From NCBI RefSeq assembly GCF_017349355.1, contig NZ_JAFMPM010000005.1, positions 310,001 to 374,000 of the forward strand: a DNA stretch of 64,000 nt, in the 5' to 3' direction. The stretch comes from Thiothrix fructosivorans. Lineage in GTDB: Bacteria; Pseudomonadota; Gammaproteobacteria; Thiotrichales; Thiotrichaceae. Each line of letters opens with the position of its first letter. Within the stretch, counting starts at the first letter, position 1. The position numbers were made by a program, and so were the translations under genes. Below are positions 1-64,000 of this stretch, piece after piece. A model generated the notes under the pieces. That model was not told the DNA's origin and did not search any database. It saw nothing but the letters and a program-made list of their open reading frames with translations.

Positions 1-95
1 TCCCGATCCGTCGCGATCAGGGTGATACCCGCAGGGCAGGTGGCTTGCAATTCCGAACCGAGTTGTCCGTGTGCGCCAGTGAGTAATATTTTCAT
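1..95 (-). CDS. rfbD: dTDP-4-dehydrorhamnose reductase, N-terminal fragment (cut by window edge)
   Basis: The complement begins with ATG at 95-93 and reads [16 protein letters not shown], the Rossmann NAD(P)-binding start (GxxGQLG) of RmlD/RfbD. Only about 31 residues are inside the window. RfbD reduces dTDP-4-keto-L-rhamnose to dTDP-L-rhamnose, the last step of the pathway. The start overlaps the rfbC stop as ATGA, so the genes are translationally coupled. Identification rests on the short N-terminal motif plus the rfbA-rfbC context. Confidence 0.85.
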   Translation of the reverse strand, partial: MKILLTGAHGQLGSELQATCPAGITLIATDR

Positions 96-640
96 GCGAA
101 TTTGTCCGCCTCTTGCCAGTTTTTACCCGCTTCATCTTTGGCAGAAATCGTGGGCTGTGCGCTGTTGACCAGCGGCCATTCGATGCCCACGGTTGGGTCA
201 TCCCAGCGCAAACTGCGGTCGTAAGCAGGGGCATAAAAGTCGGTGCATTTGTACAAAAAATCTGCCGATTGGCTCATCACGTAAAAGCCGTGCGCAAAAC
301 CGGGCGGAATCCATAACATGCGGTGATTGTCGGCGGACAGTTCTGCGCCAGCCCATTGCCCGAAGGTCGGTGAGGATTGGCGTAAATCCACCGCCACATC
401 AAACACTTTGCCGCTGGTGACACGCACGAGCTTGCCTTGCGGGTTTTGGATTTGGTAGTGCATTCCGCGCAAAATGCCTTGACCGGAGCGGCTGTGATTG
501 TCTTGCACGAAGTTCAGGTTTAAACCCGCATCCGCAAACGTTTTGCTATTCCAGGTTTCCAGAAAAAAGCCGCGTGCATCACCAAACACCTGCGGTTCGA
601 GAATGAGTACGTCGGGAATGGTGGTGGGGATAATCTTCAT
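92..640 (-). CDS. rfbC: dTDP-4-dehydrorhamnose 3,5-epimerase
   Basis: A 182-residue cupin-fold epimerase of the RmlC family, full length. Diagnostic motifs are visible: [16 protein letters not shown] near residues 17-32, [17 protein letters not shown] near 47-63 (His and Arg of the active site), and [12 protein letters not shown] near 110-121. It epimerises C3 and C5 of dTDP-4-keto-6-deoxyglucose. It overlaps rfbA upstream (637-640) and rfbD downstream (92-95) by ATGA, forming a tight three-gene block for dTDP-L-rhamnose, presumably for lipopolysaccharide or exopolysaccharide. Confidence 0.95.
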
Positions 641-1521
641 TTCAGCAATTCCGTGAGGTATACGCCGTAACCACTCTTTTTCAAGGGTTCAGCGAGTTGT
701 AGTAATTGTTCGTCACCGATATAACCCATGCGCCACGCGACTTCTTCGGGGCAGGCAATTTTCAGCCCTTGGCGTTCCTCGATGACGCGGATGTAGTTGG
801 AAGCATCCAGCAGGGAAGCGTGTGTGCCGGTATCTAGCCATGCTGTGCCGCGTTTGAGCATTTCCACTTGCAACTGCCCGCGTTCCAGATACATTTGGTT
901 GACGGTGGTGATTTCTAATTCGCCACGGGGGGAAGGACGAACTTCACGTGCCACATCCACAATCTGATTATCGTAGAAATACAAGCCCGTTACTGCGTAA
1001 TTAGAACGTGGATTAGTAGGCTTTTCTTCAATGCTGAGCGCTTTGCCGTTAGCATCGAATTCGGCGACACCGTAGCGTTCGGGGTCTTTGACATAGTAAG
1101 CGAATACGGTTGCGCCAGTGATTTGTTGAGCAACGGTTTGCAGGCGGCTGGATAAGCCTTCACCGTAGTAAATGTTGTCACCCAGAATCAGCGTCGCAGG
1201 TGAATTGCCAAGAAAATCCGCACCGATGATAAAGGCTTGCGCCAAACCATCGGGTGAGGGTTGCACCGCGTATTCAATGTTCAGTCCCCATTGTGCTCCA
1301 TCGTCCAGCAAGTATTGGAATTGTGCCGAATCTTCAGGGGTGGTGATGATCAGAATATCGCGGATACCGGCGAGCATTAACACGGTCAGCGGGTAATAGA
1401 TCATCGGTTTGTCATAGATTGGCATCAGTTGTTTGCTGACGGCGCGAGTGAGCGGATAGAGGCGTGTGCCACTGCCGCCTGCGAGGATAATGCCCTTGCG
1501 ATGACTATTGTTATGTTGCAT
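637..1521 (-). CDS. rfbA: Glucose-1-phosphate thymidylyltransferase
   Basis: 294 residues, full length for RmlA. The nucleotidyl-transferase signature [16 protein letters not shown] is at residues 10-25, followed by [17 protein letters not shown], the GDNIYYG metal and nucleotide site near 113-119, and [21 protein letters not shown]. It makes dTDP-glucose from glucose-1-phosphate and dTTP, the first and feedback-controlled step of rhamnose synthesis. It is the first gene of the minus-strand rfbA-rfbC-rfbD block and is divergent from the hydrolase gene at 1651, so 1522-1650 should hold its promoter. Confidence 0.95.
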
Positions 1522-1650
1522 GTATAAAGCCTACCAGCGTGCTGACTCAATAAAGCCGCCTATTGTAGACAAACCCACAGAAATTTCAGCTAATTCCGGT
1601 AATCGGATACACTCACCCTGACCAAAAACACCGTTGAGAGGAGAATCGTC

Positions 1651-2628
1651 ATGAAAAAATTACCTAAGAGCGCGGTCGTGTTATCAACCAGCTTGTTATT
1701 GAGTCTCGGCTTCAATGCGGGGGCGGATAGCAAACCCGTACACCAAGATTTGTTGGATAAGCACAAACCAGAAAAAATCTCCGAACACGTTTATGTGATT
1801 CAGGGGCCTACGGGCTATCCGAACAAAGAAAATCAAGGCTTTATGAATAACCCTGGTTTCATTGTTACCGATAAAGAAGTCGCGGTGATTGACCCCGGTT
1901 CGAGTGCTGCCATCGGTCGCGCCGTGTTAGCTCACATTCGTAAGGTGACTGACAAGCCGATTACGCAAGTATTTACCACGCACGTACACGGTGATCATTG
2001 GTTGGGTAATCAAGCCTTTAAGGAAGAAAATCCTGACGTGAAATTTTTCGCGCACCCGACCATGATTGAAGAGGCGACCAACGGTGCGGCAGCAGAATGG
2101 ATCAGCACAATGGATACCATGACCGAGAAAGCGACAGCAGGTACAGAGGCGATTATTCCTACCGAAGTCTTGGTCAATGCACAGGAAATCAAGGTCGGCG
2201 ATCTGACACTGAAAGCACACATTATTGAAGGAAAGGTGCATTCGGCGACGGATGTGATGTACGAAGTGGTGGGCGAAAAAGTGCTATTCACCGGCGATAA
2301 TATTAATAATAAGCGTATTGTGCGTATGGATGACGGCAGTTTTGTCGGTAGCATTAAAGCCGCTGAGCACGCCTTAACCTTGGATGTGGATAAAGTTGTT
2401 CCTGGTCATGGGCCAACGGGCAGCAAAAATACGCTGACCTATTACCGCGATTACTTGAGCAAGGTGTATAGCTCCGTCAAAGAAATGCGCAATGAGATGG
2501 AAGCGCACGAAATGAAGCCCAAGATTGCTGAGAAATTGGCAGATTATAAAGATTGGCAAGGGCTGGATGAAGAACTCGGCAAGCACATCAGCCTCTCAGT
2601 ATTGGAGGCTGAACAAGAGGATTTTTGA
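1651..2628 (+). CDS. Periplasmic metallo-beta-lactamase-fold hydrolase
   Basis: 325 residues with a signal peptide (MKKLPKSAVV then LSTSLLLSLGFNAGA, likely cut near residue 25). The zinc motif THVHGDHWLGN puts ligands at H111, H113, D115 and H116. Later metal residues are suggested by the conserved GD of LFTGDNIN and the His of VVPGHGPTG. The layout resembles exported MBL hydrolases of sulfur or quinoprotein gene neighbourhoods (SoxH-like), but no sox or PQQ gene is nearby and the substrate is unknown. A GAGAGGAG ribosome site precedes the ATG. It converges on the XRE regulator at 2651. Confidence 0.8.
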   Translation: MKKLPKSAVVLSTSLLLSLGFNAGADSKPVHQDLLDKHKPEKISEHVYVIQGPTGYPNKENQGFMNNPGFIVTDKEVAVIDPGSSAAIGRAVLAHIRKVTDKPITQVFTTHVHGDHWLGNQAFKEENPDVKFFAHPTMIEEATNGAAAEWISTMDTMTEKATAGTEAIIPTEVLVNAQEIKVGDLTLKAHIIEGKVHSATDVMYEVVGEKVLFTGDNINNKRIVRMDDGSFVGSIKAAEHALTLDVDKVVPGHGPTGSKNTLTYYRDYLSKVYSSVKEMRNEMEAHEMKPKIAEKLADYKDWQGLDEELGKHISLSVLEAEQEDF

Positions 2629-2650
2629 GTCTATTGAGCTTGTCACGCTG

Positions 2651-3607
2651 TTATTCAATCAAGATGTCCTGCATGTCTTGACCCACGTTTTGGAGCACAG
2701 CTTCGGCATCTTCGGGGCTGCGCTTCTGCACTTCATCATAAAAATAACGAATGGCATTTTCCATGCTAACACCAGCTTGTAACAGGGCTAGTGTTTCTCG
2801 ACCGATGCGCAGCAAGGGCATACTTGCTTCCAGCAACGGCACGGTTTGGAAATAAAAATTGTACACCTGTTTGCAGATCGGTTCGTCATGGATTTCGAGA
2901 AAAATATCACCTTGCTGTTGCTGCATGATGGGCGCAAGCATCAGTAACGTGGCCTTTTCTGGGAGTAAGACCAGATTCGGAAACAGGCTGTGTGGGGGAA
3001 AATTCGCACGCGAAAAAAAGTATAAATGCTTGTTGTGGCGCTGCCGAAAATGCTCCAAATAGCGTTCCAGAATGCTGTTGCGTTGCGCGTAGCTGTAGCG
3101 ACTGATCGGCGAGAAAATAAAACTCAACAGCGAATCCAGCGTATGCAGGTGTGTTTCGCAATAATCGGTTTGTGAAATTTGCTGAAAACGGCGATTAGTG
3201 GGCTGATTTCCCATGAAAAAAGAGGAGGGAAAGTGGCTATAAGCCAGAATGCGACCGGCTGCTTCCATCTGGGTAAAGTAGTCATCTGCGTCACTATCCG
3301 TCGAAAATTGTTGCAAACAGAAGGCGTTTTTGTGCAGGGAGCGAAAATGCGGTTTTAGCAAATCGTCTATATCCGTACCAAAAAATTGCGAATAGCCGAG
3401 CAATTCAGGTACGTCTAGGGTGGACTTTTCCAGCTCAATCCGCGCGATGTCAGGTTGTTGAATGACGAAGCCCGTTTTCATGTAAGGCTTGATCAATGCC
3501 TGTAATGCTTGCGCCAATCCTGCTTGACTCAGCCCTTTAATTTTTCGTAACGCCTTGAGACGTTTGCCATCCTGCGGGATGTGCCGATTAGGTGTATCTG
3601 CTTGCAT
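2651..3607 (-). CDS. XRE-family transcriptional regulator with long C-terminal domain
   Basis: 318 residues. An N-terminal helix-turn-helix of the Cro/CI type spans about residues 15-75 (LKALRKIKGLSQAGLAQAL, then QQPDIARIELEKS). The remaining 240 residues are mostly helical, have no motif I recognise, and probably sense or dimerise. The domain order resembles RRNPP-like or other XRE regulators with C-terminal helical repeats, but I cannot assign a ligand. It is divergent from the small lipoprotein at 3782, and the 174-base space between them carries repeated TATGCAA motifs that could be its operator. Confidence 0.65.
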   Translation of the reverse strand: MQADTPNRHIPQDGKRLKALRKIKGLSQAGLAQALQALIKPYMKTGFVIQQPDIARIELEKSTLDVPELLGYSQFFGTDIDDLLKPHFRSLHKNAFCLQQFSTDSDADDYFTQMEAAGRILAYSHFPSSFFMGNQPTNRRFQQISQTDYCETHLHTLDSLLSFIFSPISRYSYAQRNSILERYLEHFRQRHNKHLYFFSRANFPPHSLFPNLVLLPEKATLLMLAPIMQQQQGDIFLEIHDEPICKQVYNFYFQTVPLLEASMPLLRIGRETLALLQAGVSMENAIRYFYDEVQKRSPEDAEAVLQNVGQDMQDILIE

Positions 3608-3644
3608 TTGTTTAGTTATTGTTCGATATATTTAAAGATAACAA

Positions 3645-3671
3645 TATGCAATAAATTTATGCAATATGCAA
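3645..3671. promoter_or_regulatory. Cluster of TATGCAA repeats, possible XRE operator
   Basis: TATGCAA occurs at 3645, 3658 and 3665, and the stretch TGCAATAAATTTATGCA is one base short of a perfect palindrome. It sits in the AT-rich spacer just upstream of the divergent XRE gene (start 3607) and 110 bases upstream of the lipoprotein gene (start 3782). An operator role is inferred from position and symmetry only. Confidence 0.3.
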
Positions 3672-3781
3672 ATTCTGTATAAGTTATAACCTGAATCATA
3701 AATGAACAAAAGTGCTGTTCGTTTAACTAGGGTTAAGCTAATCTTCGTCTCGCTGATAAACAAAATATATGGAGACATCCC

Positions 3782-4090
3782 ATGAAAACAATTCCAACAA
3801 TTGCCATGACGTTCGCGTTGGCGCTGTCACTCTCCGCTTGCTCTGCAACAGCAGGCAGTCTCGACACTATGCCGTCATCCGTGGTGGGCAAATCCGTTCC
3901 GACGGTAACGCCTGCGTTCTATCCATTAGAGCGAGATGGTGCGCCGATTCCTATTCCCGTCAGTGCTGATCATGATGTATCTACGTTGGAGGAAAGCACC
4001 TCCAATCCGCCACCTTCTATGAAGCATATGTTAATTTCCTTTTTGAGCGAAGTTCTCGTTGCTTGTGTAAATTCAGGGAACTGCTGGTAA
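3782..4090 (+). CDS. Small lipoprotein of unknown function
   Basis: 102 residues. The N-terminus MKTIPTIAMTFALALSLSAC is a lipoprotein signal peptide with lipobox L-S-A-C, so Cys20 should be lipidated after cleavage. The mature part is Pro/Ser/Thr-rich and ends in a short hydrophobic stretch (LISFLSEVLVACVNSGNCW) with two Cys. A GGAGA ribosome site lies just before the ATG. I recognise no family. It is divergent from the XRE regulator, which may control it, and is followed by a strong hairpin that separates it from panB. Confidence 0.55.
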   Translation: MKTIPTIAMTFALALSLSACSATAGSLDTMPSSVVGKSVPTVTPAFYPLERDGAPIPIPVSADHDVSTLEESTSNPPPSMKHMLISFLSEVLVACVNSGNCW

Positions 4091-4109
4091 GGCTCAGGTT
4101 AACTAGCTG

Positions 4110-4145
4110 AAATGTTGCGGTGTGTTAAACTGCACCGCAACATTT
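4110..4145 (+). terminator. Strong hairpin between lipoprotein gene and panB
   Basis: Perfect 13-bp inverted repeat AAATGTTGCGGTG / CACCGCAACATTT with a 10-base loop (4110-4122 and 4133-4145). There is only a short T run after it, so it is a weak-tailed terminator candidate or a 5' leader structure of the panBCD transcript. It ends 25 bases before the panB ATG. Confidence 0.45.
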
Positions 4146-4169
4146 AACGGATTCTGGGAGACAAGCCGC

Positions 4170-4979
4170 ATGAGTACTAAACCTGAGCCGCGCGTGACCG
4201 TAACAACCTTGCGTAAGATGAAACGTGAGGGTGAAAAGATCGTCATGCTGACGGCTTACGATGCCAGTTTTGCCAAAGTGCTCGACGCGCAAGGGGTCGA
4301 TGTCATTCTCGTGGGCGATTCCTTGGGCATGGTCATCCAAGGTCACGAAACCACCGTTCCCGTGACGATGGATGAGATGATTTATCACACCCGTGCTGTC
4401 ACCAAAACCAGCCAACGCGCCTTGGTGATTGGTGATCTACCTTTCATGAGCTATACCTCGCCGGAACTGGCGTTGCGTAATAGCGCCCGTTTGATGCAGG
4501 AAAGCGGCGCACACATGGTGAAATTAGAAGGCGGTGCGCCGCAAGTCGCTACCGTCAGACAACTGGCTCATCATGGCGTGCCGGTGTGTGCGCATTTGGG
4601 TTTGCAACCGCAATCGGTTCATAAACTTGGTGGTTATCGGGTGCAAGGGCGTGATGAAGCCGTTGCTAAGCAAATGCTCGATGACGCCAAAGCCCTGCAA
4701 GATGCGGGGGCGGATATGTTGGTGTTGGAATGCGTTCCCGTCGCGCTGGCAGCACAGATTACCCAAGCGCTAGAGATTCCGACCATCGGGATTGGTGCGG
4801 GGCGCGAATGTGACGGGCAAGTGCTGGTCTTACACGATATGTTGGGTATTTCACCGCGTGCGCCGAAGTTTTCCCAAGATTTTATCGGTACAGGGGCAAC
4901 GATTCCGCAAGCCGTAGTTGCGTATGTGCAGGCCGTCAAAGCAGGTACATTCCCCGCCGATCAACACTGTTTTTTCTAA
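4170..4979 (+). CDS. panB: 3-methyl-2-oxobutanoate hydroxymethyltransferase
   Basis: 269 residues. It transfers a hydroxymethyl group from methylene-tetrahydrofolate to alpha-ketoisovalerate, giving ketopantoate, the first committed step of pantothenate synthesis. Family motifs visible: [31 protein letters not shown] (Mg and ketoacid site), DLPFMSY and [10 protein letters not shown] longer frame reaches back to 4122, but ATG 4170 has a GGGAG site nine bases upstream and matches the usual N-terminus, so I use it. It is the first gene of panB-panC-panD. Confidence 0.95.
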
Positions 4980-4989
4980 AGAGCACCCC

Positions 4990-5856
4990 ATGATTATTGT
5001 TCAAGCCATTGACGCTTTGCGAGAAGAACTTAAGAGTTGGCGCAGAGCGGGTGAAACTATTGCTTTTGTGCCTACAATGGGCAACTTACACGCGGGGCAT
5101 ATCGCCTTGGTGAAACGGGCGCAGGAACTGGGCAGCAAAGTAGTGGTATCCATTTTTGTGAACCCGACTCAATTTGATCGCAAGGAAGATTTGGCGGCGT
5201 ATCCGCGTACTCTTGCGGAAGATTGCAGCAAGTTGCAAGCGGGTGGGGCGGATTTGGTGTTTACACCAACGTCTGTACTGATGTATCCAACGGGTGGCCT
5301 GGCAACCAAGGTCGACGTGCCGGGGATTAGTGCGTTGCTTGAAGGGGCTTCGCGTCCCGGTCATTTCACGGGCGTTTCTACCGTTGTGTGCAAGTTGTTT
5401 CATTTGGTACAGCCGGATGTGGCGGTGTTTGGCGAGAAGGATTTTCAGCAATTGATGTTAATTCGTCAGATGGTGCGTGACTTGGATATGGACATCCATA
5501 TTGAAGGTTTGCCGACGGTGCGTGAGGCGGATGGATTGGCGTTGAGTTCGCGGAATGGCTACCTCACCACCGCTGAGCGGAAACTTGCCGCCGGATTGCA
5601 GTTGACCCTACGGGAAGTGGTTGACGCGCTGCACAAAGGTAGGCAGGATTACGCCTCTTTACAGGTCGAGGCAATGCAGTCGCTAGCATCACGCAGTTTC
5701 CAACCGGATTATGTGGAAATTCGGCGTGCAGTGGATTTGTTGCCCGCGCAAGCAGGGGATGACGATTTGGTGGTGCTAGGTTCAGCATGGCTGGGCAAAG
5801 CACGCCTCATTGATAATATCGCTTTAACATTGAAAAAATTAACAGAAACATCATAA
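4990..5856 (+). CDS. panC: Pantoate--beta-alanine ligase
   Basis: 288 residues, an ATP-dependent ligase of the cytidylyltransferase-like superfamily joining pantoate and beta-alanine. Motifs: VPTMGNLHAGHIALV (HxGH nucleotide site), FVNPTQF, GVSTVVCKLFHLVQPDVAVFGEKDFQQ, and the KMSKS-like ALSSRNGYL. The start is ATG 4990, ten bases after panB; the upstream in-frame extension inside panB is not conserved sequence. Confidence 0.95.
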   Translation: MIIVQAIDALREELKSWRRAGETIAFVPTMGNLHAGHIALVKRAQELGSKVVVSIFVNPTQFDRKEDLAAYPRTLAEDCSKLQAGGADLVFTPTSVLMYPTGGLATKVDVPGISALLEGASRPGHFTGVSTVVCKLFHLVQPDVAVFGEKDFQQLMLIRQMVRDLDMDIHIEGLPTVREADGLALSSRNGYLTTAERKLAAGLQLTLREVVDALHKGRQDYASLQVEAMQSLASRSFQPDYVEIRRAVDLLPAQAGDDDLVVLGSAWLGKARLIDNIALTLKKLTETS

Positions 5857-5904
5857 TAGTATTGCCTTGCCAAATACTTGACTGAACGTTACGGAGGAAC
5901 CGCC

Positions 5905-6285
5905 ATGGAGCTGACGCTTCTTAAATCCAAACTGCACCGTGTTACTGTCACTCATGCTGAGTTGGACTATGAAGGTTCTTGCGCGATTGATGATAACTTG
6001 CTACGCATCGGGAATATTCGTGAATATGAGCAACTGCATATTTACAACATTACCAACGGTGAACGTTTTTCAACGTATGCCATTCGTGCGGAAGCGGGTA
6101 GTGGGATTATTTCGATCAATGGTGCAGCAGCGCATAAGGCTAGCACGGGTGATTTGATTATTATCTGCACGTATGCAGGTTTTTCTGAAGCGCAAGCCAA
6201 TGTTCATCAGCCGCAATTGGTGTATGTGGATCAGCAAAATCGGGTAACGCATACCTCAAAACAAATCGCGGTGCAGGCGGCGTGA
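5905..6285 (+). CDS. panD: Aspartate 1-decarboxylase precursor
   Basis: 126 residues, full length. PanD decarboxylates aspartate to beta-alanine using a pyruvoyl group made by self-cleavage. The cleavage site YEGSCAID is present with Gly24-Ser25 exactly where expected. Further conserved parts are [12 protein letters not shown] and [29 protein letters not shown] 5905 has CGGAGG eight bases upstream, which decides the start over an earlier in-frame codon. It completes the pantothenate operon, supplying the beta-alanine that PanC uses. Confidence 0.95.
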
Positions 6286-6329
6286 GGTTTGCACTGAATC
6301 GTGCAGTTGATCGGAATTAAAAAGGAAAA

Positions 6330-6486
6330 ACCGAGCCTTTCTTGTTATAGTTATCGCTCGGTACACGTTGCGAAATATCGCTTATTGTTATGATTGTTAT
6401 CTGTGTTGGGTCTGCTCACCCTTGCAGATAGTTAAACATTAAGGTCGGCTTGGCATTCATTAATGCTTGAGCCGACTGGCTTTTTC
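6330..6486 (+). ncRNA. Candidate small RNA or structured 3' UTR after panD
   Basis: The gene-free stretch 6286-6662 contains three hairpins in a row on the plus strand. First, ACCGAGC/GCTCGGT (6330-6336 with 6356-6362). Second, a nested stem TATCTG/CAGATA (6398-6403 with 6425-6430) enclosing GGGT/ACCC. Third, a long terminator hairpin ending in TTTTT. A compact array of stems closed by an intrinsic terminator fits a small RNA of roughly 150-190 bases, or a structured tail of the pan transcript. No known family is recognised. The rest of the gap (6487-6662) is AT-rich with nothing I can assign. Confidence 0.35.
6443..6486 (+). terminator. Rho-independent terminator
   Basis: Long hairpin GTCGGCT...AGCCGAC with inner stem GGCATT/AATGC (6444-6476), followed by TGGCTTTTT. 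It ends either the panBCD transcript or the small RNA candidate in front of it. Confidence 0.75.
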
Positions 6487-6662
6487 ATAACATCCATCGT
6501 TAGCCAGGCTTATTGTTATTGCTGTACGCCCTTCATCCATGCCGTGCATCTTACGGGTTTGTGCTGAATCAGTACTTAATTTATTAATTTTATTTATAAA
6601 CATAATTCGCTGATTTTTATGTCTTATAACGCTTCATTAAGGGTTCAGGTTGGGTCTGTGGT

Positions 6663-7106
6663 TTACTCTATATCCTCAAATCCTGCGAGTTTATAAAGAC
6701 GCTGTGCTTCAGCCTCGTCTTGTGGAACACCATTGCCTTGGCGGTACATGAGCGCCAGTGTGGTGAGTGAGCCTTGTAGCCCTTGTGCGCCTGCTTTGCG
6801 AAACCATTTAGCCGCTTCTGCGCCGTTTTTGGGAGCGCATTCACCTTCTAAGTACATAAAGCCTAAGCCGTGTTGCGCTAGCCCGTAACCTTGTTCGGCA
6901 GAAGCTTGCATGAGTTCAAAGGCTTTCGCATCGTTACGCACCACACCCAGACCGTTTTGGCACATAATGGCGCACAAGTGTTGCGCGATGTGATCGCCTT
7001 GGCTGGCAAAGGGGGAAAGCATTTGCATGGCGCGGGAAAAATGCTTGGCTTCAAAGGCTGCCATGCCGCTGGCGAAATCCATAGACTCATTATCGGTTTG
7101 TGACAC
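6663..7106 (-). CDS. Sel1-like repeat protein
   Basis: About 147 residues with three or four Sel1/TPR-like helical repeats: AAFEAKHFSRAMQMLSPFAS, MCQNGLGVVRNDAKAFELMQ, MYLEGECAPKNGAEAAKWFR and MYRQGNGVPQDEAEAQRLY. These 36-residue repeats mediate protein-protein contacts. There is no signal peptide, so it should be cytoplasmic. I use GTG at 7106-7104 because AAGGAG lies six bases upstream; another GTG ten codons earlier (7136) would remove that spacing. Partner and role are unknown. Confidence 0.75.
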   Translation of the reverse strand: MSQTDNESMDFASGMAAFEAKHFSRAMQMLSPFASQGDHIAQHLCAIMCQNGLGVVRNDAKAFELMQASAEQGYGLAQHGLGFMYLEGECAPKNGAEAAKWFRKAGAQGLQGSLTTLALMYRQGNGVPQDEAEAQRLYKLAGFEDIE

Positions 7107-7244
7107 GGGAATCTCCTTGAACGTAAAATCGGACACTAATCTTAGCGCATTCTACGCTCTGTTCCGAAATAGCCCACTGGAACGTGCGTTTTACCCCTAG
7201 AGGGATATTTAGAAACAGGGACGCGCTTCTTAAACTTCCGCGAT

Positions 7245-8381
7245 ATGGAAAATGCCACGATGACTGATACAAACACCGACCGTAATTTGAAACTGCACAT
7301 GCGTCAGTGCATTCAAAAAGTAGCGACAGGTCCTGAATACAGCAAGGATCTGAGCTATGAGGATGCCTATTACGCCATGCGCCACATTCTGAGTGGTGAG
7401 GCTGACCCTGTGCAGGTCGCGGTTTACTTTATTGCGTTGCGTATGAAGCGTGAAACCGATGAAGAAAACCGTGGCACGTTGCAAGCCTTGATTGATACTT
7501 CGGCGATCAGCACCGCCAATGTGGATGAGGTGCTGGACGTGTCTGACCCATATGACGGTTATACACGCGGCGTACCGGCTTCCACGTTTGTGCCCGTCGT
7601 ATTGGCGGCAATGGGCGTACACGCGGTCTTGCACGGCTTAGAGCAAGTAGGGCCTAAGTTTGGTGCGACCCACCACAAGATTTTGAAAGCGGCTGGCCTC
7701 AATGTGAATTTGACGCCAGCGGAAGCGGTAGCGCAATTGGAGCGTATTGGTTGGGCATACCTTGACCAGCGTCAGTTTGCCCCCGGTTTGCATGATTTGA
7801 TTCCGATTCGGCAGCGCATGATCAAGCGTCAAGTGCTGACCACGGTGGAAACCATGTTAGGGCCGATTCGTGGTCGGGTGAAAACGCATTGCATGGGCGG
7901 CTATGTGCATAAAGCCTATCCGCCGATTTATGCGTCACTGGCACGTCAGGCAGGTTTTGATAGCGCCATGTTTGTGCGCGGTGTGGAAGGTGGCGTGATT
8001 CCTTCCCTGCAACAAGCAGGCAAGCTGTTTTATTATTATGCGCAGGGCGAAGAGCAGCAACGCGATCTTGATCCCAAAGAGTTTGGGCTGCAAGCAGACG
8101 TTCGTGCTGTGCCATTGCCGGATGATTTGCCTGCTGCACCGCTGATTGGTGATGAGATTGCAACCACGGTGGATAGCGATGCACTGGCAGCGAAAGCGGC
8201 TGAGCTGGGCATGGCAGCCCTCGCTGGCGAAAAAGGTTTGATGTACGACAGTCTGGTATACTCCGCCTCGATCTGTCTGGCGCATTTGAGCCGTTATGGT
8301 TCGATACAGGAGGCCGCTGATGCGGTACGTGCCATGCTCGATAGTGGCAAGGCACTGGAAACACTGCGTGCTGCGGCGTAA
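7245..8381 (+). CDS. Anthranilate phosphoribosyltransferase-like protein (TrpD2/YbiB type)
   Basis: 378 residues. The fold of the nucleoside phosphorylase/TrpD family is indicated by the N-terminal helical domain (MRQCIQKVATGPEYSKDLSYEDAYYAMRHI shortened here to its first part), the glycine-rich stretch after VSDPYDGYTRG, the HGLEQVGPKFGATHHKIL region matching the TrpD diphosphate and anthranilate site, and GMAAL near the C-terminus. The canonical GTGGD loop is replaced by SDPYDGYTRG, so it is unlikely to be the tryptophan enzyme. Related TrpD2 proteins bind nucleic acid. The start is uncertain between ATG 7245 and ATG 7260. It is followed by a 65-residue gene. Confidence 0.7.
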   Translation: MENATMTDTNTDRNLKLHMRQCIQKVATGPEYSKDLSYEDAYYAMRHILSGEADPVQVAVYFIALRMKRETDEENRGTLQALIDTSAISTANVDEVLDVSDPYDGYTRGVPASTFVPVVLAAMGVHAVLHGLEQVGPKFGATHHKILKAAGLNVNLTPAEAVAQLERIGWAYLDQRQFAPGLHDLIPIRQRMIKRQVLTTVETMLGPIRGRVKTHCMGGYVHKAYPPIYASLARQAGFDSAMFVRGVEGGVIPSLQQAGKLFYYYAQGEEQQRDLDPKEFGLQADVRAVPLPDDLPAAPLIGDEIATTVDSDALAAKAAELGMAALAGEKGLMYDSLVYSASICLAHLSRYGSIQEAADAVRAMLDSGKALETLRAAA

Positions 8382-8427
8382 AAGCACCACGTTTATTTTC
8401 ATTTTTGATTTAGAGAGGACATGACAA

Positions 8428-8625
8428 ATGAATATGCAGTATTACAACGCTGTGGTAGAAATGGAAAAAGCGGGCGTTGACGCTGAGTTCCTGCAAGGCT
8501 GGCAAGGTGGCTACCTGCTCAATCCCATGCGTGAAGAGCAGCGCCTGACAGAGGCCTACGAAGCAGGCTATGCGGCTGGTCAGGAAAAAGACACGGAAGC
8601 TTACAAAGAGTGGATTGCTGCTTAA
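8428..8625 (+). CDS. 65-residue acidic protein, unknown function
   Basis: A short, well-started gene: AGAGAGGAC precedes the ATG and an intrinsic terminator follows. The protein has no signal peptide or membrane segment. It has two aromatic-glycine motifs, LQGWQGGYLL and EAYEAGYAAGQE. The second recalls the YxxGxxAG pattern of ribosome modulation factor (Rmf/CrpP-like) proteins, but the overall charge is acidic and I do not claim that function. It probably shares a transcript with the TrpD-like gene 46 bases upstream. Confidence 0.6.
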   Translation: MNMQYYNAVVEMEKAGVDAEFLQGWQGGYLLNPMREEQRLTEAYEAGYAAGQEKDTEAYKEWIAA

Positions 8626-8655
8626 GCGTTATCCTCCCTTGTGAAGAATAAAAAA

Positions 8656-8677
8656 GCGTGCTTCGGCACGCTTTTTT
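8656..8677 (+). terminator. Rho-independent terminator
   Basis: GCGTGC-TTCG-GCACGC hairpin with a stable UUCG tetraloop followed by six T; an A run precedes it, so it can also work in reverse. It ends the transcript with the TrpD-like and 65-residue genes. Confidence 0.9.
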
Positions 8678-8786
8678 GTTGTCGCCGATTTCATTCCGTT
8701 TATCCGGTATGCGCTTAAACAGCCTGCCTCATTAAGCGCACAATCATCCCAATATGGTCATTCAATAACTATAAACGGGTATTCAA

Positions 8787-9908
8787 TTGATTACGCAACT
8801 TGTAACCGCTCGCCGTGAATTGCGTGATATTGTCCCAGCATGGGATGTACTCACACGCGAATCCCTTGAACCTAACGTTTTCTACGAAAGTTGGGCATTG
8901 TTACCCGCGTTAGAGGCGTTAGCCACTCAGGATAACGTGGCTGTCTTGCTTGTCTGGTCAGATGCGGCACACTCCCGTTTAACGGGGCTGTTTCCCATGA
9001 TACAACAGCATACCTACCAAAAATTCCCCGCCTGCCATTGGCTTAACTGGTTGCATCCGCATTGTCCGTTGGGTACGCCCTTGGTACATAAGTTGTATGC
9101 CACCGAAACCTTGCAAGCCTTGTTTGACTGGCTGCATGAGCATTCAGGGGCATTGGCGTTTTCACTCAATAAAGTGCCCGCTGACGGTGAGTTTGCTCGA
9201 CATTTACGGCTGTGCGCTCAACAACATGGCTGTTTATTGAATGAACGTGATACGTGGGCACGGGCGTTATTGACAGCGGGTATTTCTGGTGAAGATTATG
9301 TAACGACGCATCAACGCAAAAAGAAACGCAAAGAATACAGCCGTTTGCGGCGACGGCTTGAGGATCTTGGTAAGGTTGAATTTCAAGCCTTACTGCCAGG
9401 GCAAGGGCAGGGTTTGAGTGATTGGATCAAGGATTTTTTACACCTAGAGGAAAAAGGTTGGAAAGGACGTGCCTTGACCGCGATGAGTTGCGCTTACGGA
9501 GAACGTGAATTTGCGGAAAACTTGATCCGTAATGCAGCAGCTCACGGACAACTGATGATGTTGCGCTTGTTATTGGATGGTAAACCGATTGCCGTCAAGT
9601 TAAACCTGACCAGTGCAACGCATGGCAGTTACGCGCTGAAAATTGCTTACCACGAGGATTATGCGGCGTATTCGCCCGGTGTCTTGCTGGAGCTAGAAAA
9701 TATTTATCGCACCCTTGATGACACACCGCTGGAATGGATGGATTCCTGCGCGATTCCCAATCATCCAATGATCGACCATTTATGGCCTGAGCGTCGCAAG
9801 ATGGTGAACTTTCACCTGAGTACTCCGCGCGTGTTGAGCAAGCCCTTATTGCATACCATGCAGTTTGTCAAAACGGTTTACCAGTATTACCAAGGCACAC
9901 GCGTGTGA
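8787..9908 (+). CDS. GNAT-type acyltransferase (FemAB/BioF2-like domain)
   Basis: 373 residues starting at TTG (8787). The C-terminal half matches the double-GNAT 'acetyltransferase involved in cellulose biosynthesis' type: KKKRKEYSRLRRRLEDLG, DFLHLEEKGWKGRALTAM, LLLDGKPIAVKLNLTSATHG, KIAYHEDYAAYSPGVLLELE. Such enzymes move acyl or aminoacyl groups to sugars, peptides or lipids, but the substrate here is unknown. Its stop overlaps the GTG start of the cupin-like gene (GTGA), so the two are coupled. Confidence 0.7.
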   Translation: MITQLVTARRELRDIVPAWDVLTRESLEPNVFYESWALLPALEALATQDNVAVLLVWSDAAHSRLTGLFPMIQQHTYQKFPACHWLNWLHPHCPLGTPLVHKLYATETLQALFDWLHEHSGALAFSLNKVPADGEFARHLRLCAQQHGCLLNERDTWARALLTAGISGEDYVTTHQRKKKRKEYSRLRRRLEDLGKVEFQALLPGQGQGLSDWIKDFLHLEEKGWKGRALTAMSCAYGEREFAENLIRNAAAHGQLMMLRLLLDGKPIAVKLNLTSATHGSYALKIAYHEDYAAYSPGVLLELENIYRTLDDTPLEWMDSCAIPNHPMIDHLWPERRKMVNFHLSTPRVLSKPLLHTMQFVKTVYQYYQGTRV

Positions 9909-10756
9909 AGTGTTTAACGATTCAACCGAAACGTTTTAACCAACATTTTCCTGACAGCGGCTTTACGCTGCAACACCATTTGGCGAGTTTGGGGGCGTTT
10001 GCATTACCCGCGTTGCTGGCATTGAGTCGGCGAATGCCCGCAGATAGCGTGGAGTACAACGCGGGCACACTCGTACCGGGGCAAGATCCCGCTGCGACCC
10101 CGCGTAATGGTTTGAGTATTGAGGAAACCATCGAACGCATTGAACATTGCCAATCGTGGTTGGTGTTGAAGCATGTGGAGCGTGAGCCTATCTACAAAGC
10201 CTTGCTGGATGCGTGTTTGGATGAACTGTACCCTCATGCAGCGCAATCATTGAGCGGCTTGCATGATCGGGCAGCTTTCATTTTTATTACGTCACCGGAC
10301 AGTGTTACGCCGTTTCATTTTGACCCAGAATATAATTTCTTGCTGCAAATTCGTGGCGAGAAAACCATGCACCAATTCGATAAATACGACCGTGGCATCC
10401 TGCCGGAAGCAGCGATTGAAGAAAAGTACGTGTATGCGTCATCACACCGTAACCAGCCGTTTCAGGAGGCGTTCCAAGCCAAGGCGCACACGTTTACCCT
10501 GAAACCCGGTGATGGTTTGTTTGTGCCAATCAATGCACCGCATTGGGTGCAGAATGGCAAGGAAGTGTCGGTATCGTTCAGCATCACGTTCCATTCAGAA
10601 CAGTCTGATCGGATTGCACGGCTATATAAATTGAATGGCTTGCTGCGCCGTAAGTTGGGGATAACCCCAACTCCGGTTGGTCAACAGCCACGTAAAGATG
10701 CGTTAAAGCATGGCGGTATTATGGCGTTACGTCAGTTGAAAAGCTTGTGGGTTTAA
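9905..10756 (+). CDS. Cupin-like (JmjC-fold) protein, probable Fe(II)/2-oxoglutarate oxygenase relative
   Basis: 283 residues, GTG start overlapping the GNAT gene. The metal-binding HxD motif is seen in [15 protein letters not shown] (near residues 135-150), and the distal His in [16 protein letters not shown] (near 202-217), the JmjC/cupin_8 arrangement. These enzymes hydroxylate proteins or small molecules. Pairing with an acyltransferase suggests both act on one product, but no pathway is evident. Its TAA overlaps the convergent glgC stop. Confidence 0.7.
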
Positions 10757-12021
10757 CCAACACTGGCTGAACCCTTTTGCCCCAGCATTTCCGGCGTGAC
10801 TAAGGTAATGCCATTGGGGGTAACACGGAAACGTTTCGCATCCAATTCGCGATCTTCGCCAATTACCGTACCTGCGGGTAATTGACAACCCCGATCAATT
10901 ACCGCTCGCGTAATGCGGCAGTGTCGCCCAATTTGCGCTTCAGGTAAGACTACCGAGTCTTGTACAGTGCTGTACGAATGCACTTTGACGTTCGAAAACA
11001 GCAATGAATTGATCACGCTTGCGCCCGAAATAACGCACCCTGCGGAAACCACTGAATCCAGCGCTTTGCCTTCGCGACCCGGATCGCGGAACACGAATTT
11101 GGCGGAGGGTAACTGACGGTGATAGGTGAGAATCGGCCATGTTTCGTCATACAAATTCAGTTCTGGGTTGACGGAGACCAATTCCATATTGGCTTCCCAG
11201 AAGGCATCAATCGTACCCACATCGCGCCAGTATGGTTGTTTGCCAGTGATTGGATCACGGAACGGGTAAGCATACACGGCGTGTTCAGCAATGATGGACG
11301 GGATAATGTCTTTACCAAAATCACGGCTAGAATCGGGATTTTCAGCATCTTTATGCAATTGTTCAAACAGAAAATCGGTGTTAAAAATATAGTTACCCAT
11401 CGAGGCTAGTGCGGTATCGCTCGATCCCGGCATCGGTTGTGGATGCTCAGGTTTTTCATCGAAAGCCACTACGCGGTGGTTGTCATCCACCGTCATCACG
11501 CCAAAGCCTTTGGCCTCTTCTAGCGATACACCCACGCACGCCACGGTCATATCCGCGCCGTTTTCGACGTGGTAAGCCAGCATTTCGCCATAATCCATTT
11601 TGTAAACATGGTCGCCTGACAGCACCAATACGTATTTGGGGCGCAAGGTTTCCACAATGTCGAGGTTTTGGTAAATCGCATCGGCTGTGCCTGCATACCA
11701 GTTGCCCGTGGTGCGTTGCGAAGCAGGCAATACTTCCACGAATTCGCCCAATTCAGTGCGGAAATTCGACCAGCCATGCACCAGATGGCGGATCAGGGAA
11801 TGCGCTTTGTATTGGGTCAAAACACCGATTTTGCGAATACCGGAGTTGACGCAATTGGACAGCGGAAAGTCAATAATGCGAAATTTCCCCCCGAAATAGA
11901 CGGCAGGCTTAGCACGGCGGTCAGTCAGTTCATATAAACGTGAGCCGCGCCCACCTGCTAGTACCAGCGCTAGCGTTTCCCGCGTTAGCAGGCTGATAAA
12001 GCGAGGGTTGTTAGTTGTCAT
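10753..12021 (-). CDS. glgC: Glucose-1-phosphate adenylyltransferase
   Basis: 422 residues, the full bacterial length. It makes ADP-glucose for glycogen synthesis. Motifs: [20 protein letters not shown] (allosteric and catalytic N-terminus), [42 protein letters not shown] (catalytic Asp), [12 protein letters not shown], and a left-handed beta-helix C-terminus with hexapeptide-like repeats. It lies alone here, without glgA, glgB or glgP. Its stop overlaps the stop of the convergent cupin gene. Confidence 0.95.
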
Positions 12022-12117
12022 TCAATACGCTCCACAGTCAGTTACTTATTCGTTTAACTGTACGCTGGATTGGCTTCAGTTTCATTACGTGGGGTCAAGA
12101 AAGCATGGGGATTTTCT

Positions 12118-13161
12118 TTAGTCGTACAACATAATGTCGCCAATCGATTGCGCCCACTGCGCAAATGCTGGAATCGCGAACATCTCATCGCCCACCGCCC
12201 GCAGCATATCCGACACCAACATCACGCCCATTTCCTTCAACGGAAATGCCTTGGCGTAGTTGAGGATATGTCCGTAAACCACGGCGGCTTCCGGTGTGCC
12301 TTTGGCGCGAATCGCCCGACCCACTAGCGACGACGCGACCGCGTATTGCAAATCCACTTCCTTGGGCGCTTTGATGTCTTCGCCACGCAAAATCGCATCC
12401 AAATCCGGCATTTGATCGAGGCTATCCACAAACGCTTTCAGCTCAATCCCCGCAGCAGGTCCCACGCAGGCTTGCAACGTTCCCAGCAACAAGGCGGGTG
12501 AATCGCTAAATTTTTGCAACGCCCGATGCGCAAATTCCCATGAACGCGGGGTCGGAAACGCGACCGGATTATGTGCCGGATCAAATTTAAACAACTGTTC
12601 GGGGCGGAAGCGCAAAAAGCCGATAATGCGTTCGTCGATATTATTTTTGTACGCCCATGCTACCCAGTCATCCAGATTTAAATCGACTTCAAAGTGTGAA
12701 AAGCGGTTCGCCAGCGGGGCAGGCATGGTGTAAGTCACGCCTCGGTCGCCTTGGCGATTGCCTGCTGCAAAAATTGCCCAGCCATCCGGTACGCGGTAAT
12801 CGCCGAGTCGCCGATCCAAAATCAACTGGTAGGCGGCGGCGGACACGCTGGGTACGGCGGAGGTGATTTCATCCAGAAACAGGATGCCTTGTTTACCGTG
12901 GCGTTCCTCATTGGGCAGCATGGACGGGATTGCCCATTCCACCAGTGCGTTGTCACGGAAAGGGATGCCGCGTAAGTCGCTTGGTTCCATCTGCGACAAG
13001 CGCACGTCAATCACGGGTATGCCATGCCGCACGCCAACTTGTGCAATGATTTGCGACTTGCCGACACCGGGTGCACCCCACAACATCACGGGGGTGTGAT
13101 GCCCCGCCAACGTGCCGAGAAATTCTTTATCGAGGATGGAACTGAGCGAGCTTGGGCGCAT
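12118..13161 (-). CDS. MoxR-family AAA+ ATPase
   Basis: 347 residues. Walker A is MLWGAPGVGKSQI (about residues 26-38) and Walker B GILFLDEIT (near 92-100); sensor-like FAAGNRQGDRGV and arginine-containing FSHFEVDLNLDDWV follow. MoxR ATPases remodel or activate metalloenzymes, usually beside a VWA-domain (CoxE-like) partner. None is adjacent: downstream on the same strand is glgC after 96 bases, and upstream is the divergent smpB. The AGGATTTCCT before ATG 13161 supports the start. Confidence 0.85.
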   Translation of the reverse strand: MRPSSLSSILDKEFLGTLAGHHTPVMLWGAPGVGKSQIIAQVGVRHGIPVIDVRLSQMEPSDLRGIPFRDNALVEWAIPSMLPNEERHGKQGILFLDEITSAVPSVSAAAYQLILDRRLGDYRVPDGWAIFAAGNRQGDRGVTYTMPAPLANRFSHFEVDLNLDDWVAWAYKNNIDERIIGFLRFRPEQLFKFDPAHNPVAFPTPRSWEFAHRALQKFSDSPALLLGTLQACVGPAAGIELKAFVDSLDQMPDLDAILRGEDIKAPKEVDLQYAVASSLVGRAIRAKGTPEAAVVYGHILNYAKAFPLKEMGVMLVSDMLRAVGDEMFAIPAFAQWAQSIGDIMLYD

Positions 13162-13278
13162 AGGAAATCCTTATTCTGTCGTCACAAAGCGTCCGATCAT
13201 ACGGCTTGCTGACAAAGGTGTGCAAATTGACGCAAAACCCGCGTATCATTTCACGTTTTCGTAACCTTTAACACGATC

Positions 13279-13761
13279 ATGGCAAAGACACCCAAAAAGA
13301 AAAGTACCCCCGGTCAAAAAACCATTGCCCTGAACAAACAGGCACGCCACGACTATTACATTGAACAAACCTACGAGGCGGGCATGGTCTTGCAAGGTTG
13401 GGAAATCAAAAGTCTGCGTGAAGGGCGTGTGCAACTCAAAGAAAGCTACGTGATTAATGATAAGGGCGAGATGTTTTTATTTGGAGCGCACATTAGCGCC
13501 TTGCTCTCCGCCTCCACGCATATCATCCCAGAGTCCACCCGTACCCGTAAATTGCTGCTGCACGGCAATGAGATTTTTAAAATCAATGTCGCGGTGGATC
13601 GCAAAGGTTATGCCGTTGTGCCGCTGGCGTTGTATTGGAAAAATAACCGCGTCAAACTCGAAATCGGCTTAGGCAAAGGCAAACAACAACACGACAAACG
13701 TGAGAGCGAAAAAGAGCGCGATTGGGGACGTGAAAAAGACCGTATCATGAAGCGACATTAA
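13279..13761 (+). CDS. smpB: SsrA-binding protein
   Basis: 160 residues. It binds tmRNA and brings it to stalled ribosomes for trans-translation. Motifs: [32 protein letters not shown], of which the core [19 protein letters not shown] is typical, then LFGAHIS, and the basic tail [24 protein letters not shown] shortened here. tmRNA itself (ssrA) is not seen nearby. It is divergent from the MoxR gene. Confidence 0.95.
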
Positions 13762-13858
13762 TGCTATTAGATGATTGGCTCAATTGCGTCTGGCATAGTA
13801 AGATCAAACCGCTTTGACTACGCTCAAAGAACCCGCATAAATCAAAGGAGAAAGAGAG

Positions 13859-14986
13859 ATGAAATCCACATTGCTTGCACTGAGTGTTGCTTTGGCGTTG
13901 AGCCTGAGCATGACTGCCCATGCTGAAGATGCTGTCACCGTTAAAATTGGTCAATCTTCTCCACTGACAGGACCTCAAGCACATATCGGTAAAGACAACG
14001 ATAACGGCGTGCGCTTGGCGATTGACGAAATCAACGCGACTAAGCCCACGATTGACGGCAAAGTAGTTACCTTTGAAGTCATGAGCGAAGACGACCAAGC
14101 CGACCCGAAAACCGCTACCATCGTTGCGCAGCGCATGATTGACGAAGGCATCGTTGGCGTCGTCGGACATTTGAATTCCGGCGCAACCATCCCCGCCTCA
14201 AAGGTCTATTCCGACAACAACATTCCACAAATCTCCCCCTCTGCCACTGCCATCAAATACACCGCCCAAGGTTACAAAACCGCGTTCCGCGTCATGACCA
14301 ATGACGAACAACAAGGCAAAGTATTGGGTGCTTATGCCGCAAAACTGGGCAAGAAAGTCGCGATCATCGATGACCAAACGGCTTACGGGCAAGGTCTGGC
14401 GGCTGAAGTTGAAAAAGCCGCTAAAGCAGCCGGTGCAGAAGTGGTTGCGGTTGAACACACCAACGACAAGGCTACCGATTTCAGCGCGATTCTGACGTCC
14501 ATCAAAGGTAAAACGCCTGATGTGATTTTCTTCGGCGGGATGGATCCACAAGCAGCACCGATTGCCAAGCAAATGCGCCAACTGGGTATGAAGGCACAAT
14601 TACTCGGTGGTGACGGGATGCAAACCCCTAAATTCATTGAGTTGGCAGGGGCAGATGCGGACGGTGCGATTGCTTCCATCCCCGGTTTGCCGATTGAAAA
14701 AATGCCAAAGGGCGCGGATTTCAAAAAGAAGTTTGAAGAAAAGTACGGACAAATCCAGTTATATGCACCGTATGCGTATGACGCGGCTTACGTGATGGTT
14801 GATGCAATGAAACGCGCCAATTCCACTGACCCTACCAAATACCTGCCTGAACTGGGCAAAACCAGCCTTGAAGGTGTCACCGGCAAAATCAGTTTTGATG
14901 CTAAGGGCGACTTAACCTCTGGGCCAATCACGCTGTACACCGTGAAGGGCGGTAAGTGGGAAACATTGGAGACGGTTCAGCCATAA
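13859..14986 (+). CDS. livJ: Branched-chain amino-acid ABC transporter, substrate-binding protein
   Basis: 375 residues with a signal peptide (MKSTLLALSVALALSLSMTAHA, cut before EDAVTV). It is a type I periplasmic binding fold: VKIGQSSPLTGPQAHIGKDN, VVGHLNSGATIPASKVYSD and a C-terminal lobe with YAPYAYDAAYVMVDAM, as in LivJ/LivK. It captures leucine, isoleucine, valine or related amino acids in the periplasm. AAAGGAG precedes the ATG. It is the first gene of livJHMGF. Exact ligand specificity cannot be read from sequence, and urea or amide binders (UrtA, AmiC) share the fold. Confidence 0.85.
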   Translation: MKSTLLALSVALALSLSMTAHAEDAVTVKIGQSSPLTGPQAHIGKDNDNGVRLAIDEINATKPTIDGKVVTFEVMSEDDQADPKTATIVAQRMIDEGIVGVVGHLNSGATIPASKVYSDNNIPQISPSATAIKYTAQGYKTAFRVMTNDEQQGKVLGAYAAKLGKKVAIIDDQTAYGQGLAAEVEKAAKAAGAEVVAVEHTNDKATDFSAILTSIKGKTPDVIFFGGMDPQAAPIAKQMRQLGMKAQLLGGDGMQTPKFIELAGADADGAIASIPGLPIEKMPKGADFKKKFEEKYGQIQLYAPYAYDAAYVMVDAMKRANSTDPTKYLPELGKTSLEGVTGKISFDAKGDLTSGPITLYTVKGGKWETLETVQP

Positions 14987-15918
14987 TGGATATTTTCGCA
15001 CAGCAGCTTGTTAACGGATTAGTGCTGGGCAGTGTGTATGCCTTGGTTGCGCTTGGCTACACATTGGTTTACGGCATTCTGGAATTGATCAATTTTGCCC
15101 ACGGTGAAACCACCATGATGGGGTCGATGATTGCTTTGGCGGTCATTGGCGCATTGTTTGGGGTAGCCCCCGATTTGCCGGGTATTATGATTGTGTTAGC
15201 AGGTCTGCTGGTGGCGATACCTGCGTGTATGTTGCTGGGGTATTCGATAGAGCGGGTGGCGTATCGTCCGCTACGTCATGCCCCACGGCTTGCACCGTTG
15301 ATTACCGCGATTGGCCTGTCGATTGTGTTGCAAAATGTGGCAATGCTGATTTGGGGTAAGCAATACATTGCGTTCCCCACCACGTTGTTGCCGCAAGGGC
15401 GGCATAATGTGTTTGGCGCATCCATTACCGATGTGCAAATTGCCATTCTGGTATTGACCGTGGTCATTATGTTTGGCTTGGTGACCTTGGTGAACCGTAC
15501 CCGCTTAGGGCGGGCGATGCGGGCAACCGCGCAAGCGCCAGCAGTGGCGCAATTGATGGGGGTTAACGTTAACGCGGTGATTTCCTCGACGTTTATTATT
15601 GGCTCGGCACTCGCAGCGATTGCGGGTGTGATGGTCAGTGCAAATTACGGACAAGCCCATTATTACATGGGCTTTTTATTGGGTTTGAAAGCCTTCTCGG
15701 CGGCGGTCTTGGGCGGGATCGGCAACCTTGCGGGTGCGATGCTCGGCGGCTTATTGCTGGGGGTACTCGAAGCCTTGGGCGCGGGTTATATTGGCGATTT
15801 GACCGGCGGTTTCTTGGGAAGTCACTATCAAGATATTTTCGCCTTCTTGGTGTTGATCTTAGTATTAACACTGAAACCATCAGGCTTGCTGGGGAGTAGA
15901 AGCGTTGAACGTGCTTGA
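14986..15918 (+). CDS. livH: Branched-chain amino-acid ABC transporter permease
   Basis: 310 residues, mostly hydrophobic with about eight membrane spans. The family opening QLVNGLVLGSVYALVALGYT and NFAHGE loop are clear, and the EAA-type coupling region near ALGAGYIGDLTGG is present. The ATG sits in TAATG, overlapping the livJ stop by one base, which fixes the start over an in-frame codon inside livJ. It forms the inner-membrane channel with LivM. Confidence 0.9.
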   Translation: MDIFAQQLVNGLVLGSVYALVALGYTLVYGILELINFAHGETTMMGSMIALAVIGALFGVAPDLPGIMIVLAGLLVAIPACMLLGYSIERVAYRPLRHAPRLAPLITAIGLSIVLQNVAMLIWGKQYIAFPTTLLPQGRHNVFGASITDVQIAILVLTVVIMFGLVTLVNRTRLGRAMRATAQAPAVAQLMGVNVNAVISSTFIIGSALAAIAGVMVSANYGQAHYYMGFLLGLKAFSAAVLGGIGNLAGAMLGGLLLGVLEALGAGYIGDLTGGFLGSHYQDIFAFLVLILVLTLKPSGLLGSRSVERA

Positions 15919-16972
15919 TTACTTGAAAGGCAAGGCTTGGCTGACCGCCGTTTTATTATTGCTGGGGTTGGTATTGCTGCCGTTTATGGTGGAAGCCAGC
16001 CTCGGTAAATCGTGGCTGCGGATTCTCGATTTTGCGTTGCTCTACATCATGTTGGCTTTGGGGCTGAATATCGTGGTGGGTTACGCGGGCTTGTTGGATT
16101 TGGGCTACGTCGCGTTCTATGCGGTGGGGGCGTATTGTTGGGCATTACTGGCTTCGCCGCATTTTGGGCTGAATTTGCCGTTTTGGGTGATTTTGCCCAC
16201 GGGGGCTGCGATTGCAGGTTTGTTTGGGGTATTGCTGGGAACGCCGACGCTGCGCTTACGCGGGGATTATTTGGCGATTGTGACGCTGGGTTTCGGGGAA
16301 ATTATCCGTATTTTCCTGAATAATTTGAACGCGCCGGTCAACATTACCAATGGGCCGCAAGGCATTACCCAGATTGAGCCGGTCACGATTGCGGGGCTTT
16401 CATTGGGCAAGACGCAAGAAATTTTCGGTATCACGTTTTCTTCCCCGCATTTGTATTACTACCTGTTTTTGCTGTTTGTGGCATTGGTGGTATTTGTGTG
16501 TATGCGGCTAGAAAATTCGCGCATCGGGCGGGCGTGGGTGGCAATCCGTGAAGATGAAATGGCGGCGGCAGCGGCGGGCATCAATACCCGTAACATCAAG
16601 CTATTGGCGTTTGCAATGGGTGCAACCTTTGGTGGTTTGAGCGGCGGTTTGTTTGCCAGCTTCCAAGGCTTTGTTAGCCCGGAAAGTTTTAATTTGATGG
16701 AATCCATCATGATCCTCAGCATGATTGTGCTGGGGGGCATGGGCAATATTTACGGGGTGATTTTAGGCGCGTTGCTGGTGACGATGATCCCGGAAGCCTT
16801 GCGCTATACCGGCGATTTGCAGCGGGCTGTGTTTGGCGAAGTATTTATTGATCCGGCAGATTTGCGCATGTTGTTGTTTGGAATTGCGTTGGTATTGATG
16901 ATGCTGTTGCGTCCGGCAGGTTTGCTGCCCTCCAAACTACGGCGGCAAGAATTGGCGGAGGATGCCACATGA
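15905..16972 (+). CDS. livM: Branched-chain amino-acid ABC transporter permease
   Basis: 355 residues, second membrane subunit. Motifs: YIMLALGLNIVVGYAGLLDLGYVAF, of which GLNIVVGYAGLLDLG is diagnostic, TPTLRLRGDYLAIVTLGFGEI, and IVLGGMGNIYGVILGA. Start is TTG 15905, with GGGGAG eight bases upstream; a GTG two codons later is an alternative. It overlaps livH by 14 bases and livG by 4. Confidence 0.9.
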   Translation: MNVLDYLKGKAWLTAVLLLLGLVLLPFMVEASLGKSWLRILDFALLYIMLALGLNIVVGYAGLLDLGYVAFYAVGAYCWALLASPHFGLNLPFWVILPTGAAIAGLFGVLLGTPTLRLRGDYLAIVTLGFGEIIRIFLNNLNAPVNITNGPQGITQIEPVTIAGLSLGKTQEIFGITFSSPHLYYYLFLLFVALVVFVCMRLENSRIGRAWVAIREDEMAAAAAGINTRNIKLLAFAMGATFGGLSGGLFASFQGFVSPESFNLMESIMILSMIVLGGMGNIYGVILGALLVTMIPEALRYTGDLQRAVFGEVFIDPADLRMLLFGIALVLMMLLRPAGLLPSKLRRQELAEDAT

Positions 16973-17739
16973 GCGATTTGCTCCGCGTTGCCAATGTCTC
17001 CAAACATTTTGGCGGTATTAAGGCGCTCACCGATGTCAGTTTTACGGTGCGTAAGGGTGAAATCTTCGGGGTGATTGGCCCGAATGGGGCGGGTAAAACC
17101 ACGCTGTTCAATGCGCTGACCGGGTTGTATCAGCCGGACACGGGCGCGATTGATTTGGTGGGTACGTCCTTGTATCGGCGTAAACCGCACGAAATCCTCA
17201 AAGCAGGTTTTGCACGTACCTTCCAGAATATCCGTTTGTTCCACAATATGACCGCGCTGGAAAACGTGATGGTGGGGCGGCATACGCGCACCACGTCCGG
17301 CGTACTCGCGGCATTGCTGCACACGGCGCACAACCGCAAGGAAGAGCGGGATTGCATGGCTTATGCCCAGCAATTGCTCACCCGCGTTGGGATTGGCAAG
17401 CATACCCACACGTTGGCAAAAAACTTGTCGTATGGCGACCAACGCCGTTTGGAAATTGCGCGTGCGTTAGCCAGCGAACCGAAATTGCTGGCACTCGACG
17501 AACCTGCCGCTGGCATGAATCCTAACGAGAAAAACGCTTTGCGTGACCTGATGGTGAGTTTGCGTGAGGAAGGTTTAACCCTGATGCTGATTGAGCACGA
17601 TGTGAAACTGGTCATGGGTATTTGCGACCGCTTAGTCGTGCTGGATTACGGGCAGAAAATTGCCGAAGGTACGCCCGATGTCGTGCGCCACGATCCGAAA
17701 GTGATTGCGGCCTATTTGGGCGGGGAGGTTGTTGTATGA
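16969..17739 (+). CDS. livG: Branched-chain amino-acid ABC transporter ATP-binding protein
   Basis: 256 residues. Walker A GPNGAGKTTLFNALTG, Q-loop FQNIRLF, ABC signature LSYGDQRRLEIARAL, Walker B LLALDEPAAGMNP and the switch His in LIEHDVKLVMG are all present. It is the LivG-type ATPase of the transporter. ATG overlaps the livM stop (ATGA). Confidence 0.93.
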   Translation: MSDLLRVANVSKHFGGIKALTDVSFTVRKGEIFGVIGPNGAGKTTLFNALTGLYQPDTGAIDLVGTSLYRRKPHEILKAGFARTFQNIRLFHNMTALENVMVGRHTRTTSGVLAALLHTAHNRKEERDCMAYAQQLLTRVGIGKHTHTLAKNLSYGDQRRLEIARALASEPKLLALDEPAAGMNPNEKNALRDLMVSLREEGLTLMLIEHDVKLVMGICDRLVVLDYGQKIAEGTPDVVRHDPKVIAAYLGGEVVV

Positions 17740-18449
17740 ACCTGCTTTCCGTGCAAAACCTGTGCGTTAATTACGACAGTATTCGTGCCGTTAAAAGCAT
17801 TAGCTTTGAGGTGCAGCAAGGTGAAACTGTGTGCCTGATCGGGGCGAACGGTGCGGGTAAGACCACTACGCTGAAAACTTTGAGTGGTTTGTTACCCGCG
17901 CATTCTGGCGAGATGATGTTTGATGGCAAACGCTTGAATGCGATGCCTGCCTACCAGATTGCGGCCTTGAATTTGGCGCTTGTGCCGGAAGGGCGCGGTA
18001 TTTTCACCCGCATGACAGTGTTGGAAAACCTGCTGATGGGCGCGTACAACCGTACCGACCGCGCCAATGTGCAGCGCGAAATCAACGACATCTACGCGCT
18101 GTTACCTCGGCTGGCGGAACGTCATCAGCAACAGGCGGGGTTGCTGTCTGGCGGCGAACAGCAAATGCTGGCGCTGGCGCGTGCGATGCTTTCCAAACCG
18201 AAATTGCTGATGCTCGACGAACCCAGCATGGGGCTTGCGCCGATCATGGTGCAGACGATTTACAGCATTATCCAAACCATTGCCAAACAGGGTATTACCA
18301 TTTTGCTTGTGGAACAGAATGTGCGGCTGGCACTCGGCATTAGCCAGCGCGGTTATGTGATGGAACACGGCGAAATTACCTTGAGCGGCGCATCCCAGAC
18401 CCTTGCGGATGACCCCGCTGTCCAAGCCGCTTATCTCGGTGAACTGTGA
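17736..18449 (+). CDS. livF: Branched-chain amino-acid ABC transporter ATP-binding protein
   Basis: 237 residues, the second ATPase. Walker A GANGAGKTTTLKTLSG, signature LSGGEQQMLALARAM, Walker B LLMLDEPSMGLAP and switch LVEQNVRLAL. ATG 17736 overlaps the livG stop as ATGA; longer in-frame reading into livG is not conserved sequence. Confidence 0.93.
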   Translation: MNLLSVQNLCVNYDSIRAVKSISFEVQQGETVCLIGANGAGKTTTLKTLSGLLPAHSGEMMFDGKRLNAMPAYQIAALNLALVPEGRGIFTRMTVLENLLMGAYNRTDRANVQREINDIYALLPRLAERHQQQAGLLSGGEQQMLALARAMLSKPKLLMLDEPSMGLAPIMVQTIYSIIQTIAKQGITILLVEQNVRLALGISQRGYVMEHGEITLSGASQTLADDPAVQAAYLGEL

Positions 18450-19216
18450 GCAATACACTGATGTACACACCTGCCTTGGAAAACCTGCGCATCGTCATGG
18501 TGGAAACCTCGCACCCCGGTAATATTGGTTCGGCGGCGCGTGCCATGAAAGTGATGGGGATTAAGGACTTGCGTTTGGTATCGCCGCGTAAGCCGTTTTC
18601 ACAGGAAACCTTTGCGCTGGCATCCGGCGCGAATGACATTATTGAGCAGGCGAAAATCGTGCCGACTTTGCAGGATGCGCTGGCGGATTGCCAGATCGTG
18701 ATCGGGGCGAGTGCGCGTTCTGAACGTACTTTGCAATGGCCGCAGATGGATGCGCGGGAATGCGGCACGTTTGTGGCGGAACATTTGCCGCAGCAGCAGA
18801 AAATTGCGCTGGTGTTTGGGCGTGAACGCACGGGCTTGACCAATGAAGAGCTGGATCATTGCAATACGCTGGTGCATATCCCGATGGCGTTTGATTTTCT
18901 GTCGCTGAATATTGCGATGGCGATTCAGGTGCTGACGTATGAATGTTCGACGGCGGTGCGGATGGCAACTCCGACAGAAGCTGGCATTGCTGATGCGGAT
19001 GAGGCATTGGCGAGTGGTGAGGCGATGGAGGGGTTTTATACGCACCTTGAGCAGTCGATGATTGATACGCGCTTTCTTGACCCGGAAAACCCGCGTTTGT
19101 TGATGCGGCGGATGCGGCGGCTGTTTGGGCGGGCGGGGGTGACGGTGAGTGAGATGAATATCTTGCGCGGGATGTTGGCGGCGTTTGCGGGGCGGAAGTT
19201 TCGGGAGCGGTCGTGA
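18446..19216 (+). CDS. trmJ: tRNA (cytidine/uridine-32-2'-O)-methyltransferase
   Basis: 256 residues, a SPOUT (trefoil-knot) methyltransferase modifying position 32 of the tRNA anticodon loop. Motifs: VMVETSHPGNIGSAARAMKV (motif 1), LVFGRERTGLTNEEL (motif 2), and IPMAFDFLSLNIAMAIQVL (motif 3). The GTG start overlaps the livF stop, so it is read from the liv transcript although functionally unrelated. Its stop directly abuts the convergent ferredoxin gene. Confidence 0.92.
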   Translation: MSNTLMYTPALENLRIVMVETSHPGNIGSAARAMKVMGIKDLRLVSPRKPFSQETFALASGANDIIEQAKIVPTLQDALADCQIVIGASARSERTLQWPQMDARECGTFVAEHLPQQQKIALVFGRERTGLTNEELDHCNTLVHIPMAFDFLSLNIAMAIQVLTYECSTAVRMATPTEAGIADADEALASGEAMEGFYTHLEQSMIDTRFLDPENPRLLMRRMRRLFGRAGVTVSEMNILRGMLAAFAGRKFRERS

Positions 19217-19921
19217 TTAATACACCTGAAACAACTGCCGATGATGGTTAGTTTGAGCGCAAATTCGGCAATATTGCCGTGCCGGATTGCCATCAGCCGG
19301 ATAGTGAAAACGGCTGCCACATGCCTTACAACGCGCCTGCACCAAAGGAATTGCCTCGCCGCTTGTCGCCTGCTCCATCGGCCTAACCTCAACCGCATCC
19401 CGCTCACACACATCCACACAAATCCCACATCCCGTGCAACGTTCTGCCTGAATCTGGTAAGCAAGGGCTTGCCCATCATCGCGCTTCTCCAATTGCAACG
19501 CCTGATGTGGGCAAAGCTGCACACACGCATCACAGCCATTACACTTTGCCACGCTAAACGTCGGTACGAAGGGAATTAACGGCAAAGCCACGGGTAGCGC
19601 CATGCTTTGCTCGGCGGAAAACGTCAGTGCTTTGCGCAAAAACTGACGGCGATTGATCACGGGCGTGACCTCCACCACCGGGCTATGCCCCACTAACGCC
19701 GACTCAGTACAAGCCACGACACACAAGCCGCAGCCATCACAACGCGCCGTATCAATTTTCAGGCTGGCATCATCCAGCGACCACGCCTCACGCGGGCAAG
19801 CCTCCACGCAACGTGCACAACTTGCCACTTCGCAAAGGCTGTGGACGCAACGTTCAGCAATCACTTCCGGGATCGTCCATTCCCGCTTTAATTGTTGCAG
19901 CCAACCCGGTGACAAACTCAT
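19217..19921 (-). CDS. NapF-like polyferredoxin
   Basis: 234 residues with four Cys-rich groups of ferredoxin type: CVHSLCEVASCARCVEACP, CDGCGLCVVACTES, CNGCDACVQLCPHQ and CTGCGICVDVCERD, plus a C-terminal CKACGSRFHY...CRIC zinc-ribbon-like pair. An internal RRQFLRKALTFSAEQSM stretch resembles a Tat-like motif, as seen in NapF relatives. NapF-type proteins help load or mature molybdoenzymes or their Fe-S clusters in the cytoplasm. It is the last gene of the molybdoenzyme operon, three bases after the TorD-like gene. Confidence 0.75.
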   Translation of the reverse strand: MSLSPGWLQQLKREWTIPEVIAERCVHSLCEVASCARCVEACPREAWSLDDASLKIDTARCDGCGLCVVACTESALVGHSPVVEVTPVINRRQFLRKALTFSAEQSMALPVALPLIPFVPTFSVAKCNGCDACVQLCPHQALQLEKRDDGQALAYQIQAERCTGCGICVDVCERDAVEVRPMEQATSGEAIPLVQARCKACGSRFHYPADGNPARQYCRICAQTNHHRQLFQVY

Positions 19922-19924
19922 GGC

Positions 19925-20542
19925 TTACCAGCTTGGCGCAACGCCGGGGTAGAATTTCACTGGCTGGGGGTGTGATGCTGTCAGTTGTTGCGCCCGCAAC
20001 TGCGCTTCGATTTCTTCATGGCTCAGGCGTGGTACACCGAGCGTTTCCGCCAGCAAATCACGGGTATGTTCGACATATACCGCCGTTTCCTGCGCCAACT
20101 CGGCATAAAATGCGGTGGCACAGCGTTGCGCCACCCGTTGCGCAAACGGTAACAGCCAGCGCAATAGGTGTTCATCCAGAAAGCGGGCGGCTTCTGCCAA
20201 CAATTGCGGGTTATTCTCCACAGTGGCTTTTTCCAGCAAGAAGGCCACGAACAGCAACTGGTTCACCAGATGGTCATCCGCCATGATTCGCCAGTTGGGG
20301 ACAGCCAAGCCGTGCCGCGCATACCATTCGCGTACCTCGAACATCGGTTGCTGGCACACCAGTTCCTCATCGTCCAGCCACACCGATTCTTGCGGCGAAC
20401 TGTGGAATTTGCCGTGGAGGTAGATGTCGGCGAAGTCGCAAGCGAGATCATCGCGCAGGGTGTCCGAATGAACCTGTTCCCGCGTCAATTCCGTGGCGTG
20501 CAAATCCGCCAGCAACCGTAAGTCATTGGCTATATCCAGCAT
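19925..20542 (-). CDS. TorD/DmsD-family molybdoenzyme chaperone
   Basis: 205 residues, all-helical. The family core is seen as MFEVREWYARHGL followed by ADDHLVNQLLFVAFLLEK and LDEHLLRWLLPFAQRV, the E-x3-Y and D-H-x3-L/E region of TorD proteins. It should bind the Tat signal peptide of the neighbouring DmsA-like enzyme until cofactor insertion. ATG overlaps the stop of the DmsB-like gene by one base (TAATG). Confidence 0.8.
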   Translation of the reverse strand: MLDIANDLRLLADLHATELTREQVHSDTLRDDLACDFADIYLHGKFHSSPQESVWLDDEELVCQQPMFEVREWYARHGLAVPNWRIMADDHLVNQLLFVAFLLEKATVENNPQLLAEAARFLDEHLLRWLLPFAQRVAQRCATAFYAELAQETAVYVEHTRDLLAETLGVPRLSHEEIEAQLRAQQLTASHPQPVKFYPGVAPSW

Positions 20543-21276
20543 TACTTCGGCTCCTTGGGTGGTTCTTTGGGTGCATCCACTGCATCCACCCGCCCATTGC
20601 TATGCGCGATAAACACGATGGAAGGGTTAGTCAATTCCGGGTCTGCCATGCTTTTGACCTGACGTACCAGCTTATCCTTTTCGTGTGGAGCCATTGCCTT
20701 GGTGGGGTAAGTGGCTTCGCGCAGCTTGTCGATGGGACCAATATCGAGCACCCGCATCATGCACGCCATCACGCAATACGGTTTGCGCCCCGCATCAATC
20801 TCATCCACACACATATTGCACTTGGAGACGATGTTCTGTTCGGGGATGAATTGCGGCGCACCATACGGGCAAGCGGCTTCACAGCGGCGGCAGCCAATGC
20901 ACAGGCTGGAATCAATATCGACGATGCCATCTTTTTTGCGCTTGTAAATCGCCCCCGTCGGGCAGGTCGGCAAACACGCGGGTTCGGCGCAATGGTTGCA
21001 CGACATATTGACCTTGTAGGCATACACCGCTGGGTAAGTGCCGCCTTCCACGTACATCACGCGGCGGAAACGTGGCCCCGGTGCTAGACCGTTTTTGTCC
21101 TTACAGGCAATTTCGCAAGCGCGGCAACCAATGCAATCCACATTATTGTGGATGAAACCCAACTGCTGGGTAGGCACAACAGGCGTGTAAACCTCTTTTT
21201 TGTGCCGCACGATGGCTTCCTTGATGGTGGCTTTGTCCTGTAATACGGGATTCTTGGGTACTGGCTCGTTTGCCAT
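20542..21276 (-). CDS. DmsB-like 4Fe-4S electron-transfer subunit
   Basis: 244 residues with four ferredoxin Cys groups in DmsB/NrfC order: CIGCRACEIACKDKN, CNHCAEPACLPTCPTGA, CIGCRRCEAACPYGAPQ and CNMCVDEIDAGRKPYCVMAC, giving four [4Fe-4S] clusters. No signal peptide, so it would be exported in complex with the Tat-dependent catalytic subunit. The Pro/Lys-rich tail (DAPKEPPKEPK) is unusual. No DmsC-type membrane subunit follows, so electrons probably pass to or from the pentaheme cytochrome encoded two genes upstream. Confidence 0.85.
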   Translation of the reverse strand: MANEPVPKNPVLQDKATIKEAIVRHKKEVYTPVVPTQQLGFIHNNVDCIGCRACEIACKDKNGLAPGPRFRRVMYVEGGTYPAVYAYKVNMSCNHCAEPACLPTCPTGAIYKRKKDGIVDIDSSLCIGCRRCEAACPYGAPQFIPEQNIVSKCNMCVDEIDAGRKPYCVMACMMRVLDIGPIDKLREATYPTKAMAPHEKDKLVRQVKSMADPELTNPSIVFIAHSNGRVDAVDAPKEPPKEPK

Positions 21277-21296
21277 AGGGAATTCTCCTCGAAAGA

Positions 21297-23857
21297 TTAC
21301 AGGTCACGCCGGAACACATGGCTGCGGGCAGTTGCCAGCCTGTCCCAACCGGGTTTGTGTGCAAGGTCGGTTTTCTGGATACTTGCCAGCACCGTGTTAT
21401 AGGCAAACGAACCAGCGGGGCTGGGTTCGTCCAGCGTCAGCATGTCGGGGTTGCCGGAACGGTCGATACCGTTTTCATCCAGATCCAGCCACGCGCCTTC
21501 GTAGATCACCAGCACGCCGGGCATACAGCGTTCGGTCACATACGCGGGAACCACCACCTTGCCACGATCATTGAACACCTCCACGGTATCGCCCGTCTTG
21601 ATGCCGAGCTTTTTGGCATCGGAAGCGTTGATGGTGACTTCCTGTTCGTAGGTTTCGCGCAGCCAGCCGATATTGTTGAAAATCGAATGGGTACGGTGGC
21701 GCGGGTGCGGCGAAATTAAATGGAACGGGTGTTTGGCGGTCTTTTCCTTGTCGCCCAAGTATTCAAACGGCTCAATCCATTTGGGGATGGCAGGAATTTC
21801 ATAGCCGTAAGCCGTTTTTGTCCAGTCATCGTATTGTGCCAACTGTCCCGAAAAGATTTCGATCTTGCCGGACGCAGTAGGCCACGGCACGCCTTTTTCC
21901 ACGTTATCCTGAAACGCAACGTGGGGGCGATCCAGCTTGAATTTGTAGATGCCGTATTTCTGGAATTCTGCCCACGACATGTCAACGTGTTGGTGTGCCA
22001 TGACTTTGTGTTCCCACCATTCTTGCAGGTAAGCGTTATCCACAGCATCGTTGTATAGGAAGTAATCGCGGTTGGCTTTGGGATTATAACGCTTGCCAAA
22101 CTGATCACCGCCTAGCCGGTAAGCCAGTTCGGTGTAGATTTGCAGGTCGGTTTTACTTTCACCTAGCGGTTCAATCACTTTAGGGCGGTGGATGTAGTAA
22201 TGCCCCTTGTACCACGGCAACGCCACGTCATGGCGTTCAAAATGGGTGGCGATAGGGAACAACACATCCGCATACAAGCCGGACGGGGTAATGGTGGAAT
22301 CATTGCACACCACCAAGTCCAGCTTGTTGATTGCCTGAATTTCTTTATTGATATTGGTGAGCTGGTTAAACCAGTCTGAGCCTTGCCAGAAAATGCCGCG
22401 AATATTGGGAATCACTCCATCACCCGCCTTGCCACCCGGCCATAAGCCGATTTCCTCGCGCTTCACATTCGGGTAGTTCAACACGCAGTGCGCCCAACGA
22501 TCCGATTTGATGGATTCGTAAAACACATTGGCGAATTCATCGTAAGGGTAGGCAACCCCTTCGGCGTGCCATGCCTTGCCGATGCCTTCCGCACAACCAC
22601 CGAGGATGCCGATATTGCCGGTCATGGACTGCAACGCCGCTGCCATGCGGTTGTATTGTTCGCCATAGGCATTGCGCCCCGGCGCCCATGAGGCTTTGAG
22701 CGCGGCGGGTTTGGTGGTGGCGTATAATTGCGCCAGTTTCTTAATATCGTCGGCGGAAACACCGCAGATTTCTGCTGCCCATTCCGGGCTTTTCGGGGTG
22801 TTGTCGTATTTGCCGAGGATGTAATCCTTGAAGTTTTCCTTGTCCTTCGCCCAGTCGGGCATTGTGCCTGCATCCATGCCCTGCACAAATTTGTTGATGA
22901 AGTTCTGGTCTTGCAGGTTGCTGGTAAAAATGTGGTGCGCCATCCCTGCCATCATTGCCGCATCGGTATTGGGGCGGATCGGAATCCACCACGCATCATA
23001 CGCAGACGCGGAATCGGTGTATTGCGGGTCAACCAGCACAAACTTGCAGCCGTTCTGCTTCGCCATGCGCATGTAGTAGAAGGTGTTGCCGCCGTGGAAG
23101 GTATACGCCGGATTCCAGCCCCACATAATGATCAGTTTGGAATGCGCAAACGTGTCATCTTCGTTGCCATCCTCAATCGTACCGAAGGTGGTTTGGAGCT
23201 GAATTTCGTTCCCTCATACGACGGCACTGACCATGAACTGGTGCGGCAGCCGTACATACCTAAGAAACGTGCCTGCAAACCTTCGATCTGGTCGGATTTG
23301 TGCAGCACGCCATAAGATGCACCAGCATAAGCCTGATCGAGCAGGGCGGTGGGACCGTATTTGCTTTTCAGCTCCTCCATCTTGCCAGCGACGTGATCAA
23401 GTGCTGCATCCCATGAAGCGCGTTTGAATTTGCCTTCGCCACGCTTGCCAGTGCTGATCATGGGGTAGAGCAGGCGTTCCTGCGAATACAGGCGCGAACG
23501 GTAGGAACGTCCGCGTAAACAGGCACGCATTTGCGGTTCTTCAAAGGTATCTTTGCCGAATTCGCCGCCTTTCTGGTAACGCCCATCGTCGGTGGAAAGG
23601 CGCACGATTACGTCGCCTTTTTTATGTGCCACCAGCATGTGGCGCGACCCGCAATTGTGGGCGCAACTGGTGACGACTGTGGTCAGGTCGTTGTCGCGTG
23701 GGTAAGGTTCATACGCAAACGCCTTGGCTTCCTTGGGTTTGAGCGTCAGCCCACCCGCTGCAATGGCGGCAGAACCGACTGCGGTGGTTTTGAGGAAGCT
23801 GCGCCGATCCATCTTCAGGGCGGATTTCAGCTTGTCTTGCCAGCTTGGTTCACTCAT
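21297..23857 (-). pseudogene. DmsA-like molybdopterin oxidoreductase, interrupted by one frameshift
   Basis: Catalytic subunit of the DMSO reductase family, about 853 residues if restored. The N-terminal part (start 23857) has a Tat signal DRRSFLKTTAVGSAAIAAGG, the Fe-S site with C65, C69, H73 and C113, and RACLRGRSYRSRLY as in DmsA. Its frame stops at 23132. The second frame carries KLIIMWGWNPAYTF, VDPQYTDSASAYDAWWIPIRP and the C-terminal guanylate-binding domain (NASDAKKLGIKTGDTVEVF). Both frames match DmsA end to end, so one missing base between about 23192 and 23213 explains the break. Substrate unknown. Start overlaps the cytochrome stop (ATGA). It may be a sequencing error rather than a dead gene. 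Confidence 0.85.
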
Positions 23858-24765
23858 GGCTTGCTCCCTTCAATCAAGAAACGTAGGTCGGATTCGGTGG
23901 GGCGGTCTTTCGCCCATTCAGGGACGGTTGCGCCTGCTCCCGGCCAAGCGTGGCGGGGGTAGGGGAAACTGGTGCGATACCATGCGCGTCCGCCGTGGCA
24001 GCCGTAGCAAGAATCGCTGTTGGCAACACCTTCTTGTTCAATCCCTGCGGCATTGAGGAAATTGACCTTGTGGCGGGTGGTGCGGATCGCTGCATGGCAG
24101 AGTAAACAGTTGTTCTGGAAGCCGACACCGCTTTCATGCCAAGGCCCTGGCAAGCCCATGTTCTGGTAGGGAAATTGCCCGTGGCACATCAAACAGGTAT
24201 TCGGGTCAACCATTTTGCGCATGGTTAAATCGGTTGGGCTGTCAGCCGCCGTGCCGGACACTTCGTCGCGGGGGTTATTACCCTGATGGCAGGTGGTGCA
24301 GCTCATATTGGCAACTTTTTTGATGAAAGGCGCAGTCAGGTGACGTTGGTGGAAGGTCATTTGCTCGCCGTCGTAGGTATCGAGGGTTTGATACCACGCG
24401 AGGGTGCTGACCTTTTTTAAACCTGCGGGGGAAGCGTCACGGGTGTTGGTATCCAACACTTCCTGATGGCATTTCAGGCAGTCGGCATCCGTGGCTTTGT
24501 CGATGGCAGGTTTGAAATGGATGGGGTCGTAGCGGGCGCTTTGGTAATCGCTGGTAATTGGGGGCGCGGCGGCTACTGTGGGTGTCGCGGGTGCTTCTGG
24601 TTGCGGTGCTGCTGTTGTTGTTTTTGTAGTGGTTGTAGTGGCGGTGCTGGGTTCAGCGGCGGGTGCGCTATTGGAGTTTGACATGAAATGTACGCTGAAC
24701 CCTCCCACAACCGCAATGACAAGAGCGAGTACGCCGACCCACCATTTATCCGTACCTGCATTCAT
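23854..24765 (-). CDS. Membrane-anchored pentaheme cytochrome c
   Basis: 303 residues. One N-terminal membrane segment (WWVGVLALVIAVVGGFSVHF, residues 8-27) anchors it in the inner membrane, followed by a Thr/Pro/Ala-rich linker to about residue 72. Five CxxCH haem sites follow: C96, C156, C191, C220 and C253. Extra His (for example in MTFHQRHL) could be distal ligands. AAGGAG lies eight bases before the ATG. It precedes the DmsA-like gene with overlapping stop and start, so it is the likely electron partner of that enzyme, replacing the missing DmsC. It fits no NapC/NirT signature I know. Confidence 0.85.
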   Translation of the reverse strand: MNAGTDKWWVGVLALVIAVVGGFSVHFMSNSNSAPAAEPSTATTTTTKTTTAAPQPEAPATPTVAAAPPITSDYQSARYDPIHFKPAIDKATDADCLKCHQEVLDTNTRDASPAGLKKVSTLAWYQTLDTYDGEQMTFHQRHLTAPFIKKVANMSCTTCHQGNNPRDEVSGTAADSPTDLTMRKMVDPNTCLMCHGQFPYQNMGLPGPWHESGVGFQNNCLLCHAAIRTTRHKVNFLNAAGIEQEGVANSDSCYGCHGGRAWYRTSFPYPRHAWPGAGATVPEWAKDRPTESDLRFLIEGSKP

Positions 24766-24786
24766 GAATGTGACTCCTTGGTAAAA

Positions 24787-24813
24787 GCCTCTCTCCCTTG
24801 GCAGGAGAGAGGC
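24787..24813 (-). terminator. Intra-operon hairpin (attenuator or REP-like repeat)
   Basis: Perfect 10-bp stem GCCTCTCTCC/GGAGAGAGGC with a 7-base loop, followed on the minus strand by TTTT. It lies between the Met-Gly repeat gene and the cytochrome gene. It may partly stop transcription so that downstream redox genes are expressed less, or it may be an intergenic palindromic repeat: the flanking CCCCTCACCCCAG is common in such elements. Confidence 0.5.
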
Positions 24814-24831
24814 TGGGGTGAGGGGAATTTT

Positions 24832-25847
24832 TTATTTAGCTGGTGGTGTCCACGTTTGACCTTGCATCCCAGACATGCCGTTCATACCGCCCATGCCGGA
24901 CATTCCGTTCATGCCACTCATACCATCCATGCCTTGCATCCCAGACATGCCGTTCATACCTGACATGCCGTTCATCCCAGACATGCCATTCATGCCGCCC
25001 ATGCCGTTCATACCTGACATGCCATTCATGCCGCCCATGCCGGACATGCCATTCATGCCGCCCATGCCGGACATGCCGTTCATCCCAGACATGCCATTCA
25101 TGCCGCCCATTCCGTTCATCCCTGACATCCCACTTTGGGCATCAGCCCATTCAACACAGACCATTGCTGGGTTGCCGCTCATTCCCGACATACCATTCAT
25201 GCCGGACATTCCGTTCATGCCGGACATTCCGTTCATCCCACCCATGCCGTTCATCCCAGACATGCCATTCATGCCTTGCATCCCACCCATACCGGACATG
25301 CCGTTCATCCCAGACATGCCATTCATGCCTTGCATCCCACCCATGCCGGACATGCCGTTCATACCTGACATGCCATCCATGCCGGACATTCCGTTCATCC
25401 CCGACATGCCATTCATGCCATTCATGCCAGACATTCCGTTCATACCTGACATGCCACCCATACCGGACATTCCGTTCATCCCCGACATGCCTGTTTGAAC
25501 AGGAACCCATTTGGTACAAACTTTGTTACCAGACATCCCCGACATGCCGCCCATGCCGGACATTCCGTTCATCCCAGACATGCCGTTCATACCGCCCATG
25601 CCGGACATTCCGTTCATCCCCGACATGCCATCCATGCCTTGCATCCCATTCATGCCACCCATGCCAGACATCCCGTTCATGCCTTGCATGCCACCCATGC
25701 CGTTCATGCCTTGCATCCCACCCATGCCAGACATCCCGTTCATGCCTGACATGCCGCCCATGCCTTGTTGTTGTTCAGCAAACACTACGGGGAAAGCAGC
25801 ATCGCACCGACCAACATAGCCAAGGTTTTTTTAACAAACTGTTTCAT
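24832..25847 (-). pseudogene. Exported methionine-glycine repeat protein, frame broken inside signal peptide
   Basis: From GTG 25785 down to 24832 the frame encodes 317 residues built almost wholly from G-M-x triplets (x is S, N, G, Q or D), ending GQTWTPPAK. Just upstream, a second frame opens at ATG 25847 with GGAG seven bases before it and reads MKQFVKKTLAMLVGAMLLSP, then TAG at 25787-25785. Adding one C to the C4 run (25789-25792) joins the two as ...LLSPVVFA-EQQQGM, a complete signal peptide with a V-F-A cleavage site. The intact product would be about 338 residues. Met-rich sequence suggests metal (Cu/Ag) binding or a surface material, but no family is known. Two non-repeat inserts carry Cys. 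Confidence 0.75.
24871..25770 (-). repeat. Tandem 9/18-base repeats coding Gly-Met-x
   Basis: Some 900 bases of degenerate direct repeats; on the plus strand units such as GACATGCCGTTCATCCCA recur with third-base changes. The coded unit is GMSGMN and variants. Variation falls mostly at codon third positions or in the x residue, so the repeat has been kept under coding selection. Such arrays can change copy number by slippage. Confidence 0.9.
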
Positions 25848-25893
25848 TTGAAGTCTCCATTGAAAGGTTAACTAACGGTTACGTTTTGGAACT

Positions 25894-26178
25894 TTACTTG
25901 TCGGTATGCCAGCCGCGCAGATCGTAAGGCGGAGTCATGCCAGCATGGGTGAAGGGGCTAAACCAATTGCCCTGATTTTCCAGAAAGTGCAGCGAAGCGG
26001 GGTAAGGTTGTGCCACGCCAGTTAACGCGGTTGCGTACCAAGCCGCATCTTTCTGGACCTCAGTAATGGCGGGAGCAGTGGCGGGACGTTCAGCCGGGTT
26101 TGTGCCTGCGATATAGGTAATCTCGCCTGCCTGTGCTGTAGTAGCCAGCAGTGCGAACAGGAAATGGTGCATTCGCAT
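25894..26178 (-). CDS. Small exported protein, first gene of the molybdoenzyme operon
   Basis: 94 residues with a signal peptide (MRMHHFLFALLATTAQA, cut before GEITYIAG). The mature part of about 77 residues has no Cys and ends in an aromatic tail (GNWFSPFTHAGMTPPYDLRGWHTDK in pieces: NWFSPF, PPYDLRGWH). No family is recognised. GGAGAG lies about nine bases before ATG 26178, and the sigma-54 promoter at 26224-26238 sits just upstream, so this gene leads the operon. Confidence 0.65.
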   Translation of the reverse strand: MRMHHFLFALLATTAQAGEITYIAGTNPAERPATAPAITEVQKDAAWYATALTGVAQPYPASLHFLENQGNWFSPFTHAGMTPPYDLRGWHTDK

Positions 26179-26223
26179 GTCGAGTTCTCTCCTCTCTCAT
26201 ATCCTTCATCCACTTGCCATATA

Positions 26224-26238
26224 GCAGGAACTGTGCCA
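26224..26238 (-). promoter_or_regulatory. Sigma-54 (RpoN) promoter of the molybdoenzyme operon
   Basis: On the minus strand the sequence is TGGCACAGTTCCTGC. It matches the TGGCAC-N5-TTGC consensus with GG and GC exactly 12 bases apart, one mismatch in the -12 box. It lies 46 bases upstream of ATG 26178. A sigma-54 activator is encoded next door at 28337, which supports the call. Confidence 0.75.
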
Positions 26239-26327
26239 GATGCTGAAAATAAAACATAACTATTTAATAAATAAAGATTTATTTGTTATTTTCTGGTTGA
26301 TTTTAAATCTTGTAGACCATGAGCTTA

Positions 26328-26391
26328 TGACAAGATGTCATCATGTGAATGACATCTTGTCACGCCAGAAGTTGATCGAGACATTTTGTCA
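26328..26391. promoter_or_regulatory. Three TGACA-N3-TGTCA palindromes, probable enhancer sites
   Basis: TGACAAGATGTCA (26328-26340), TGACATCTTGTCA (26350-26362) and GACATTTTGTCA (26380-26391) share a TGACA-N3-TGTCA core. The first two also form a perfect 14-base inverted repeat with each other. They lie about 90-165 bases upstream of the sigma-54 promoter, the usual place for NtrC-type activator binding, separated from it by an AT-rich stretch. The third is 45 bases upstream of the kinase start, so the activator may also control its own operon. Confidence 0.7.
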
Positions 26392-26435
26392 TAATGTGCG
26401 CTACACTCGTTATTACTAAAATAGGGAGTTATTTC

Positions 26436-28340
26436 GTGCCTATGCCTACGCAACACCTGAGCCGCCGCTTTATCGTCTTCCTGTTTGGGGTATTGGGGCT
26501 GGTGTCGGTGTGTTTTTTGCTGATGTTTTACTATTTCTACAGTGCGCAGATTGCGGATGAGCGTACCCAAGCCTCGCATTCGGTGAGTCTGTTGCTGAAG
26601 TCGTCGCTGGAACGCGCCATGTTGCGCCGCGACTTGCCCGGTTTGCGCGATATTATCAGCGACTTGGGTAAGCAGGAGGGGGTGAAAGAAGTGATGATCC
26701 TCAATCCGGCGGGTGAGGTGCGCTTTGCGTCGCAACCACAACGTTTGGGGCAAACGGAAGCCGCCATCATTCAGCAATTTTGCCCGAACTGCACTCCCGC
26801 GAACCTGCCGCTCGAACCTGTGACCCGTTTCTTTACCCCGAACGCGGGCGGTGAATTACTGCGTACTTTCCACCCGGTCAGGAACAAGCCGGAATGTATG
26901 CAATGCCACGGTAATCCCGCATCCCACCCCGTCAACGGCATTCTGGTGGTGGATTACGATGCTGCGCCGATTCGCGAGAAAGGTTGGGTAAACATCCTGA
27001 TGTTGACCGGTGCAGGAGCGGTTGCAGTGCTGTTTAGCGCGGGCGCGGCATGGTGGTTTATGCGGCGTTATGTGTTGCAACCGATCAGCAGCCTCGATAC
27101 CGCCAGCCATGCCTTGTCGCAAGGCAATCTCGCCGCCCGCGTCCCCGTGCGTGGCAAGGATGAAATGGCTAACCTCGCCAGCACTTTCAACCACATGGCA
27201 GAACGCTTGCAACACAGCCATCAGGTGCTGCAAAGCCGCGAACAGTTCCTGCAAGGTTTGATTGATGCAGTGCCGGACGGAGTGCGGGTGATCGACCCGT
27301 ATTTCCAGATTGTGCTGGCAAACCGTGCTTATGCGGAACAATGTGGTGTTGCCTGCCCGGAAACCTTGCGCCAGCAGTACTGTTATAAGGTCACTTACCA
27401 GCGCGACACGCCTTGCCCGCCATCGTTGCGTAGTTGCCCGCTGGCGATGCTGAGTGCCGAACAACCAACCCTGAAATTCATGGAAACCCTGCATCGGGCG
27501 GATACGTCCTTGTTATCCACCGAAGTCTACGCGGCGCGTTTACCCGTGGTTGCTGGGGAAGCGGTTGCCTCAGAATGTCTGGTGGTGGAATCAGTACGCG
27601 ATCTGGACAAAGCCGTGCAGTATTCGCACGAACAAAAACTTGCCTCGCTGGGTGAACTGGCAGCCGGTGTTGCCCACGAAATCCACAACCCGTTGGCATC
27701 GGTGCGCATTGCGCTGCAAGCCAGCGACCAGATACTGGATACTTCACAGGAAAATGTCACGGAGCTGAAAGATTACCTGCATTTGGTAGACGAACAAGTG
27801 GAGCAATGCCTCAACGTGACCCGCCGTCTGATGAAGCTTGGCACGCTTGCCAGCGGTCATCCCGAATTGGTGGAGGTGAACGGTGTGATTCGCGAAACCC
27901 TGTCGCTGTTGCGTTTCGAGCGTGAACAACAGGGGATTGGCGAAGCGTTGCAACTGGATTCAAGCAATCCGCGCATCCTCGCGGCGGATAACGATGTGCG
28001 TATGATTATCCTGAATTTGGCACAAAATGCCTTCCACGCTATGCCAGCGGGCGGCGAATTGCGTGTCATCACCCGCAAACAGGGTGCTACGGTTGAGATT
28101 CGGGTGGAAGACACTGGCACGGGTATTCCCGACGCGATTTTGGCACATATTTTCGACCCGTTTTTCAGCCGTCGCCATGACCAACGCGGCACAGGGCTGG
28201 GGCTGACCATTACCCGCACGCTGGTCAAACAACATGGCGGGCAAATACAGGTGGCTGAACATGCGGCGGGCAAGACGGCATTTGTGCTGCATTTCCCGGA
28301 TGCGGATGACGTGCCAAACGTGACTCAGGAGGCAGCATGA
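26436..28340 (+). CDS. Sensor histidine kinase with periplasmic haem-c motif
   Basis: 634 residues from GTG 26436, which has GGGAG seven bases upstream. Order: first membrane segment (about residues 8-34), periplasmic domain with C116-x2-C119 and a CMQCH haem motif (C154, C157, H158), second membrane segment (near 178-197), HAMP (RRYVLQPISSLDTASHAL), a Cys-rich PAS domain (EQCGVACPE, RDTPCPPSLRSCPL), HisKA with AAGVAHEIHNPLAS (His414) and HATPase (DTGTGIP, GTGLGLT). It probably senses redox state or a haem ligand outside and phosphorylates the NtrC-type regulator whose gene overlaps its stop by ATGA. Confidence 0.88.
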   Translation: MPMPTQHLSRRFIVFLFGVLGLVSVCFLLMFYYFYSAQIADERTQASHSVSLLLKSSLERAMLRRDLPGLRDIISDLGKQEGVKEVMILNPAGEVRFASQPQRLGQTEAAIIQQFCPNCTPANLPLEPVTRFFTPNAGGELLRTFHPVRNKPECMQCHGNPASHPVNGILVVDYDAAPIREKGWVNILMLTGAGAVAVLFSAGAAWWFMRRYVLQPISSLDTASHALSQGNLAARVPVRGKDEMANLASTFNHMAERLQHSHQVLQSREQFLQGLIDAVPDGVRVIDPYFQIVLANRAYAEQCGVACPETLRQQYCYKVTYQRDTPCPPSLRSCPLAMLSAEQPTLKFMETLHRADTSLLSTEVYAARLPVVAGEAVASECLVVESVRDLDKAVQYSHEQKLASLGELAAGVAHEIHNPLASVRIALQASDQILDTSQENVTELKDYLHLVDEQVEQCLNVTRRLMKLGTLASGHPELVEVNGVIRETLSLLRFEREQQGIGEALQLDSSNPRILAADNDVRMIILNLAQNAFHAMPAGGELRVITRKQGATVEIRVEDTGTGIPDAILAHIFDPFFSRRHDQRGTGLGLTITRTLVKQHGGQIQVAEHAAGKTAFVLHFPDADDVPNVTQEAA

Positions 28341-29695
28341 TTCCCTTGGTATTGGTGATTGACGACGACGTAACCCTAAACCGCCTGATGGTGGGGCAGC
28401 TCAACCGGATGGGGCACGCGGCAACCGGGGTACATTCGTGGGCGGCGGCGCAGGCGTATTTGCAACAGCATGACCCGCATCTGGTGTTGCTGGATTGCCA
28501 GTTACCGGATGCGCGGGGGCGCGATATTTTGCCGCAATTGGTCGGGGATTGCCCGGTGATCATTATTACCGCTTATGGCAGCGTCAAGGAGGCGGTCGGG
28601 GCAATGCAGGCGGGAGCGGCTGAATACTTGCTCAAGCCGGTGAATCTGGACGAGTTGCAACTGATGATCCGCAAAGTGCTGGACGCGCACAGCATGAAAC
28701 AGGAATTTCTCTACCTCAAAGAGCAGGTGCAAAAGCGCAAGTCCTTCATGGTCGGGCAAAGCCCTGCCTTGAAGGAGGTGGAAAACATGATTGGTGCGGT
28801 TGCCCCCAGCATGATGACGGTGCTGATTCAGGGCGAAAGCGGGGTCGGTAAGGAATTGGTTGCTCGCGAAATCCACGAACGCAGCCAAGTCGCCAGCCGC
28901 AGTTTCGTCGCCTTGGATTGCTGCACCATGCAGGAAAACCTGTTTGAGTCGGAACTGTTCGGGCATGAAAAAGGCGCGTTTACCGGTGCTGACCGCCAGA
29001 AAAAAGGGCTGATCGAAAGTGCCGAAGGTGGCACGCTGTTTCTGGATGAAATCGGCGAAATTACCCCCGCCATCCAAGCCAAGTTGTTACGGGTGCTGGA
29101 AACCGGACGCTTCCGGCGGCTGGGTGGTACGCGTGATTTGAGTGCCAATGTGCGGGTAGTTGCCGCCACCAACCGCGATTTACTGGCAATGTCGCAGGAA
29201 GGCACGTTCCGGGCGGATCTGTTTTACCGCCTGAATGCCTTTACCATTTACGTGCCGCCGTTGCGCCAACGCAGTGACGATATTCCGGCATTGGTGAAGC
29301 ATTTCATCAATAACCACGACTTTTCGCGGCGGGTTAACAAGCACTTGAGCGAGGAGGCGTTGGCAAAACTGGTGGTGTACCCTTGGCCGGGGAATATTCG
29401 TGAACTCAAAAACATGGTGGAACGGGCGATTATCCTGTCAGGCGATACGGCGCGGATTTTGCCGGGGCATATTATGTTGAGTGATGGTGTGGTATCCACT
29501 ACTGCTGCGCCCGCCAGCAAGGGTGTGAGTTTGGACTTTGAACAGATACCCACGTTGGACGATCTGGAAAAACATTACCTACACTTGTTGCTGGATAAAT
29601 TCAACGGGCATCGCGGCAAGGTGGCGCGGACGCTGGGGATTAGTGAGCGCAATGTGTACCGCTTGCTGAAAAAGTACGAATTTATGCAAGCCTGA
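28337..29695 (+). CDS. NtrC-family sigma-54-dependent response regulator
   Basis: 452 residues. Receiver domain 1-120 with acidic pocket D9-D11 and phosphorylation Asp53 (LLDCQLPD). AAA+ domain with Walker A GESGVGKE, the sigma-54 contact loop GAFTGA, Walker B GGTLFLDEIGE. C-terminal Fis-type helix-turn-helix RGKVARTLGISERNVYRLL. It should activate the sigma-54 promoter at 26224-26238 through the three palindromes at 26328-26391, in response to the partner kinase. It is co-transcribed with the kinase. Confidence 0.93.
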   Translation: MIPLVLVIDDDVTLNRLMVGQLNRMGHAATGVHSWAAAQAYLQQHDPHLVLLDCQLPDARGRDILPQLVGDCPVIIITAYGSVKEAVGAMQAGAAEYLLKPVNLDELQLMIRKVLDAHSMKQEFLYLKEQVQKRKSFMVGQSPALKEVENMIGAVAPSMMTVLIQGESGVGKELVAREIHERSQVASRSFVALDCCTMQENLFESELFGHEKGAFTGADRQKKGLIESAEGGTLFLDEIGEITPAIQAKLLRVLETGRFRRLGGTRDLSANVRVVAATNRDLLAMSQEGTFRADLFYRLNAFTIYVPPLRQRSDDIPALVKHFINNHDFSRRVNKHLSEEALAKLVVYPWPGNIRELKNMVERAIILSGDTARILPGHIMLSDGVVSTTAAPASKGVSLDFEQIPTLDDLEKHYLHLLLDKFNGHRGKVARTLGISERNVYRLLKKYEFMQA

Positions 29696-29753
29696 GCGAT
29701 TAAGTCTAGTATTAACATTTAATAATATACTGGAGTTGCGTTAGAATATCGGC

Positions 29754-31139
29754 ATGGCAAGAATCTTCATCTCCGCGACCCACAAATCCTCAGGCAAGAC
29801 CACGCTTTCGATTGGTCTGTGCGCTGCTTTGCACGCTCAAGGCTTGCGGGTACAGCCGTTCAAAAAAGGCCCTGATTACATTGATCCGCTGTGGCTTGGT
29901 GCTGCCAGCCAGCGTCCTTGCCACAACCTCGATTTCAATACCATGATGTCGGATGAGATTATCCAGACGGTGCAACATTATTCGCTGGATGCTGATATTG
30001 CGCTGATCGAGGCGAATAAGGGCTTGTACGATGGTATGGCGCTGGATGGTACTGACAGCAATGCCGCCATTGCCAAACTGACCCGTTCGCCCGTTATTCT
30101 GGTGGTGGATTCGCGGGGGATGACCCGTGGGGTAGCGCCGCTATTGCTGGGTTATCAGGCATTTGATCGGGAAGTGGATATTGCCGGAATTATCTTCAAC
30201 CGTGTGGGTGGGGCGCGTCATGCCAGCAAGCTGCGTGAGTCCGTTGAGCATTACACCGACATTAAGGTGTTGGGGGCGGTGCAGAATAACCCGGAAATGG
30301 AGATTGAGGAACGTCATCTGGGGTTGATGCCCAGCAATGAGAGCGGTGAGGCGGAGGCGCAGATTGCGCGGATTCGGGCGCTGGTGGCGGAGCAGGTGGA
30401 TTTAGGGATGTTGTTGGGGATTGCGGAACGGACGGCGGATGTAGGGACGCGATTTATCGCACCCTCCCCATACATTCCTACTTCTCCACCGCTCCGCATC
30501 GGTATCTGCCAAGACCCCGCCTTCGGTTTTTACTACCCCGGCGACCTCGAAGCTCTCCAACAAGCAGGCGGAACCCTCGTTCCCGTCAACACTCTGCAAG
30601 ACACAGCTTTGCCCGCCATCGACGGCTTGTTCATTGGCGGTGGTTTCCCCGAAACCCACATGCAGCAACTCGCCGCGAATACATCCATGCGCGAATCCAT
30701 CCGCACCGCCATCGACAACGGCTTGCCCACTTACGCCGAATGCGGTGGCTTGATGTACCTTTCTCGCCGCATCATCTGGAATGGGCAGCAAGCGGATATG
30801 GTCGGCGTGATCCCCGGCGATGCGGTCATGCACCCCAAGCCCCAAGGCAGGGGTTACGTGAAATTGCAGGAAACCGCCGATATGCCGTGGCCGGGTGGTG
30901 ACACGCTGCACACCATCAACGCGCATGAGTTCCACTACTCGCGCCTTGAGAATTTGACCGCAACAGGTAAATTCGCCTACCGTATGCGGCGCGGAACCGG
31001 CATCGACGGTCAACACGATGGCTGGGTCTACCGCAATTTGTTAGCCTCTTACACGCACATGCGCGACACCTCGCAATTTCGCTGGGCGCAGCGTTTTGTT
31101 GAATTTATCCGCCAGACTCAAAGGAACACTACTGCATGA
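29754..31139 (+). CDS. dsrN: CbiA-family amidase, probably siroheme amidase DsrN
   Basis: 461 residues, the cobyrinate a,c-diamide synthase family: P-loop SATHKSSGKTTLSIGLCAAL, FKKGPDYIDPLWL, and a class I glutaminase-like domain with the nucleophile Cys in YAECGGLMYLS. No other cobalamin gene is nearby, and the next gene is dsrR, overlapping by ATGA. In sulfur oxidisers such as Allochromatium dsrN precedes dsrR, where DsrN amidates siroheme for the reverse sulfite reductase DsrAB. I therefore prefer DsrN, but a cobalamin role is not excluded by sequence alone. Confidence 0.8.
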   Translation: MARIFISATHKSSGKTTLSIGLCAALHAQGLRVQPFKKGPDYIDPLWLGAASQRPCHNLDFNTMMSDEIIQTVQHYSLDADIALIEANKGLYDGMALDGTDSNAAIAKLTRSPVILVVDSRGMTRGVAPLLLGYQAFDREVDIAGIIFNRVGGARHASKLRESVEHYTDIKVLGAVQNNPEMEIEERHLGLMPSNESGEAEAQIARIRALVAEQVDLGMLLGIAERTADVGTRFIAPSPYIPTSPPLRIGICQDPAFGFYYPGDLEALQQAGGTLVPVNTLQDTALPAIDGLFIGGGFPETHMQQLAANTSMRESIRTAIDNGLPTYAECGGLMYLSRRIIWNGQQADMVGVIPGDAVMHPKPQGRGYVKLQETADMPWPGGDTLHTINAHEFHYSRLENLTATGKFAYRMRRGTGIDGQHDGWVYRNLLASYTHMRDTSQFRWAQRFVEFIRQTQRNTTA

Positions 31140-31447
31140 TCACCGTTACTCCCGCCGCCGCTACCCAGGTTCGTACTGCTTCGGTACAAGGTAATGCCAT
31201 TGGCTTGCCGTTACGCATTGCTATCCAAAAGAAGCCAGATGGTGGTTTCCATTACCTGATGGGCTTTGATGATCAAAGCAAAGACGGCGACCAGACCATC
31301 GAATCCGCAGGCGTGGTGTTAGTCGTGGATGCTGCTTCCCAACCTTTGGTGGCAGGAATGACATTGGACTATGTGGAAATTGATGGCAAACTAGAGTTCG
31401 TATTCGTGAACCCGAACGATCCAAACTACCGCGCTCCACAGGTATAA
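31136..31447 (+). CDS. dsrR: DsrR, cysteine-free A-type (IscA-like) protein
   Basis: 103 residues of the IscA/ErpA/SufA fold (ITVTPAAATQVRTA, then LPLRIAIQKKPDGGFHYLMGF and VVDAASQPLVAGMTLDYVE). The three Cys that hold clusters in true A-type carriers are absent; the protein has no Cys at all, which is the DsrR hallmark. DsrR is needed for normal dsr expression or maturation in Allochromatium. It overlaps dsrN and is followed after four bases by a NarX-like kinase. Confidence 0.85.
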   Translation: MITVTPAAATQVRTASVQGNAIGLPLRIAIQKKPDGGFHYLMGFDDQSKDGDQTIESAGVVLVVDAASQPLVAGMTLDYVEIDGKLEFVFVNPNDPNYRAPQV

Positions 31448-31451
31448 GTCC

Positions 31452-33131
31452 ATGCAAGAAACCGTCGTCAAACTGCCGATTTCCACCACGCTGAAACAGC
31501 CAGCGGAGGTTGATGACACGGTTGCTTCTACCTCCCGCAATACGTACTGGGCGAGCCAAGAAGGTCGCCCGGTCATTGATCTGCCTTGGCAAGCACAAAT
31601 CAGTTTGCTGGTGCTGTTTTTTACCTTCACGGTGATTGGGGCAGTGTATTTCTGGGCAACCAGTAGCCACGCCAACTACGCTTGGGTCGCGCCTGTGATG
31701 ACGGGCTTGTGGATCGTAGCGGGTGTTGGTGTCTTGTCGTTGCTGTATTGGGTCTGGCGGGAGTTTTCGCGGTTTGGCACGGAATTGTCACGCTGGGCGA
31801 TTCGTTTACGTAAAGGCGATTTGAGTGCGCGGATGCTAATTTCCGGTAAAAGCTGCCCTTCGCGCAAAATTCGTGAGCAAATCAACGCGATTACCGAAGA
31901 TTACCATGCGCTGTCGCGAATGCAGCAAAAGCGTATGGATAGGCAAGAAAAGTACCTCGCTCAGAAAAAACGTCACCTCAGCATCCTGTATGAAGTGGCG
32001 AGTTGTGTGAATCGTGCCGATGGTCTGGAAGACTTGCTGAAGTGTTTTTTGCAAACCCTCAAAGATGTGATCAAAGCGGAAGCCGTGACGGTGCGTCTGT
32101 TTGATCGCGAAGGTAATTTGCGTTTGGTGTCGAGCCTTGGTCTGAATGTGAATGCTATTAAACTCGAAGAGACACTGCCTTCACCCAGTTGTTTATGCGG
32201 CAGTGCGGCAGGTGAGCGCGACATCAAGATGCGCAATGATGTGGCAAAATGCAACATGATCATTGGGCAGCCTTTGTGTATTGGCAATCAAGATCTCGAA
32301 ATGCTGGCGATTCCTTTGCAATACCGTGACAAGGTGTTAGGCGTTTACAATTTATTCATCCGCAAAGGGCGTTACGACAAGCTCGAAGATGACGAATTAT
32401 TGCTGAGTATTGGGCAGCATTTGGGCATGGCGATTGAAAAAGCCAACAGCGACGAAGACATGCGTAAGCTCTCAATCATGGAAGAACGTACCCGCATGGC
32501 GCACGAATTGCACGATTCCCTTGCCCAAACTCTTGCCAGTTTGCGTTTCAAAGTGCGCCTACTGGATGACTCGTTCAATCGCGGTGCAGAAGCCGATATG
32601 TGGCACGAGTTGGAGGTATTGGAAAATACCATCGACGAAGCCTATGCCGAGTTACGTAGCCTGATTACGGATTTCCGTGCGCCGATTGATGGCAAGGGTA
32701 TCCTGCGGGCGGTGGAACGTTTGACGGAACGTTTCCGCTTAGAAACGGGGTTGGAAGTATTCTTCTACCACAATTGGGCATTGAAAGATTTGTCCCGAGA
32801 GGTAGAGCTGGAAGTGATTCGCATTGTGCAGGAATCACTCACCAATATCCGTAAACACAGTCAGGCGTCCACCGTGCGCTTGCTGTTGCACAGTAATGAA
32901 GAAGGGCGGTGCAGCATTCTGGTGGAAGATGATGGCATTGGTTTGCCTGACCCACTGCCCGAACCCAACCCGACGACGGGTGAACACATCGGTTTACGCA
33001 TTATGCAGGAGCGGGCGGAAAAGATCGGTGGTGAGATACAGTTTGAAAGTGAGCCGGGTGAGGGTACACTGATACAACTAAACTTCGAAGCACCGCCAAC
33101 TAAGAAGCTTTCTGACTTATTTGGTGTGTGA
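31452..33131 (+). CDS. NarX/Q-type sensor histidine kinase
   Basis: 559 residues. Two membrane segments near residues 50-70 and 80-100 with a very short external loop, HAMP-like linker (WAIRLRKGDLSARM), a coiled stretch, a GAF-like domain with a Cys cluster (SPSCLCGSAAG, AKCNMIIGQPLC) as in the NarX/NarQ central module, a HisKA_3 domain (RMAHELHDSLAQTLASLRF) and HATPase (VEDDGIGLP, GLRIMQERA). With almost no periplasmic domain it probably senses through the cytosolic GAF cysteines. Its stop overlaps the GTG of the regulator's longer frame. Confidence 0.88.
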   Translation: MQETVVKLPISTTLKQPAEVDDTVASTSRNTYWASQEGRPVIDLPWQAQISLLVLFFTFTVIGAVYFWATSSHANYAWVAPVMTGLWIVAGVGVLSLLYWVWREFSRFGTELSRWAIRLRKGDLSARMLISGKSCPSRKIREQINAITEDYHALSRMQQKRMDRQEKYLAQKKRHLSILYEVASCVNRADGLEDLLKCFLQTLKDVIKAEAVTVRLFDREGNLRLVSSLGLNVNAIKLEETLPSPSCLCGSAAGERDIKMRNDVAKCNMIIGQPLCIGNQDLEMLAIPLQYRDKVLGVYNLFIRKGRYDKLEDDELLLSIGQHLGMAIEKANSDEDMRKLSIMEERTRMAHELHDSLAQTLASLRFKVRLLDDSFNRGAEADMWHELEVLENTIDEAYAELRSLITDFRAPIDGKGILRAVERLTERFRLETGLEVFFYHNWALKDLSREVELEVIRIVQESLTNIRKHSQASTVRLLLHSNEEGRCSILVEDDGIGLPDPLPEPNPTTGEHIGLRIMQERAEKIGGEIQFESEPGEGTLIQLNFEAPPTKKLSDLFGV

Positions 33132-33166
33132 CCTGCCTGAATGACCACAGTAACAAGCGACTCCAC

Positions 33167-33841
33167 ATGAATGAAAAAGTATTGCTGATTGATGATCACA
33201 CCCTGTTCCGTGCAGGTTTGGAAGACTTACTGACGCGGCGCGGTATTCGCGTCGTGGCTGCCGTTGGTAGTGGTGATGAGGGGTTAATAGCGGCAGCGAA
33301 TCTCGCGCCTGACATCGTATTGCTGGATATGCGAATGCCACAAATGGATGGTTTGAGTGTATTGCGGCAATTACGCAAGAATCACCCAAGCCTGCGGGTG
33401 GTGATGTTGACGACTAGCAGTAATGAAAATGATTTGGTGGAAGCCTTGCGGAGTGGGGCGCGGGGTTACTTGCTCAAAGACATTGAACCCGATGAATTAG
33501 TCGTGGCATTACGTGAAATTGTCGCAGGCAAAACCGTGGTTGCTCCTGAACTTGCCCCCGTACTCGCCCGCGTTGTGCAGGGTGGGGATGCGCGGGGTAA
33601 TGATGAGAAACTTGCCAACCCGTTTTCTGAATTGACCCCGCGTGAATACGAAATCCTCATGTTATTAGCTGAAGGGCAAAGCAATAAAGTGATTGCGCGT
33701 AATCTCGGCATTTCTGATGGTACGGTCAAGCTGCATGTAAAAGCGATCCTGCGTAAGTTAAACGTTAGTTCGCGAATTACAGCGGCTGTCATGGCGGTCG
33801 AACACGGCATTCGTTCAGAAGCCGCTAACGCCGAACATTAA
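33167..33841 (+). CDS. NarL/LuxR-type response regulator
   Basis: 224 residues. Receiver domain with VLLIDDHTLFRAGL, phosphorylation Asp54 (VLLDMRMPQMDG) and LTTSSNENDLVEALRSGARGYLLK shortened here; C-terminal LuxR helix-turn-helix LTPREYEILMLLAEGQSNKV followed by LGISDGTVKLHVKAIL. Partner of the NarX-like kinase. ATG 33167 gives the normal receiver length; a GTG at 33128 overlapping the kinase stop would add 13 residues and is possible. Confidence 0.9.
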   Translation: MNEKVLLIDDHTLFRAGLEDLLTRRGIRVVAAVGSGDEGLIAAANLAPDIVLLDMRMPQMDGLSVLRQLRKNHPSLRVVMLTTSSNENDLVEALRSGARGYLLKDIEPDELVVALREIVAGKTVVAPELAPVLARVVQGGDARGNDEKLANPFSELTPREYEILMLLAEGQSNKVIARNLGISDGTVKLHVKAILRKLNVSSRITAAVMAVEHGIRSEAANAEH

Positions 33842-33862
33842 GACTTCTTCCCTTTGATTTAG

Positions 33863-34351
33863 ATGATTGAAACACTTATGTCCCAGAAAACCTTTGCGGC
33901 GCTGGTTGCTGCTGCGTTGCCTCAAATCCACGAGTTGATGCCGTGGGATGTGGAGGAGATGCGCACTCAGCATCCCGATTTACTGATTGTCGATATTCGT
34001 GAGGCGGATGAATATAACGCAGGGCATATTGCCGATTCCCTGCATGTGCCGCGCGGGATTCTGGAGGCATCGTGCGATTGGGGCTATTCCGATACCATTC
34101 CCGCCTTGGTGCAAGCGCGGGATAAGCCGGTGGTATTAGTCTGCCGTTCGGGCAATCGCACGGCATTAGCGGCGCTAACCCTGCATGGGATGGGCTACCA
34201 ACAGGTGTATTCCATGAAGACGGGCGTGCGTGGTTGGAACGATTACGAGCTGCCGTTGCTGAATCAGCAGGGCGAGCAGGTGGATATTGATTTAGCGGAT
34301 GGAGAACTCAATCCGCCCGTGCGCCCGGATCAGTTTGAGCCTAAAACCTAG
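33863..34351 (+). CDS. Rhodanese-like sulfurtransferase
   Basis: 162 residues, a single rhodanese domain: MPWDVEEMRTQHPDLLIVDIRE, of which LLIVDIREADEYNAGHI is the CH2A motif, and the active-site loop VCRSGNRT with catalytic Cys. It should carry persulfide sulfur. There is no signal peptide. Position after dsrN-dsrR and the two-component genes suggests a role in cytoplasmic sulfur transfer, though 21 bases separate it from the regulator. The start could be ATG 33863 or the ATG five codons later. Confidence 0.88.
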   Translation: MIETLMSQKTFAALVAAALPQIHELMPWDVEEMRTQHPDLLIVDIREADEYNAGHIADSLHVPRGILEASCDWGYSDTIPALVQARDKPVVLVCRSGNRTALAALTLHGMGYQQVYSMKTGVRGWNDYELPLLNQQGEQVDIDLADGELNPPVRPDQFEPKT

Positions 34352-34473
34352 TGGTTGTATGTTTATAGCCACATATTAATAAAATCAACGGCTTTCTTGT
34401 CTCTTTAATGATACAATCCTGAAAAATTGTGTAGCAAAGCCCCTATTGCATCGATAAATTCAGGAAACTTAAG

Positions 34474-34791
34474 ATGAAACAAGATATGCGTCATGTGTTT
34501 TGGTGTTCGCTGGCATTGGCTGTCAGCGTGTCGTTGTCGGGATGTTCGTTACTGCCTGATGCAGTGTCAGATACCATTTCCAATCTCAACCCTTTCCAGC
34601 AACAAACGGAAGTTCCGTCTGAAGCTGCACCCACGAAAGAAGTTGTGCCGCCGCCTGCGGCTAGCATTCGCGTCCAGGCTAAACCGCCAGCGCCACCTAA
34701 GGGGGTGGCGGGTTTAGAAGTGAATGTCGGCAATAACAAACAATGTACCACTTTCTGCGCGATTCCGATGCGCAAGCCTGCGGCAAAATAA
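34474..34791 (+). CDS. Small proline-rich lipoprotein
   Basis: 105 residues. Signal peptide with lipobox L-S-G-C (VSLSGCSLLPD); lipid attachment at about Cys24. The mature part is rich in Pro, Ala and Glu (VVPPPAASIRVQAKPPAPPK) and ends with QCTTFCAIPMRKPAAK, two Cys spaced by three residues. No family recognised. AGGAAAC precedes the ATG. It converges on selO. Confidence 0.6.
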   Translation: MKQDMRHVFWCSLALAVSVSLSGCSLLPDAVSDTISNLNPFQQQTEVPSEAAPTKEVVPPPAASIRVQAKPPAPPKGVAGLEVNVGNNKQCTTFCAIPMRKPAAK

Positions 34792-34807
34792 GTGACCTTG
34801 CGTGTGT

Positions 34808-36367
34808 TTATGAACTGCACGATAACATGGAACAGCCAGCCTTATGCCGTGCCCATTCTGGGCGTTTTTCGGCAAACAGCGCGTTAGTCGGCTGCTCCGC
34901 ATAGGGGCGGCGCAACACGTCTAGTAATTCCCACAACATGCCATTATCCCCGTCAGTGGCGCGATCAATCGCTTGTTGAGCAAGGTAATTGCGCAGCACA
35001 AAGCGTGGATTGACGGCATTCATGCGTTGCTGCCGTTGCGCAACAGGTAGGTTATCTTGCCGCAAGCGGTCGCTGTATTGCTGCAACCATTGTTCCCACT
35101 CGCTCGCGTGTTTCTGCCATAAATCATCACGATAGAACGCAGGGTATAGCGGTGCGAGTGTCGGGTTTTGCGGGTCAATGTCGGCAAGGTTGCGGAAAAA
35201 CAACGTCATATCGACTTCTGAAATATGTAGCAATTCAAAGGCACGGTTGATCCACGGCGCGTCATCATCCGACAATTCCTGTATGCCAAATTTAGCCGCC
35301 AGCATTGTGCCGAAGGTTTCGCTATACGTGTCTGCATACACTTGCGAACCCGCTTGTAACACGCTGGCATCGCTGATCACGGGGGCAAGTGCATCCCGCA
35401 ACCGCGTCAGATTCCAGTGACCGATGTAGGGTTGTTGCCCATAACTGTAGCGTTTGCCTTGCGCATCGGTGGTATTTGGTGTCCACAGCGGGTCGTAATC
35501 TTCCAGCCAGCCGTAAGGGCCGTAGTCGATGGTCAAGCCGAGAATCGACATATTGTCCGTATTCATCACGCCATGCACGAAGCCGACGCGCATCCAATGT
35601 GCAATCATTACCGCTGTGCGGCGGCAAATTTCTAAGAACCATTGCCCACGTTTTTCCTGCATATCGCCGTGCAGTTCGGGGTAATCGCGTGCAATGGTGA
35701 AATCCACTAATTGTTCCAGCAAACCGATGTCGCCGCGTGAGGCGGGCAGTTCAAAATTGCCAAAGCGCGTAAAGGAGGGGGCGACGCGACAGACGATTGC
35801 CCCCGGTTCAACTTGCGCATTACCGTCGTAGAACATATCGCGCACCACACCATCACCCGTGGCGACGAGGCTGAGGGCGCGAGTGGTGGGAAGGCCGAGG
35901 TGGTGCATGGCTTCGCTGCACAGGAATTCCCGCACGGAAGAACGCAAGACGGCACGTCCGTCAGCGCGGCGGGAATAGGGGGTTGACCCCGCGCCTTTGA
36001 GTTGCAGTTCCCAGCGTTCGCCCGCGCTATTGATCGTTTCGCCGAGGCTCATGGCACGCCCGTCGCCTAATTGACCTGCCCAGCCGCCGAACTGATGTCC
36101 GCCGTAGCAGGCAGCGTAAGGCTGCATTCCCTCCATCAGTTGGTTGCCACCGAAGATTTGCGCAAAATTGGGATGCGCAATGTCGGCATCGCTTAAACCG
36201 AGCAAGGTGGCAACTTCCGGGGAATGGATCAGCAAGTGCGGGTTAGCAACGGGAGTGGGGCGTACCGTTGACCACAGTGCATCATAGACTTGGCGTGGCA
36301 TGTTGATCCGATCAGTATCACCGGGGAGTTCGCGCACGAAACGGTTGTCGAAGTTTAAGGAGCGCAT
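34808..36367 (-). CDS. selO: Protein adenylyltransferase SelO
   Basis: 519 residues, pseudokinase fold that AMPylates proteins and helps in redox stress. Motifs: [20 protein letters not shown] near residue 90-110, [31 protein letters not shown], and [20 protein letters not shown]. It ends in CSMLSCSS, where some homologues carry selenocysteine; here it is Cys. Start is ATG 36367 with AGGA upstream; an extra 11 codons to 36400 are less likely. Confidence 0.93.
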
Positions 36368-36451
36368 GGGAAATCCTGTTGCTGTAATGCTGCCTAGCAA
36401 ACCAGATGGTGGGGTGGATGTCGAGAAGCCGCAATGCGTGGGGCAGATTGC

Positions 36452-37705
36452 CTAGTGAATTTGCCAAACCGGATTGAGACGTTGCCAATGGGCGTGCAAG
36501 GCTGTTTTGTGTGCATCGAGCATTGGTAGTTTCAGTAGGGCAGCAGGCCATAAAGTACGGGCGCGTTCCAAGGTGTCATGTAGGCTGGTTTCAATCAATG
36601 CCCATGAAATCCCGACTTTTTTTGCCCAACGCTGGAAGTGTTGCCATTCCAGTTTGTACCAGTCTTTGCTATCACCCATATTCAAAGCAGCTTGAGTTTC
36701 ACCCGTGATGTAGGCTTGGGTATAGAGAATGTCATAGGCGGGGGCAAGTTGCGGATTTATTTGGTCTGGGTAGATAACCGTCCAGTTCTTCAAGTGGGCA
36801 TCGCCATTGCCGAGCAGAATATTGACCAGCAGGCGGCGTGCCAGTTGTTGCAGGTCAGCCGTGCCATCGGCACTGAATTGCTGGAGGATGCGCCCTAGCA
36901 CTTCGTAGTTACTGCTGTGGTATTTTTCGTGCGGGTATTTTTGCAGGATTTGCGCGAAATCTTCGGTGTGGATGCGCCCGTTACCCGCCTCACGGTCGAA
37001 GCGGCGGATTGCATAGGCGTGGGTTTCTGCCGGTAGCTGGATATTAGGCAAGCCCTCAAGGTCAGCCAGTGACAGCAGGCGGATGTCAGGGATTTCCACC
37101 CCAGCGAGTTGCGCCAGTGTCATGCAGGTGTATTCGTTGGTAGGTACGCCGGGGTAAAGGGTGGAAGGAGTCTTGATGATCCAGTTGCCGAGTTCGCCCG
37201 CTTGGCTGATGTGATAACGACCGTCCTTGTGCCTGCCGGAAAATTTCATTTGCACCCCGGCGAGGGAAAAACGTTGCCCGTCATGGTTGATGGGAACCAG
37301 CAGTGGTGCAGCCTGCGAATGTCCTGCCAATACCCAATCGGGTACTTGCAGCGGGTCAACTGGGGTGGCGATGAGTGCGCCGGGCAGGTCGTTGCCCAGC
37401 CATGCCAACAATGGAAACTCATTGTCGGGGTGGATTTTCAGGTTACGGGCTACCCATTCCCGCAATGCACCTTCCGGTAATAGGTTGGAAAGTACCGGGT
37501 GGAGCCGTAATTGTGTTGTCCACGGTTTGCTGAACAGTTTGGGGTTGCCGAGTTGGGGCAGGGTGAATGTCGGGCGTTGGGTGGCATTCAGGTAGTCAGG
37601 CGTGAAAGTAATGATATTACGCCCACCTGCAAATCCTGTCAGATAGGCAAGGTGGCAACCGTGCAGGTGAAGCGCCAAGACGCTGGCTTGTGTTTTAGTC
37701 GTCAT
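36452..37705 (-). CDS. hipA: HipA-family serine/threonine kinase toxin
   Basis: 417 residues. HipA N-terminal domain (FTLPQLGNPKLFSK... LPEGALREWVARNL) and kinase core: FSLAGVQMKFSG (P-loop), WIIKTPS, VPTNEYTCMTLA, catalytic GNGDAHLKNWTVIY and metal-binding PAYDIL. Homologues phosphorylate glutamyl-tRNA synthetase and cause persistence. Its ATG overlaps the hipB stop by four bases. Confidence 0.9.
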   Translation of the reverse strand: MTTKTQASVLALHLHGCHLAYLTGFAGGRNIITFTPDYLNATQRPTFTLPQLGNPKLFSKPWTTQLRLHPVLSNLLPEGALREWVARNLKIHPDNEFPLLAWLGNDLPGALIATPVDPLQVPDWVLAGHSQAAPLLVPINHDGQRFSLAGVQMKFSGRHKDGRYHISQAGELGNWIIKTPSTLYPGVPTNEYTCMTLAQLAGVEIPDIRLLSLADLEGLPNIQLPAETHAYAIRRFDREAGNGRIHTEDFAQILQKYPHEKYHSSNYEVLGRILQQFSADGTADLQQLARRLLVNILLGNGDAHLKNWTVIYPDQINPQLAPAYDILYTQAYITGETQAALNMGDSKDWYKLEWQHFQRWAKKVGISWALIETSLHDTLERARTLWPAALLKLPMLDAHKTALHAHWQRLNPVWQIH

Positions 37706-38013
37706 GCTTCCTCCTCGTACAAATCAGCCAGCAACTCTTTCCACGGGTCTTCAAGGTCGGCTGAAGTCGTTGGTGCAGGTGTCGGTTCTACGCCATTGAG
37801 CAAATCCAGCACGGCTTGGACGCGGTTGCGGGGGATTAGCATCAAGTCGGCATTGAGTCCGTCGGCAATAAGTTGGATAGTGTCGAGGTTGGCGTTACCA
37901 CCCGCTTCGATGCGCTGGTATTGTTGTTGCCCCATGCCGATGCGCGTTTTCATCGCGGCTTGGGTAAAGCCTAAGGCACGGCGGCGGGAGCGGATTTGGT
38001 TGTGAATGTTCAT
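37702..38013 (-). CDS. hipB: HipB-like XRE antitoxin
   Basis: 103 residues. XRE helix-turn-helix IRSRRRALGFTQAAMKTRIG, then QQQYQRIEAGGNANLDTIQL, and an acidic C-terminal tail (DLEDPWKELLADLYEEEA) that could contact HipA. ATG 38013 has GGAGAG seven bases upstream. It would bind HipA and repress the hipBA promoter, which must lie in 38014-38075 facing away from the membrane-protein gene. Confidence 0.85.
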   Translation of the reverse strand: MNIHNQIRSRRRALGFTQAAMKTRIGMGQQQYQRIEAGGNANLDTIQLIADGLNADLMLIPRNRVQAVLDLLNGVEPTPAPTTSADLEDPWKELLADLYEEEA

Positions 38014-38075
38014 GACATATCTCTCCATTTCCACCGTATATTAGCTGTTTTTTTATAAAGAATACACTCTATAAG

Positions 38076-38480
38076 TTGTTTTCTATCATTATGTTTGTTG
38101 CTGGAGTATATTTCCTCATGTCCCCAAAAACTGTTGTCCTCTTGCTATTTTGCGCCGTTAGTTTTGTGTTGGGCGTACTCACCATCGCTCTGCCAACCCA
38201 ATTAGCTGGCATTGTGGAGGGTGCAAGCATAGTAATCACAACTTTTTTCACATTTTTGTGGTATCGCTTTGACTCAAACGAACGGGGATACCCCCGGTCT
38301 GTTTTCCTCAACATAGCGATTGTGGCGTTTTCAATCATCGGGTTTCCGTACTACCTGTTTCGGTCACGGGGTTTTAAACGGGGGTTTGTTGCGCTTCTCC
38401 TTAGCATCGGGTTTTTGCTCGGCACGGTAGTGTTAAGTGCTTTGGGTGGCGTGATTGCGGCGTTAGCCCTAGGATATTAA
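38076..38480 (+). CDS. Small integral membrane protein, unknown function
   Basis: About 134 residues with four hydrophobic segments (FVAGVYFLM..., [35 protein letters not shown], and two near the C-terminus). No family recognised. Start is either TTG 38076 or ATG 38091; neither has a clear ribosome site. Base composition is more AT-rich than its neighbours, and it sits beside hipBA, so this small stretch may be acquired. It ends two bases before arfB. Confidence 0.5.
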
Positions 38481-38482
38481 TT

Positions 38483-38899
38483 GTGATGCTTTACATCTCC
38501 CACAACGTCACTATCCCGGAAGCGGAAATCGAGTTAAACGCCATTCGTGCACAAGGTTCTGGCGGGCAGAACGTCAACAAAGTAGCGTCAGCGGTGCATT
38601 TGCGTTTCGACATTCGCGCCTCATCGCTCCCTGCGTTCTACAAAGAACGGTTGCTGGCAGCCAATGATCAGCGTGTGACCAAAGACGGCGTGGTGATCAT
38701 CAAAGCGCAGGAATATCGCACTCAAGAAAAGAATCGTGAAGCCGCCTTGGCGCGTTTACACGAATTGATTAAAAGCGTGACGCAAGTGCAAAAAACTCGC
38801 CGGGCCACTAAACCCACCAAAGGTTCACAAGAGCGGCGGCTGGAAGGCAAAGCAATCAAAGGCAAAACCAAATCGCTACGCGGCAAAGTCGAGTATTGA
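38483..38899 (+). CDS. arfB: Alternative ribosome-rescue factor ArfB (YaeJ)
   Basis: 138 residues. The peptidyl-tRNA hydrolysis motif GGQ is in [20 protein letters not shown], and the tail is strongly basic ([19 protein letters not shown]), as needed to enter the empty mRNA channel. The size fits ArfB, not a full release factor. Start GTG 38483 or ATG 38486. Confidence 0.92.
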
Positions 38900-38967
38900 T
38901 TGCGCCTGACTGGATTTTTGTGTGTTGCAACCGTAAGCTCAAACAATTCTTTTGACAGGAGCGCGAG

Positions 38968-39735
38968 ATGGCACAGTGGGTACGTTTTACTACTGAGGGT
39001 GAAACCCGTTTTGGTACATTGGCACACGGTATTATTACCGAATACAGCGGCGATATGTTTGCAGCACATGCCTTGAGTGGGCGTGAATTTGCACTGGCAG
39101 CCGTGCAGATGTTGCGCCCGTGTGAACCCTCCAAACTGATTGGTTTGTGGAATAATTTCCACGAACGCGCTGTGCTGGAAAACCTGCATAAACCCGAACA
39201 CCCGCTGTATTTCCTCAAATCCGCGAATAGTTTTGCGGCAGATGGCGACTTGATTCCTCGCCCGGCGGGTTACGATGGCATGGTGGTGTTTGAAGGTGAA
39301 TTGGGGATTGTGATCGGCAAGCGCTGCAAAGGTATTACGCTGGAACAAGCACCAGAGCATATCTTCGGTTACACCTGTGTCAACGATGTTACCGCGCGGG
39401 AATTGCTGAAACTTGATCCCGCGTTTGTGCATTGGACGCGTGCGAAAAGTTTTGACCAATTCGGTGTGTTTGGTCCTTGTATTGCGACAGGGTTGAATCC
39501 GGCAGAATTGCGCGTGCGGGTGGAATTGAATGGCGTGGAAAAGCAGAATTACCCCGTGGAGGATATGTTCTTTTCACCGTATGAAATCGTCAGTCGTATT
39601 TCGCACGACGTGACGCTGGAAGCGGGTGATGTGATTGCGTGTGGTACGTCCGTCGGCGTGTGTGGGATGAATGACGGCGATACCGTGGTGGTCAGCATCG
39701 CGGGTATTGGCGAGCTGACCAACCGTTTTGGCTAG
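38968..39735 (+). CDS. Fumarylacetoacetate hydrolase-family protein
   Basis: 255 residues. FAH C-terminal domain: LYFLKSANSF, metal ligands in VVFEGELGIVIGK (Glu) and YTCVNDVTAREL (Asp), FDQFGVFGPCIATG, FSPYEIVSRISHDVTLEAGD and IACGTSVGVC. Members hydrolyse or isomerise beta-diketo acids, or decarboxylate oxaloacetate (FAHD1 type). The substrate cannot be read. ACAGGAG upstream of the ATG. It stands alone and ends adjacent to the convergent YqhA-type gene. Confidence 0.85.
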   Translation: MAQWVRFTTEGETRFGTLAHGIITEYSGDMFAAHALSGREFALAAVQMLRPCEPSKLIGLWNNFHERAVLENLHKPEHPLYFLKSANSFAADGDLIPRPAGYDGMVVFEGELGIVIGKRCKGITLEQAPEHIFGYTCVNDVTARELLKLDPAFVHWTRAKSFDQFGVFGPCIATGLNPAELRVRVELNGVEKQNYPVEDMFFSPYEIVSRISHDVTLEAGDVIACGTSVGVCGMNDGDTVVVSIAGIGELTNRFG

Positions 39736-40251
39736 TTATTTATGACCAGTACCCAGTCGATCTGTTAGCGCGTATAGCACGCCGGAAACGACGAAGGTGA
39801 AATGAATGCCCACCATCCACGCCATTTCTTCGGTGTTGTTTGCGTTAGGTGTACCCAGTGCCATAAAGGCTTTGAGTAAATCAATCCCCGAAATGGCAAC
39901 GATAGAGCCGATCAGTTTTAATTTCAGGTCGGTGAAGCCGATATGCCCCATCCAGTCGGGGCGGTCGGCGTGTCCGTGCAGGTCGTCCATTTTTGAGACG
40001 AAGTTTTCGTAACCGCTAAAAATGATAATGACCAACAAATTCATGATTAGCGAAATATCCACGAGCGACAGAACGCCAATAATAATGTCATCTTCCGTCG
40101 CGGTCATTAGTCCGAAGACCAATCCCCCCAAGACTTTGACGGCTTTAAACAGTAACACGCCAAGGGCAACTACCAAGGAGAGGTACACAGGGGCAAGTAA
40201 CCAGCGGCTAGTGAACAAAAAATGTTCAAACAAATGTTCGATTTTTTTCAT
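39736..40251 (-). CDS. YqhA/UPF0114-family membrane protein
   Basis: 171 residues with four membrane segments (WLLAPVYLSLVVALGVLLF, LVDISLIMNLLVIIIFSGYE, SIVAISGIDLLKAFMAL, VGIHFTFVVSGVLYAL). The family signature FSGYENFVSKMD is clear. Function unknown in all members. It converges on the FAH gene with no gap. Confidence 0.85.
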   Translation of the reverse strand: MKKIEHLFEHFLFTSRWLLAPVYLSLVVALGVLLFKAVKVLGGLVFGLMTATEDDIIIGVLSLVDISLIMNLLVIIIFSGYENFVSKMDDLHGHADRPDWMGHIGFTDLKLKLIGSIVAISGIDLLKAFMALGTPNANNTEEMAWMVGIHFTFVVSGVLYALTDRLGTGHK

Positions 40252-40361
40252 GAGTAATGTGTTGTACTAGGTTGAAGGAAGGGCGCAATCATAAACCGAT
40301 AGCCGCGTTAGGTAAAATGCGGGATGATACGCCCCTTTAGTAAACACTGACTTAAGACGCA

Positions 40362-41270
40362 ATGCTTATGGATTTTGATCACTCTGAATTATTAACCCTC
40401 AAAGACTACATCCGCTGGGGCGCAAGCCGCTTTGCCGAAGCCGAATTGAGCTTTTCACACGGCATGTCCTCACCATTTGATGAAGCGGCGTATTTGGTGC
40501 TGCATACTTTGCACTTGCCTGTGGATACACCTGATGTGTATTTTGACAGCCGTTTGACGCGTAGCGAACGGGCAGCCGTTGCCGACATTATTCAGCAGCG
40601 TGTGGAAACCCGCAAACCCGCCGCGTACTTGACCAATGAAGGCTGGTTTTTGGGCTTACCGTTTTACGTCGATGAAAACGTGCTGATTCCACGTTCGCCG
40701 ATTGCCGAATACATCGAAAAGCAGTTTGCCCCGTGGATCGAAGCGCCGGATGTGCGCCGCGTGTTGGATTTGTGTACGGGTAGCGGGTGCATTGGGATTG
40801 CGTGCGCCTATGCGTTTCCTCATGCACGGGTGGATTTGAGCGATATTTCTCCGTGGGCGTTGGAAGTGGCTAACATCAATATCGAACGCCACAACCTTGC
40901 AGGGCAAGTTGAGGCGATTGAATCCGATCTGTTTGCAAATTTGGAAGAGCGGCAGTACGACATTATTGTGAGCAATCCGCCGTATGTGGATGCAGAGGAT
41001 ATGGCAGCGTTAGCCCCCGAATTCCTGCATGAACCAGCGGATTTGGCGTTGGCTTCTGGTCAGGATGGTTTGGATCATACGCGGCGTATTTTACGCGAAG
41101 CTGCTAAGCATTTGAGCGATCACGGCATTCTGGTGGTGGAAGTCGGCAATAGCCAGTACGCGCTACAAGCGGCATACCCAGATGTACTGTTCCACTGGTT
41201 GGAGTTTGAGCGCGGCGGTGATGGTGTCTTCCTGCTCACCGCCGATCAAGTCCGCGAGCTGGCAGGCTAA
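40362..41270 (+). CDS. prmB: Ribosomal protein uL3 N5-glutamine methyltransferase
   Basis: 302 residues. SAM-binding core [20 protein letters not shown], acidic loop [10 protein letters not shown], and catalytic NPPY in [16 protein letters not shown]. The helical N-terminal domain and [19 protein letters not shown] fit PrmB rather than PrmC/HemK. Its stop overlaps that of the convergent lipoprotein gene. ATG 40362 or 40368 could start it. Confidence 0.92.
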
Positions 41271-41815
41271 GGTTTTAGGCGATACGAATAGTAGGACGTA
41301 TCGCCGCTCGTGCCTGCATACGGGTAAGTGGTGGTGTCGCCCGTGTTGCCCATATTATTGTTATTAGAAGTGTTATTGCCATAGCAATTGGTTTTTTGTG
41401 CTTCGGGCAAGCTCGACATCGGTGTAAAGCCTTGAGACATTGCCGCGTTCAAGGAATTGCTGGTGACGGTAAAGATATTGATCTTGCCGTCAGCACCGCC
41501 ACAGAACGCGGGGTACATACGCCCATCCATGCCGCAACTACTGGCGGTGACAATCGCACCGCTGGCTTGCAGTTGACGCTGCATTTCCGCCAGCGGTATA
41601 CCGCCGTTTTCACATTGGCGTGACCCTTGGTATTTGTACACATCCACATACGTCACGGGTGTTGGCGTGGCGGGTGGATAAGTCGGCACTGTTGGCATAG
41701 CGATACCCCACGGACTCCACGGGTTGACGTAAACTCCTCCATTGGGCGCAGCGGCGCAAGCACTCAATAACACGCTGGCAAGCAGGGCAACACTGCTAGA
41801 ACGAATGGCAGACAT
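41267..41815 (-). CDS. Asn/Gly-rich lipoprotein, unknown function
   Basis: 182 residues. Lipobox LLSAC near residue 19 ([20 protein letters not shown]). After a Pro-rich linker ([15 protein letters not shown]) comes a compact segment with four Cys ([41 protein letters not shown]), then a low-complexity Asn/Thr/Gly tail. The middle may be a small disulfide domain exposed in the periplasm. Family not recognised. Confidence 0.6.
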
Positions 41816-41879
41816 AAGGAACTCCTGAAATGATCTTTCTTACTGTGATTGGACTGGTATTGACGTGTTTCAGTTCCAG

Positions 41880-42017
41880 TCAGATAAAATTGAGCGCCGT
41901 GTGGCTATGCCCCGGCAATAAGCTGGCAAGGTTGGTGTTGTGGAGGTGCTTGCTGGCGATTTCCCCGAAAATGTCGCGAAAATCGATTGAATGCGCTAGA
42001 TAACGCTCTTTGTAGAG
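41880..42017 (-). pseudogene. Possible remnant of a DUF1501-type gene C-terminus
   Basis: The gap 41816-42344 has no intact gene. On the minus strand the last ~45 residues of one frame read like the end of an exported DUF1501 protein (SIDFRDIFGEIASKHL, then NTNLASLLPGHSHTALNFI before the stop). Upstream the frame is unconvincing and a second overlapping minus frame (41996-42283) has no recognisable domain, so this is at most a decayed fragment. The rest of the gap is AT-rich with nothing I can assign except the htpG terminator. Confidence 0.3.
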
Positions 42018-42297
42018 TTGGGCTTTTGTTCTTTGCCGTCCGCCATTTTCTCGGCAAGGGTCACTTTTTGGTTGGCAAACAATTGCACGGGGTAGTTGGT
42101 CAACAGGGGGGGCGCAGATGAGCAATCGGTAAATAGCCATATTGCTGACTCGACAAAGGAGATGCGGGGTAGCCATACATCATTTATTAGATTTTTATAT
42201 GAGAATGACGATTGTGCTATTAGAGCAAAGTTGTGTGATGAATGAAACAGTTTCAGCGTGTATTCATCAGAAATTTTTATCAAAAGTGTCAGGACAC

Positions 42298-42322
42298 AAA
42301 AAAGCCCCAGTGACGGGGCTTT
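42298..42322 (-). terminator. Rho-independent terminator of htpG
   Basis: On the minus strand GCCCCGTCACTGGGGC hairpin (42304-42319) is followed by TTTTTT, 25 bases after the htpG stop. Confidence 0.9.
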
Positions 42323-42344
42323 CTTGCTGAGAGCGGGGTTGTGT

Positions 42345-44234
42345 TTAACCGATGGCGAGCATCAGTTTGTTCAAGCGGTTAACAAAGCCCGCAGGGTCTT
42401 CCAATTGCCCACCTTCTGCCAGAATCGCCTGATCCAGCAAAATGCTTGACCATTCACCAAAACGCTCGTCATCCGTTTCGGCTTCCATGCGCTTGAGCAA
42501 CGGGTGCGTTGGGTTGATTTCCAGCGCAGGCTTGGTGTCAGGCATTTCGTGACCGGCTTGTTTCATTAATTGCTGCATGTACAGTGCCATGTCGTGGTCG
42601 TTCAGTACGATGCAGGATGGTGAAGTGGTCAAGCGGTGCGATACGCGCACGTCGCCAACTTTTTCGCCCAGTGCCGTTTTGATGTGCTCGACCATGTTCT
42701 TGGCTTCAGCTTCGACTTTTTCCTGTGCCTGTTTGTCTTCCTCGGTTTCGAGAGCGGACAGGTCGAGTTGACCTTTGGCGACGGATTGCAGCGATTTGCC
42801 TTCAAACTCCATCAAATGCTGTACCAACCATTCGTCTACGCGGTCAGACAGTAACAGCACTTCGATGCCTTTCTTGCGGAACACTTCCAAATGCGGGCTG
42901 TTCTTCGCAGCGGTGTGGCTGTCGGCGGTGATGTAGTAGATTTTGTCCTGACCTTCCTTCATACGAGCCATGTAGTCTGGCAAGGAGACGGTTTGTTCAG
43001 CACTGTCATCCAGTGTGGAGGAGAAGCGCAGTAATTTGGCGATTTGCTCACGGTTGCTGAAGTCTTCGCCGGGGCCTTCTTTGAGGACTTTGCCGAATTC
43101 TTTCCAGAATTTTTGGTATTTTTCGGGTTCGTTGGCAATCATGTTTTCTAGCAAACCAATGACTTTTTTCACCGAGGCATTTTTCATGTTCTCGATGATT
43201 TTATTGCCTTGCAGGATTTCACGCGACACGTTCAACGGCAGGTCGTTGGAATCCAGCACGCCGCGCACGAAACGCAAATAGCGTGGCATCAGCTTAAATT
43301 CTTTGTCTTCCATGATGAAAACGCGCTGCACGTACAGCTTCAAGCCGTGGGTGTTGTCACGGTCAAACATGTCGAACGGGGCTTTGGATGGCAGGTACAG
43401 CAGGGATGTGTATTCGTATTTGCCTTCAACGCGGTTGTGTGACCATGCCAGCGCATCTTCCCAGTCGTGCGAAACGTGCTTGTAGAATTCTTGGTATTCT
43501 TCATCCTTCACTTCGGATTTAGAACGTGTCCACAGCGCGTTGGCTTTGTTGACGGTTTCCCATTCATCCTTGATTTCACCGGCTTCGGTCTTGCGCATGT
43601 TCACCGGCAGCGGGATGTGGTCGGAATATTGGCGGATGATATTGCGCAAACGCCAGCCATCTGCCAGCAGCTTTTCGTCTTCTTTGAGGTGTAAGACGAT
43701 TTCTGTACCACGGGTGGCTTTCTCGACCTGTTCCAGCGAGTAGCCGGATTGTGCGTCGGATTCCCAGCGCACGCCTTCAGAAGCAGCATCCCCAGCGCGG
43801 CGCGTGGTCAGGGTTACTTTGTCGGCGACGATGAAAGAGGCGTAGAAACCAACCCCGAACTGCCCGATCATGTGCGAATCTTTTTTCTCATCGCCCGTCA
43901 GTTTGCTCAAGAATTCTTTGGTGCCGGATTTGGCGATCGTGCCGATATTGGTCACAACTTCATCGCGGCTCATGCCGATACCGTTGTCGCGCACAGTGAT
44001 TGTGCCTGCTGCCGCGTCGAATTCGACTTCTACGCGCAATTCGCTGTCAGTTTCGTAGAGGCTGTCGTTGCCAATGGCTTCAAAACGCAGCTTGTCGCAC
44101 GCATCCGAACCATTGGAAATGAGTTCGCGCAGGAAAATTTCCTTGTTGGAATACAGCGAGTGAATCATCAGGTGTAACAGTTGATTCACTTCGGTTTGAA
44201 ATTGCAGGTTTTCTTTGTTGGTCGTTGCCGTCAT
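42345..44234 (-). CDS. htpG: Molecular chaperone HtpG (bacterial Hsp90)
   Basis: 629 residues, standard length. N-terminal GHKL ATPase: [52 protein letters not shown]. Middle domain with [21 protein letters not shown] in part ([17 protein letters not shown]) and the C-terminal dimerisation domain follow. Start ATG 44234 gives [16 protein letters not shown], the normal N-terminus; a longer frame to 44288 is not. Homodimeric cytosolic chaperone. Confidence 0.96.
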
Positions 44235-44307
44235 GGGGTATGCGTCCTCACATCTTGTACATTTCGATGTGCGCAAGATGGGGTGCACTCGAAAGATTTC
44301 AAGGGCA

Positions 44308-45354
44308 TCAGCCGTGTTGGTGATGGAGTTTGGCTAATTCTTGCGAAATTTCGCCACCCGTCGTACCCACTAATTGTCGATCCGATAGCGTCAATACCCC
44401 GCACAATTCATGCCAGCCAATGCCTTGCGCCCATGTGGGGAGTTCCACCGTGCCTTGTCCTTTGCGAGGCAGGATGTAGCAGCCGTTGGCGCGGTACAGC
44501 AGGTTGTAGGGTTGGTTGGCTTGATGCAGTTGCGCAATAAGTTGCCATGATTCGTGTGCGGAATCAGTACGCCAGCATTCGATGGGGTAGGCTTCCTGAC
44601 CGCCGTTGTGTTGCCAACCTGCTGATTCAATAGGAAAGGGAGCTTCGCGCACAAAGCCTTGAAAGTGTAGCTGATTGACGGAGGCGTAAGCACCGATGCT
44701 GTTGAATGCCATGCCAAGACCGGGCAATACCGCCGCTTGTGCCGTGACGAGTGCCATGATCAGGGCATGGTGTTGCGCGGTTAAGTATTGCGGTAGGTTT
44801 TGTGCTGGGTCTGGCACAACCAGCAAGTGCCACGGGGCAAACGGGAATTTGTTGTACAACACGCGCAGGGGGGTGCCTTGCCATGAGTCTTCCCAGAGGA
44901 TTTCTGGGCGTAGGAAGGGTTTGTTGAAATGGAATTTTCCCGCATCAAAGGGTTGATGAAGTTCTTGGAATATTTCGCCGGAAAATCGTGCAGGGCGTAG
45001 CGAACGTAGCGGGTTGATGACCAGCTCCCATGGGTCGAGCGGATGGTGTTGCCAGCCGGAAAAGTGCTGAATGCCTGTGTTGGTGAGGGCGTTGAATACG
45101 CTGAGGTCGTCGGGTGGCTCATGTGGTGGGCAGGCTTTTAATGCCTCGAAAGCGCGGTTTAAATCGTGGTGCAGTAAGTCAAATAAGGGCTGGTCTTGCA
45201 TACTGTTGGCGAGTACGAGGATGAATGCGCCCAAGCTATCCGTTTCGAGCATGGTTTGCAGGTTTGCGGCGAATTGGGTTTTGAAGGCACGGAGGGTGGG
45301 GGCGATGAACATGGGAATGGTGTCCTGATTTGATGCTGCACGAAACTCTATCAT
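44308..45354 (-). CDS. HIT-superfamily-like protein, related to GDP-hexose or dinucleotide phosphorylases
   Basis: 348 residues. [19 protein letters not shown] and [19 protein letters not shown] resemble the nucleotide-binding and HxHxQ-like parts of HIT proteins (galactose-1-phosphate uridylyltransferase, Ap4A phosphorylase, GDP-glucose phosphorylase). The active motif here is N-Q-L-H-F-Q, so the first His of the triad is replaced and the reaction is uncertain. No signal peptide. Start ATG 45354, or ATG 45312 with AGGA upstream. It lies behind the giant gene on the same strand. Confidence 0.55.
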
Positions 45355-45381
45355 TTTTTAGAGCTATCCCGCACCATTTGA

Positions 45382-45408
45382 GGGCGATTTGCCAAAAACA
45401 AACCGCCC
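45382..45408. terminator. Hairpin after the giant surface-protein gene
   Basis: GGGCGATTTG (45382-45391) and CAAACCGCCC (45399-45408) pair over 10 positions with one wobble around a 7-base loop. It is nine bases past the stop of the 4169-residue gene. The T run is in the loop, not after the stem, so it may be a weak terminator or an mRNA 3' end stabiliser. Confidence 0.45.
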
Positions 45409-45416
45409 CTTCACGC

Positions 45417-48400
45417 TTACTGCAAGCCACCCTTAACGATGTAGTTAGCCGCAAACCCCGTATTCAGCGGGTGTAACAGGATATTTCCCACCAACAAACT
45501 CGTGTCATTGCCGGGGCCGGTGAACAGCGTCTTACCATCCATATTCAAGTCGGTCGTGAGATAACCCGACAGAATATGGTTAGTATTACCCTGCACATTA
45601 TCCGCATTGCTAATAACCCCGCTCAACAAGCTGGTCACGTCATTGCCGGGGCCATTAGCCGTCAACGTGTTGCTGCCATTGATGTCACCTGCCCAGAGCA
45701 TCGCCAGTTTGCCTGCTACCAAGCGTGATGCTTCGCCTTTTACCGTGGCGGTGCTGTCAGCAAAGTTAACCAATTTCGCGGTGTTATTCAAACTAACCGG
45801 GCTAGCACTGATCACCCCAAGGTGGTTGCGATGTCGCACACTGATGTAGTAATTGCCTGCTTTGACCTTAGCAAAATGCAGGTTAGCTGAACCCGTTTGC
45901 GCATCCACCAAATCACCATCACGTTGCAATATCACCGCACGGCTAGCGACGATGCTGCTAGGGCTACTACGCAAATCTACCAACGTCCAGTCAACGATTG
46001 CGTTATTGCCAGTGGTTTCTTGCAGCATTGCACTTACGGTTTCTGTGCCTGCATGGTTGAAGGGTGCGCCCGCATAAGGTTGTTTTGTCGGCAACAGACC
46101 CAGCGTGTTCAAATCCGCTGACATGAGTGCGGTGCTGCTATCGTATACGCCTTGCAGCATCGCACGGGCATTGAGCACTACCCCGTCGTCAGCGGTATTG
46201 TTCGTCACCGTTACCGTAAACAGCTTGTTGCCACTTAAACCACCCGCATCCGTTACGGTTACTTCGACTTCATACACATTGTCGCGGTTGGTATCCATCG
46301 GCGCGTCGTAGTCGGGAGCAGCACGGAAGCGCAGGACACCGCTGGCGGCATCCACCGTGAACTGTGCTGCATCTGCACCGCCGTTGATGCGATACGTCAA
46401 GCCTTTGCCTTCTGCTGTACCCACGTCAGGGTCTTGCGCTGCAATATCCACGACATTCGCGGTGGTATCTTCATTGAAGCTCACACTTGCTGCCGATGTA
46501 ATCACAGGTGATTCGTTCGTATCTAACACACGCACACGGATGTCACGCACGTATTTCTTGCCGCTTGCCGTTGTTCCCGTTACTTGGAAGTTGTAGACGT
46601 TATCTTTGCCTGCATCCATCGGCAGCTCATAGTTACCCGCTGGTGGTGTATAACCCGGTGTCACGATTCCACGCGTTTCTGTGGTGGCAGATTTAGTAAC
46701 AACCACATCGCTGGTGATGAATTTGATCTTTGCACAGGGTAGGGTAGCGCCAGCGGCTGGATTTTCCACCGTAAACAAATTGCCATCTGCTCCGCCACTG
46801 ATGACGTAGGTGATTGGTGTCTTGGGCGTCGTGGAATAATCCCACGCTTCCAACAGCTTGATCACTGTGGTTGGATTGGTTTCATCAATCACCATGTCTG
46901 AGCCTGTGCTGCCTGTCGCGATCAGGCTGTCACAGACTTGGGTAGGGATGCCTGCCTGCACACCGGAGAACTCGGAGGTTGCCCCAAAATTGCTTCCTCC
47001 CGTTTTCTTGGTGAGCGTGGTGGAGATGAACGTGCCTTGCAAGAGCGTCATGTTAGCGTTGAGCGTGCCTTTGAAGTTCACGCTACCTTTGCCAAGGTGG
47101 CTAATATCTTTAGCACCGATGAAGATTTCGCCCTCACCATTACCCGCTGGGTCTTTCGTGGTGCTAGCAAAGAATTCCAAACGGTAATCACCGGCTGCCA
47201 CGTCCAAATCAAAGTCATAGGTCACAATCTTCGTGCCATTCGCCCCGAAGGAATTCACTTTCGCTTCAGGAAAATTGAGCAGATCGTTCGGGCCAGCATC
47301 GGCATCACCCGCCAGTTTCGGGTCGGTATGGTGGTCATTCGCGGTGACACCATTATTGCCAAGGTCAATGCCTATGCCTTCATTATTGTAAATGCTGTTA
47401 CCCAGTAAGCTGTTGTCAAGCGATGTATTGCCGACGATGGCAATGCCCGCTCCCACGTTGTTTGCCAGCACATTACCCACGCCGTTGGCTGTGCCACCGA
47501 TCATGTTGTTACTGGCGCTATCCATAAGCAGACCCGCACCCATATTGGAGCGTGCAATCCCCTTAGGATCAGCACCCAAATGGTTAGCTTCCAAAGTGTT
47601 GCCGTTACTGCCATTCAGGTAAATGCCTGCGCCACCAAAGCCATTAATTGCCAGTTTGCGTAAGGTGCTGCCGCCGCCGCTGGCATTCACGGTCAAACCG
47701 TTGACGCCTGCGCCCGCTGTCGTGCCTTTCAGCTCCAGTGTCGGGTTCTTATCAAAACCGGGTTGGGTGGAACTATCCAAGACCAGCGGTGAGGTCAGCG
47801 CGGGCAGGGCGCTTTGTAATGGAATACTCCAATATTTATCTGTTGTATGGTAGTTCGCGCCAGTCGTCGACAACATCAAAATAGCATTTTCTTTACCAGC
47901 GGTGCGCCCTGTTTGTGCCAGCGTGCTGTCGCCGCTCAACAGATTCGCGTTGAGGATAAACTGGCGCAGTGAACCAGCCCCACTGTCGTTGGCATTGGTT
48001 ACGGTGTCAAAGTTGAAGCCGAAACTGACATTGCTCAGGGCGGTGGTATCCAGCGTGATGGTTTGGCTGAAGGTTGTGTCCGCTGCATTGACCGTATTGC
48101 CAACGCCATCAGTACGGTAGGTGATAACCCCACGTTCTGAACCGTTTGCACCGGGGCGAGTAGAACGCACGCTGGTATTCACTACCTGTACGCTGTATGT
48201 ACCGACGGGGACGCTAGGGAAGGTGTAGCTTCCATCAGCCGCTGTCGTGACCGTGGCGAGTAAGGTATTGCCAGTATCGCGCAGCTCGACGGTTGCACCA
48301 CTGATACCTGTCATGCCAGCTATTGCAGCGTCAAAGGCACGCCCATTGCCCCCGCCGTAGTTCACGTCTTCGTAGATTTTACCACCAATATCTCTCAGAA

Positions 48401-51400
48401 CGGCTGCCACAATAGCAGACGAGAATTCAGAGGTATTGTTAGTGGCATCCGTGGCTGTTGACGTGATGTAAGTTCCGGCGGCAACGGCTGGTAAGGAAAC
48501 CGTAAACGTAGCATTGCCGCTGCTATTGGTGGTAACAGTCGTATTACCCAGATAACGTTCACCTTCACCATAACCGGTAGGGTCTGCGCTGGTGTTGGCA
48601 AAGAATTCCAAGGTAAAGGTAGCATTAGCAATGCTGTGCAGTGTGCCGGAAATATCCGTGGTAACACCGCTAAGTTTAGCGTAGTTCAGAACAGGATAGT
48701 TTTGCAGGCCATTGGGGGCATACGCTGAATCACTATCACCTGTATCATTTGGGTTGACGCCATCCAGAACCCAAGGGTCACTGCTCCGCTCAAGATCGAT
48801 CCCAATACCACCGTTGGAATGGATGGCGTTACCACTGATGCGTACATTGCGTCCGGCAGGGCCTGTGTAGAAGAAGCCGATACCTGCGTTGGTATTATGG
48901 GCAATGATATTGCATGTGCCGGTACATGCACCATTGATGGTAACTCCGGCAGTACCACCAATCAAACCGCCGCCATCCGTGTTGTAATACCCAATTCCGA
49001 AGCCATTATTGCCGAGGGTAGTTGTGCCGTCGGCGCCGACACCGATGTAGTTACCTTGTACGGTACCGTTGGTGGATCCACCGCCTGCGAAGTAGATACC
49101 GAATGCACCGTTTCCTGAAATGACATTGCGCGATTCAATAGTTGTACCGCCGATTTTCATGCTATCGCCCTCGGCAGCAATACCGCCTTGCAGATTGGGC
49201 TTTGCTGTTAAGCCATTGGCACTCACGCCCACATAGCTGCACTGTAGGATGTTGTTAGTTTGCAGAGTATTGCTTGATGGGAAATTAATAGGGAAACGCG
49301 ATAACTTAACGCCATAGCGGCTGAAATCATTGATAATCAAACCTTTAATAGTGCTGTTGGATGCATATAAACCAATACCATCTGCATCCGCACCCGCCAA
49401 ACTGCCGTCAATTTCAACCCTTGGTTTTGGGCAGGTTGTGCTGGGTTGGGTAGAGCCATCCAGCACCAATGGTTTGGTGATGCTTGGTAGTGGCGTTGTC
49501 GGCTGAATTGACCAATATTCGTCACCATTGTTGGCAATACTGTCAGGGTTGGTGTATCCCGGTTGCGTGTTCGGGATGTTAAACGTGATGGTGTCGGCTT
49601 CTGGTGTGGCGTTTGCACACTCAATCGCATCACGCAAGGAGCCGGAGTTGTTGGCTGGGGTATCAGTGTCCCCTGTTGTGGTGACAACCAACTTACAGGC
49701 AGTATTGTAAGTGTAAACAGGTGAAAATTCAGATGTACCAACATTGGCCACGGTTGCTGTTGTGGTTAAGAGATCAGCTTCAATCAAACCAGCAGGGGCT
49801 GGAATGATGACACTGAAGGCTTTCATGCCAGTTTGGTTGTTGCCATCCGCATCGGTTGCTAGTGAGCAGTTGGCAGCATCTGTATCCGATGCACTGCCTT
49901 CCACGAAGCTGGCAAGGTAAATTTGACCTTCACCATAGTCCTTGGATTTACCAACTTTGTTGTCGCCCAGTGTGGCCTTACCGCCAGTACTGACATCGGC
50001 TTCAAACAGTTCCACGGTTGAACCAGCGGGAGCACAGCCTTTCACGGTCAGGTTACCGCTAGCAATACTGAGGTCGGCAAGGAGCGGGAAGTTAAGTAGG
50101 TTGTTTGCACCCGTGTCAGCATCGTTGGTGTCGTTGATGGTAACGCCATTGTTGCCGAGATCAATCCCCAGATTGCCGTTGGCATAAATGCTGTTACCGC
50201 TGATGACGATGCCGGAACTGCTGTTGTTTGCCATTTTGATGCCGCCTGTCAGGTTATGGGCAATAATGTTGCCTTGCCCTGCGCCAGTGCCACCAATCTG
50301 ATGCCCGTTGGATGCACCATAGTTCATGATGCCCGGGCCGTTGTTACCAATGGCTTCACCATTGATGCCCACCCCGATACGGTTGCCCTGAATGATGGCG
50401 TTGGCAACACCAGGGCCGCCGCTGGTGAAACCCAGTTGAATACCATCACCCCAGTTACCTGAAATAACGTTATCCAGAATTTTCGTACCAGAACCACCCT
50501 CGGTATCAATACCAATGGTTTCGTTACTCATCGCGGCTGTACCAGCAGGGTTTGTGCCGATGAAGTTGTTTTGAATGGTGCTACCGGATGCTCCCGTGTT
50601 GAAGAAAATCCCAATAAACTTATTGCCCGATATGATGTTACGCTTGGCAGCCGTCGCTCCGCCGATCACAGCGGTTTGTGTGTATTGCAGTTCGATACCG
50701 TTGCTATTGCCATCGGCTGTCCCGTCGGGTTTTACCCCAATGTAGTTGGATTCAATCAGGGTACGTTCGCTATCAACCGTCAGGGCACGGTTGGTATTGA
50801 GATTCCTGAAGCCAGTGATAGCAAAGCCACGGAAGGTGCTGTCCGGTGCATCGTAATTCATCGTGAAGCCTCTGGCATCTAACCCAGCGGTTGGTACGAT
50901 TTGGATACGGGGAACGCCCGGTGTGCCTGCGACATAACCCGGTTGTGTCGTGGCATCAATAATCGCAGGCTGATTAGCTACAGCGGGTAGTTGGCTGCTA
51001 ATGGTGATTTTACAGGTAGCGCCACCGCAAATGTCGGCTCGCCCTAAGGAGTCGCTGGCAGCCGGAATATTGAACAGCAACACTTCCTTGATCACGCTGG
51101 TATCAACCCCGTAGGTGTTGTCCTGCCCGGTTTGTGCCAAGCCAGTGTTTGCCAGCAGGTTGATATTGGTGATCGTTTGGCGCAATGAGCCTTGCCCGCT
51201 GTCATTGGTATTGACGACGGTACTGAAGTTGAAGCCGAAGTTTGCGCCAGTAATGTCACTGCTTGCCATCGTTATCGGCTGTACGGATTGTGCCTGACCC
51301 CCACCGGAAAGGACGAAGGTGGTAGGGTTTAGTGTCTGGTTAGTGGTATTGGCAGCGGCATCAACCAGTGCAGGTTTACGTCCACCGACTTCATTATTGA

Positions 51401-54400
51401 CGGCGGTTGTACCATCGGTGCGGTGCGTTTGAATGGCGCGTTCTGCTGCCGTAGAGCCTGCACGGGCAGAGCGGATGGTGTCATTGACCACCCGCACGTA
51501 GTAATTACCTGCGGCGACATTGTTAAAGCTGTACGGGCCACCGTCAGTCGTGGTGGTGCTGGTGACAAATGCTCCGGTTGAATTATACAGTTCAACGCGC
51601 ACACCTAGGATACCTGCGATACCAGTAGTGCTGATTGTTCGGCCTGCTCCACCACCGTAGTTTTTGTCTTCAAAGACTTTACCAGCAAGAGTGCCGGATG
51701 CTGCACTGGGTTGATAACCAAAATCTAATCCGTGGTTGTTTTGCCCAGCATTACCAGCTGTAAAGCTGATTTCTGCTGTGCCTGCATTATTCACCGCATC
51801 CGAATCGCGAATGTCGGTTTGGGCATTGTTGTCGGTTTTGCTGTCGGTATTCTGGGTGGTTAATGACAAGCCGTTCAGGCTGGTCTGTGCGTTGTTGATT
51901 TTCAGACTACAACTCTCGCCACTACCCATGAAGTTGGCATTACCACCGACTGTATTACTGAAATAGTATTCCCCAATAGCATTGGTGGTGGTGGTGGATG
52001 TATCCGTGCCACAGGTAAGTGCTACTGCTACATTGCTGATGCCTGCTTCGCCTGAATCTTGAATACCGTCTTTATCCGCATCCAGCCACACGCGGTTGCC
52101 CACTTCAATTGGTGCAGGGTTACACAATACTTCCAATTCACCCATGCCGGTACTTTTGCCGAGCGTTGACCACGACACGTGGTAGCTGTTGTCTTTAGCG
52201 CCCGTGCGATTGTTTAACCACACCACGCCATTAGAACCCCAGCTATTTGCATCATAAGCCGATGCCAATACATGCTCCTTACCCGGAGCAAGCGCTAAAC
52301 CACCGGCGGCGATTTCATTCATGCCCTCCCACGCATTATTCGTCGGGCCTAAATCACCCCAATAATATTCGTCCGTGGTTTTGCTGTTGGTGGCAATCGC
52401 GGTGCTACAACCGGGTTCGGAATCACTCAAATAGCCCGTGTCGGTTTTGCACAAGCGCAACACATCGCCCATCGTATCGACATAATCAACTGTTGGGTCA
52501 GCACACGCGGGTTCGTCATACGAATTCGTGCCTTTTTGCAGACCCGCACGGTCAATAATTCCCACAATGATCGAGCCATCGGTATCAAATTCGAGGTTGC
52601 TCAAGATGGGGGAATGGAATTGCGGGCGCACATTGATAGCATCTGCTTGCGGCAACCAGCCTGACCATTCACTAATATTGGTATACCCATAGCCACTGCG
52701 CGGTTGGTTGAGGGCAAAGTCTTTGACGTGAGTAAAACCAGCCGCTGTATTCGCTGGGTTAAAGCGCAACACATAGCCCCGAACCTTACTCAAGTTGTAA
52801 GGGTCGCTGGCAGCATCACACACACCGCCTACATACACATAACCCCGGTGGTATTTCACTGCCCAAGGGCGGAATGTCCCAGAGGCGCAAGTGTAAGGGG
52901 AGGGCAAGTTAATCGCATAGCCACCTAACACATTCGCTGCCGTCGGCGTGGTGCTTGGGGTGACATTAGCAATGCCATAAAGCTTACGGTCATTCAAATT
53001 GACCAGCCACAAACGGTTATTGGGTTCGTCGTAGTCAATGTCACCTACCCCAACCTTACCGACCTTATCCCACGCGGCGACGTCACGCGAAGGCGACCAA
53101 GGGGTACTAGCAAGATTATTACAACTGTCAGCGGCTACCCGCACATCGTTGCCAGTATCAATGCCAATAGCGCGGAGGTCAACGTAAGCTGAAGCACCCG
53201 TATACGCCGTATTAGGGTCAGTCATATCAACTTTGTAAATACCGCCTGTACCTAATGTACCCAAGCCGCTGAAGCGGCGCATAGCAGCCGAAGCATACAA
53301 GGTCTTGGTGGTTTTCTGATAAGCCATTCCCCACAATGCGCCCGTTTGGCTGGTATTTGCCTTGCTGATAGGTACAGGGGTTTGGTGATCAGCGTTACCG
53401 GTAGCATCGTAAGGGAACGTAAACAGGCTCGCATAGTCACCAACGGCGGTAACACTAGGGTTGCCGTTGACGAAGTTGAAAGCTGCCACCGATGGGGTGG
53501 TTTGGCAATATTCGATAGGGTCACTGATCCCCAGATTTGCCGAGCAACTGCCGCTGGCGGTGACAAAACGTACTGTACTCGTGGTGTCTGTACCTGTACT
53601 GGCTGCACCGGGGTAAAGCCCGCTGGGTAAACTGGTGTATTCCAGTCGGTATTGCGTGCCATTCGTTAGCCCGCTCAGCGTATACCAGCCCCGCGCATCG
53701 GTGGTGGCGGTAGCGGCTACCGTATTCGCACTGTTGAAAGCAGTAACTGTAATATTGGCAATGCCTTCTTCCTGAGGTTCACGGATGCCGTTCTGGTTGT
53801 AATCGCGGAAGGCAATCCCACCGAATTGACCCGCACTCGCATTACACGCTAAATCAAACCCAAAGTTCTGGTTAGCCACTGTGCTGCCAGCGGTAACTGC
53901 CACATCAGGTAAAGGATTAAGCGTGCCAATGGCTGCACTGGTAGGTAGGTCAGTATCACGGGTATCTACTTCAATCCGATAACGCGGTGTTGAGCTGATA
54001 TTGGCGAAACTGTAAGTACCGTTCGCGGCAGTATTAGTCGTCGCAATCTGGCTATCATCGTTGGTATTAGCCGTTGTGCCATTATTGTCGTACAACATAA
54101 CGGTGACATTAGCGATACCACTTTCTGTGCCGTTGTCGAGGGTATTATTGCCGTTAGTGTCAGTATAAACCGTGCCAGAAATGCCGCTATTAGGGCAGGC
54201 AGAAGCGATGGCTACCGCCACATCATCAATAATTAGCTCATTGCCTTTGTTATCTGTCGGAAAACCACCAACGGTACACCATGCTCCAGAAATGATGGAG
54301 TTGGGGTCACAATAACCGCTATCTGTACCAATATGCCCATAATTCACAAAGCGAATGGTTGAAGATGCACCTATGGCAGTAAATTCGATACGGTATTTTT

Positions 54401-57400
54401 GGATACCATCATTAAGTCCCGGTGCTTTGAAATGTATCGAACCACTGGGGATATCGACCCGCATTATACCGGTCTTCCAATCACCGCCTTCAGGGATGGC
54501 AGAGAAATACAAACGGTAACGTTGCCCCGCCGTCGAGGCAAAAGTACGTGATAACGTGACCGGTTCAGGTCCCCAATCCGATTCGCTAGCAGATACGCTG
54601 GGGCTAACATCATCAACGTTATCCCGTAGTTCTATAGCATCCGGTGGATTCAGCATTCTACCGTTACCATCAAATGCTAATACCGCACCGGTATCGGGGT
54701 AATAGCGGCGCATCATGCCGTTACCAAAGTAAATCGAACGCCCTTGGGTAACGGCAAACGGGGAAACCTCCACGGTACGCGCATAGGTATCGCTACCACC
54801 GCCTGTTGCCGTCCAATTGCGGATCACAAACGGTGTGACAGAGGTATTCGCACCGAAATATTGTTCGCTGGCTAAATCATCGAAATTATCGGTGAAAATG
54901 GTGCTGCTACAGGCTTGGTCTTCACCACGCACGATAGTCACATTGGGGCTATCTGGTGGCACATCAATGGCAACAGCAATCGGGAAGTCTTCCACCTCAC
55001 CATTGCTGGCATCGCTGGCGGGTGTGCCGGTGTTTATTGTCGTATCTGTGGTGAGGCGCAAGCGGATGAAGGTAGTGCCGAGCTTAATATCGGTTGGAAT
55101 AGTGCTCCAAGTCAGCGTGACGTTATCATTGGTGGTGTTGGGAACACTGACCGAAGCGGCTTCATCGGGGTTAAATACGCCATTTTGGTCAAAGTCTATC
55201 CAGCCGTATAAAATCCCTGGTGAGCCGGAAGTGTTTGTCGCTTTTATGTCCACATTGTAGCTAGTTGCGGTCATTTTCAGAATAGGAAATAGCGTAATTG
55301 CCGCGTTGCCATATTGTTTGGGAGCGCCGTCCTCATCCACACCATCACCGATGGCGTTGTAGCTGTATTGGCTAGCTGTTTCAGCGTCTGGGCGGTTTGC
55401 ACCTAAGAACAAGCTGTTGAGAATGGTATGGCGTGGATTGCCGTAGCTGGCGGGCGCATCCCCAAAATCGTGGAAAGGGCCAGCGGAAATCGTCAGTTTA
55501 TGATCTTCAACTTCGCCGCTGGTCGCAGCACCAATGGATGCTTCTGCTTCCGCTCTGGTTTGGCTTAAGCGTAAACGGGCGTAGGTTGTGCCAGCCGTTG
55601 TGCCAGCGGGAACGGTAAACGTCGACAGCATGTAGCCATTCCAGTAAACGTGTTGCGTATCCGCTTGTTCGCCCGCATCAAGGAAATCGCCGTCGCGGTT
55701 AAAGTCGATGTAAGCGGTGAGATAAGCAGCCAAACCGGAGTCATTTTTGACGTAAGTCGTGAGTGTGTAAGTTTGCCCAGTCGTGGTCGGAATGATAGCG
55801 GGGTTTTGCAAGCCATCTTCATCATCTGGGCTGCCAGTGGTGTCATCCGCATCAGCATTGGCGTTTTGCTGCGTACCATTATCAACATCGACATTATTAC
55901 CGATGGAAAGGTTGGGGATGATGACATGGCTTGCGCCGCCATCCGACGCTAGGGTTTTGTAGTTGCCTGTACTTGTGCCGTTGGCAGTATCTGGCGCATC
56001 GCCGTAGTCCGTGTTACTGCTGGTTATTATACAAGCCGATTCCAAAGCGACGACCACGTTATCAATAATCGGCTCACTGGTCTTGTTAGTGAACGGAAAG
56101 CCTCCAAGCGTACACCATGCTTCGGTCGTCGGAATACACCAGTTAGTATCCGGTGCAATGCGGCTGTAGTTAACAAAACTGACCGTGGACGTTGCCGCGC
56201 TCGCGGTGAAGTCCACTTGGTATTGGTACAAGCTATCGGTAGAACTAGGCGTTTGCAGGTGTACCGAGCCATCAGGTGTATCGACCCGCACCATCCCTTT
56301 CAGCCATGCATTGCCATTATTTTCAGGTAAGAGTTCAAAGTAAACGCGGTAACGTTGCCCCGCAACCGTGGCGAACGTGCGTGCAAGCGTCGGCGGTTGT
56401 GGCCCCCAATGTGATTGCGAATCCGTGACATTAGGAGTGAGATCGTCAGCAACGTCACGCAATTCCAGCGCAGTGGGTGGCGAGGTAATGATCCCATTGC
56501 TGTTAGCCGCTGGTATATCCGCCATCGTGGGGACAATACGGCGGATTGCGCCGCTGTCCATGTACACGGATGTGCCGTGGGTGGTTGCTGCAATATTGTC
56601 AGTACGGTTGCGGGTGTCTGTACCGCCGCCGCTGGCTACCCAGTTACGAATAGGCGTAGCGCCGAAACGGTTTGCTCCGAAATATTGCCCTGCTGACAGG
56701 TCGTTGAAATTGTCACTGAACACCGTAGTGCTACAGGAAGTGGGCGTTGTACCTTTGGTAACGCTAACACTTGGGCTATTCGGTGGCAACGTCAAGGCAA
56801 TAGCGATAGGGAAATCTTCGACTTCACCATTACTAGCACTGCCTGTTGGGGTACTGGTCGTAACGGCGGCATCCGTGGTTAAACGTAAGCGAATAAAGCT
56901 TGTGCCTGCTTTACTACCGCTGGGGATGCTGCTCCAGTTTAGCGTAATAGCACTGTTACTTGAGCCAGCGGGAACATTGACTGAGGTGGCTTCATCCGCC
57001 TCAAATGTGCCGTTTTTGTCGAAGTCGATCCAGCCGTATAATTTGCCTGCGATACCCGTGGTATTGGTCGCAGTGAAGGTGCTGCTATAACTGGTATCAG
57101 TTTGTTTCAGCAGGGGAAAGAGTGTAACGCTAGTATTGGTTGCTGATTTGGGGGCGCTATCTTCATCAGCACCGTCACCACTGGCGTTGTGGGTGGATTG
57201 GCTAGTGGCTTCAGCGTCTGGGGCAGTCGCACCCAGTTTGAGACCGGCAACGATGGTGTGGGTCGGGTCGCCATAAGATGATGGTGCGTCGCCACGGTCT
57301 GCTGCTGTGGTAACGGCGTTTCCGGTGAAATCCAGCTTGACGCGGTTGACTGTCCCGTTGGTGTTATTCGTCTTATCGTCATCACAAATGCTTAATGTCC

Positions 57401-57926
57401 AGTTGCCGTTGGCATTTTGTCCATTAAAAATTGACAACAAAACTGAGCCTTCAGGATTGAATATTTTGTCGTAATAAAGTGAGGCAACGTTGTGAACTGT
57501 AGTACTAATAGCTGTACCTATATCATTGGTACTAGCATCATCTAATAAAATATCGAGGTTGGCATAAGAGCCACCTACGTCGGTAAATAAATTAATTACC
57601 GTGCCAGATGGAGAAGTCAGCTTTGCATCTAAGTCTTGCCGCTTAGGATGCGTGACATTTAAACCAACATTCAAATCAGTAATCGTGAAGTTATCAGCAA
57701 CGGGTATTGTAATATTCGTGTAACTGGGGCATGTACTATTATTAACAGAAGGATTTGGGATAGCCGTTGCTGGTGACGGAATCATTTCATAAGGATAACT
57801 TGCAGCATAGACTTGTTGACTTGCTGTTACCAGCAATAGCAACAATACAAACAAAATTTGTAGGGCAAAACCGACCGATCCATCGGTACTGTGACGTTCA
57901 CATATTGAAGTCTTCATTCTTATCAT
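45417..57926 (-). CDS. Giant modular exported protein (4169 residues)
   Basis: Signal peptide to about residue 41 (ALQILFVLLLLLVTASQQVYA). Then, roughly: proprotein-convertase P-domain 55-200; GEVED domains at 210-370, 637-810 and 819-990 (each with DYGDAP/GDAPxSYG and GEVEDF/H); 'DNF' segments at 400-635 and 1009-1242; SdrD-B-like domains near 1247, 1365, 1942, 2079 and 3180; a propeller-like stretch 1480-1930; three right-handed beta-helix blocks (2325-2622, 2835-3075, 3415-3550) preceded by GSLRD/GSLRQ motifs; cadherin-like repeats 3660-3910; and a C-terminal module 3920-4169 with two dockerin-like loops (GDINGSNTL, TDLNMDGKTL). A filament, sheath or adhesion role is inferred. ATG 57917 is an alternative start. 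Confidence 0.85.
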   Translation of the reverse strand: MIRMKTSICERHSTDGSVGFALQILFVLLLLLVTASQQVYAASYPYEMIPSPATAIPNPSVNNSTCPSYTNITIPVADNFTITDLNVGLNVTHPKRQDLDAKLTSPSGTVINLFTDVGGSYANLDILLDDASTNDIGTAISTTVHNVASLYYDKIFNPEGSVLLSIFNGQNANGNWTLSICDDDKTNNTNGTVNRVKLDFTGNAVTTAADRGDAPSSYGDPTHTIVAGLKLGATAPDAEATSQSTHNASGDGADEDSAPKSATNTSVTLFPLLKQTDTSYSSTFTATNTTGIAGKLYGWIDFDKNGTFEADEATSVNVPAGSSNSAITLNWSSIPSGSKAGTSFIRLRLTTDAAVTTSTPTGSASNGEVEDFPIAIALTLPPNSPSVSVTKGTTPTSCSTTVFSDNFNDLSAGQYFGANRFGATPIRNWVASGGGTDTRNRTDNIAATTHGTSVYMDSGAIRRIVPTMADIPAANSNGIITSPPTALELRDVADDLTPNVTDSQSHWGPQPPTLARTFATVAGQRYRVYFELLPENNGNAWLKGMVRVDTPDGSVHLQTPSSTDSLYQYQVDFTASAATSTVSFVNYSRIAPDTNWCIPTTEAWCTLGGFPFTNKTSEPIIDNVVVALESACIITSSNTDYGDAPDTANGTSTGNYKTLASDGGASHVIIPNLSIGNNVDVDNGTQQNANADADDTTGSPDDEDGLQNPAIIPTTTGQTYTLTTYVKNDSGLAAYLTAYIDFNRDGDFLDAGEQADTQHVYWNGYMLSTFTVPAGTTAGTTYARLRLSQTRAEAEASIGAATSGEVEDHKLTISAGPFHDFGDAPASYGNPRHTILNSLFLGANRPDAETASQYSYNAIGDGVDEDGAPKQYGNAAITLFPILKMTATSYNVDIKATNTSGSPGILYGWIDFDQNGVFNPDEAASVSVPNTTNDNVTLTWSTIPTDIKLGTTFIRLRLTTDTTINTGTPASDASNGEVEDFPIAVAIDVPPDSPNVTIVRGEDQACSSTIFTDNFDDLASEQYFGANTSVTPFVIRNWTATGGGSDTYARTVEVSPFAVTQGRSIYFGNGMMRRYYPDTGAVLAFDGNGRMLNPPDAIELRDNVDDVSPSVSASESDWGPEPVTLSRTFASTAGQRYRLYFSAIPEGGDWKTGIMRVDIPSGSIHFKAPGLNDGIQKYRIEFTAIGASSTIRFVNYGHIGTDSGYCDPNSIISGAWCTVGGFPTDNKGNELIIDDVAVAIASACPNSGISGTVYTDTNGNNTLDNGTESGIANVTVMLYDNNGTTANTNDDSQIATTNTAANGTYSFANISSTPRYRIEVDTRDTDLPTSAAIGTLNPLPDVAVTAGSTVANQNFGFDLACNASAGQFGGIAFRDYNQNGIREPQEEGIANITVTAFNSANTVAATATTDARGWYTLSGLTNGTQYRLEYTSLPSGLYPGAASTGTDTTSTVRFVTASGSCSANLGISDPIEYCQTTPSVAAFNFVNGNPSVTAVGDYASLFTFPYDATGNADHQTPVPISKANTSQTGALWGMAYQKTTKTLYASAAMRRFSGLGTLGTGGIYKVDMTDPNTAYTGASAYVDLRAIGIDTGNDVRVAADSCNNLASTPWSPSRDVAAWDKVGKVGVGDIDYDEPNNRLWLVNLNDRKLYGIANVTPSTTPTAANVLGGYAINLPSPYTCASGTFRPWAVKYHRGYVYVGGVCDAASDPYNLSKVRGYVLRFNPANTAAGFTHVKDFALNQPRSGYGYTNISEWSGWLPQADAINVRPQFHSPILSNLEFDTDGSIIVGIIDRAGLQKGTNSYDEPACADPTVDYVDTMGDVLRLCKTDTGYLSDSEPGCSTAIATNSKTTDEYYWGDLGPTNNAWEGMNEIAAGGLALAPGKEHVLASAYDANSWGSNGVVWLNNRTGAKDNSYHVSWSTLGKSTGMGELEVLCNPAPIEVGNRVWLDADKDGIQDSGEAGISNVAVALTCGTDTSTTTTNAIGEYYFSNTVGGNANFMGSGESCSLKINNAQTSLNGLSLTTQNTDSKTDNNAQTDIRDSDAVNNAGTAEISFTAGNAGQNNHGLDFGYQPSAASGTLAGKVFEDKNYGGGAGRTISTTGIAGILGVRVELYNSTGAFVTSTTTTDGGPYSFNNVAAGNYYVRVVNDTIRSARAGSTAAERAIQTHRTDGTTAVNNEVGGRKPALVDAAANTTNQTLNPTTFVLSGGGQAQSVQPITMASSDITGANFGFNFSTVVNTNDSGQGSLRQTITNINLLANTGLAQTGQDNTYGVDTSVIKEVLLFNIPAASDSLGRADICGGATCKITISSQLPAVANQPAIIDATTQPGYVAGTPGVPRIQIVPTAGLDARGFTMNYDAPDSTFRGFAITGFRNLNTNRALTVDSERTLIESNYIGVKPDGTADGNSNGIELQYTQTAVIGGATAAKRNIISGNKFIGIFFNTGASGSTIQNNFIGTNPAGTAAMSNETIGIDTEGGSGTKILDNVISGNWGDGIQLGFTSGGPGVANAIIQGNRIGVGINGEAIGNNGPGIMNYGASNGHQIGGTGAGQGNIIAHNLTGGIKMANNSSSGIVISGNSIYANGNLGIDLGNNGVTINDTNDADTGANNLLNFPLLADLSIASGNLTVKGCAPAGSTVELFEADVSTGGKATLGDNKVGKSKDYGEGQIYLASFVEGSASDTDAANCSLATDADGNNQTGMKAFSVIIPAPAGLIEADLLTTTATVANVGTSEFSPVYTYNTACKLVVTTTGDTDTPANNSGSLRDAIECANATPEADTITFNIPNTQPGYTNPDSIANNGDEYWSIQPTTPLPSITKPLVLDGSTQPSTTCPKPRVEIDGSLAGADADGIGLYASNSTIKGLIINDFSRYGVKLSRFPINFPSSNTLQTNNILQCSYVGVSANGLTAKPNLQGGIAAEGDSMKIGGTTIESRNVISGNGAFGIYFAGGGSTNGTVQGNYIGVGADGTTTLGNNGFGIGYYNTDGGGLIGGTAGVTINGACTGTCNIIAHNTNAGIGFFYTGPAGRNVRISGNAIHSNGGIGIDLERSSDPWVLDGVNPNDTGDSDSAYAPNGLQNYPVLNYAKLSGVTTDISGTLHSIANATFTLEFFANTSADPTGYGEGERYLGNTTVTTNSSGNATFTVSLPAVAAGTYITSTATDATNNTSEFSSAIVAAVLRDIGGKIYEDVNYGGGNGRAFDAAIAGMTGISGATVELRDTGNTLLATVTTAADGSYTFPSVPVGTYSVQVVNTSVRSTRPGANGSERGVITYRTDGVGNTVNAADTTFSQTITLDTTALSNVSFGFNFDTVTNANDSGAGSLRQFILNANLLSGDSTLAQTGRTAGKENAILMLSTTGANYHTTDKYWSIPLQSALPALTSPLVLDSSTQPGFDKNPTLELKGTTAGAGVNGLTVNASGGGSTLRKLAINGFGGAGIYLNGSNGNTLEANHLGADPKGIARSNMGAGLLMDSASNNMIGGTANGVGNVLANNVGAGIAIVGNTSLDNSLLGNSIYNNEGIGIDLGNNGVTANDHHTDPKLAGDADAGPNDLLNFPEAKVNSFGANGTKIVTYDFDLDVAAGDYRLEFFASTTKDPAGNGEGEIFIGAKDISHLGKGSVNFKGTLNANMTLLQGTFISTTLTKKTGGSNFGATSEFSGVQAGIPTQVCDSLIATGSTGSDMVIDETNPTTVIKLLEAWDYSTTPKTPITYVISGGADGNLFTVENPAAGATLPCAKIKFITSDVVVTKSATTETRGIVTPGYTPPAGNYELPMDAGKDNVYNFQVTGTTASGKKYVRDIRVRVLDTNESPVITSAASVSFNEDTTANVVDIAAQDPDVGTAEGKGLTYRINGGADAAQFTVDAASGVLRFRAAPDYDAPMDTNRDNVYEVEVTVTDAGGLSGNKLFTVTVTNNTADDGVVLNARAMLQGVYDSSTALMSADLNTLGLLPTKQPYAGAPFNHAGTETVSAMLQETTGNNAIVDWTLVDLRSSPSSIVASRAVILQRDGDLVDAQTGSANLHFAKVKAGNYYISVRHRNHLGVISASPVSLNNTAKLVNFADSTATVKGEASRLVAGKLAMLWAGDINGSNTLTANGPGNDVTSLLSGVISNADNVQGNTNHILSGYLTTDLNMDGKTLFTGPGNDTSLLVGNILLHPLNTGFAANYIVKGGLQ

Positions 57927-58000
57927 TCCGTTATCATTATGATTTTTCGGCTTTATGGGGTTCTATTGCATAATTTTTATTATTATCTGTATTTATTGTA

Positions 58001-58034
58001 ACACCATCATCATTTTAATCAATGATGATGGTGT
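58001..58034 (-). terminator. Perfect hairpin between the two giant genes
   Basis: ACACCATCATCATT (58001-58014) and AATGATGATGGTGT (58021-58034) form a 14-bp perfect stem with a 6-base loop, 31 bases after the stop of the upstream giant gene and 75 bases before the next start. No T run follows, so it may be a Rho-assisted terminator, a processing site, or a 5' leader structure of the downstream gene. Confidence 0.5.
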
Positions 58035-58064
58035 ATTTGCGGTATTTTTAAGCCGCTCTGCCGC

Positions 58065-61000
58065 TTACTGCAACCCACCACGTACAATGTAGTTCGCCGC
58101 AAAGTTGCTGTTCTGCGGGTGCATAATCACGTTACCCATCAACGCATTGACATCATTGTCGGGGCCGGTGAATAGCGTTTTACCATCCATGTTTAAGTCG
58201 GTATTCAGATAACCGCGCAAGGTAAAGTTGGTATAGGCTTGCGGATTATCCTGATGCGTAATGACGCTACTCAGCAGGTTGGTAATGTCATTACCGGGGC
58301 CGCTACTGGTCAACGTGGCGCTGCTATTGATGTCACCCACCCACAGCAATGCCAATGCGCCCGACACATAACGCGCATCCGTGCCTTTTACGCCGGTGGC
58401 ACTCAGGGTGAAATCCACCAAATTTTCCGTGCTGCTGAGGCTAAGTGGGCTAGCGCTGATCACGCCAAGGTGATTGCGGTGGCGCACACTGACGTAATAG
58501 TTACCGGCCTTGATGCCAGCAAAGTGCAGAGTCATTGAACCCGTTTGCGCATCAACCAGATTGCCATTGCGCTGTAGCATGACGGCACGGCTGTTAATAA
58601 TGGTGGTCGGGCTGCTGCGTAATTCGACCAATATCCAATCCACCACCGCGTTATTACCCGTACTTTCTTTGGGTAAGACACCGAGGGTTTCTGTTCCCGC
58701 ATAGTTGAACGGCGCATTTTGGTAAGGCTGCTTAGCTGGCAATAAGCCTAAGGTATTCAAATCAGCCGACATCCCCCCCGTTTTGCTGTCGTAAGCACCT
58801 TGCAGGAAGACACGAGCTTGCACTTTAACGCCATCATCCGCCACTTTATTCAGCACCGTAATGCCGAAAGTCTTGCTGGCTGTTAAGCCCCCGCTATCCG
58901 TGACCGTGATAGCAACCTCGTATACATTATCGCGGTTGCTGTCAGTGGGCGCATCATAATCGGGTACAGCTTTAAAGCTCAGTACACCTGTTGCGGTATT
59001 CAGGGTGAATTTGTCCTGATCCGCGCCGCCGTTGAAGCTATAAACCAAGCCGTTGCCTTCGGTGTCAGTACCATCCTGATCTTGTGATTTAATGTCGAGT
59101 GCTTGAGTAACACCGTCTTCTTCGAGGCTTGCCGTGGCAGCGGAGATAATGACGGGTGCTTCATTCACGTTCATCACGCGCACGCTTAAGGTACGCACGT
59201 ACTTTTTGCCGGTTTTATCTGTCGCCGTAATTTCGAGGTCGTAAACGTTGTTTTTATCCTTATCCATCGGTACTTCAAAGTTACCGGGGTCAGGGATGAC
59301 CGGCACAATAGCACGCGTGTCGACGCTGGTTGATTTGGTAGAAACGGTTTGAATAAACCTGATTTGGGCGCAATCCAGCGTGCCATTTGTCACCGGCCCC
59401 ACCATGAACATCGCTGCATCCGCACCGCCGCTAATCACGTAGGTAACGGGGTTGCCGCTACTGTCTTTGGTGCTCAGGTAGCTGATGGGTGTCGTTAGGT
59501 TTTCATCAATCATCATATCCGGCAAGGCTGCACTGGTATCATCAATCAGGCTGGTGCACACAAATACCGTATTGTTGTTGGCAACTCCCGAAAATTCAGA
59601 GGTGCTCCCAAACGTTGTCGGGCTGAGTTTTTCCGTTACGGTGATGGCAATGAAGTCACTGGTGGTCACCGCTTGATTCGCATTGAAGCTGCCTTTGAAT
59701 TGCAATGCACCTGTGCCGGGGTGAGTAAAATCCTTGCCGCCGAGAAATACTTGACCTTCACCATTACCCGAAGCATCTTTCGCCGTATTTTTGAAAAATT
59801 CTAGGCGATAACCGTGGGTATTCGCGGGCAAATCCAATACGAAGTTGTAGGAGATGATTTTAGAGCCATTGGTTGCAAACGAAGCAGGTTGTACTGTCGG
59901 ATAGTTGAGCAAGTCATTTGCGCCTGCATCTATGTCTTTCAGATCGTTAGCCGTCACGCCATCATTGTTTAGGTCAATGCCCAGCCCGCCGTTGTTGTAG
60001 ATAGCGTTACTGAGGATACTATTGCCCGTGGCATTCCCTATGACGGCGACACCATCACCGCCAAAGCCGTTGATGCTGAGGTAACGGAGACTACTGCCGT
60101 TACTGCCCGTTGCCAACGTCAAACCATGACTGCTTGCGCCTGCTGCGTCACCCTTGAGTTCAAGCAAGGGTTTGTCAATGAACCCCTCTTGGGTGGCACT
60201 ATCCAGTAATAGGGGGGCGGTGATGTTTGGTAGTGTGCTTTGCAGCTTGATGCTCCAATATTTACCAACGGTATCATAGTTCGGGTCAGAGATTGGCAGC
60301 ATCAGGATGGCATTTTCTTTGCCCGGTACACGCCCTTGCTGGAGCAGGGTGTCATCATCCCCCAACAGATTGGCATTCAGCAAAAACTGACGTAGTGAAC
60401 CCTGTCCACTGTCATTGGCGTTGACGATGGTACTGAAGTTGAAACCAAAGTCGACGTGCTTGAGGGTATCCCCCGTCAGTACGATTTGTTGCACGGCTTG
60501 CGCTTGTAGCCCATTCAACGCACCGCCGCTGAAGGTGAAGTTGCTCACGTTCAAGCTGGACGTCCCCGCATTGATACCCGCATCCCGTGCGGACAATTTT
60601 GTACCGCCAAGGCTGGGGTAGGTGGGTACAGGTAATTCCGTACCGTTAGAACCGCTTCGTGTCGAACTGACGGAATCACTGACGACCCGCACGTAGTAGG
60701 TATCATCGGGCAAGTTGGGTAATTTGTAACGCCCTGTCGTGTCCGTGGTCGTGCTGGCAAGATAACCGCCGGTTTTGTTGTAAAACTCCACGGTAGCTGC
60801 CGCGATACCCACTGTTCCGGCTTCGCTAGAAGAGCGTCCTGCGCCACCGCCGTAATGCATATCTTCAAAGACCTGACCAGAGACTGCACTGCTGCACAAG
60901 GCTGTGCCTTCCACCACGGTGTCAATTTGTTCAGCGGTTAACTGGAAGCCAGAAGTCACTGCAATATAACGTCGTGGTGATTTCTGTGAACCTTCTGGGT

Positions 61001-64000
61001 CTTTCGGATTGGTGTCGATGCTACCGAGGTATGTGCCACCCACCGAGGCGATAGCCGCCGATGCTGCAATATCGACCGGATTAGGGTTAAAGCTAACCAC
61101 AGAGAACGTAATACCACTGTTTTTTAACTGGTTATATACCGTGTAGTCAGAACCGTCATTCGGCTCTGCCCCCGAACCAGCAGGGTCAATCAACATCGAA
61201 ATGTCGCTGGGCACCCGGTTACCATAGCGTACCGCATCCGTCATCAACACGATTTGCAACGGTGACGTGGTATTTCGCGCCATTTCCTTGAGCGGGCTGA
61301 CAATATAGCTGGAGGTGGTGTCGGTATTGCCATCAATGGCATAGCGAATTTGTTGCACCGCCCCTGCCAAATGGTCTGCCCACCAATTCACATTGTACGT
61401 GCCATCGGTGCCGAATTTACGCATGGGTGCATTCATGCTGGTGCTAGAAAAGTCGCGTTCAAAGTACACATATTGTCCGCCACTGACCAGCGAGGTGGAC
61501 GGCCCCCCGAAGTGGGCAACCCCAATACGATTGGCGGGGTTATCTGCCAGCAATTCCGCCCCAACGTTTTTAATGGTGTTGGAAAAGTCTGCGTATTCGT
61601 CAGTGGTGATTGAACCGGAGTTGTCGACAATGAAGAGGATGTCCGTGCCGCCGGTTGCTCCACAACTACCGCCGCCAACATCGGGTGGCGCACCTTCGGC
61701 AGCAATGCTGGGGGAGAATTCCGATGTGCCTGTTGTGGCTAGTGTACTGGTTGCAGTGAGTTTATCACCGGCTACAACACCCGTTGGCAGTGCCAAGGTA
61801 AACTGGAAGGCTTCCAAACCCGTGTTATCGTGTCCATCGAACGGTGGTAAGTCACAAGTGCCGCTGTCGATGTCGGCCGCACTGTTTTCCGCAAAACTGG
61901 TCAGGTAGCGTTGCCCTTCGCCGTAATCATGGCTCAGCCCGAATTGGTTTGCGCCTGTTGTCGCTGCGCCACCGCTACTCACATCCGCTTCAAATAGTTC
62001 AAGGGTTGCTCCGGCAGTTGCACAACCTCGGATAATCAGATCACTGCCATTAACAATGACTTGATTCAAGATCGGCATGTTCAGCAATTGATTTGCGCCT
62101 GTATCGGCATCGTTGGCATCGTTGATGGTCACGCCATTTGTGCCGAGATCAATCCCCAATGCGCCATTGGCATAGGTTGGGTTGCGGGTCAGCATGACTT
62201 GTTGGGCGGTGTTTTGTAGGGCGACCCCTTGTTTGCTGTTATGCGCAATAATATTACCCTCGCTGCTGGCAAGACCGCCAATCAATGCGAATGAGCCAGC
62301 AATATCTATCCCGACGGTATTACCGCCTGCGGTGCTACCATTGGTGGCAACACCGAGGTGGTTACACGCGAGTAAGGCATTGTCAGCACCGCTTTTCAGG
62401 CTGATACCGGCGGCAGGAAATTTGGTGAGTGATAGTCCGCGCACCGCGATATTATCGCCTTCGATCAATAGACCATTGGTGTTGGCAGGCAAGCCCGCCC
62501 CATCCACTTGTACTCTGAGAATACGCGTACCTAACGTCAGATCGCCGCACATCGCATCGGCTTGGGTGCTGGCATCAAGATAGGTGTTTTTTCCTGTCAA
62601 GGCGGGCAATGGGGTCAGTAGTTTAATTGTCCATGCCTTGGTCACGGCACTGTAGCCTGCTTCGGTGGTGGGCATGTTGAAGGTGATTAGTTTGCCAGTG
62701 CTGCCGTTGGAGCATTCAATCGCATCGCGCAGTGAGCCAGAATTATTATTGACGTTATTGCTGTCTGCCGTGGTGGTCACGATCAGTGAGCACGGAGCGG
62801 CCGTAATGGTCAATGCGTAATCTTCGACTTCACCATCGGGGGCGGCGGCGGTGCTGTTCAGTGCCGCGACAGTCGACCAGCGGAAACGGGCATAGGTTGG
62901 AGTAGTCACCGCTGTTTCGGGTAGGGTGGCATTGATGCCGATGATGCCCGTAGCGGGAGCGCTGTCGCCCACGCCCTTATCTTGGACGTCGGTGGCAATC
63001 TGTTCACCCGCATCAGAAAAATCGCCATCGCCGTTAAAATCTATCCAACCTTGCAGATAGCCACCTGCACCGGAAACTTTGGTGGTTAGGGTTACGGTTT
63101 GACCTTGGATCAGGGCAGGGAAGGTAGTACCGTCTTCGTCAGCAGTACCGACGGCATCATCACCCATAGCGGTGGCATTGGGTTGTGCGGCTGTTTCGCT
63201 GTCGGGTGCTTGTGCTCCAAGCTGCATTCCCGCCACGATGTTGTGGAAAGGCGTACCATAGGTAGCAGGTGCATCGCCATAGTCCGTGAATTCGCAGCTT
63301 TCGCGGGCAGCGACGACCACATCATCGACAATCAATTCATTCGGACTTTCACCGTTGTTCAAACCGCCTTCGGTACACCAGTCGGTGGTTTGCGGGTCAC
63401 ACCATTGATCATCGGCGTGACCGTAGTTCACGAACGTGATGGTTGAGGTCGCAGCCGTTGCCGTGAATTCAATCGCGTAATCTTGATTCGGCTCTTTACT
63501 GCCGGGGGCTTTGAAGTGAATGGACTCGGTGGTTGCACCTTTTATATCCACCCGCATAATTCCCGGTGTGAAAGGTTCGGTAGCGTCCGTTTCAGGAATG
63601 GCTTTGAAATAGAGGCGGTAGACTTTGCCAAGCACGGTCGGTACAGATGTCGCTAGCGTTACTGGCTCAGGGCCCCAGTGGGATACACCCGTATCGTCCG
63701 GTACATCGCGCAAGGCAATGGCGTTGATGGGCGTGGTGAGTTTGCCATTCGCGTCAAAGGTATAGCCGTTGGGAATGCTGGGGGAAATACCACGGATCGT
63801 GCCGTTACCGAAATAAATGGCTTTGCCTTGCGCTACCCCTTTGTCTTCGACATCGGCATAAGTATCCGTACCACCGCCTGCGCGTATCCAGTTGCGGATG
63901 TTTTGACTACCTGCCCGCTGAGCACCCCAACTGATATACCCGATGTCGTTGAAATTGTCAGTAAACACAGTGGCTTGGCAAGCCGCTGGCGTGATACCTG
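58065..64000 (-). CDS. Giant modular exported protein with VWA domain (5' end outside window)
   Basis: At least 1978 residues; the frame is open through 64000 (codons before 63968 read ITPAACQATVFTDNFND), so the N-terminus is missing. Order in window: 'DNF' segment (63970-63290), GEVED domain (63285-62810), GSLRD motif and beta-helix (62800-62050), von Willebrand A domain (61670-60900; MIDAS DNSGS in LFIVDNSGSITTDEY), SdrD-B-like domain (60890-60620), GSLRQ motif and short beta-helix (60430-59890), cadherin-like repeats (59560-58870) and the same C-terminal module as its neighbour (58830-58065). It is a paralogue of the 4169-residue protein and probably shares its surface role and export route. 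Confidence 0.85.
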   Translation of the reverse strand, partial: GITPAACQATVFTDNFNDIGYISWGAQRAGSQNIRNWIRAGGGTDTYADVEDKGVAQGKAIYFGNGTIRGISPSIPNGYTFDANGKLTTPINAIALRDVPDDTGVSHWGPEPVTLATSVPTVLGKVYRLYFKAIPETDATEPFTPGIMRVDIKGATTESIHFKAPGSKEPNQDYAIEFTATAATSTITFVNYGHADDQWCDPQTTDWCTEGGLNNGESPNELIVDDVVVAARESCEFTDYGDAPATYGTPFHNIVAGMQLGAQAPDSETAAQPNATAMGDDAVGTADEDGTTFPALIQGQTVTLTTKVSGAGGYLQGWIDFNGDGDFSDAGEQIATDVQDKGVGDSAPATGIIGINATLPETAVTTPTYARFRWSTVAALNSTAAAPDGEVEDYALTITAAPCSLIVTTTADSNNVNNNSGSLRDAIECSNGSTGKLITFNMPTTEAGYSAVTKAWTIKLLTPLPALTGKNTYLDASTQADAMCGDLTLGTRILRVQVDGAGLPANTNGLLIEGDNIAVRGLSLTKFPAAGISLKSGADNALLACNHLGVATNGSTAGGNTVGIDIAGSFALIGGLASSEGNIIAHNSKQGVALQNTAQQVMLTRNPTYANGALGIDLGTNGVTINDANDADTGANQLLNMPILNQVIVNGSDLIIRGCATAGATLELFEADVSSGGAATTGANQFGLSHDYGEGQRYLTSFAENSAADIDSGTCDLPPFDGHDNTGLEAFQFTLALPTGVVAGDKLTATSTLATTGTSEFSPSIAAEGAPPDVGGGSCGATGGTDILFIVDNSGSITTDEYADFSNTIKNVGAELLADNPANRIGVAHFGGPSTSLVSGGQYVYFERDFSSTSMNAPMRKFGTDGTYNVNWWADHLAGAVQQIRYAIDGNTDTTSSYIVSPLKEMARNTTSPLQIVLMTDAVRYGNRVPSDISMLIDPAGSGAEPNDGSDYTVYNQLKNSGITFSVVSFNPNPVDIAASAAIASVGGTYLGSIDTNPKDPEGSQKSPRRYIAVTSGFQLTAEQIDTVVEGTALCSSAVSGQVFEDMHYGGGAGRSSSEAGTVGIAAATVEFYNKTGGYLASTTTDTTGRYKLPNLPDDTYYVRVVSDSVSSTRSGSNGTELPVPTYPSLGGTKLSARDAGINAGTSSLNVSNFTFSGGALNGLQAQAVQQIVLTGDTLKHVDFGFNFSTIVNANDSGQGSLRQFLLNANLLGDDDTLLQQGRVPGKENAILMLPISDPNYDTVGKYWSIKLQSTLPNITAPLLLDSATQEGFIDKPLLELKGDAAGASSHGLTLATGSNGSSLRYLSINGFGGDGVAVIGNATGNSILSNAIYNNGGLGIDLNNDGVTANDLKDIDAGANDLLNYPTVQPASFATNGSKIISYNFVLDLPANTHGYRLEFFKNTAKDASGNGEGQVFLGGKDFTHPGTGALQFKGSFNANQAVTTSDFIAITVTEKLSPTTFGSTSEFSGVANNNTVFVCTSLIDDTSAALPDMMIDENLTTPISYLSTKDSSGNPVTYVISGGADAAMFMVGPVTNGTLDCAQIRFIQTVSTKSTSVDTRAIVPVIPDPGNFEVPMDKDKNNVYDLEITATDKTGKKYVRTLSVRVMNVNEAPVIISAATASLEEDGVTQALDIKSQDQDGTDTEGNGLVYSFNGGADQDKFTLNTATGVLSFKAVPDYDAPTDSNRDNVYEVAITVTDSGGLTASKTFGITVLNKVADDGVKVQARVFLQGAYDSKTGGMSADLNTLGLLPAKQPYQNAPFNYAGTETLGVLPKESTGNNAVVDWILVELRSSPTTIINSRAVMLQRNGNLVDAQTGSMTLHFAGIKAGNYYVSVRHRNHLGVISASPLSLSSTENLVDFTLSATGVKGTDARYVSGALALLWVGDINSSATLTSSGPGNDITNLLSSVITHQDNPQAYTNFTLRGYLNTDLNMDGKTLFTGPDNDVNALMGNVIMHPQNSNFAANYIVRGGLQ

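Follow-up and report, generated by a model that had tools for sequence, protein, structure and literature searches.

A Met-Gly repeat protein encoded with a DmsA-like molybdoenzyme in Thiothrix and relatives: a candidate exported methionine sink

The idea that methionine can act as a reversible sink for oxidants is an old one, and exported Met-rich proteins encoded with a reductase have been described. MrpX, together with yedYZ, has been described as a periplasmic methionine-cycling system (PMC4623255), and BcrX, also Met-rich, shares a transcript with MsrPQ-type genes that have a part in HOCl resistance (PMC8315932). Among molybdoenzymes, DorA of R. sphaeroides reduces protein-bound methionine sulfoxide (MetO) about as efficiently as free MetO; in casein it reduced at most two of six MetO residues and is probably specific for one diastereomer (PMC7402097). 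Loss of dmsA made H. influenzae more resistant to hypochlorite, and the substrate given for the molybdenum enzyme MtsZ is free MetSO (PMC8340005). We regard the pairing of a Met-rich sink with a molybdenum reductase as of an already known kind, and the version described here, in which a GMx repeat protein stands beside a DmsA-like enzyme, as new. In the literature searched, we found no paper that, judged by its title and abstract opening, describes this operon or repeat motif. A term search of the available text of Thiothrix genome papers gave no DMSO/dimethyl-type mention, and the molybdoenzyme passages there concern phsABC.

The Met-Gly repeat gene and its operon

The repeat gene (24832..25847, minus strand) lies in a stretch of 64,000 nt from Thiothrix fructosivorans, the whole of which is called the window below. 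Its leader begins at 25847, and the repeat frame runs from 25785 to 24832. This frame encodes 317 amino acids, of which 92 are Met (29%) and 109 are Gly (34%), bearing out the Met/Gly-rich repeat protein of about 300 residues that an earlier note on this DNA had proposed. It had the highest Met content of 49 window ORFs (picked by script, at least 100 amino acids long and with little overlap), the runner-up reaching 5.5%. The frame contains 91 GMx units, with x being S in 35, N in 31, G in 15, Q in 7 and D in 3. The longest unbroken run comprised 35 units, whereas in 2000 shuffles that kept the composition no run was longer than 5. The composition the note had seen along the whole protein holds for the repeat; it is broken by two short Trp/Cys inserts (KVCTKWVPVQ and AMVCVEWADAQ) and gives way to a C-terminal tail, QTWTPPAK.

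At the nucleotide level, the 91 repeats comprise 22 distinct 9-mers. Positions 1 and 2 of their Gly codons are fixed, while position 3 is C in 51 cases, G in 20, A in 10 and T in 10. This pattern indicates coding constraint on the repeat, in agreement with the earlier reading of third-base changes as coding selection. The gene is not a single open frame over this span. The leader, MKQFVKKTLAMLVGAMLLSP, lies upstream of the repeat in another frame: the frame opened by the ATG at 25847 stops after 20 codons, and the two are split in this assembly by a one-base frameshift near 25790 (25789-25792). In relatives, unbroken copies carry a full signal peptide in frame with the repeat, and the proposal that the protein is exported held up in these homologues.

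The operon comprises, in order, genes for a small exported protein, the Met-Gly repeat protein, a pentaheme cytochrome c, a molybdoenzyme that we call MoA, a 4Fe-4S subunit, a chaperone and a ferredoxin, all on the minus strand. The first gene (25894..26178) encodes 94 amino acids with 26 invariant columns across 13 aligned sequences including that of the window. It had no Pfam or NCBIfam match, and its AlphaFold2 model was poor (mean pLDDT 46). The c-type cytochrome (23854..24765) has five CXXCH motifs and a Cytochrome_C7 match over the cut-off; from its hydrophobic N-terminus, it is probably membrane-anchored. Profile matches and alignment identify MoA (21297..23857) as a predicted TAT-exported, DmsA-like enzyme. 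It is followed by a DmsB-like 4Fe-4S electron-transfer subunit (20542..21276; profile match), a TorD/DmsD-like molybdoenzyme chaperone (19925..20542) and a NapF-like 4Fe-4S ferredoxin (19217..19921), the latter two with profile matches under the curated cut-offs. Diverging from the operon, on the plus strand, are genes for a sensor histidine kinase with a Tll0287-like, CXXCH-bearing region, HAMP and PAS domains (26394..28340) and for a response regulator with a sigma-54 activation domain (28337..29695), both assigned by domain matches. Elsewhere in the window, two giant ORFs (45417-57926 and 58065-63968; 4169 and 1967 amino acids) with SdrD_B, GEVED and cadherin-type domains appear adhesin-like.

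The MoA gene of the window is also interrupted, a one-base frameshift near 23193 (23192-23194) splitting it into 241 and 609 amino acids; most relatives have an unbroken MoA of about 853 amino acids, and in one close relative (G012) the gene is broken too, at a different position. Judged by length only, the remaining window genes for which the compared loci have a counterpart seem complete, so the two frameshifts, in the repeat leader and in MoA, may reflect either decay or assembly error.

A predicted sigma-54-type promoter element, TGGCA-N7-TGC (26223..26238, minus strand), was present in all 14 upstream regions examined. For 13 of these regions, 51-83 bases separate it from the first gene called; for the other (L023), where no small gene was called, it lies 416 bases from the repeat gene. 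The element was seen by aligning 10 regions and then found with a looser expression over all 14, a strict one having missed most; the loose pattern occurs 25 times on both strands of the 64-kb window. About 100 bases farther upstream, the inverted repeat ATGACA-N3-TGTCAT (26327..26341) is a candidate site for the sigma-54 activator. It occurs once in the window, exactly in eight of the 14 upstream regions and with one change in two more; it was not found upstream in L031, L037, L078 and L079.

The MoA clade and its association with the repeat

The best PDB matches of MoA were DMSO and TMAO reductases, and on NCBIfam it scored 604 bits against TIGR02166 (dmsA_ynfE) and 414 bits against bisC_fam. 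Three clade members reached 604, 587 and 632 bits on TIGR02166, all under its cut-off of 777.7, and were likewise under the curated cut-off of every NCBIfam model among the matches listed. Across 26 aligned members, identity to the G010 copy, itself one of the 26, was 71-98%, compared with 34-39% between the clade and E. coli DmsA and YnfE, and 34% between the G010 copy and YnfF. A Ser that is invariant in all 26 sequences aligns with the Ser of DmsA, YnfE and YnfF and with the Mo-ligand Ser of Rhodobacter DMSO reductase. In the N-terminal 4Fe-4S motif (CAHNCGSRH), His replaces the third Cys in 26 of 26 sequences and is a signature of the clade. We set aside the reading of MoA as the thiosulfate reductase PhsA reported in Thiothrix: it scored 205 bits on the PhsA model NF012032 (cut-off 694), while 12 of 16 Thiothrix genomes have another gene that scored far higher (506-526 bits), also under the cut-off.

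Using a threshold of our own choosing (E 1e-200), we found MoA in 10 of 16 genomes of the genus and 16 of 369 of the class. Searches of the family and of a phylum sample found it in 17 of 63 and 5 of 398 genomes, respectively. All 10 MoA-positive Thiothrix genomes had repeat matches of 73-100% identity, compared with best matches of 32-43% in the six MoA-negative ones. An additional 29-residue repeat match was present in G011 (Thiothrix; 69% identity, E 4.5e-4). Where weak matches outside G011 were inspected for Met content, no ORF of L014-L020 passed the Met-rich filter, and the listed ORFs of L088-L090 contained 0-4% Met. In the class, repeat matches of at least 55% identity, a line set after the table was seen, occurred in 15 of 16 MoA-positive genomes vs 2 of 353 MoA-negative ones. 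These 15 genomes span 10 families, and the only MoA-positive genome without such a match was G157. The two with a repeat match alone were G307 (98% complete) and G272 (55% complete); searching these separately for MoA gave nothing. Fisher values for the co-occurrence take no account of shared ancestry.

A similar picture emerged at the level of loci. With MoA as the query, we obtained 36 distinct loci, 35 of them informative; L086, cut too short (57 bases), was set aside from the count, identical L043 and L084 were counted once, and L054, being the G014 contig, was not counted a second time. At 32 of the 35, the repeat gene was directly upstream of the cytochrome gene or the contig ended inside it, so that the multiheme cytochrome anticipated as a neighbour is indeed part of a conserved operon; the gene was absent at three (L080, L083 and L120). 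A locus counted as Met-rich upstream if at least 20% Met over 60 amino acids was found on the same strand no more than 1.8 kb upstream of the cytochrome; L118 and five loci whose contigs are cut inside the repeat gene (L077, L082, L116, L117 and L119) were judged by eye. Because many contigs end inside this gene, draft assemblies tend to hide it.

Searching with the repeat returned 18 loci, eight of them with MoA. Six of the eight were new places for MoA, namely Marinosulfonomonas (L039), Rhodobacteraceae (L047 and L049), Gammaproteobacteria (L041 and L048) and a Bathyaustriella symbiont (L053), and raised the count to 38 of 41 informative loci; the others were a Ruthturnera contig (identical to G260) and Thiothrix UBA5583 (the G014 contig). 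For four of the 18 (L040, L045, L046 and L051), the sequence stops within the repeat or beside it, and in the fetched stretch of a further six (L038, L042, L044, L050, L052 and L055) MoA was not seen. One of the latter, from the Firmicute Clostridium uliginosum, has a repeat-related stretch (L038:10001-10360) with no MoA in its ORF list. The MoA clade ranges over Thiothrix and relatives, other Gammaproteobacteria, Rhodobacteraceae and symbiont genomes. A non-functional repeat expansion, which the earlier note would have accepted had homologues lacked a signal peptide or conserved context, is ruled out by the conserved operon, the signal peptides of the homologues and the coding constraint.

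Of 31 loci, 29 gave a row in our comparison of repeat variation (all but L115 and L118; fragments at contig ends were counted). Met made up 25-35% and Gly 31-46% of the repeat region, whereas the loci differed in their inserts, in how many units they had and in the third residue of the unit (mainly S, N, G, Q, D, R or Y). Complete operon copies of relatives had 38 to 138 GMx units. In Thiothrix the inserts were WVWVP, CTKWVP and variants of this kind; Rhodobacteraceae and some others had CTQW, and other Gammaproteobacteria had YFKITPQGQIFFYP. A W-x-P-P ending was found in 16 of the 29 loci, across different families. The steady Met share, set against changing third residues, inserts and lengths, suggests that selection favours many exposed Met residues on a Gly-rich chain rather than the exact sequence. 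One operon copy (L076:5652-7136, G145) has an insert of about 75 residues between its Met-Gly blocks.

Additional Met-Gly genes away from MoA were found in L021, L030, L035, L154 and L158. In Thiothrix G008, the gene for a lipoprotein fusing Met-Gly repeats to a cytochrome c domain (L021:8480-9124) is flanked by those for a second Met-Gly protein and for an exported FAD (berberine-bridge-like) oxidase; oxidases of this type can make H2O2. In G030 (L026:8818-11484), a Met-Gly gene starts next to a divergently oriented gene that encodes an exported flavin amine oxidase; this contig ends inside the repeat, as do other G030 contigs in such repeats (L036 and L115). A Thiomargarita MAG encodes a tandem pair of exported proteins whose heads are GM-rich and whose tails are Ala-rich and coiled-coil-like (L042:9018-10876), on a contig that also belongs to G211, whose MoA operon is on another contig (L082). 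In a Sedimenticola MAG, a GMSGMQ block is embedded in an exported Gly/Pro-rich protein (L044:9257-10360).

A proposed methionine sink and its alternatives

Chemically, the side chain of methionine sulfoxide is a tethered DMSO. The presence of a DMSO-reductase-type enzyme beside a protein with about 90 thioethers suggests that the oxidised thioethers of the repeat protein could be the substrate of MoA. We therefore tentatively favour, as a reading that may well be correct, an exported and largely unstructured methionine sink whose sulfoxides the linked MoA would reduce. We infer that, in vivo, Met residues of the repeat would react with periplasmic oxidants (peroxide, hypohalous acids and other reactive species) to give sulfoxides, and that MoA would reduce these back to Met with electrons passed from the quinone pool via the pentaheme cytochrome and the 4Fe-4S subunit. 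The sensor kinase, with its heme-binding motif, would sense the signal and, with the sigma-54 regulator, switch the operon on. The parts of this proposal that can be read from the sequences are the repeat, the export signals of relatives, the operon, the co-occurrence, the conserved Ser and the sigma-54-type promoter.

Of the roles listed in the earlier note, protection against oxidation is the best supported, owing to the linked DMSO-reductase-type enzyme and to the reduction of protein-bound MetO by a related DMSO reductase. The fusion of a Met-Gly lipoprotein to cytochrome c in L021 also counts for a sink. Counting against it are the three MoA loci without the repeat, the two class genomes with the repeat and without MoA, the six repeat loci whose fetched stretch shows no MoA, the additional Met-Gly genes away from MoA, and the frameshifts in both window genes. 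Given the limit seen with DorA in casein and its probable diastereomer specificity, one enzyme might recharge only part of the Met pool. In view of the H. influenzae dmsA and MtsZ data, the sulfoxide cycle is the most likely reading and not a result; MoA, which scores under the curated cut-off of every NCBIfam model listed, may reduce something other than repeat sulfoxides.

The last point underlies the strongest alternative, a rather unlikely one, in which the Met-Gly protein is a passive shield. MoA would then respire another substrate, such as DMSO, another S- or N-oxide or an oxyanion, and the repeat would guard the exported complex against reactive by-products, its sulfoxides being repaired by another Msr or never. 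Perchlorate reducers offer a parallel, pairing MrpX with an oxyanion reductase in a pathway that likely makes hypochlorite (PMC4623255). The resemblance of MoA to DMSO and selenate reductases, as well as the genomes with a repeat and no MoA, would fit. However, no Msr match was among the matches listed for the scanned operon genes, and the pairing of the repeat with a single enzyme clade suggests more than general shielding.

The methionine sink could also be given a respiratory role, which we regard as unlikely: the protein-bound Met/sulfoxide pool would be a rechargeable electron sink for filaments at oxygen-sulfide interfaces. The repeat would be oxidised while oxidants are present, and once oxygen is gone, about 100 tethered sulfoxides per molecule would be respired through the dedicated molybdoenzyme and pentaheme cytochrome.

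An improbable alternative is structural, akin to the flexible or silk-like material raised in the earlier note. A flexible or polyglycine-II-like chain would tether the cytochrome to the reductase or keep both at the cell surface, its Met residues serving packing rather than redox chemistry. The only match in a Pfam scan of the window repeat was indeed Collagen (105.8 bits, cut-off 27.2), due to the strict recurrence of Gly at each third residue, and the Trp inserts and W-x-P-P ends that recur in different families could be docking sites. Yet only 4 of the 317 residues are Pro, AlphaFold2 gave no confident fold for a single chain of the G010 repeat protein (mean pLDDT 41), and a scaffold has no obvious need for Met at each third residue in all these lineages. 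A collagen-like adhesin was considered separately and rejected: NCBIfam SclB and Lcl matches were far under the cut-off (140 of 325 and 121 of 500 bits), and the weak best matches in MoA-negative Thiothrix were not Met-rich where inspected.

Met-rich exported proteins can bind Cu(I), and the MxxM spacing of the repeat would permit this; it is nevertheless very doubtful that the protein binds Cu(I), Ag(I) or some other soft metal in order to store, detoxify or deliver it. Near a repeat fragment at the end of a contig (L036) are a HlyD/CusB-type membrane-fusion gene and a 1035-aa ORF for a putative RND pump. Among the matches listed, though, the scanned operon genes included no recognisable copper ATPase, multicopper oxidase or copper sensor, nor did ten neighbours of other repeat copies, and the Cu(I)/Ag(I) binding raised in the earlier note thus found no support from the operon genes scanned. 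Like copper binding, a role as a Gly/Met-rich coat on periplasmic elemental sulfur or selenium fits the context less well, and we consider it highly improbable: Thiothrix, Thiomargarita and Sedimenticola, which carry the repeat, are sulfur oxidisers and YnfE-type enzymes are annotated as putative selenate reductases, but 6 of 16 Thiothrix genomes lack the repeat although sulfur deposition is a trait of the genus, and the repeat occurs with the same operon in Rhodobacteraceae. The extreme hydrophobicity of sulfur globule envelope proteins (PMC10386293) also counts for this role.

Under the methionine-sink reading, an uncharacterised enzyme clade gains a concrete candidate substrate encoded next door, and the tie between a protein of about 30% Met and one reductase clade makes the antioxidant-sink idea directly testable. 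If true, respiratory electrons would repair protein Met outside the cytoplasm by a route unrelated to MsrPQ.

Relation to described systems

The operon most resembles MrpX-YedYZ of Azospira suillum and BcrXQP of Brucella. As in the published accounts of these systems, an exported Met-rich protein is encoded with a periplasmic reductase that is, or here would be, wired to the respiratory chain, under dedicated regulation. The components differ: the repeat is MXKDX in MrpX and BcrX and GMx here, the enzyme is MsrP/MsrQ there and a DMSO-reductase family member with 4Fe-4S and pentaheme partners here, and an ECF sigma/anti-sigma pair is replaced by a two-component system with sigma-54.

With DmsABC and YnfEFGH of E. 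coli, the MoA operon shares the enzyme family, the TAT signal, a 4Fe-4S B subunit, a DmsD/TorD-type chaperone and the aligned Ser. Whereas DmsABC includes DmsC, we found no DmsC-type gene in the operon, which has the pentaheme cytochrome instead, and of the four Cys that serve the N-terminal 4Fe-4S cluster in DmsA and YnfE, the third is His in the MoA clade. Collagen-like bacterial proteins and the Met-Gly protein both have Gly at each third residue; the former are Pro-rich at X and Y, whereas the latter has almost no Pro, Met at each third residue and no predicted fold. DorA of R. sphaeroides is a periplasmic molybdoenzyme that reduces protein-bound MetO, and the solved structures that match MoA best are DMSO and TMAO reductases. 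The available text on DorA describes no Met-rich protein partner (PMC7402097), whereas MoA has the Met-Gly protein as its neighbour.
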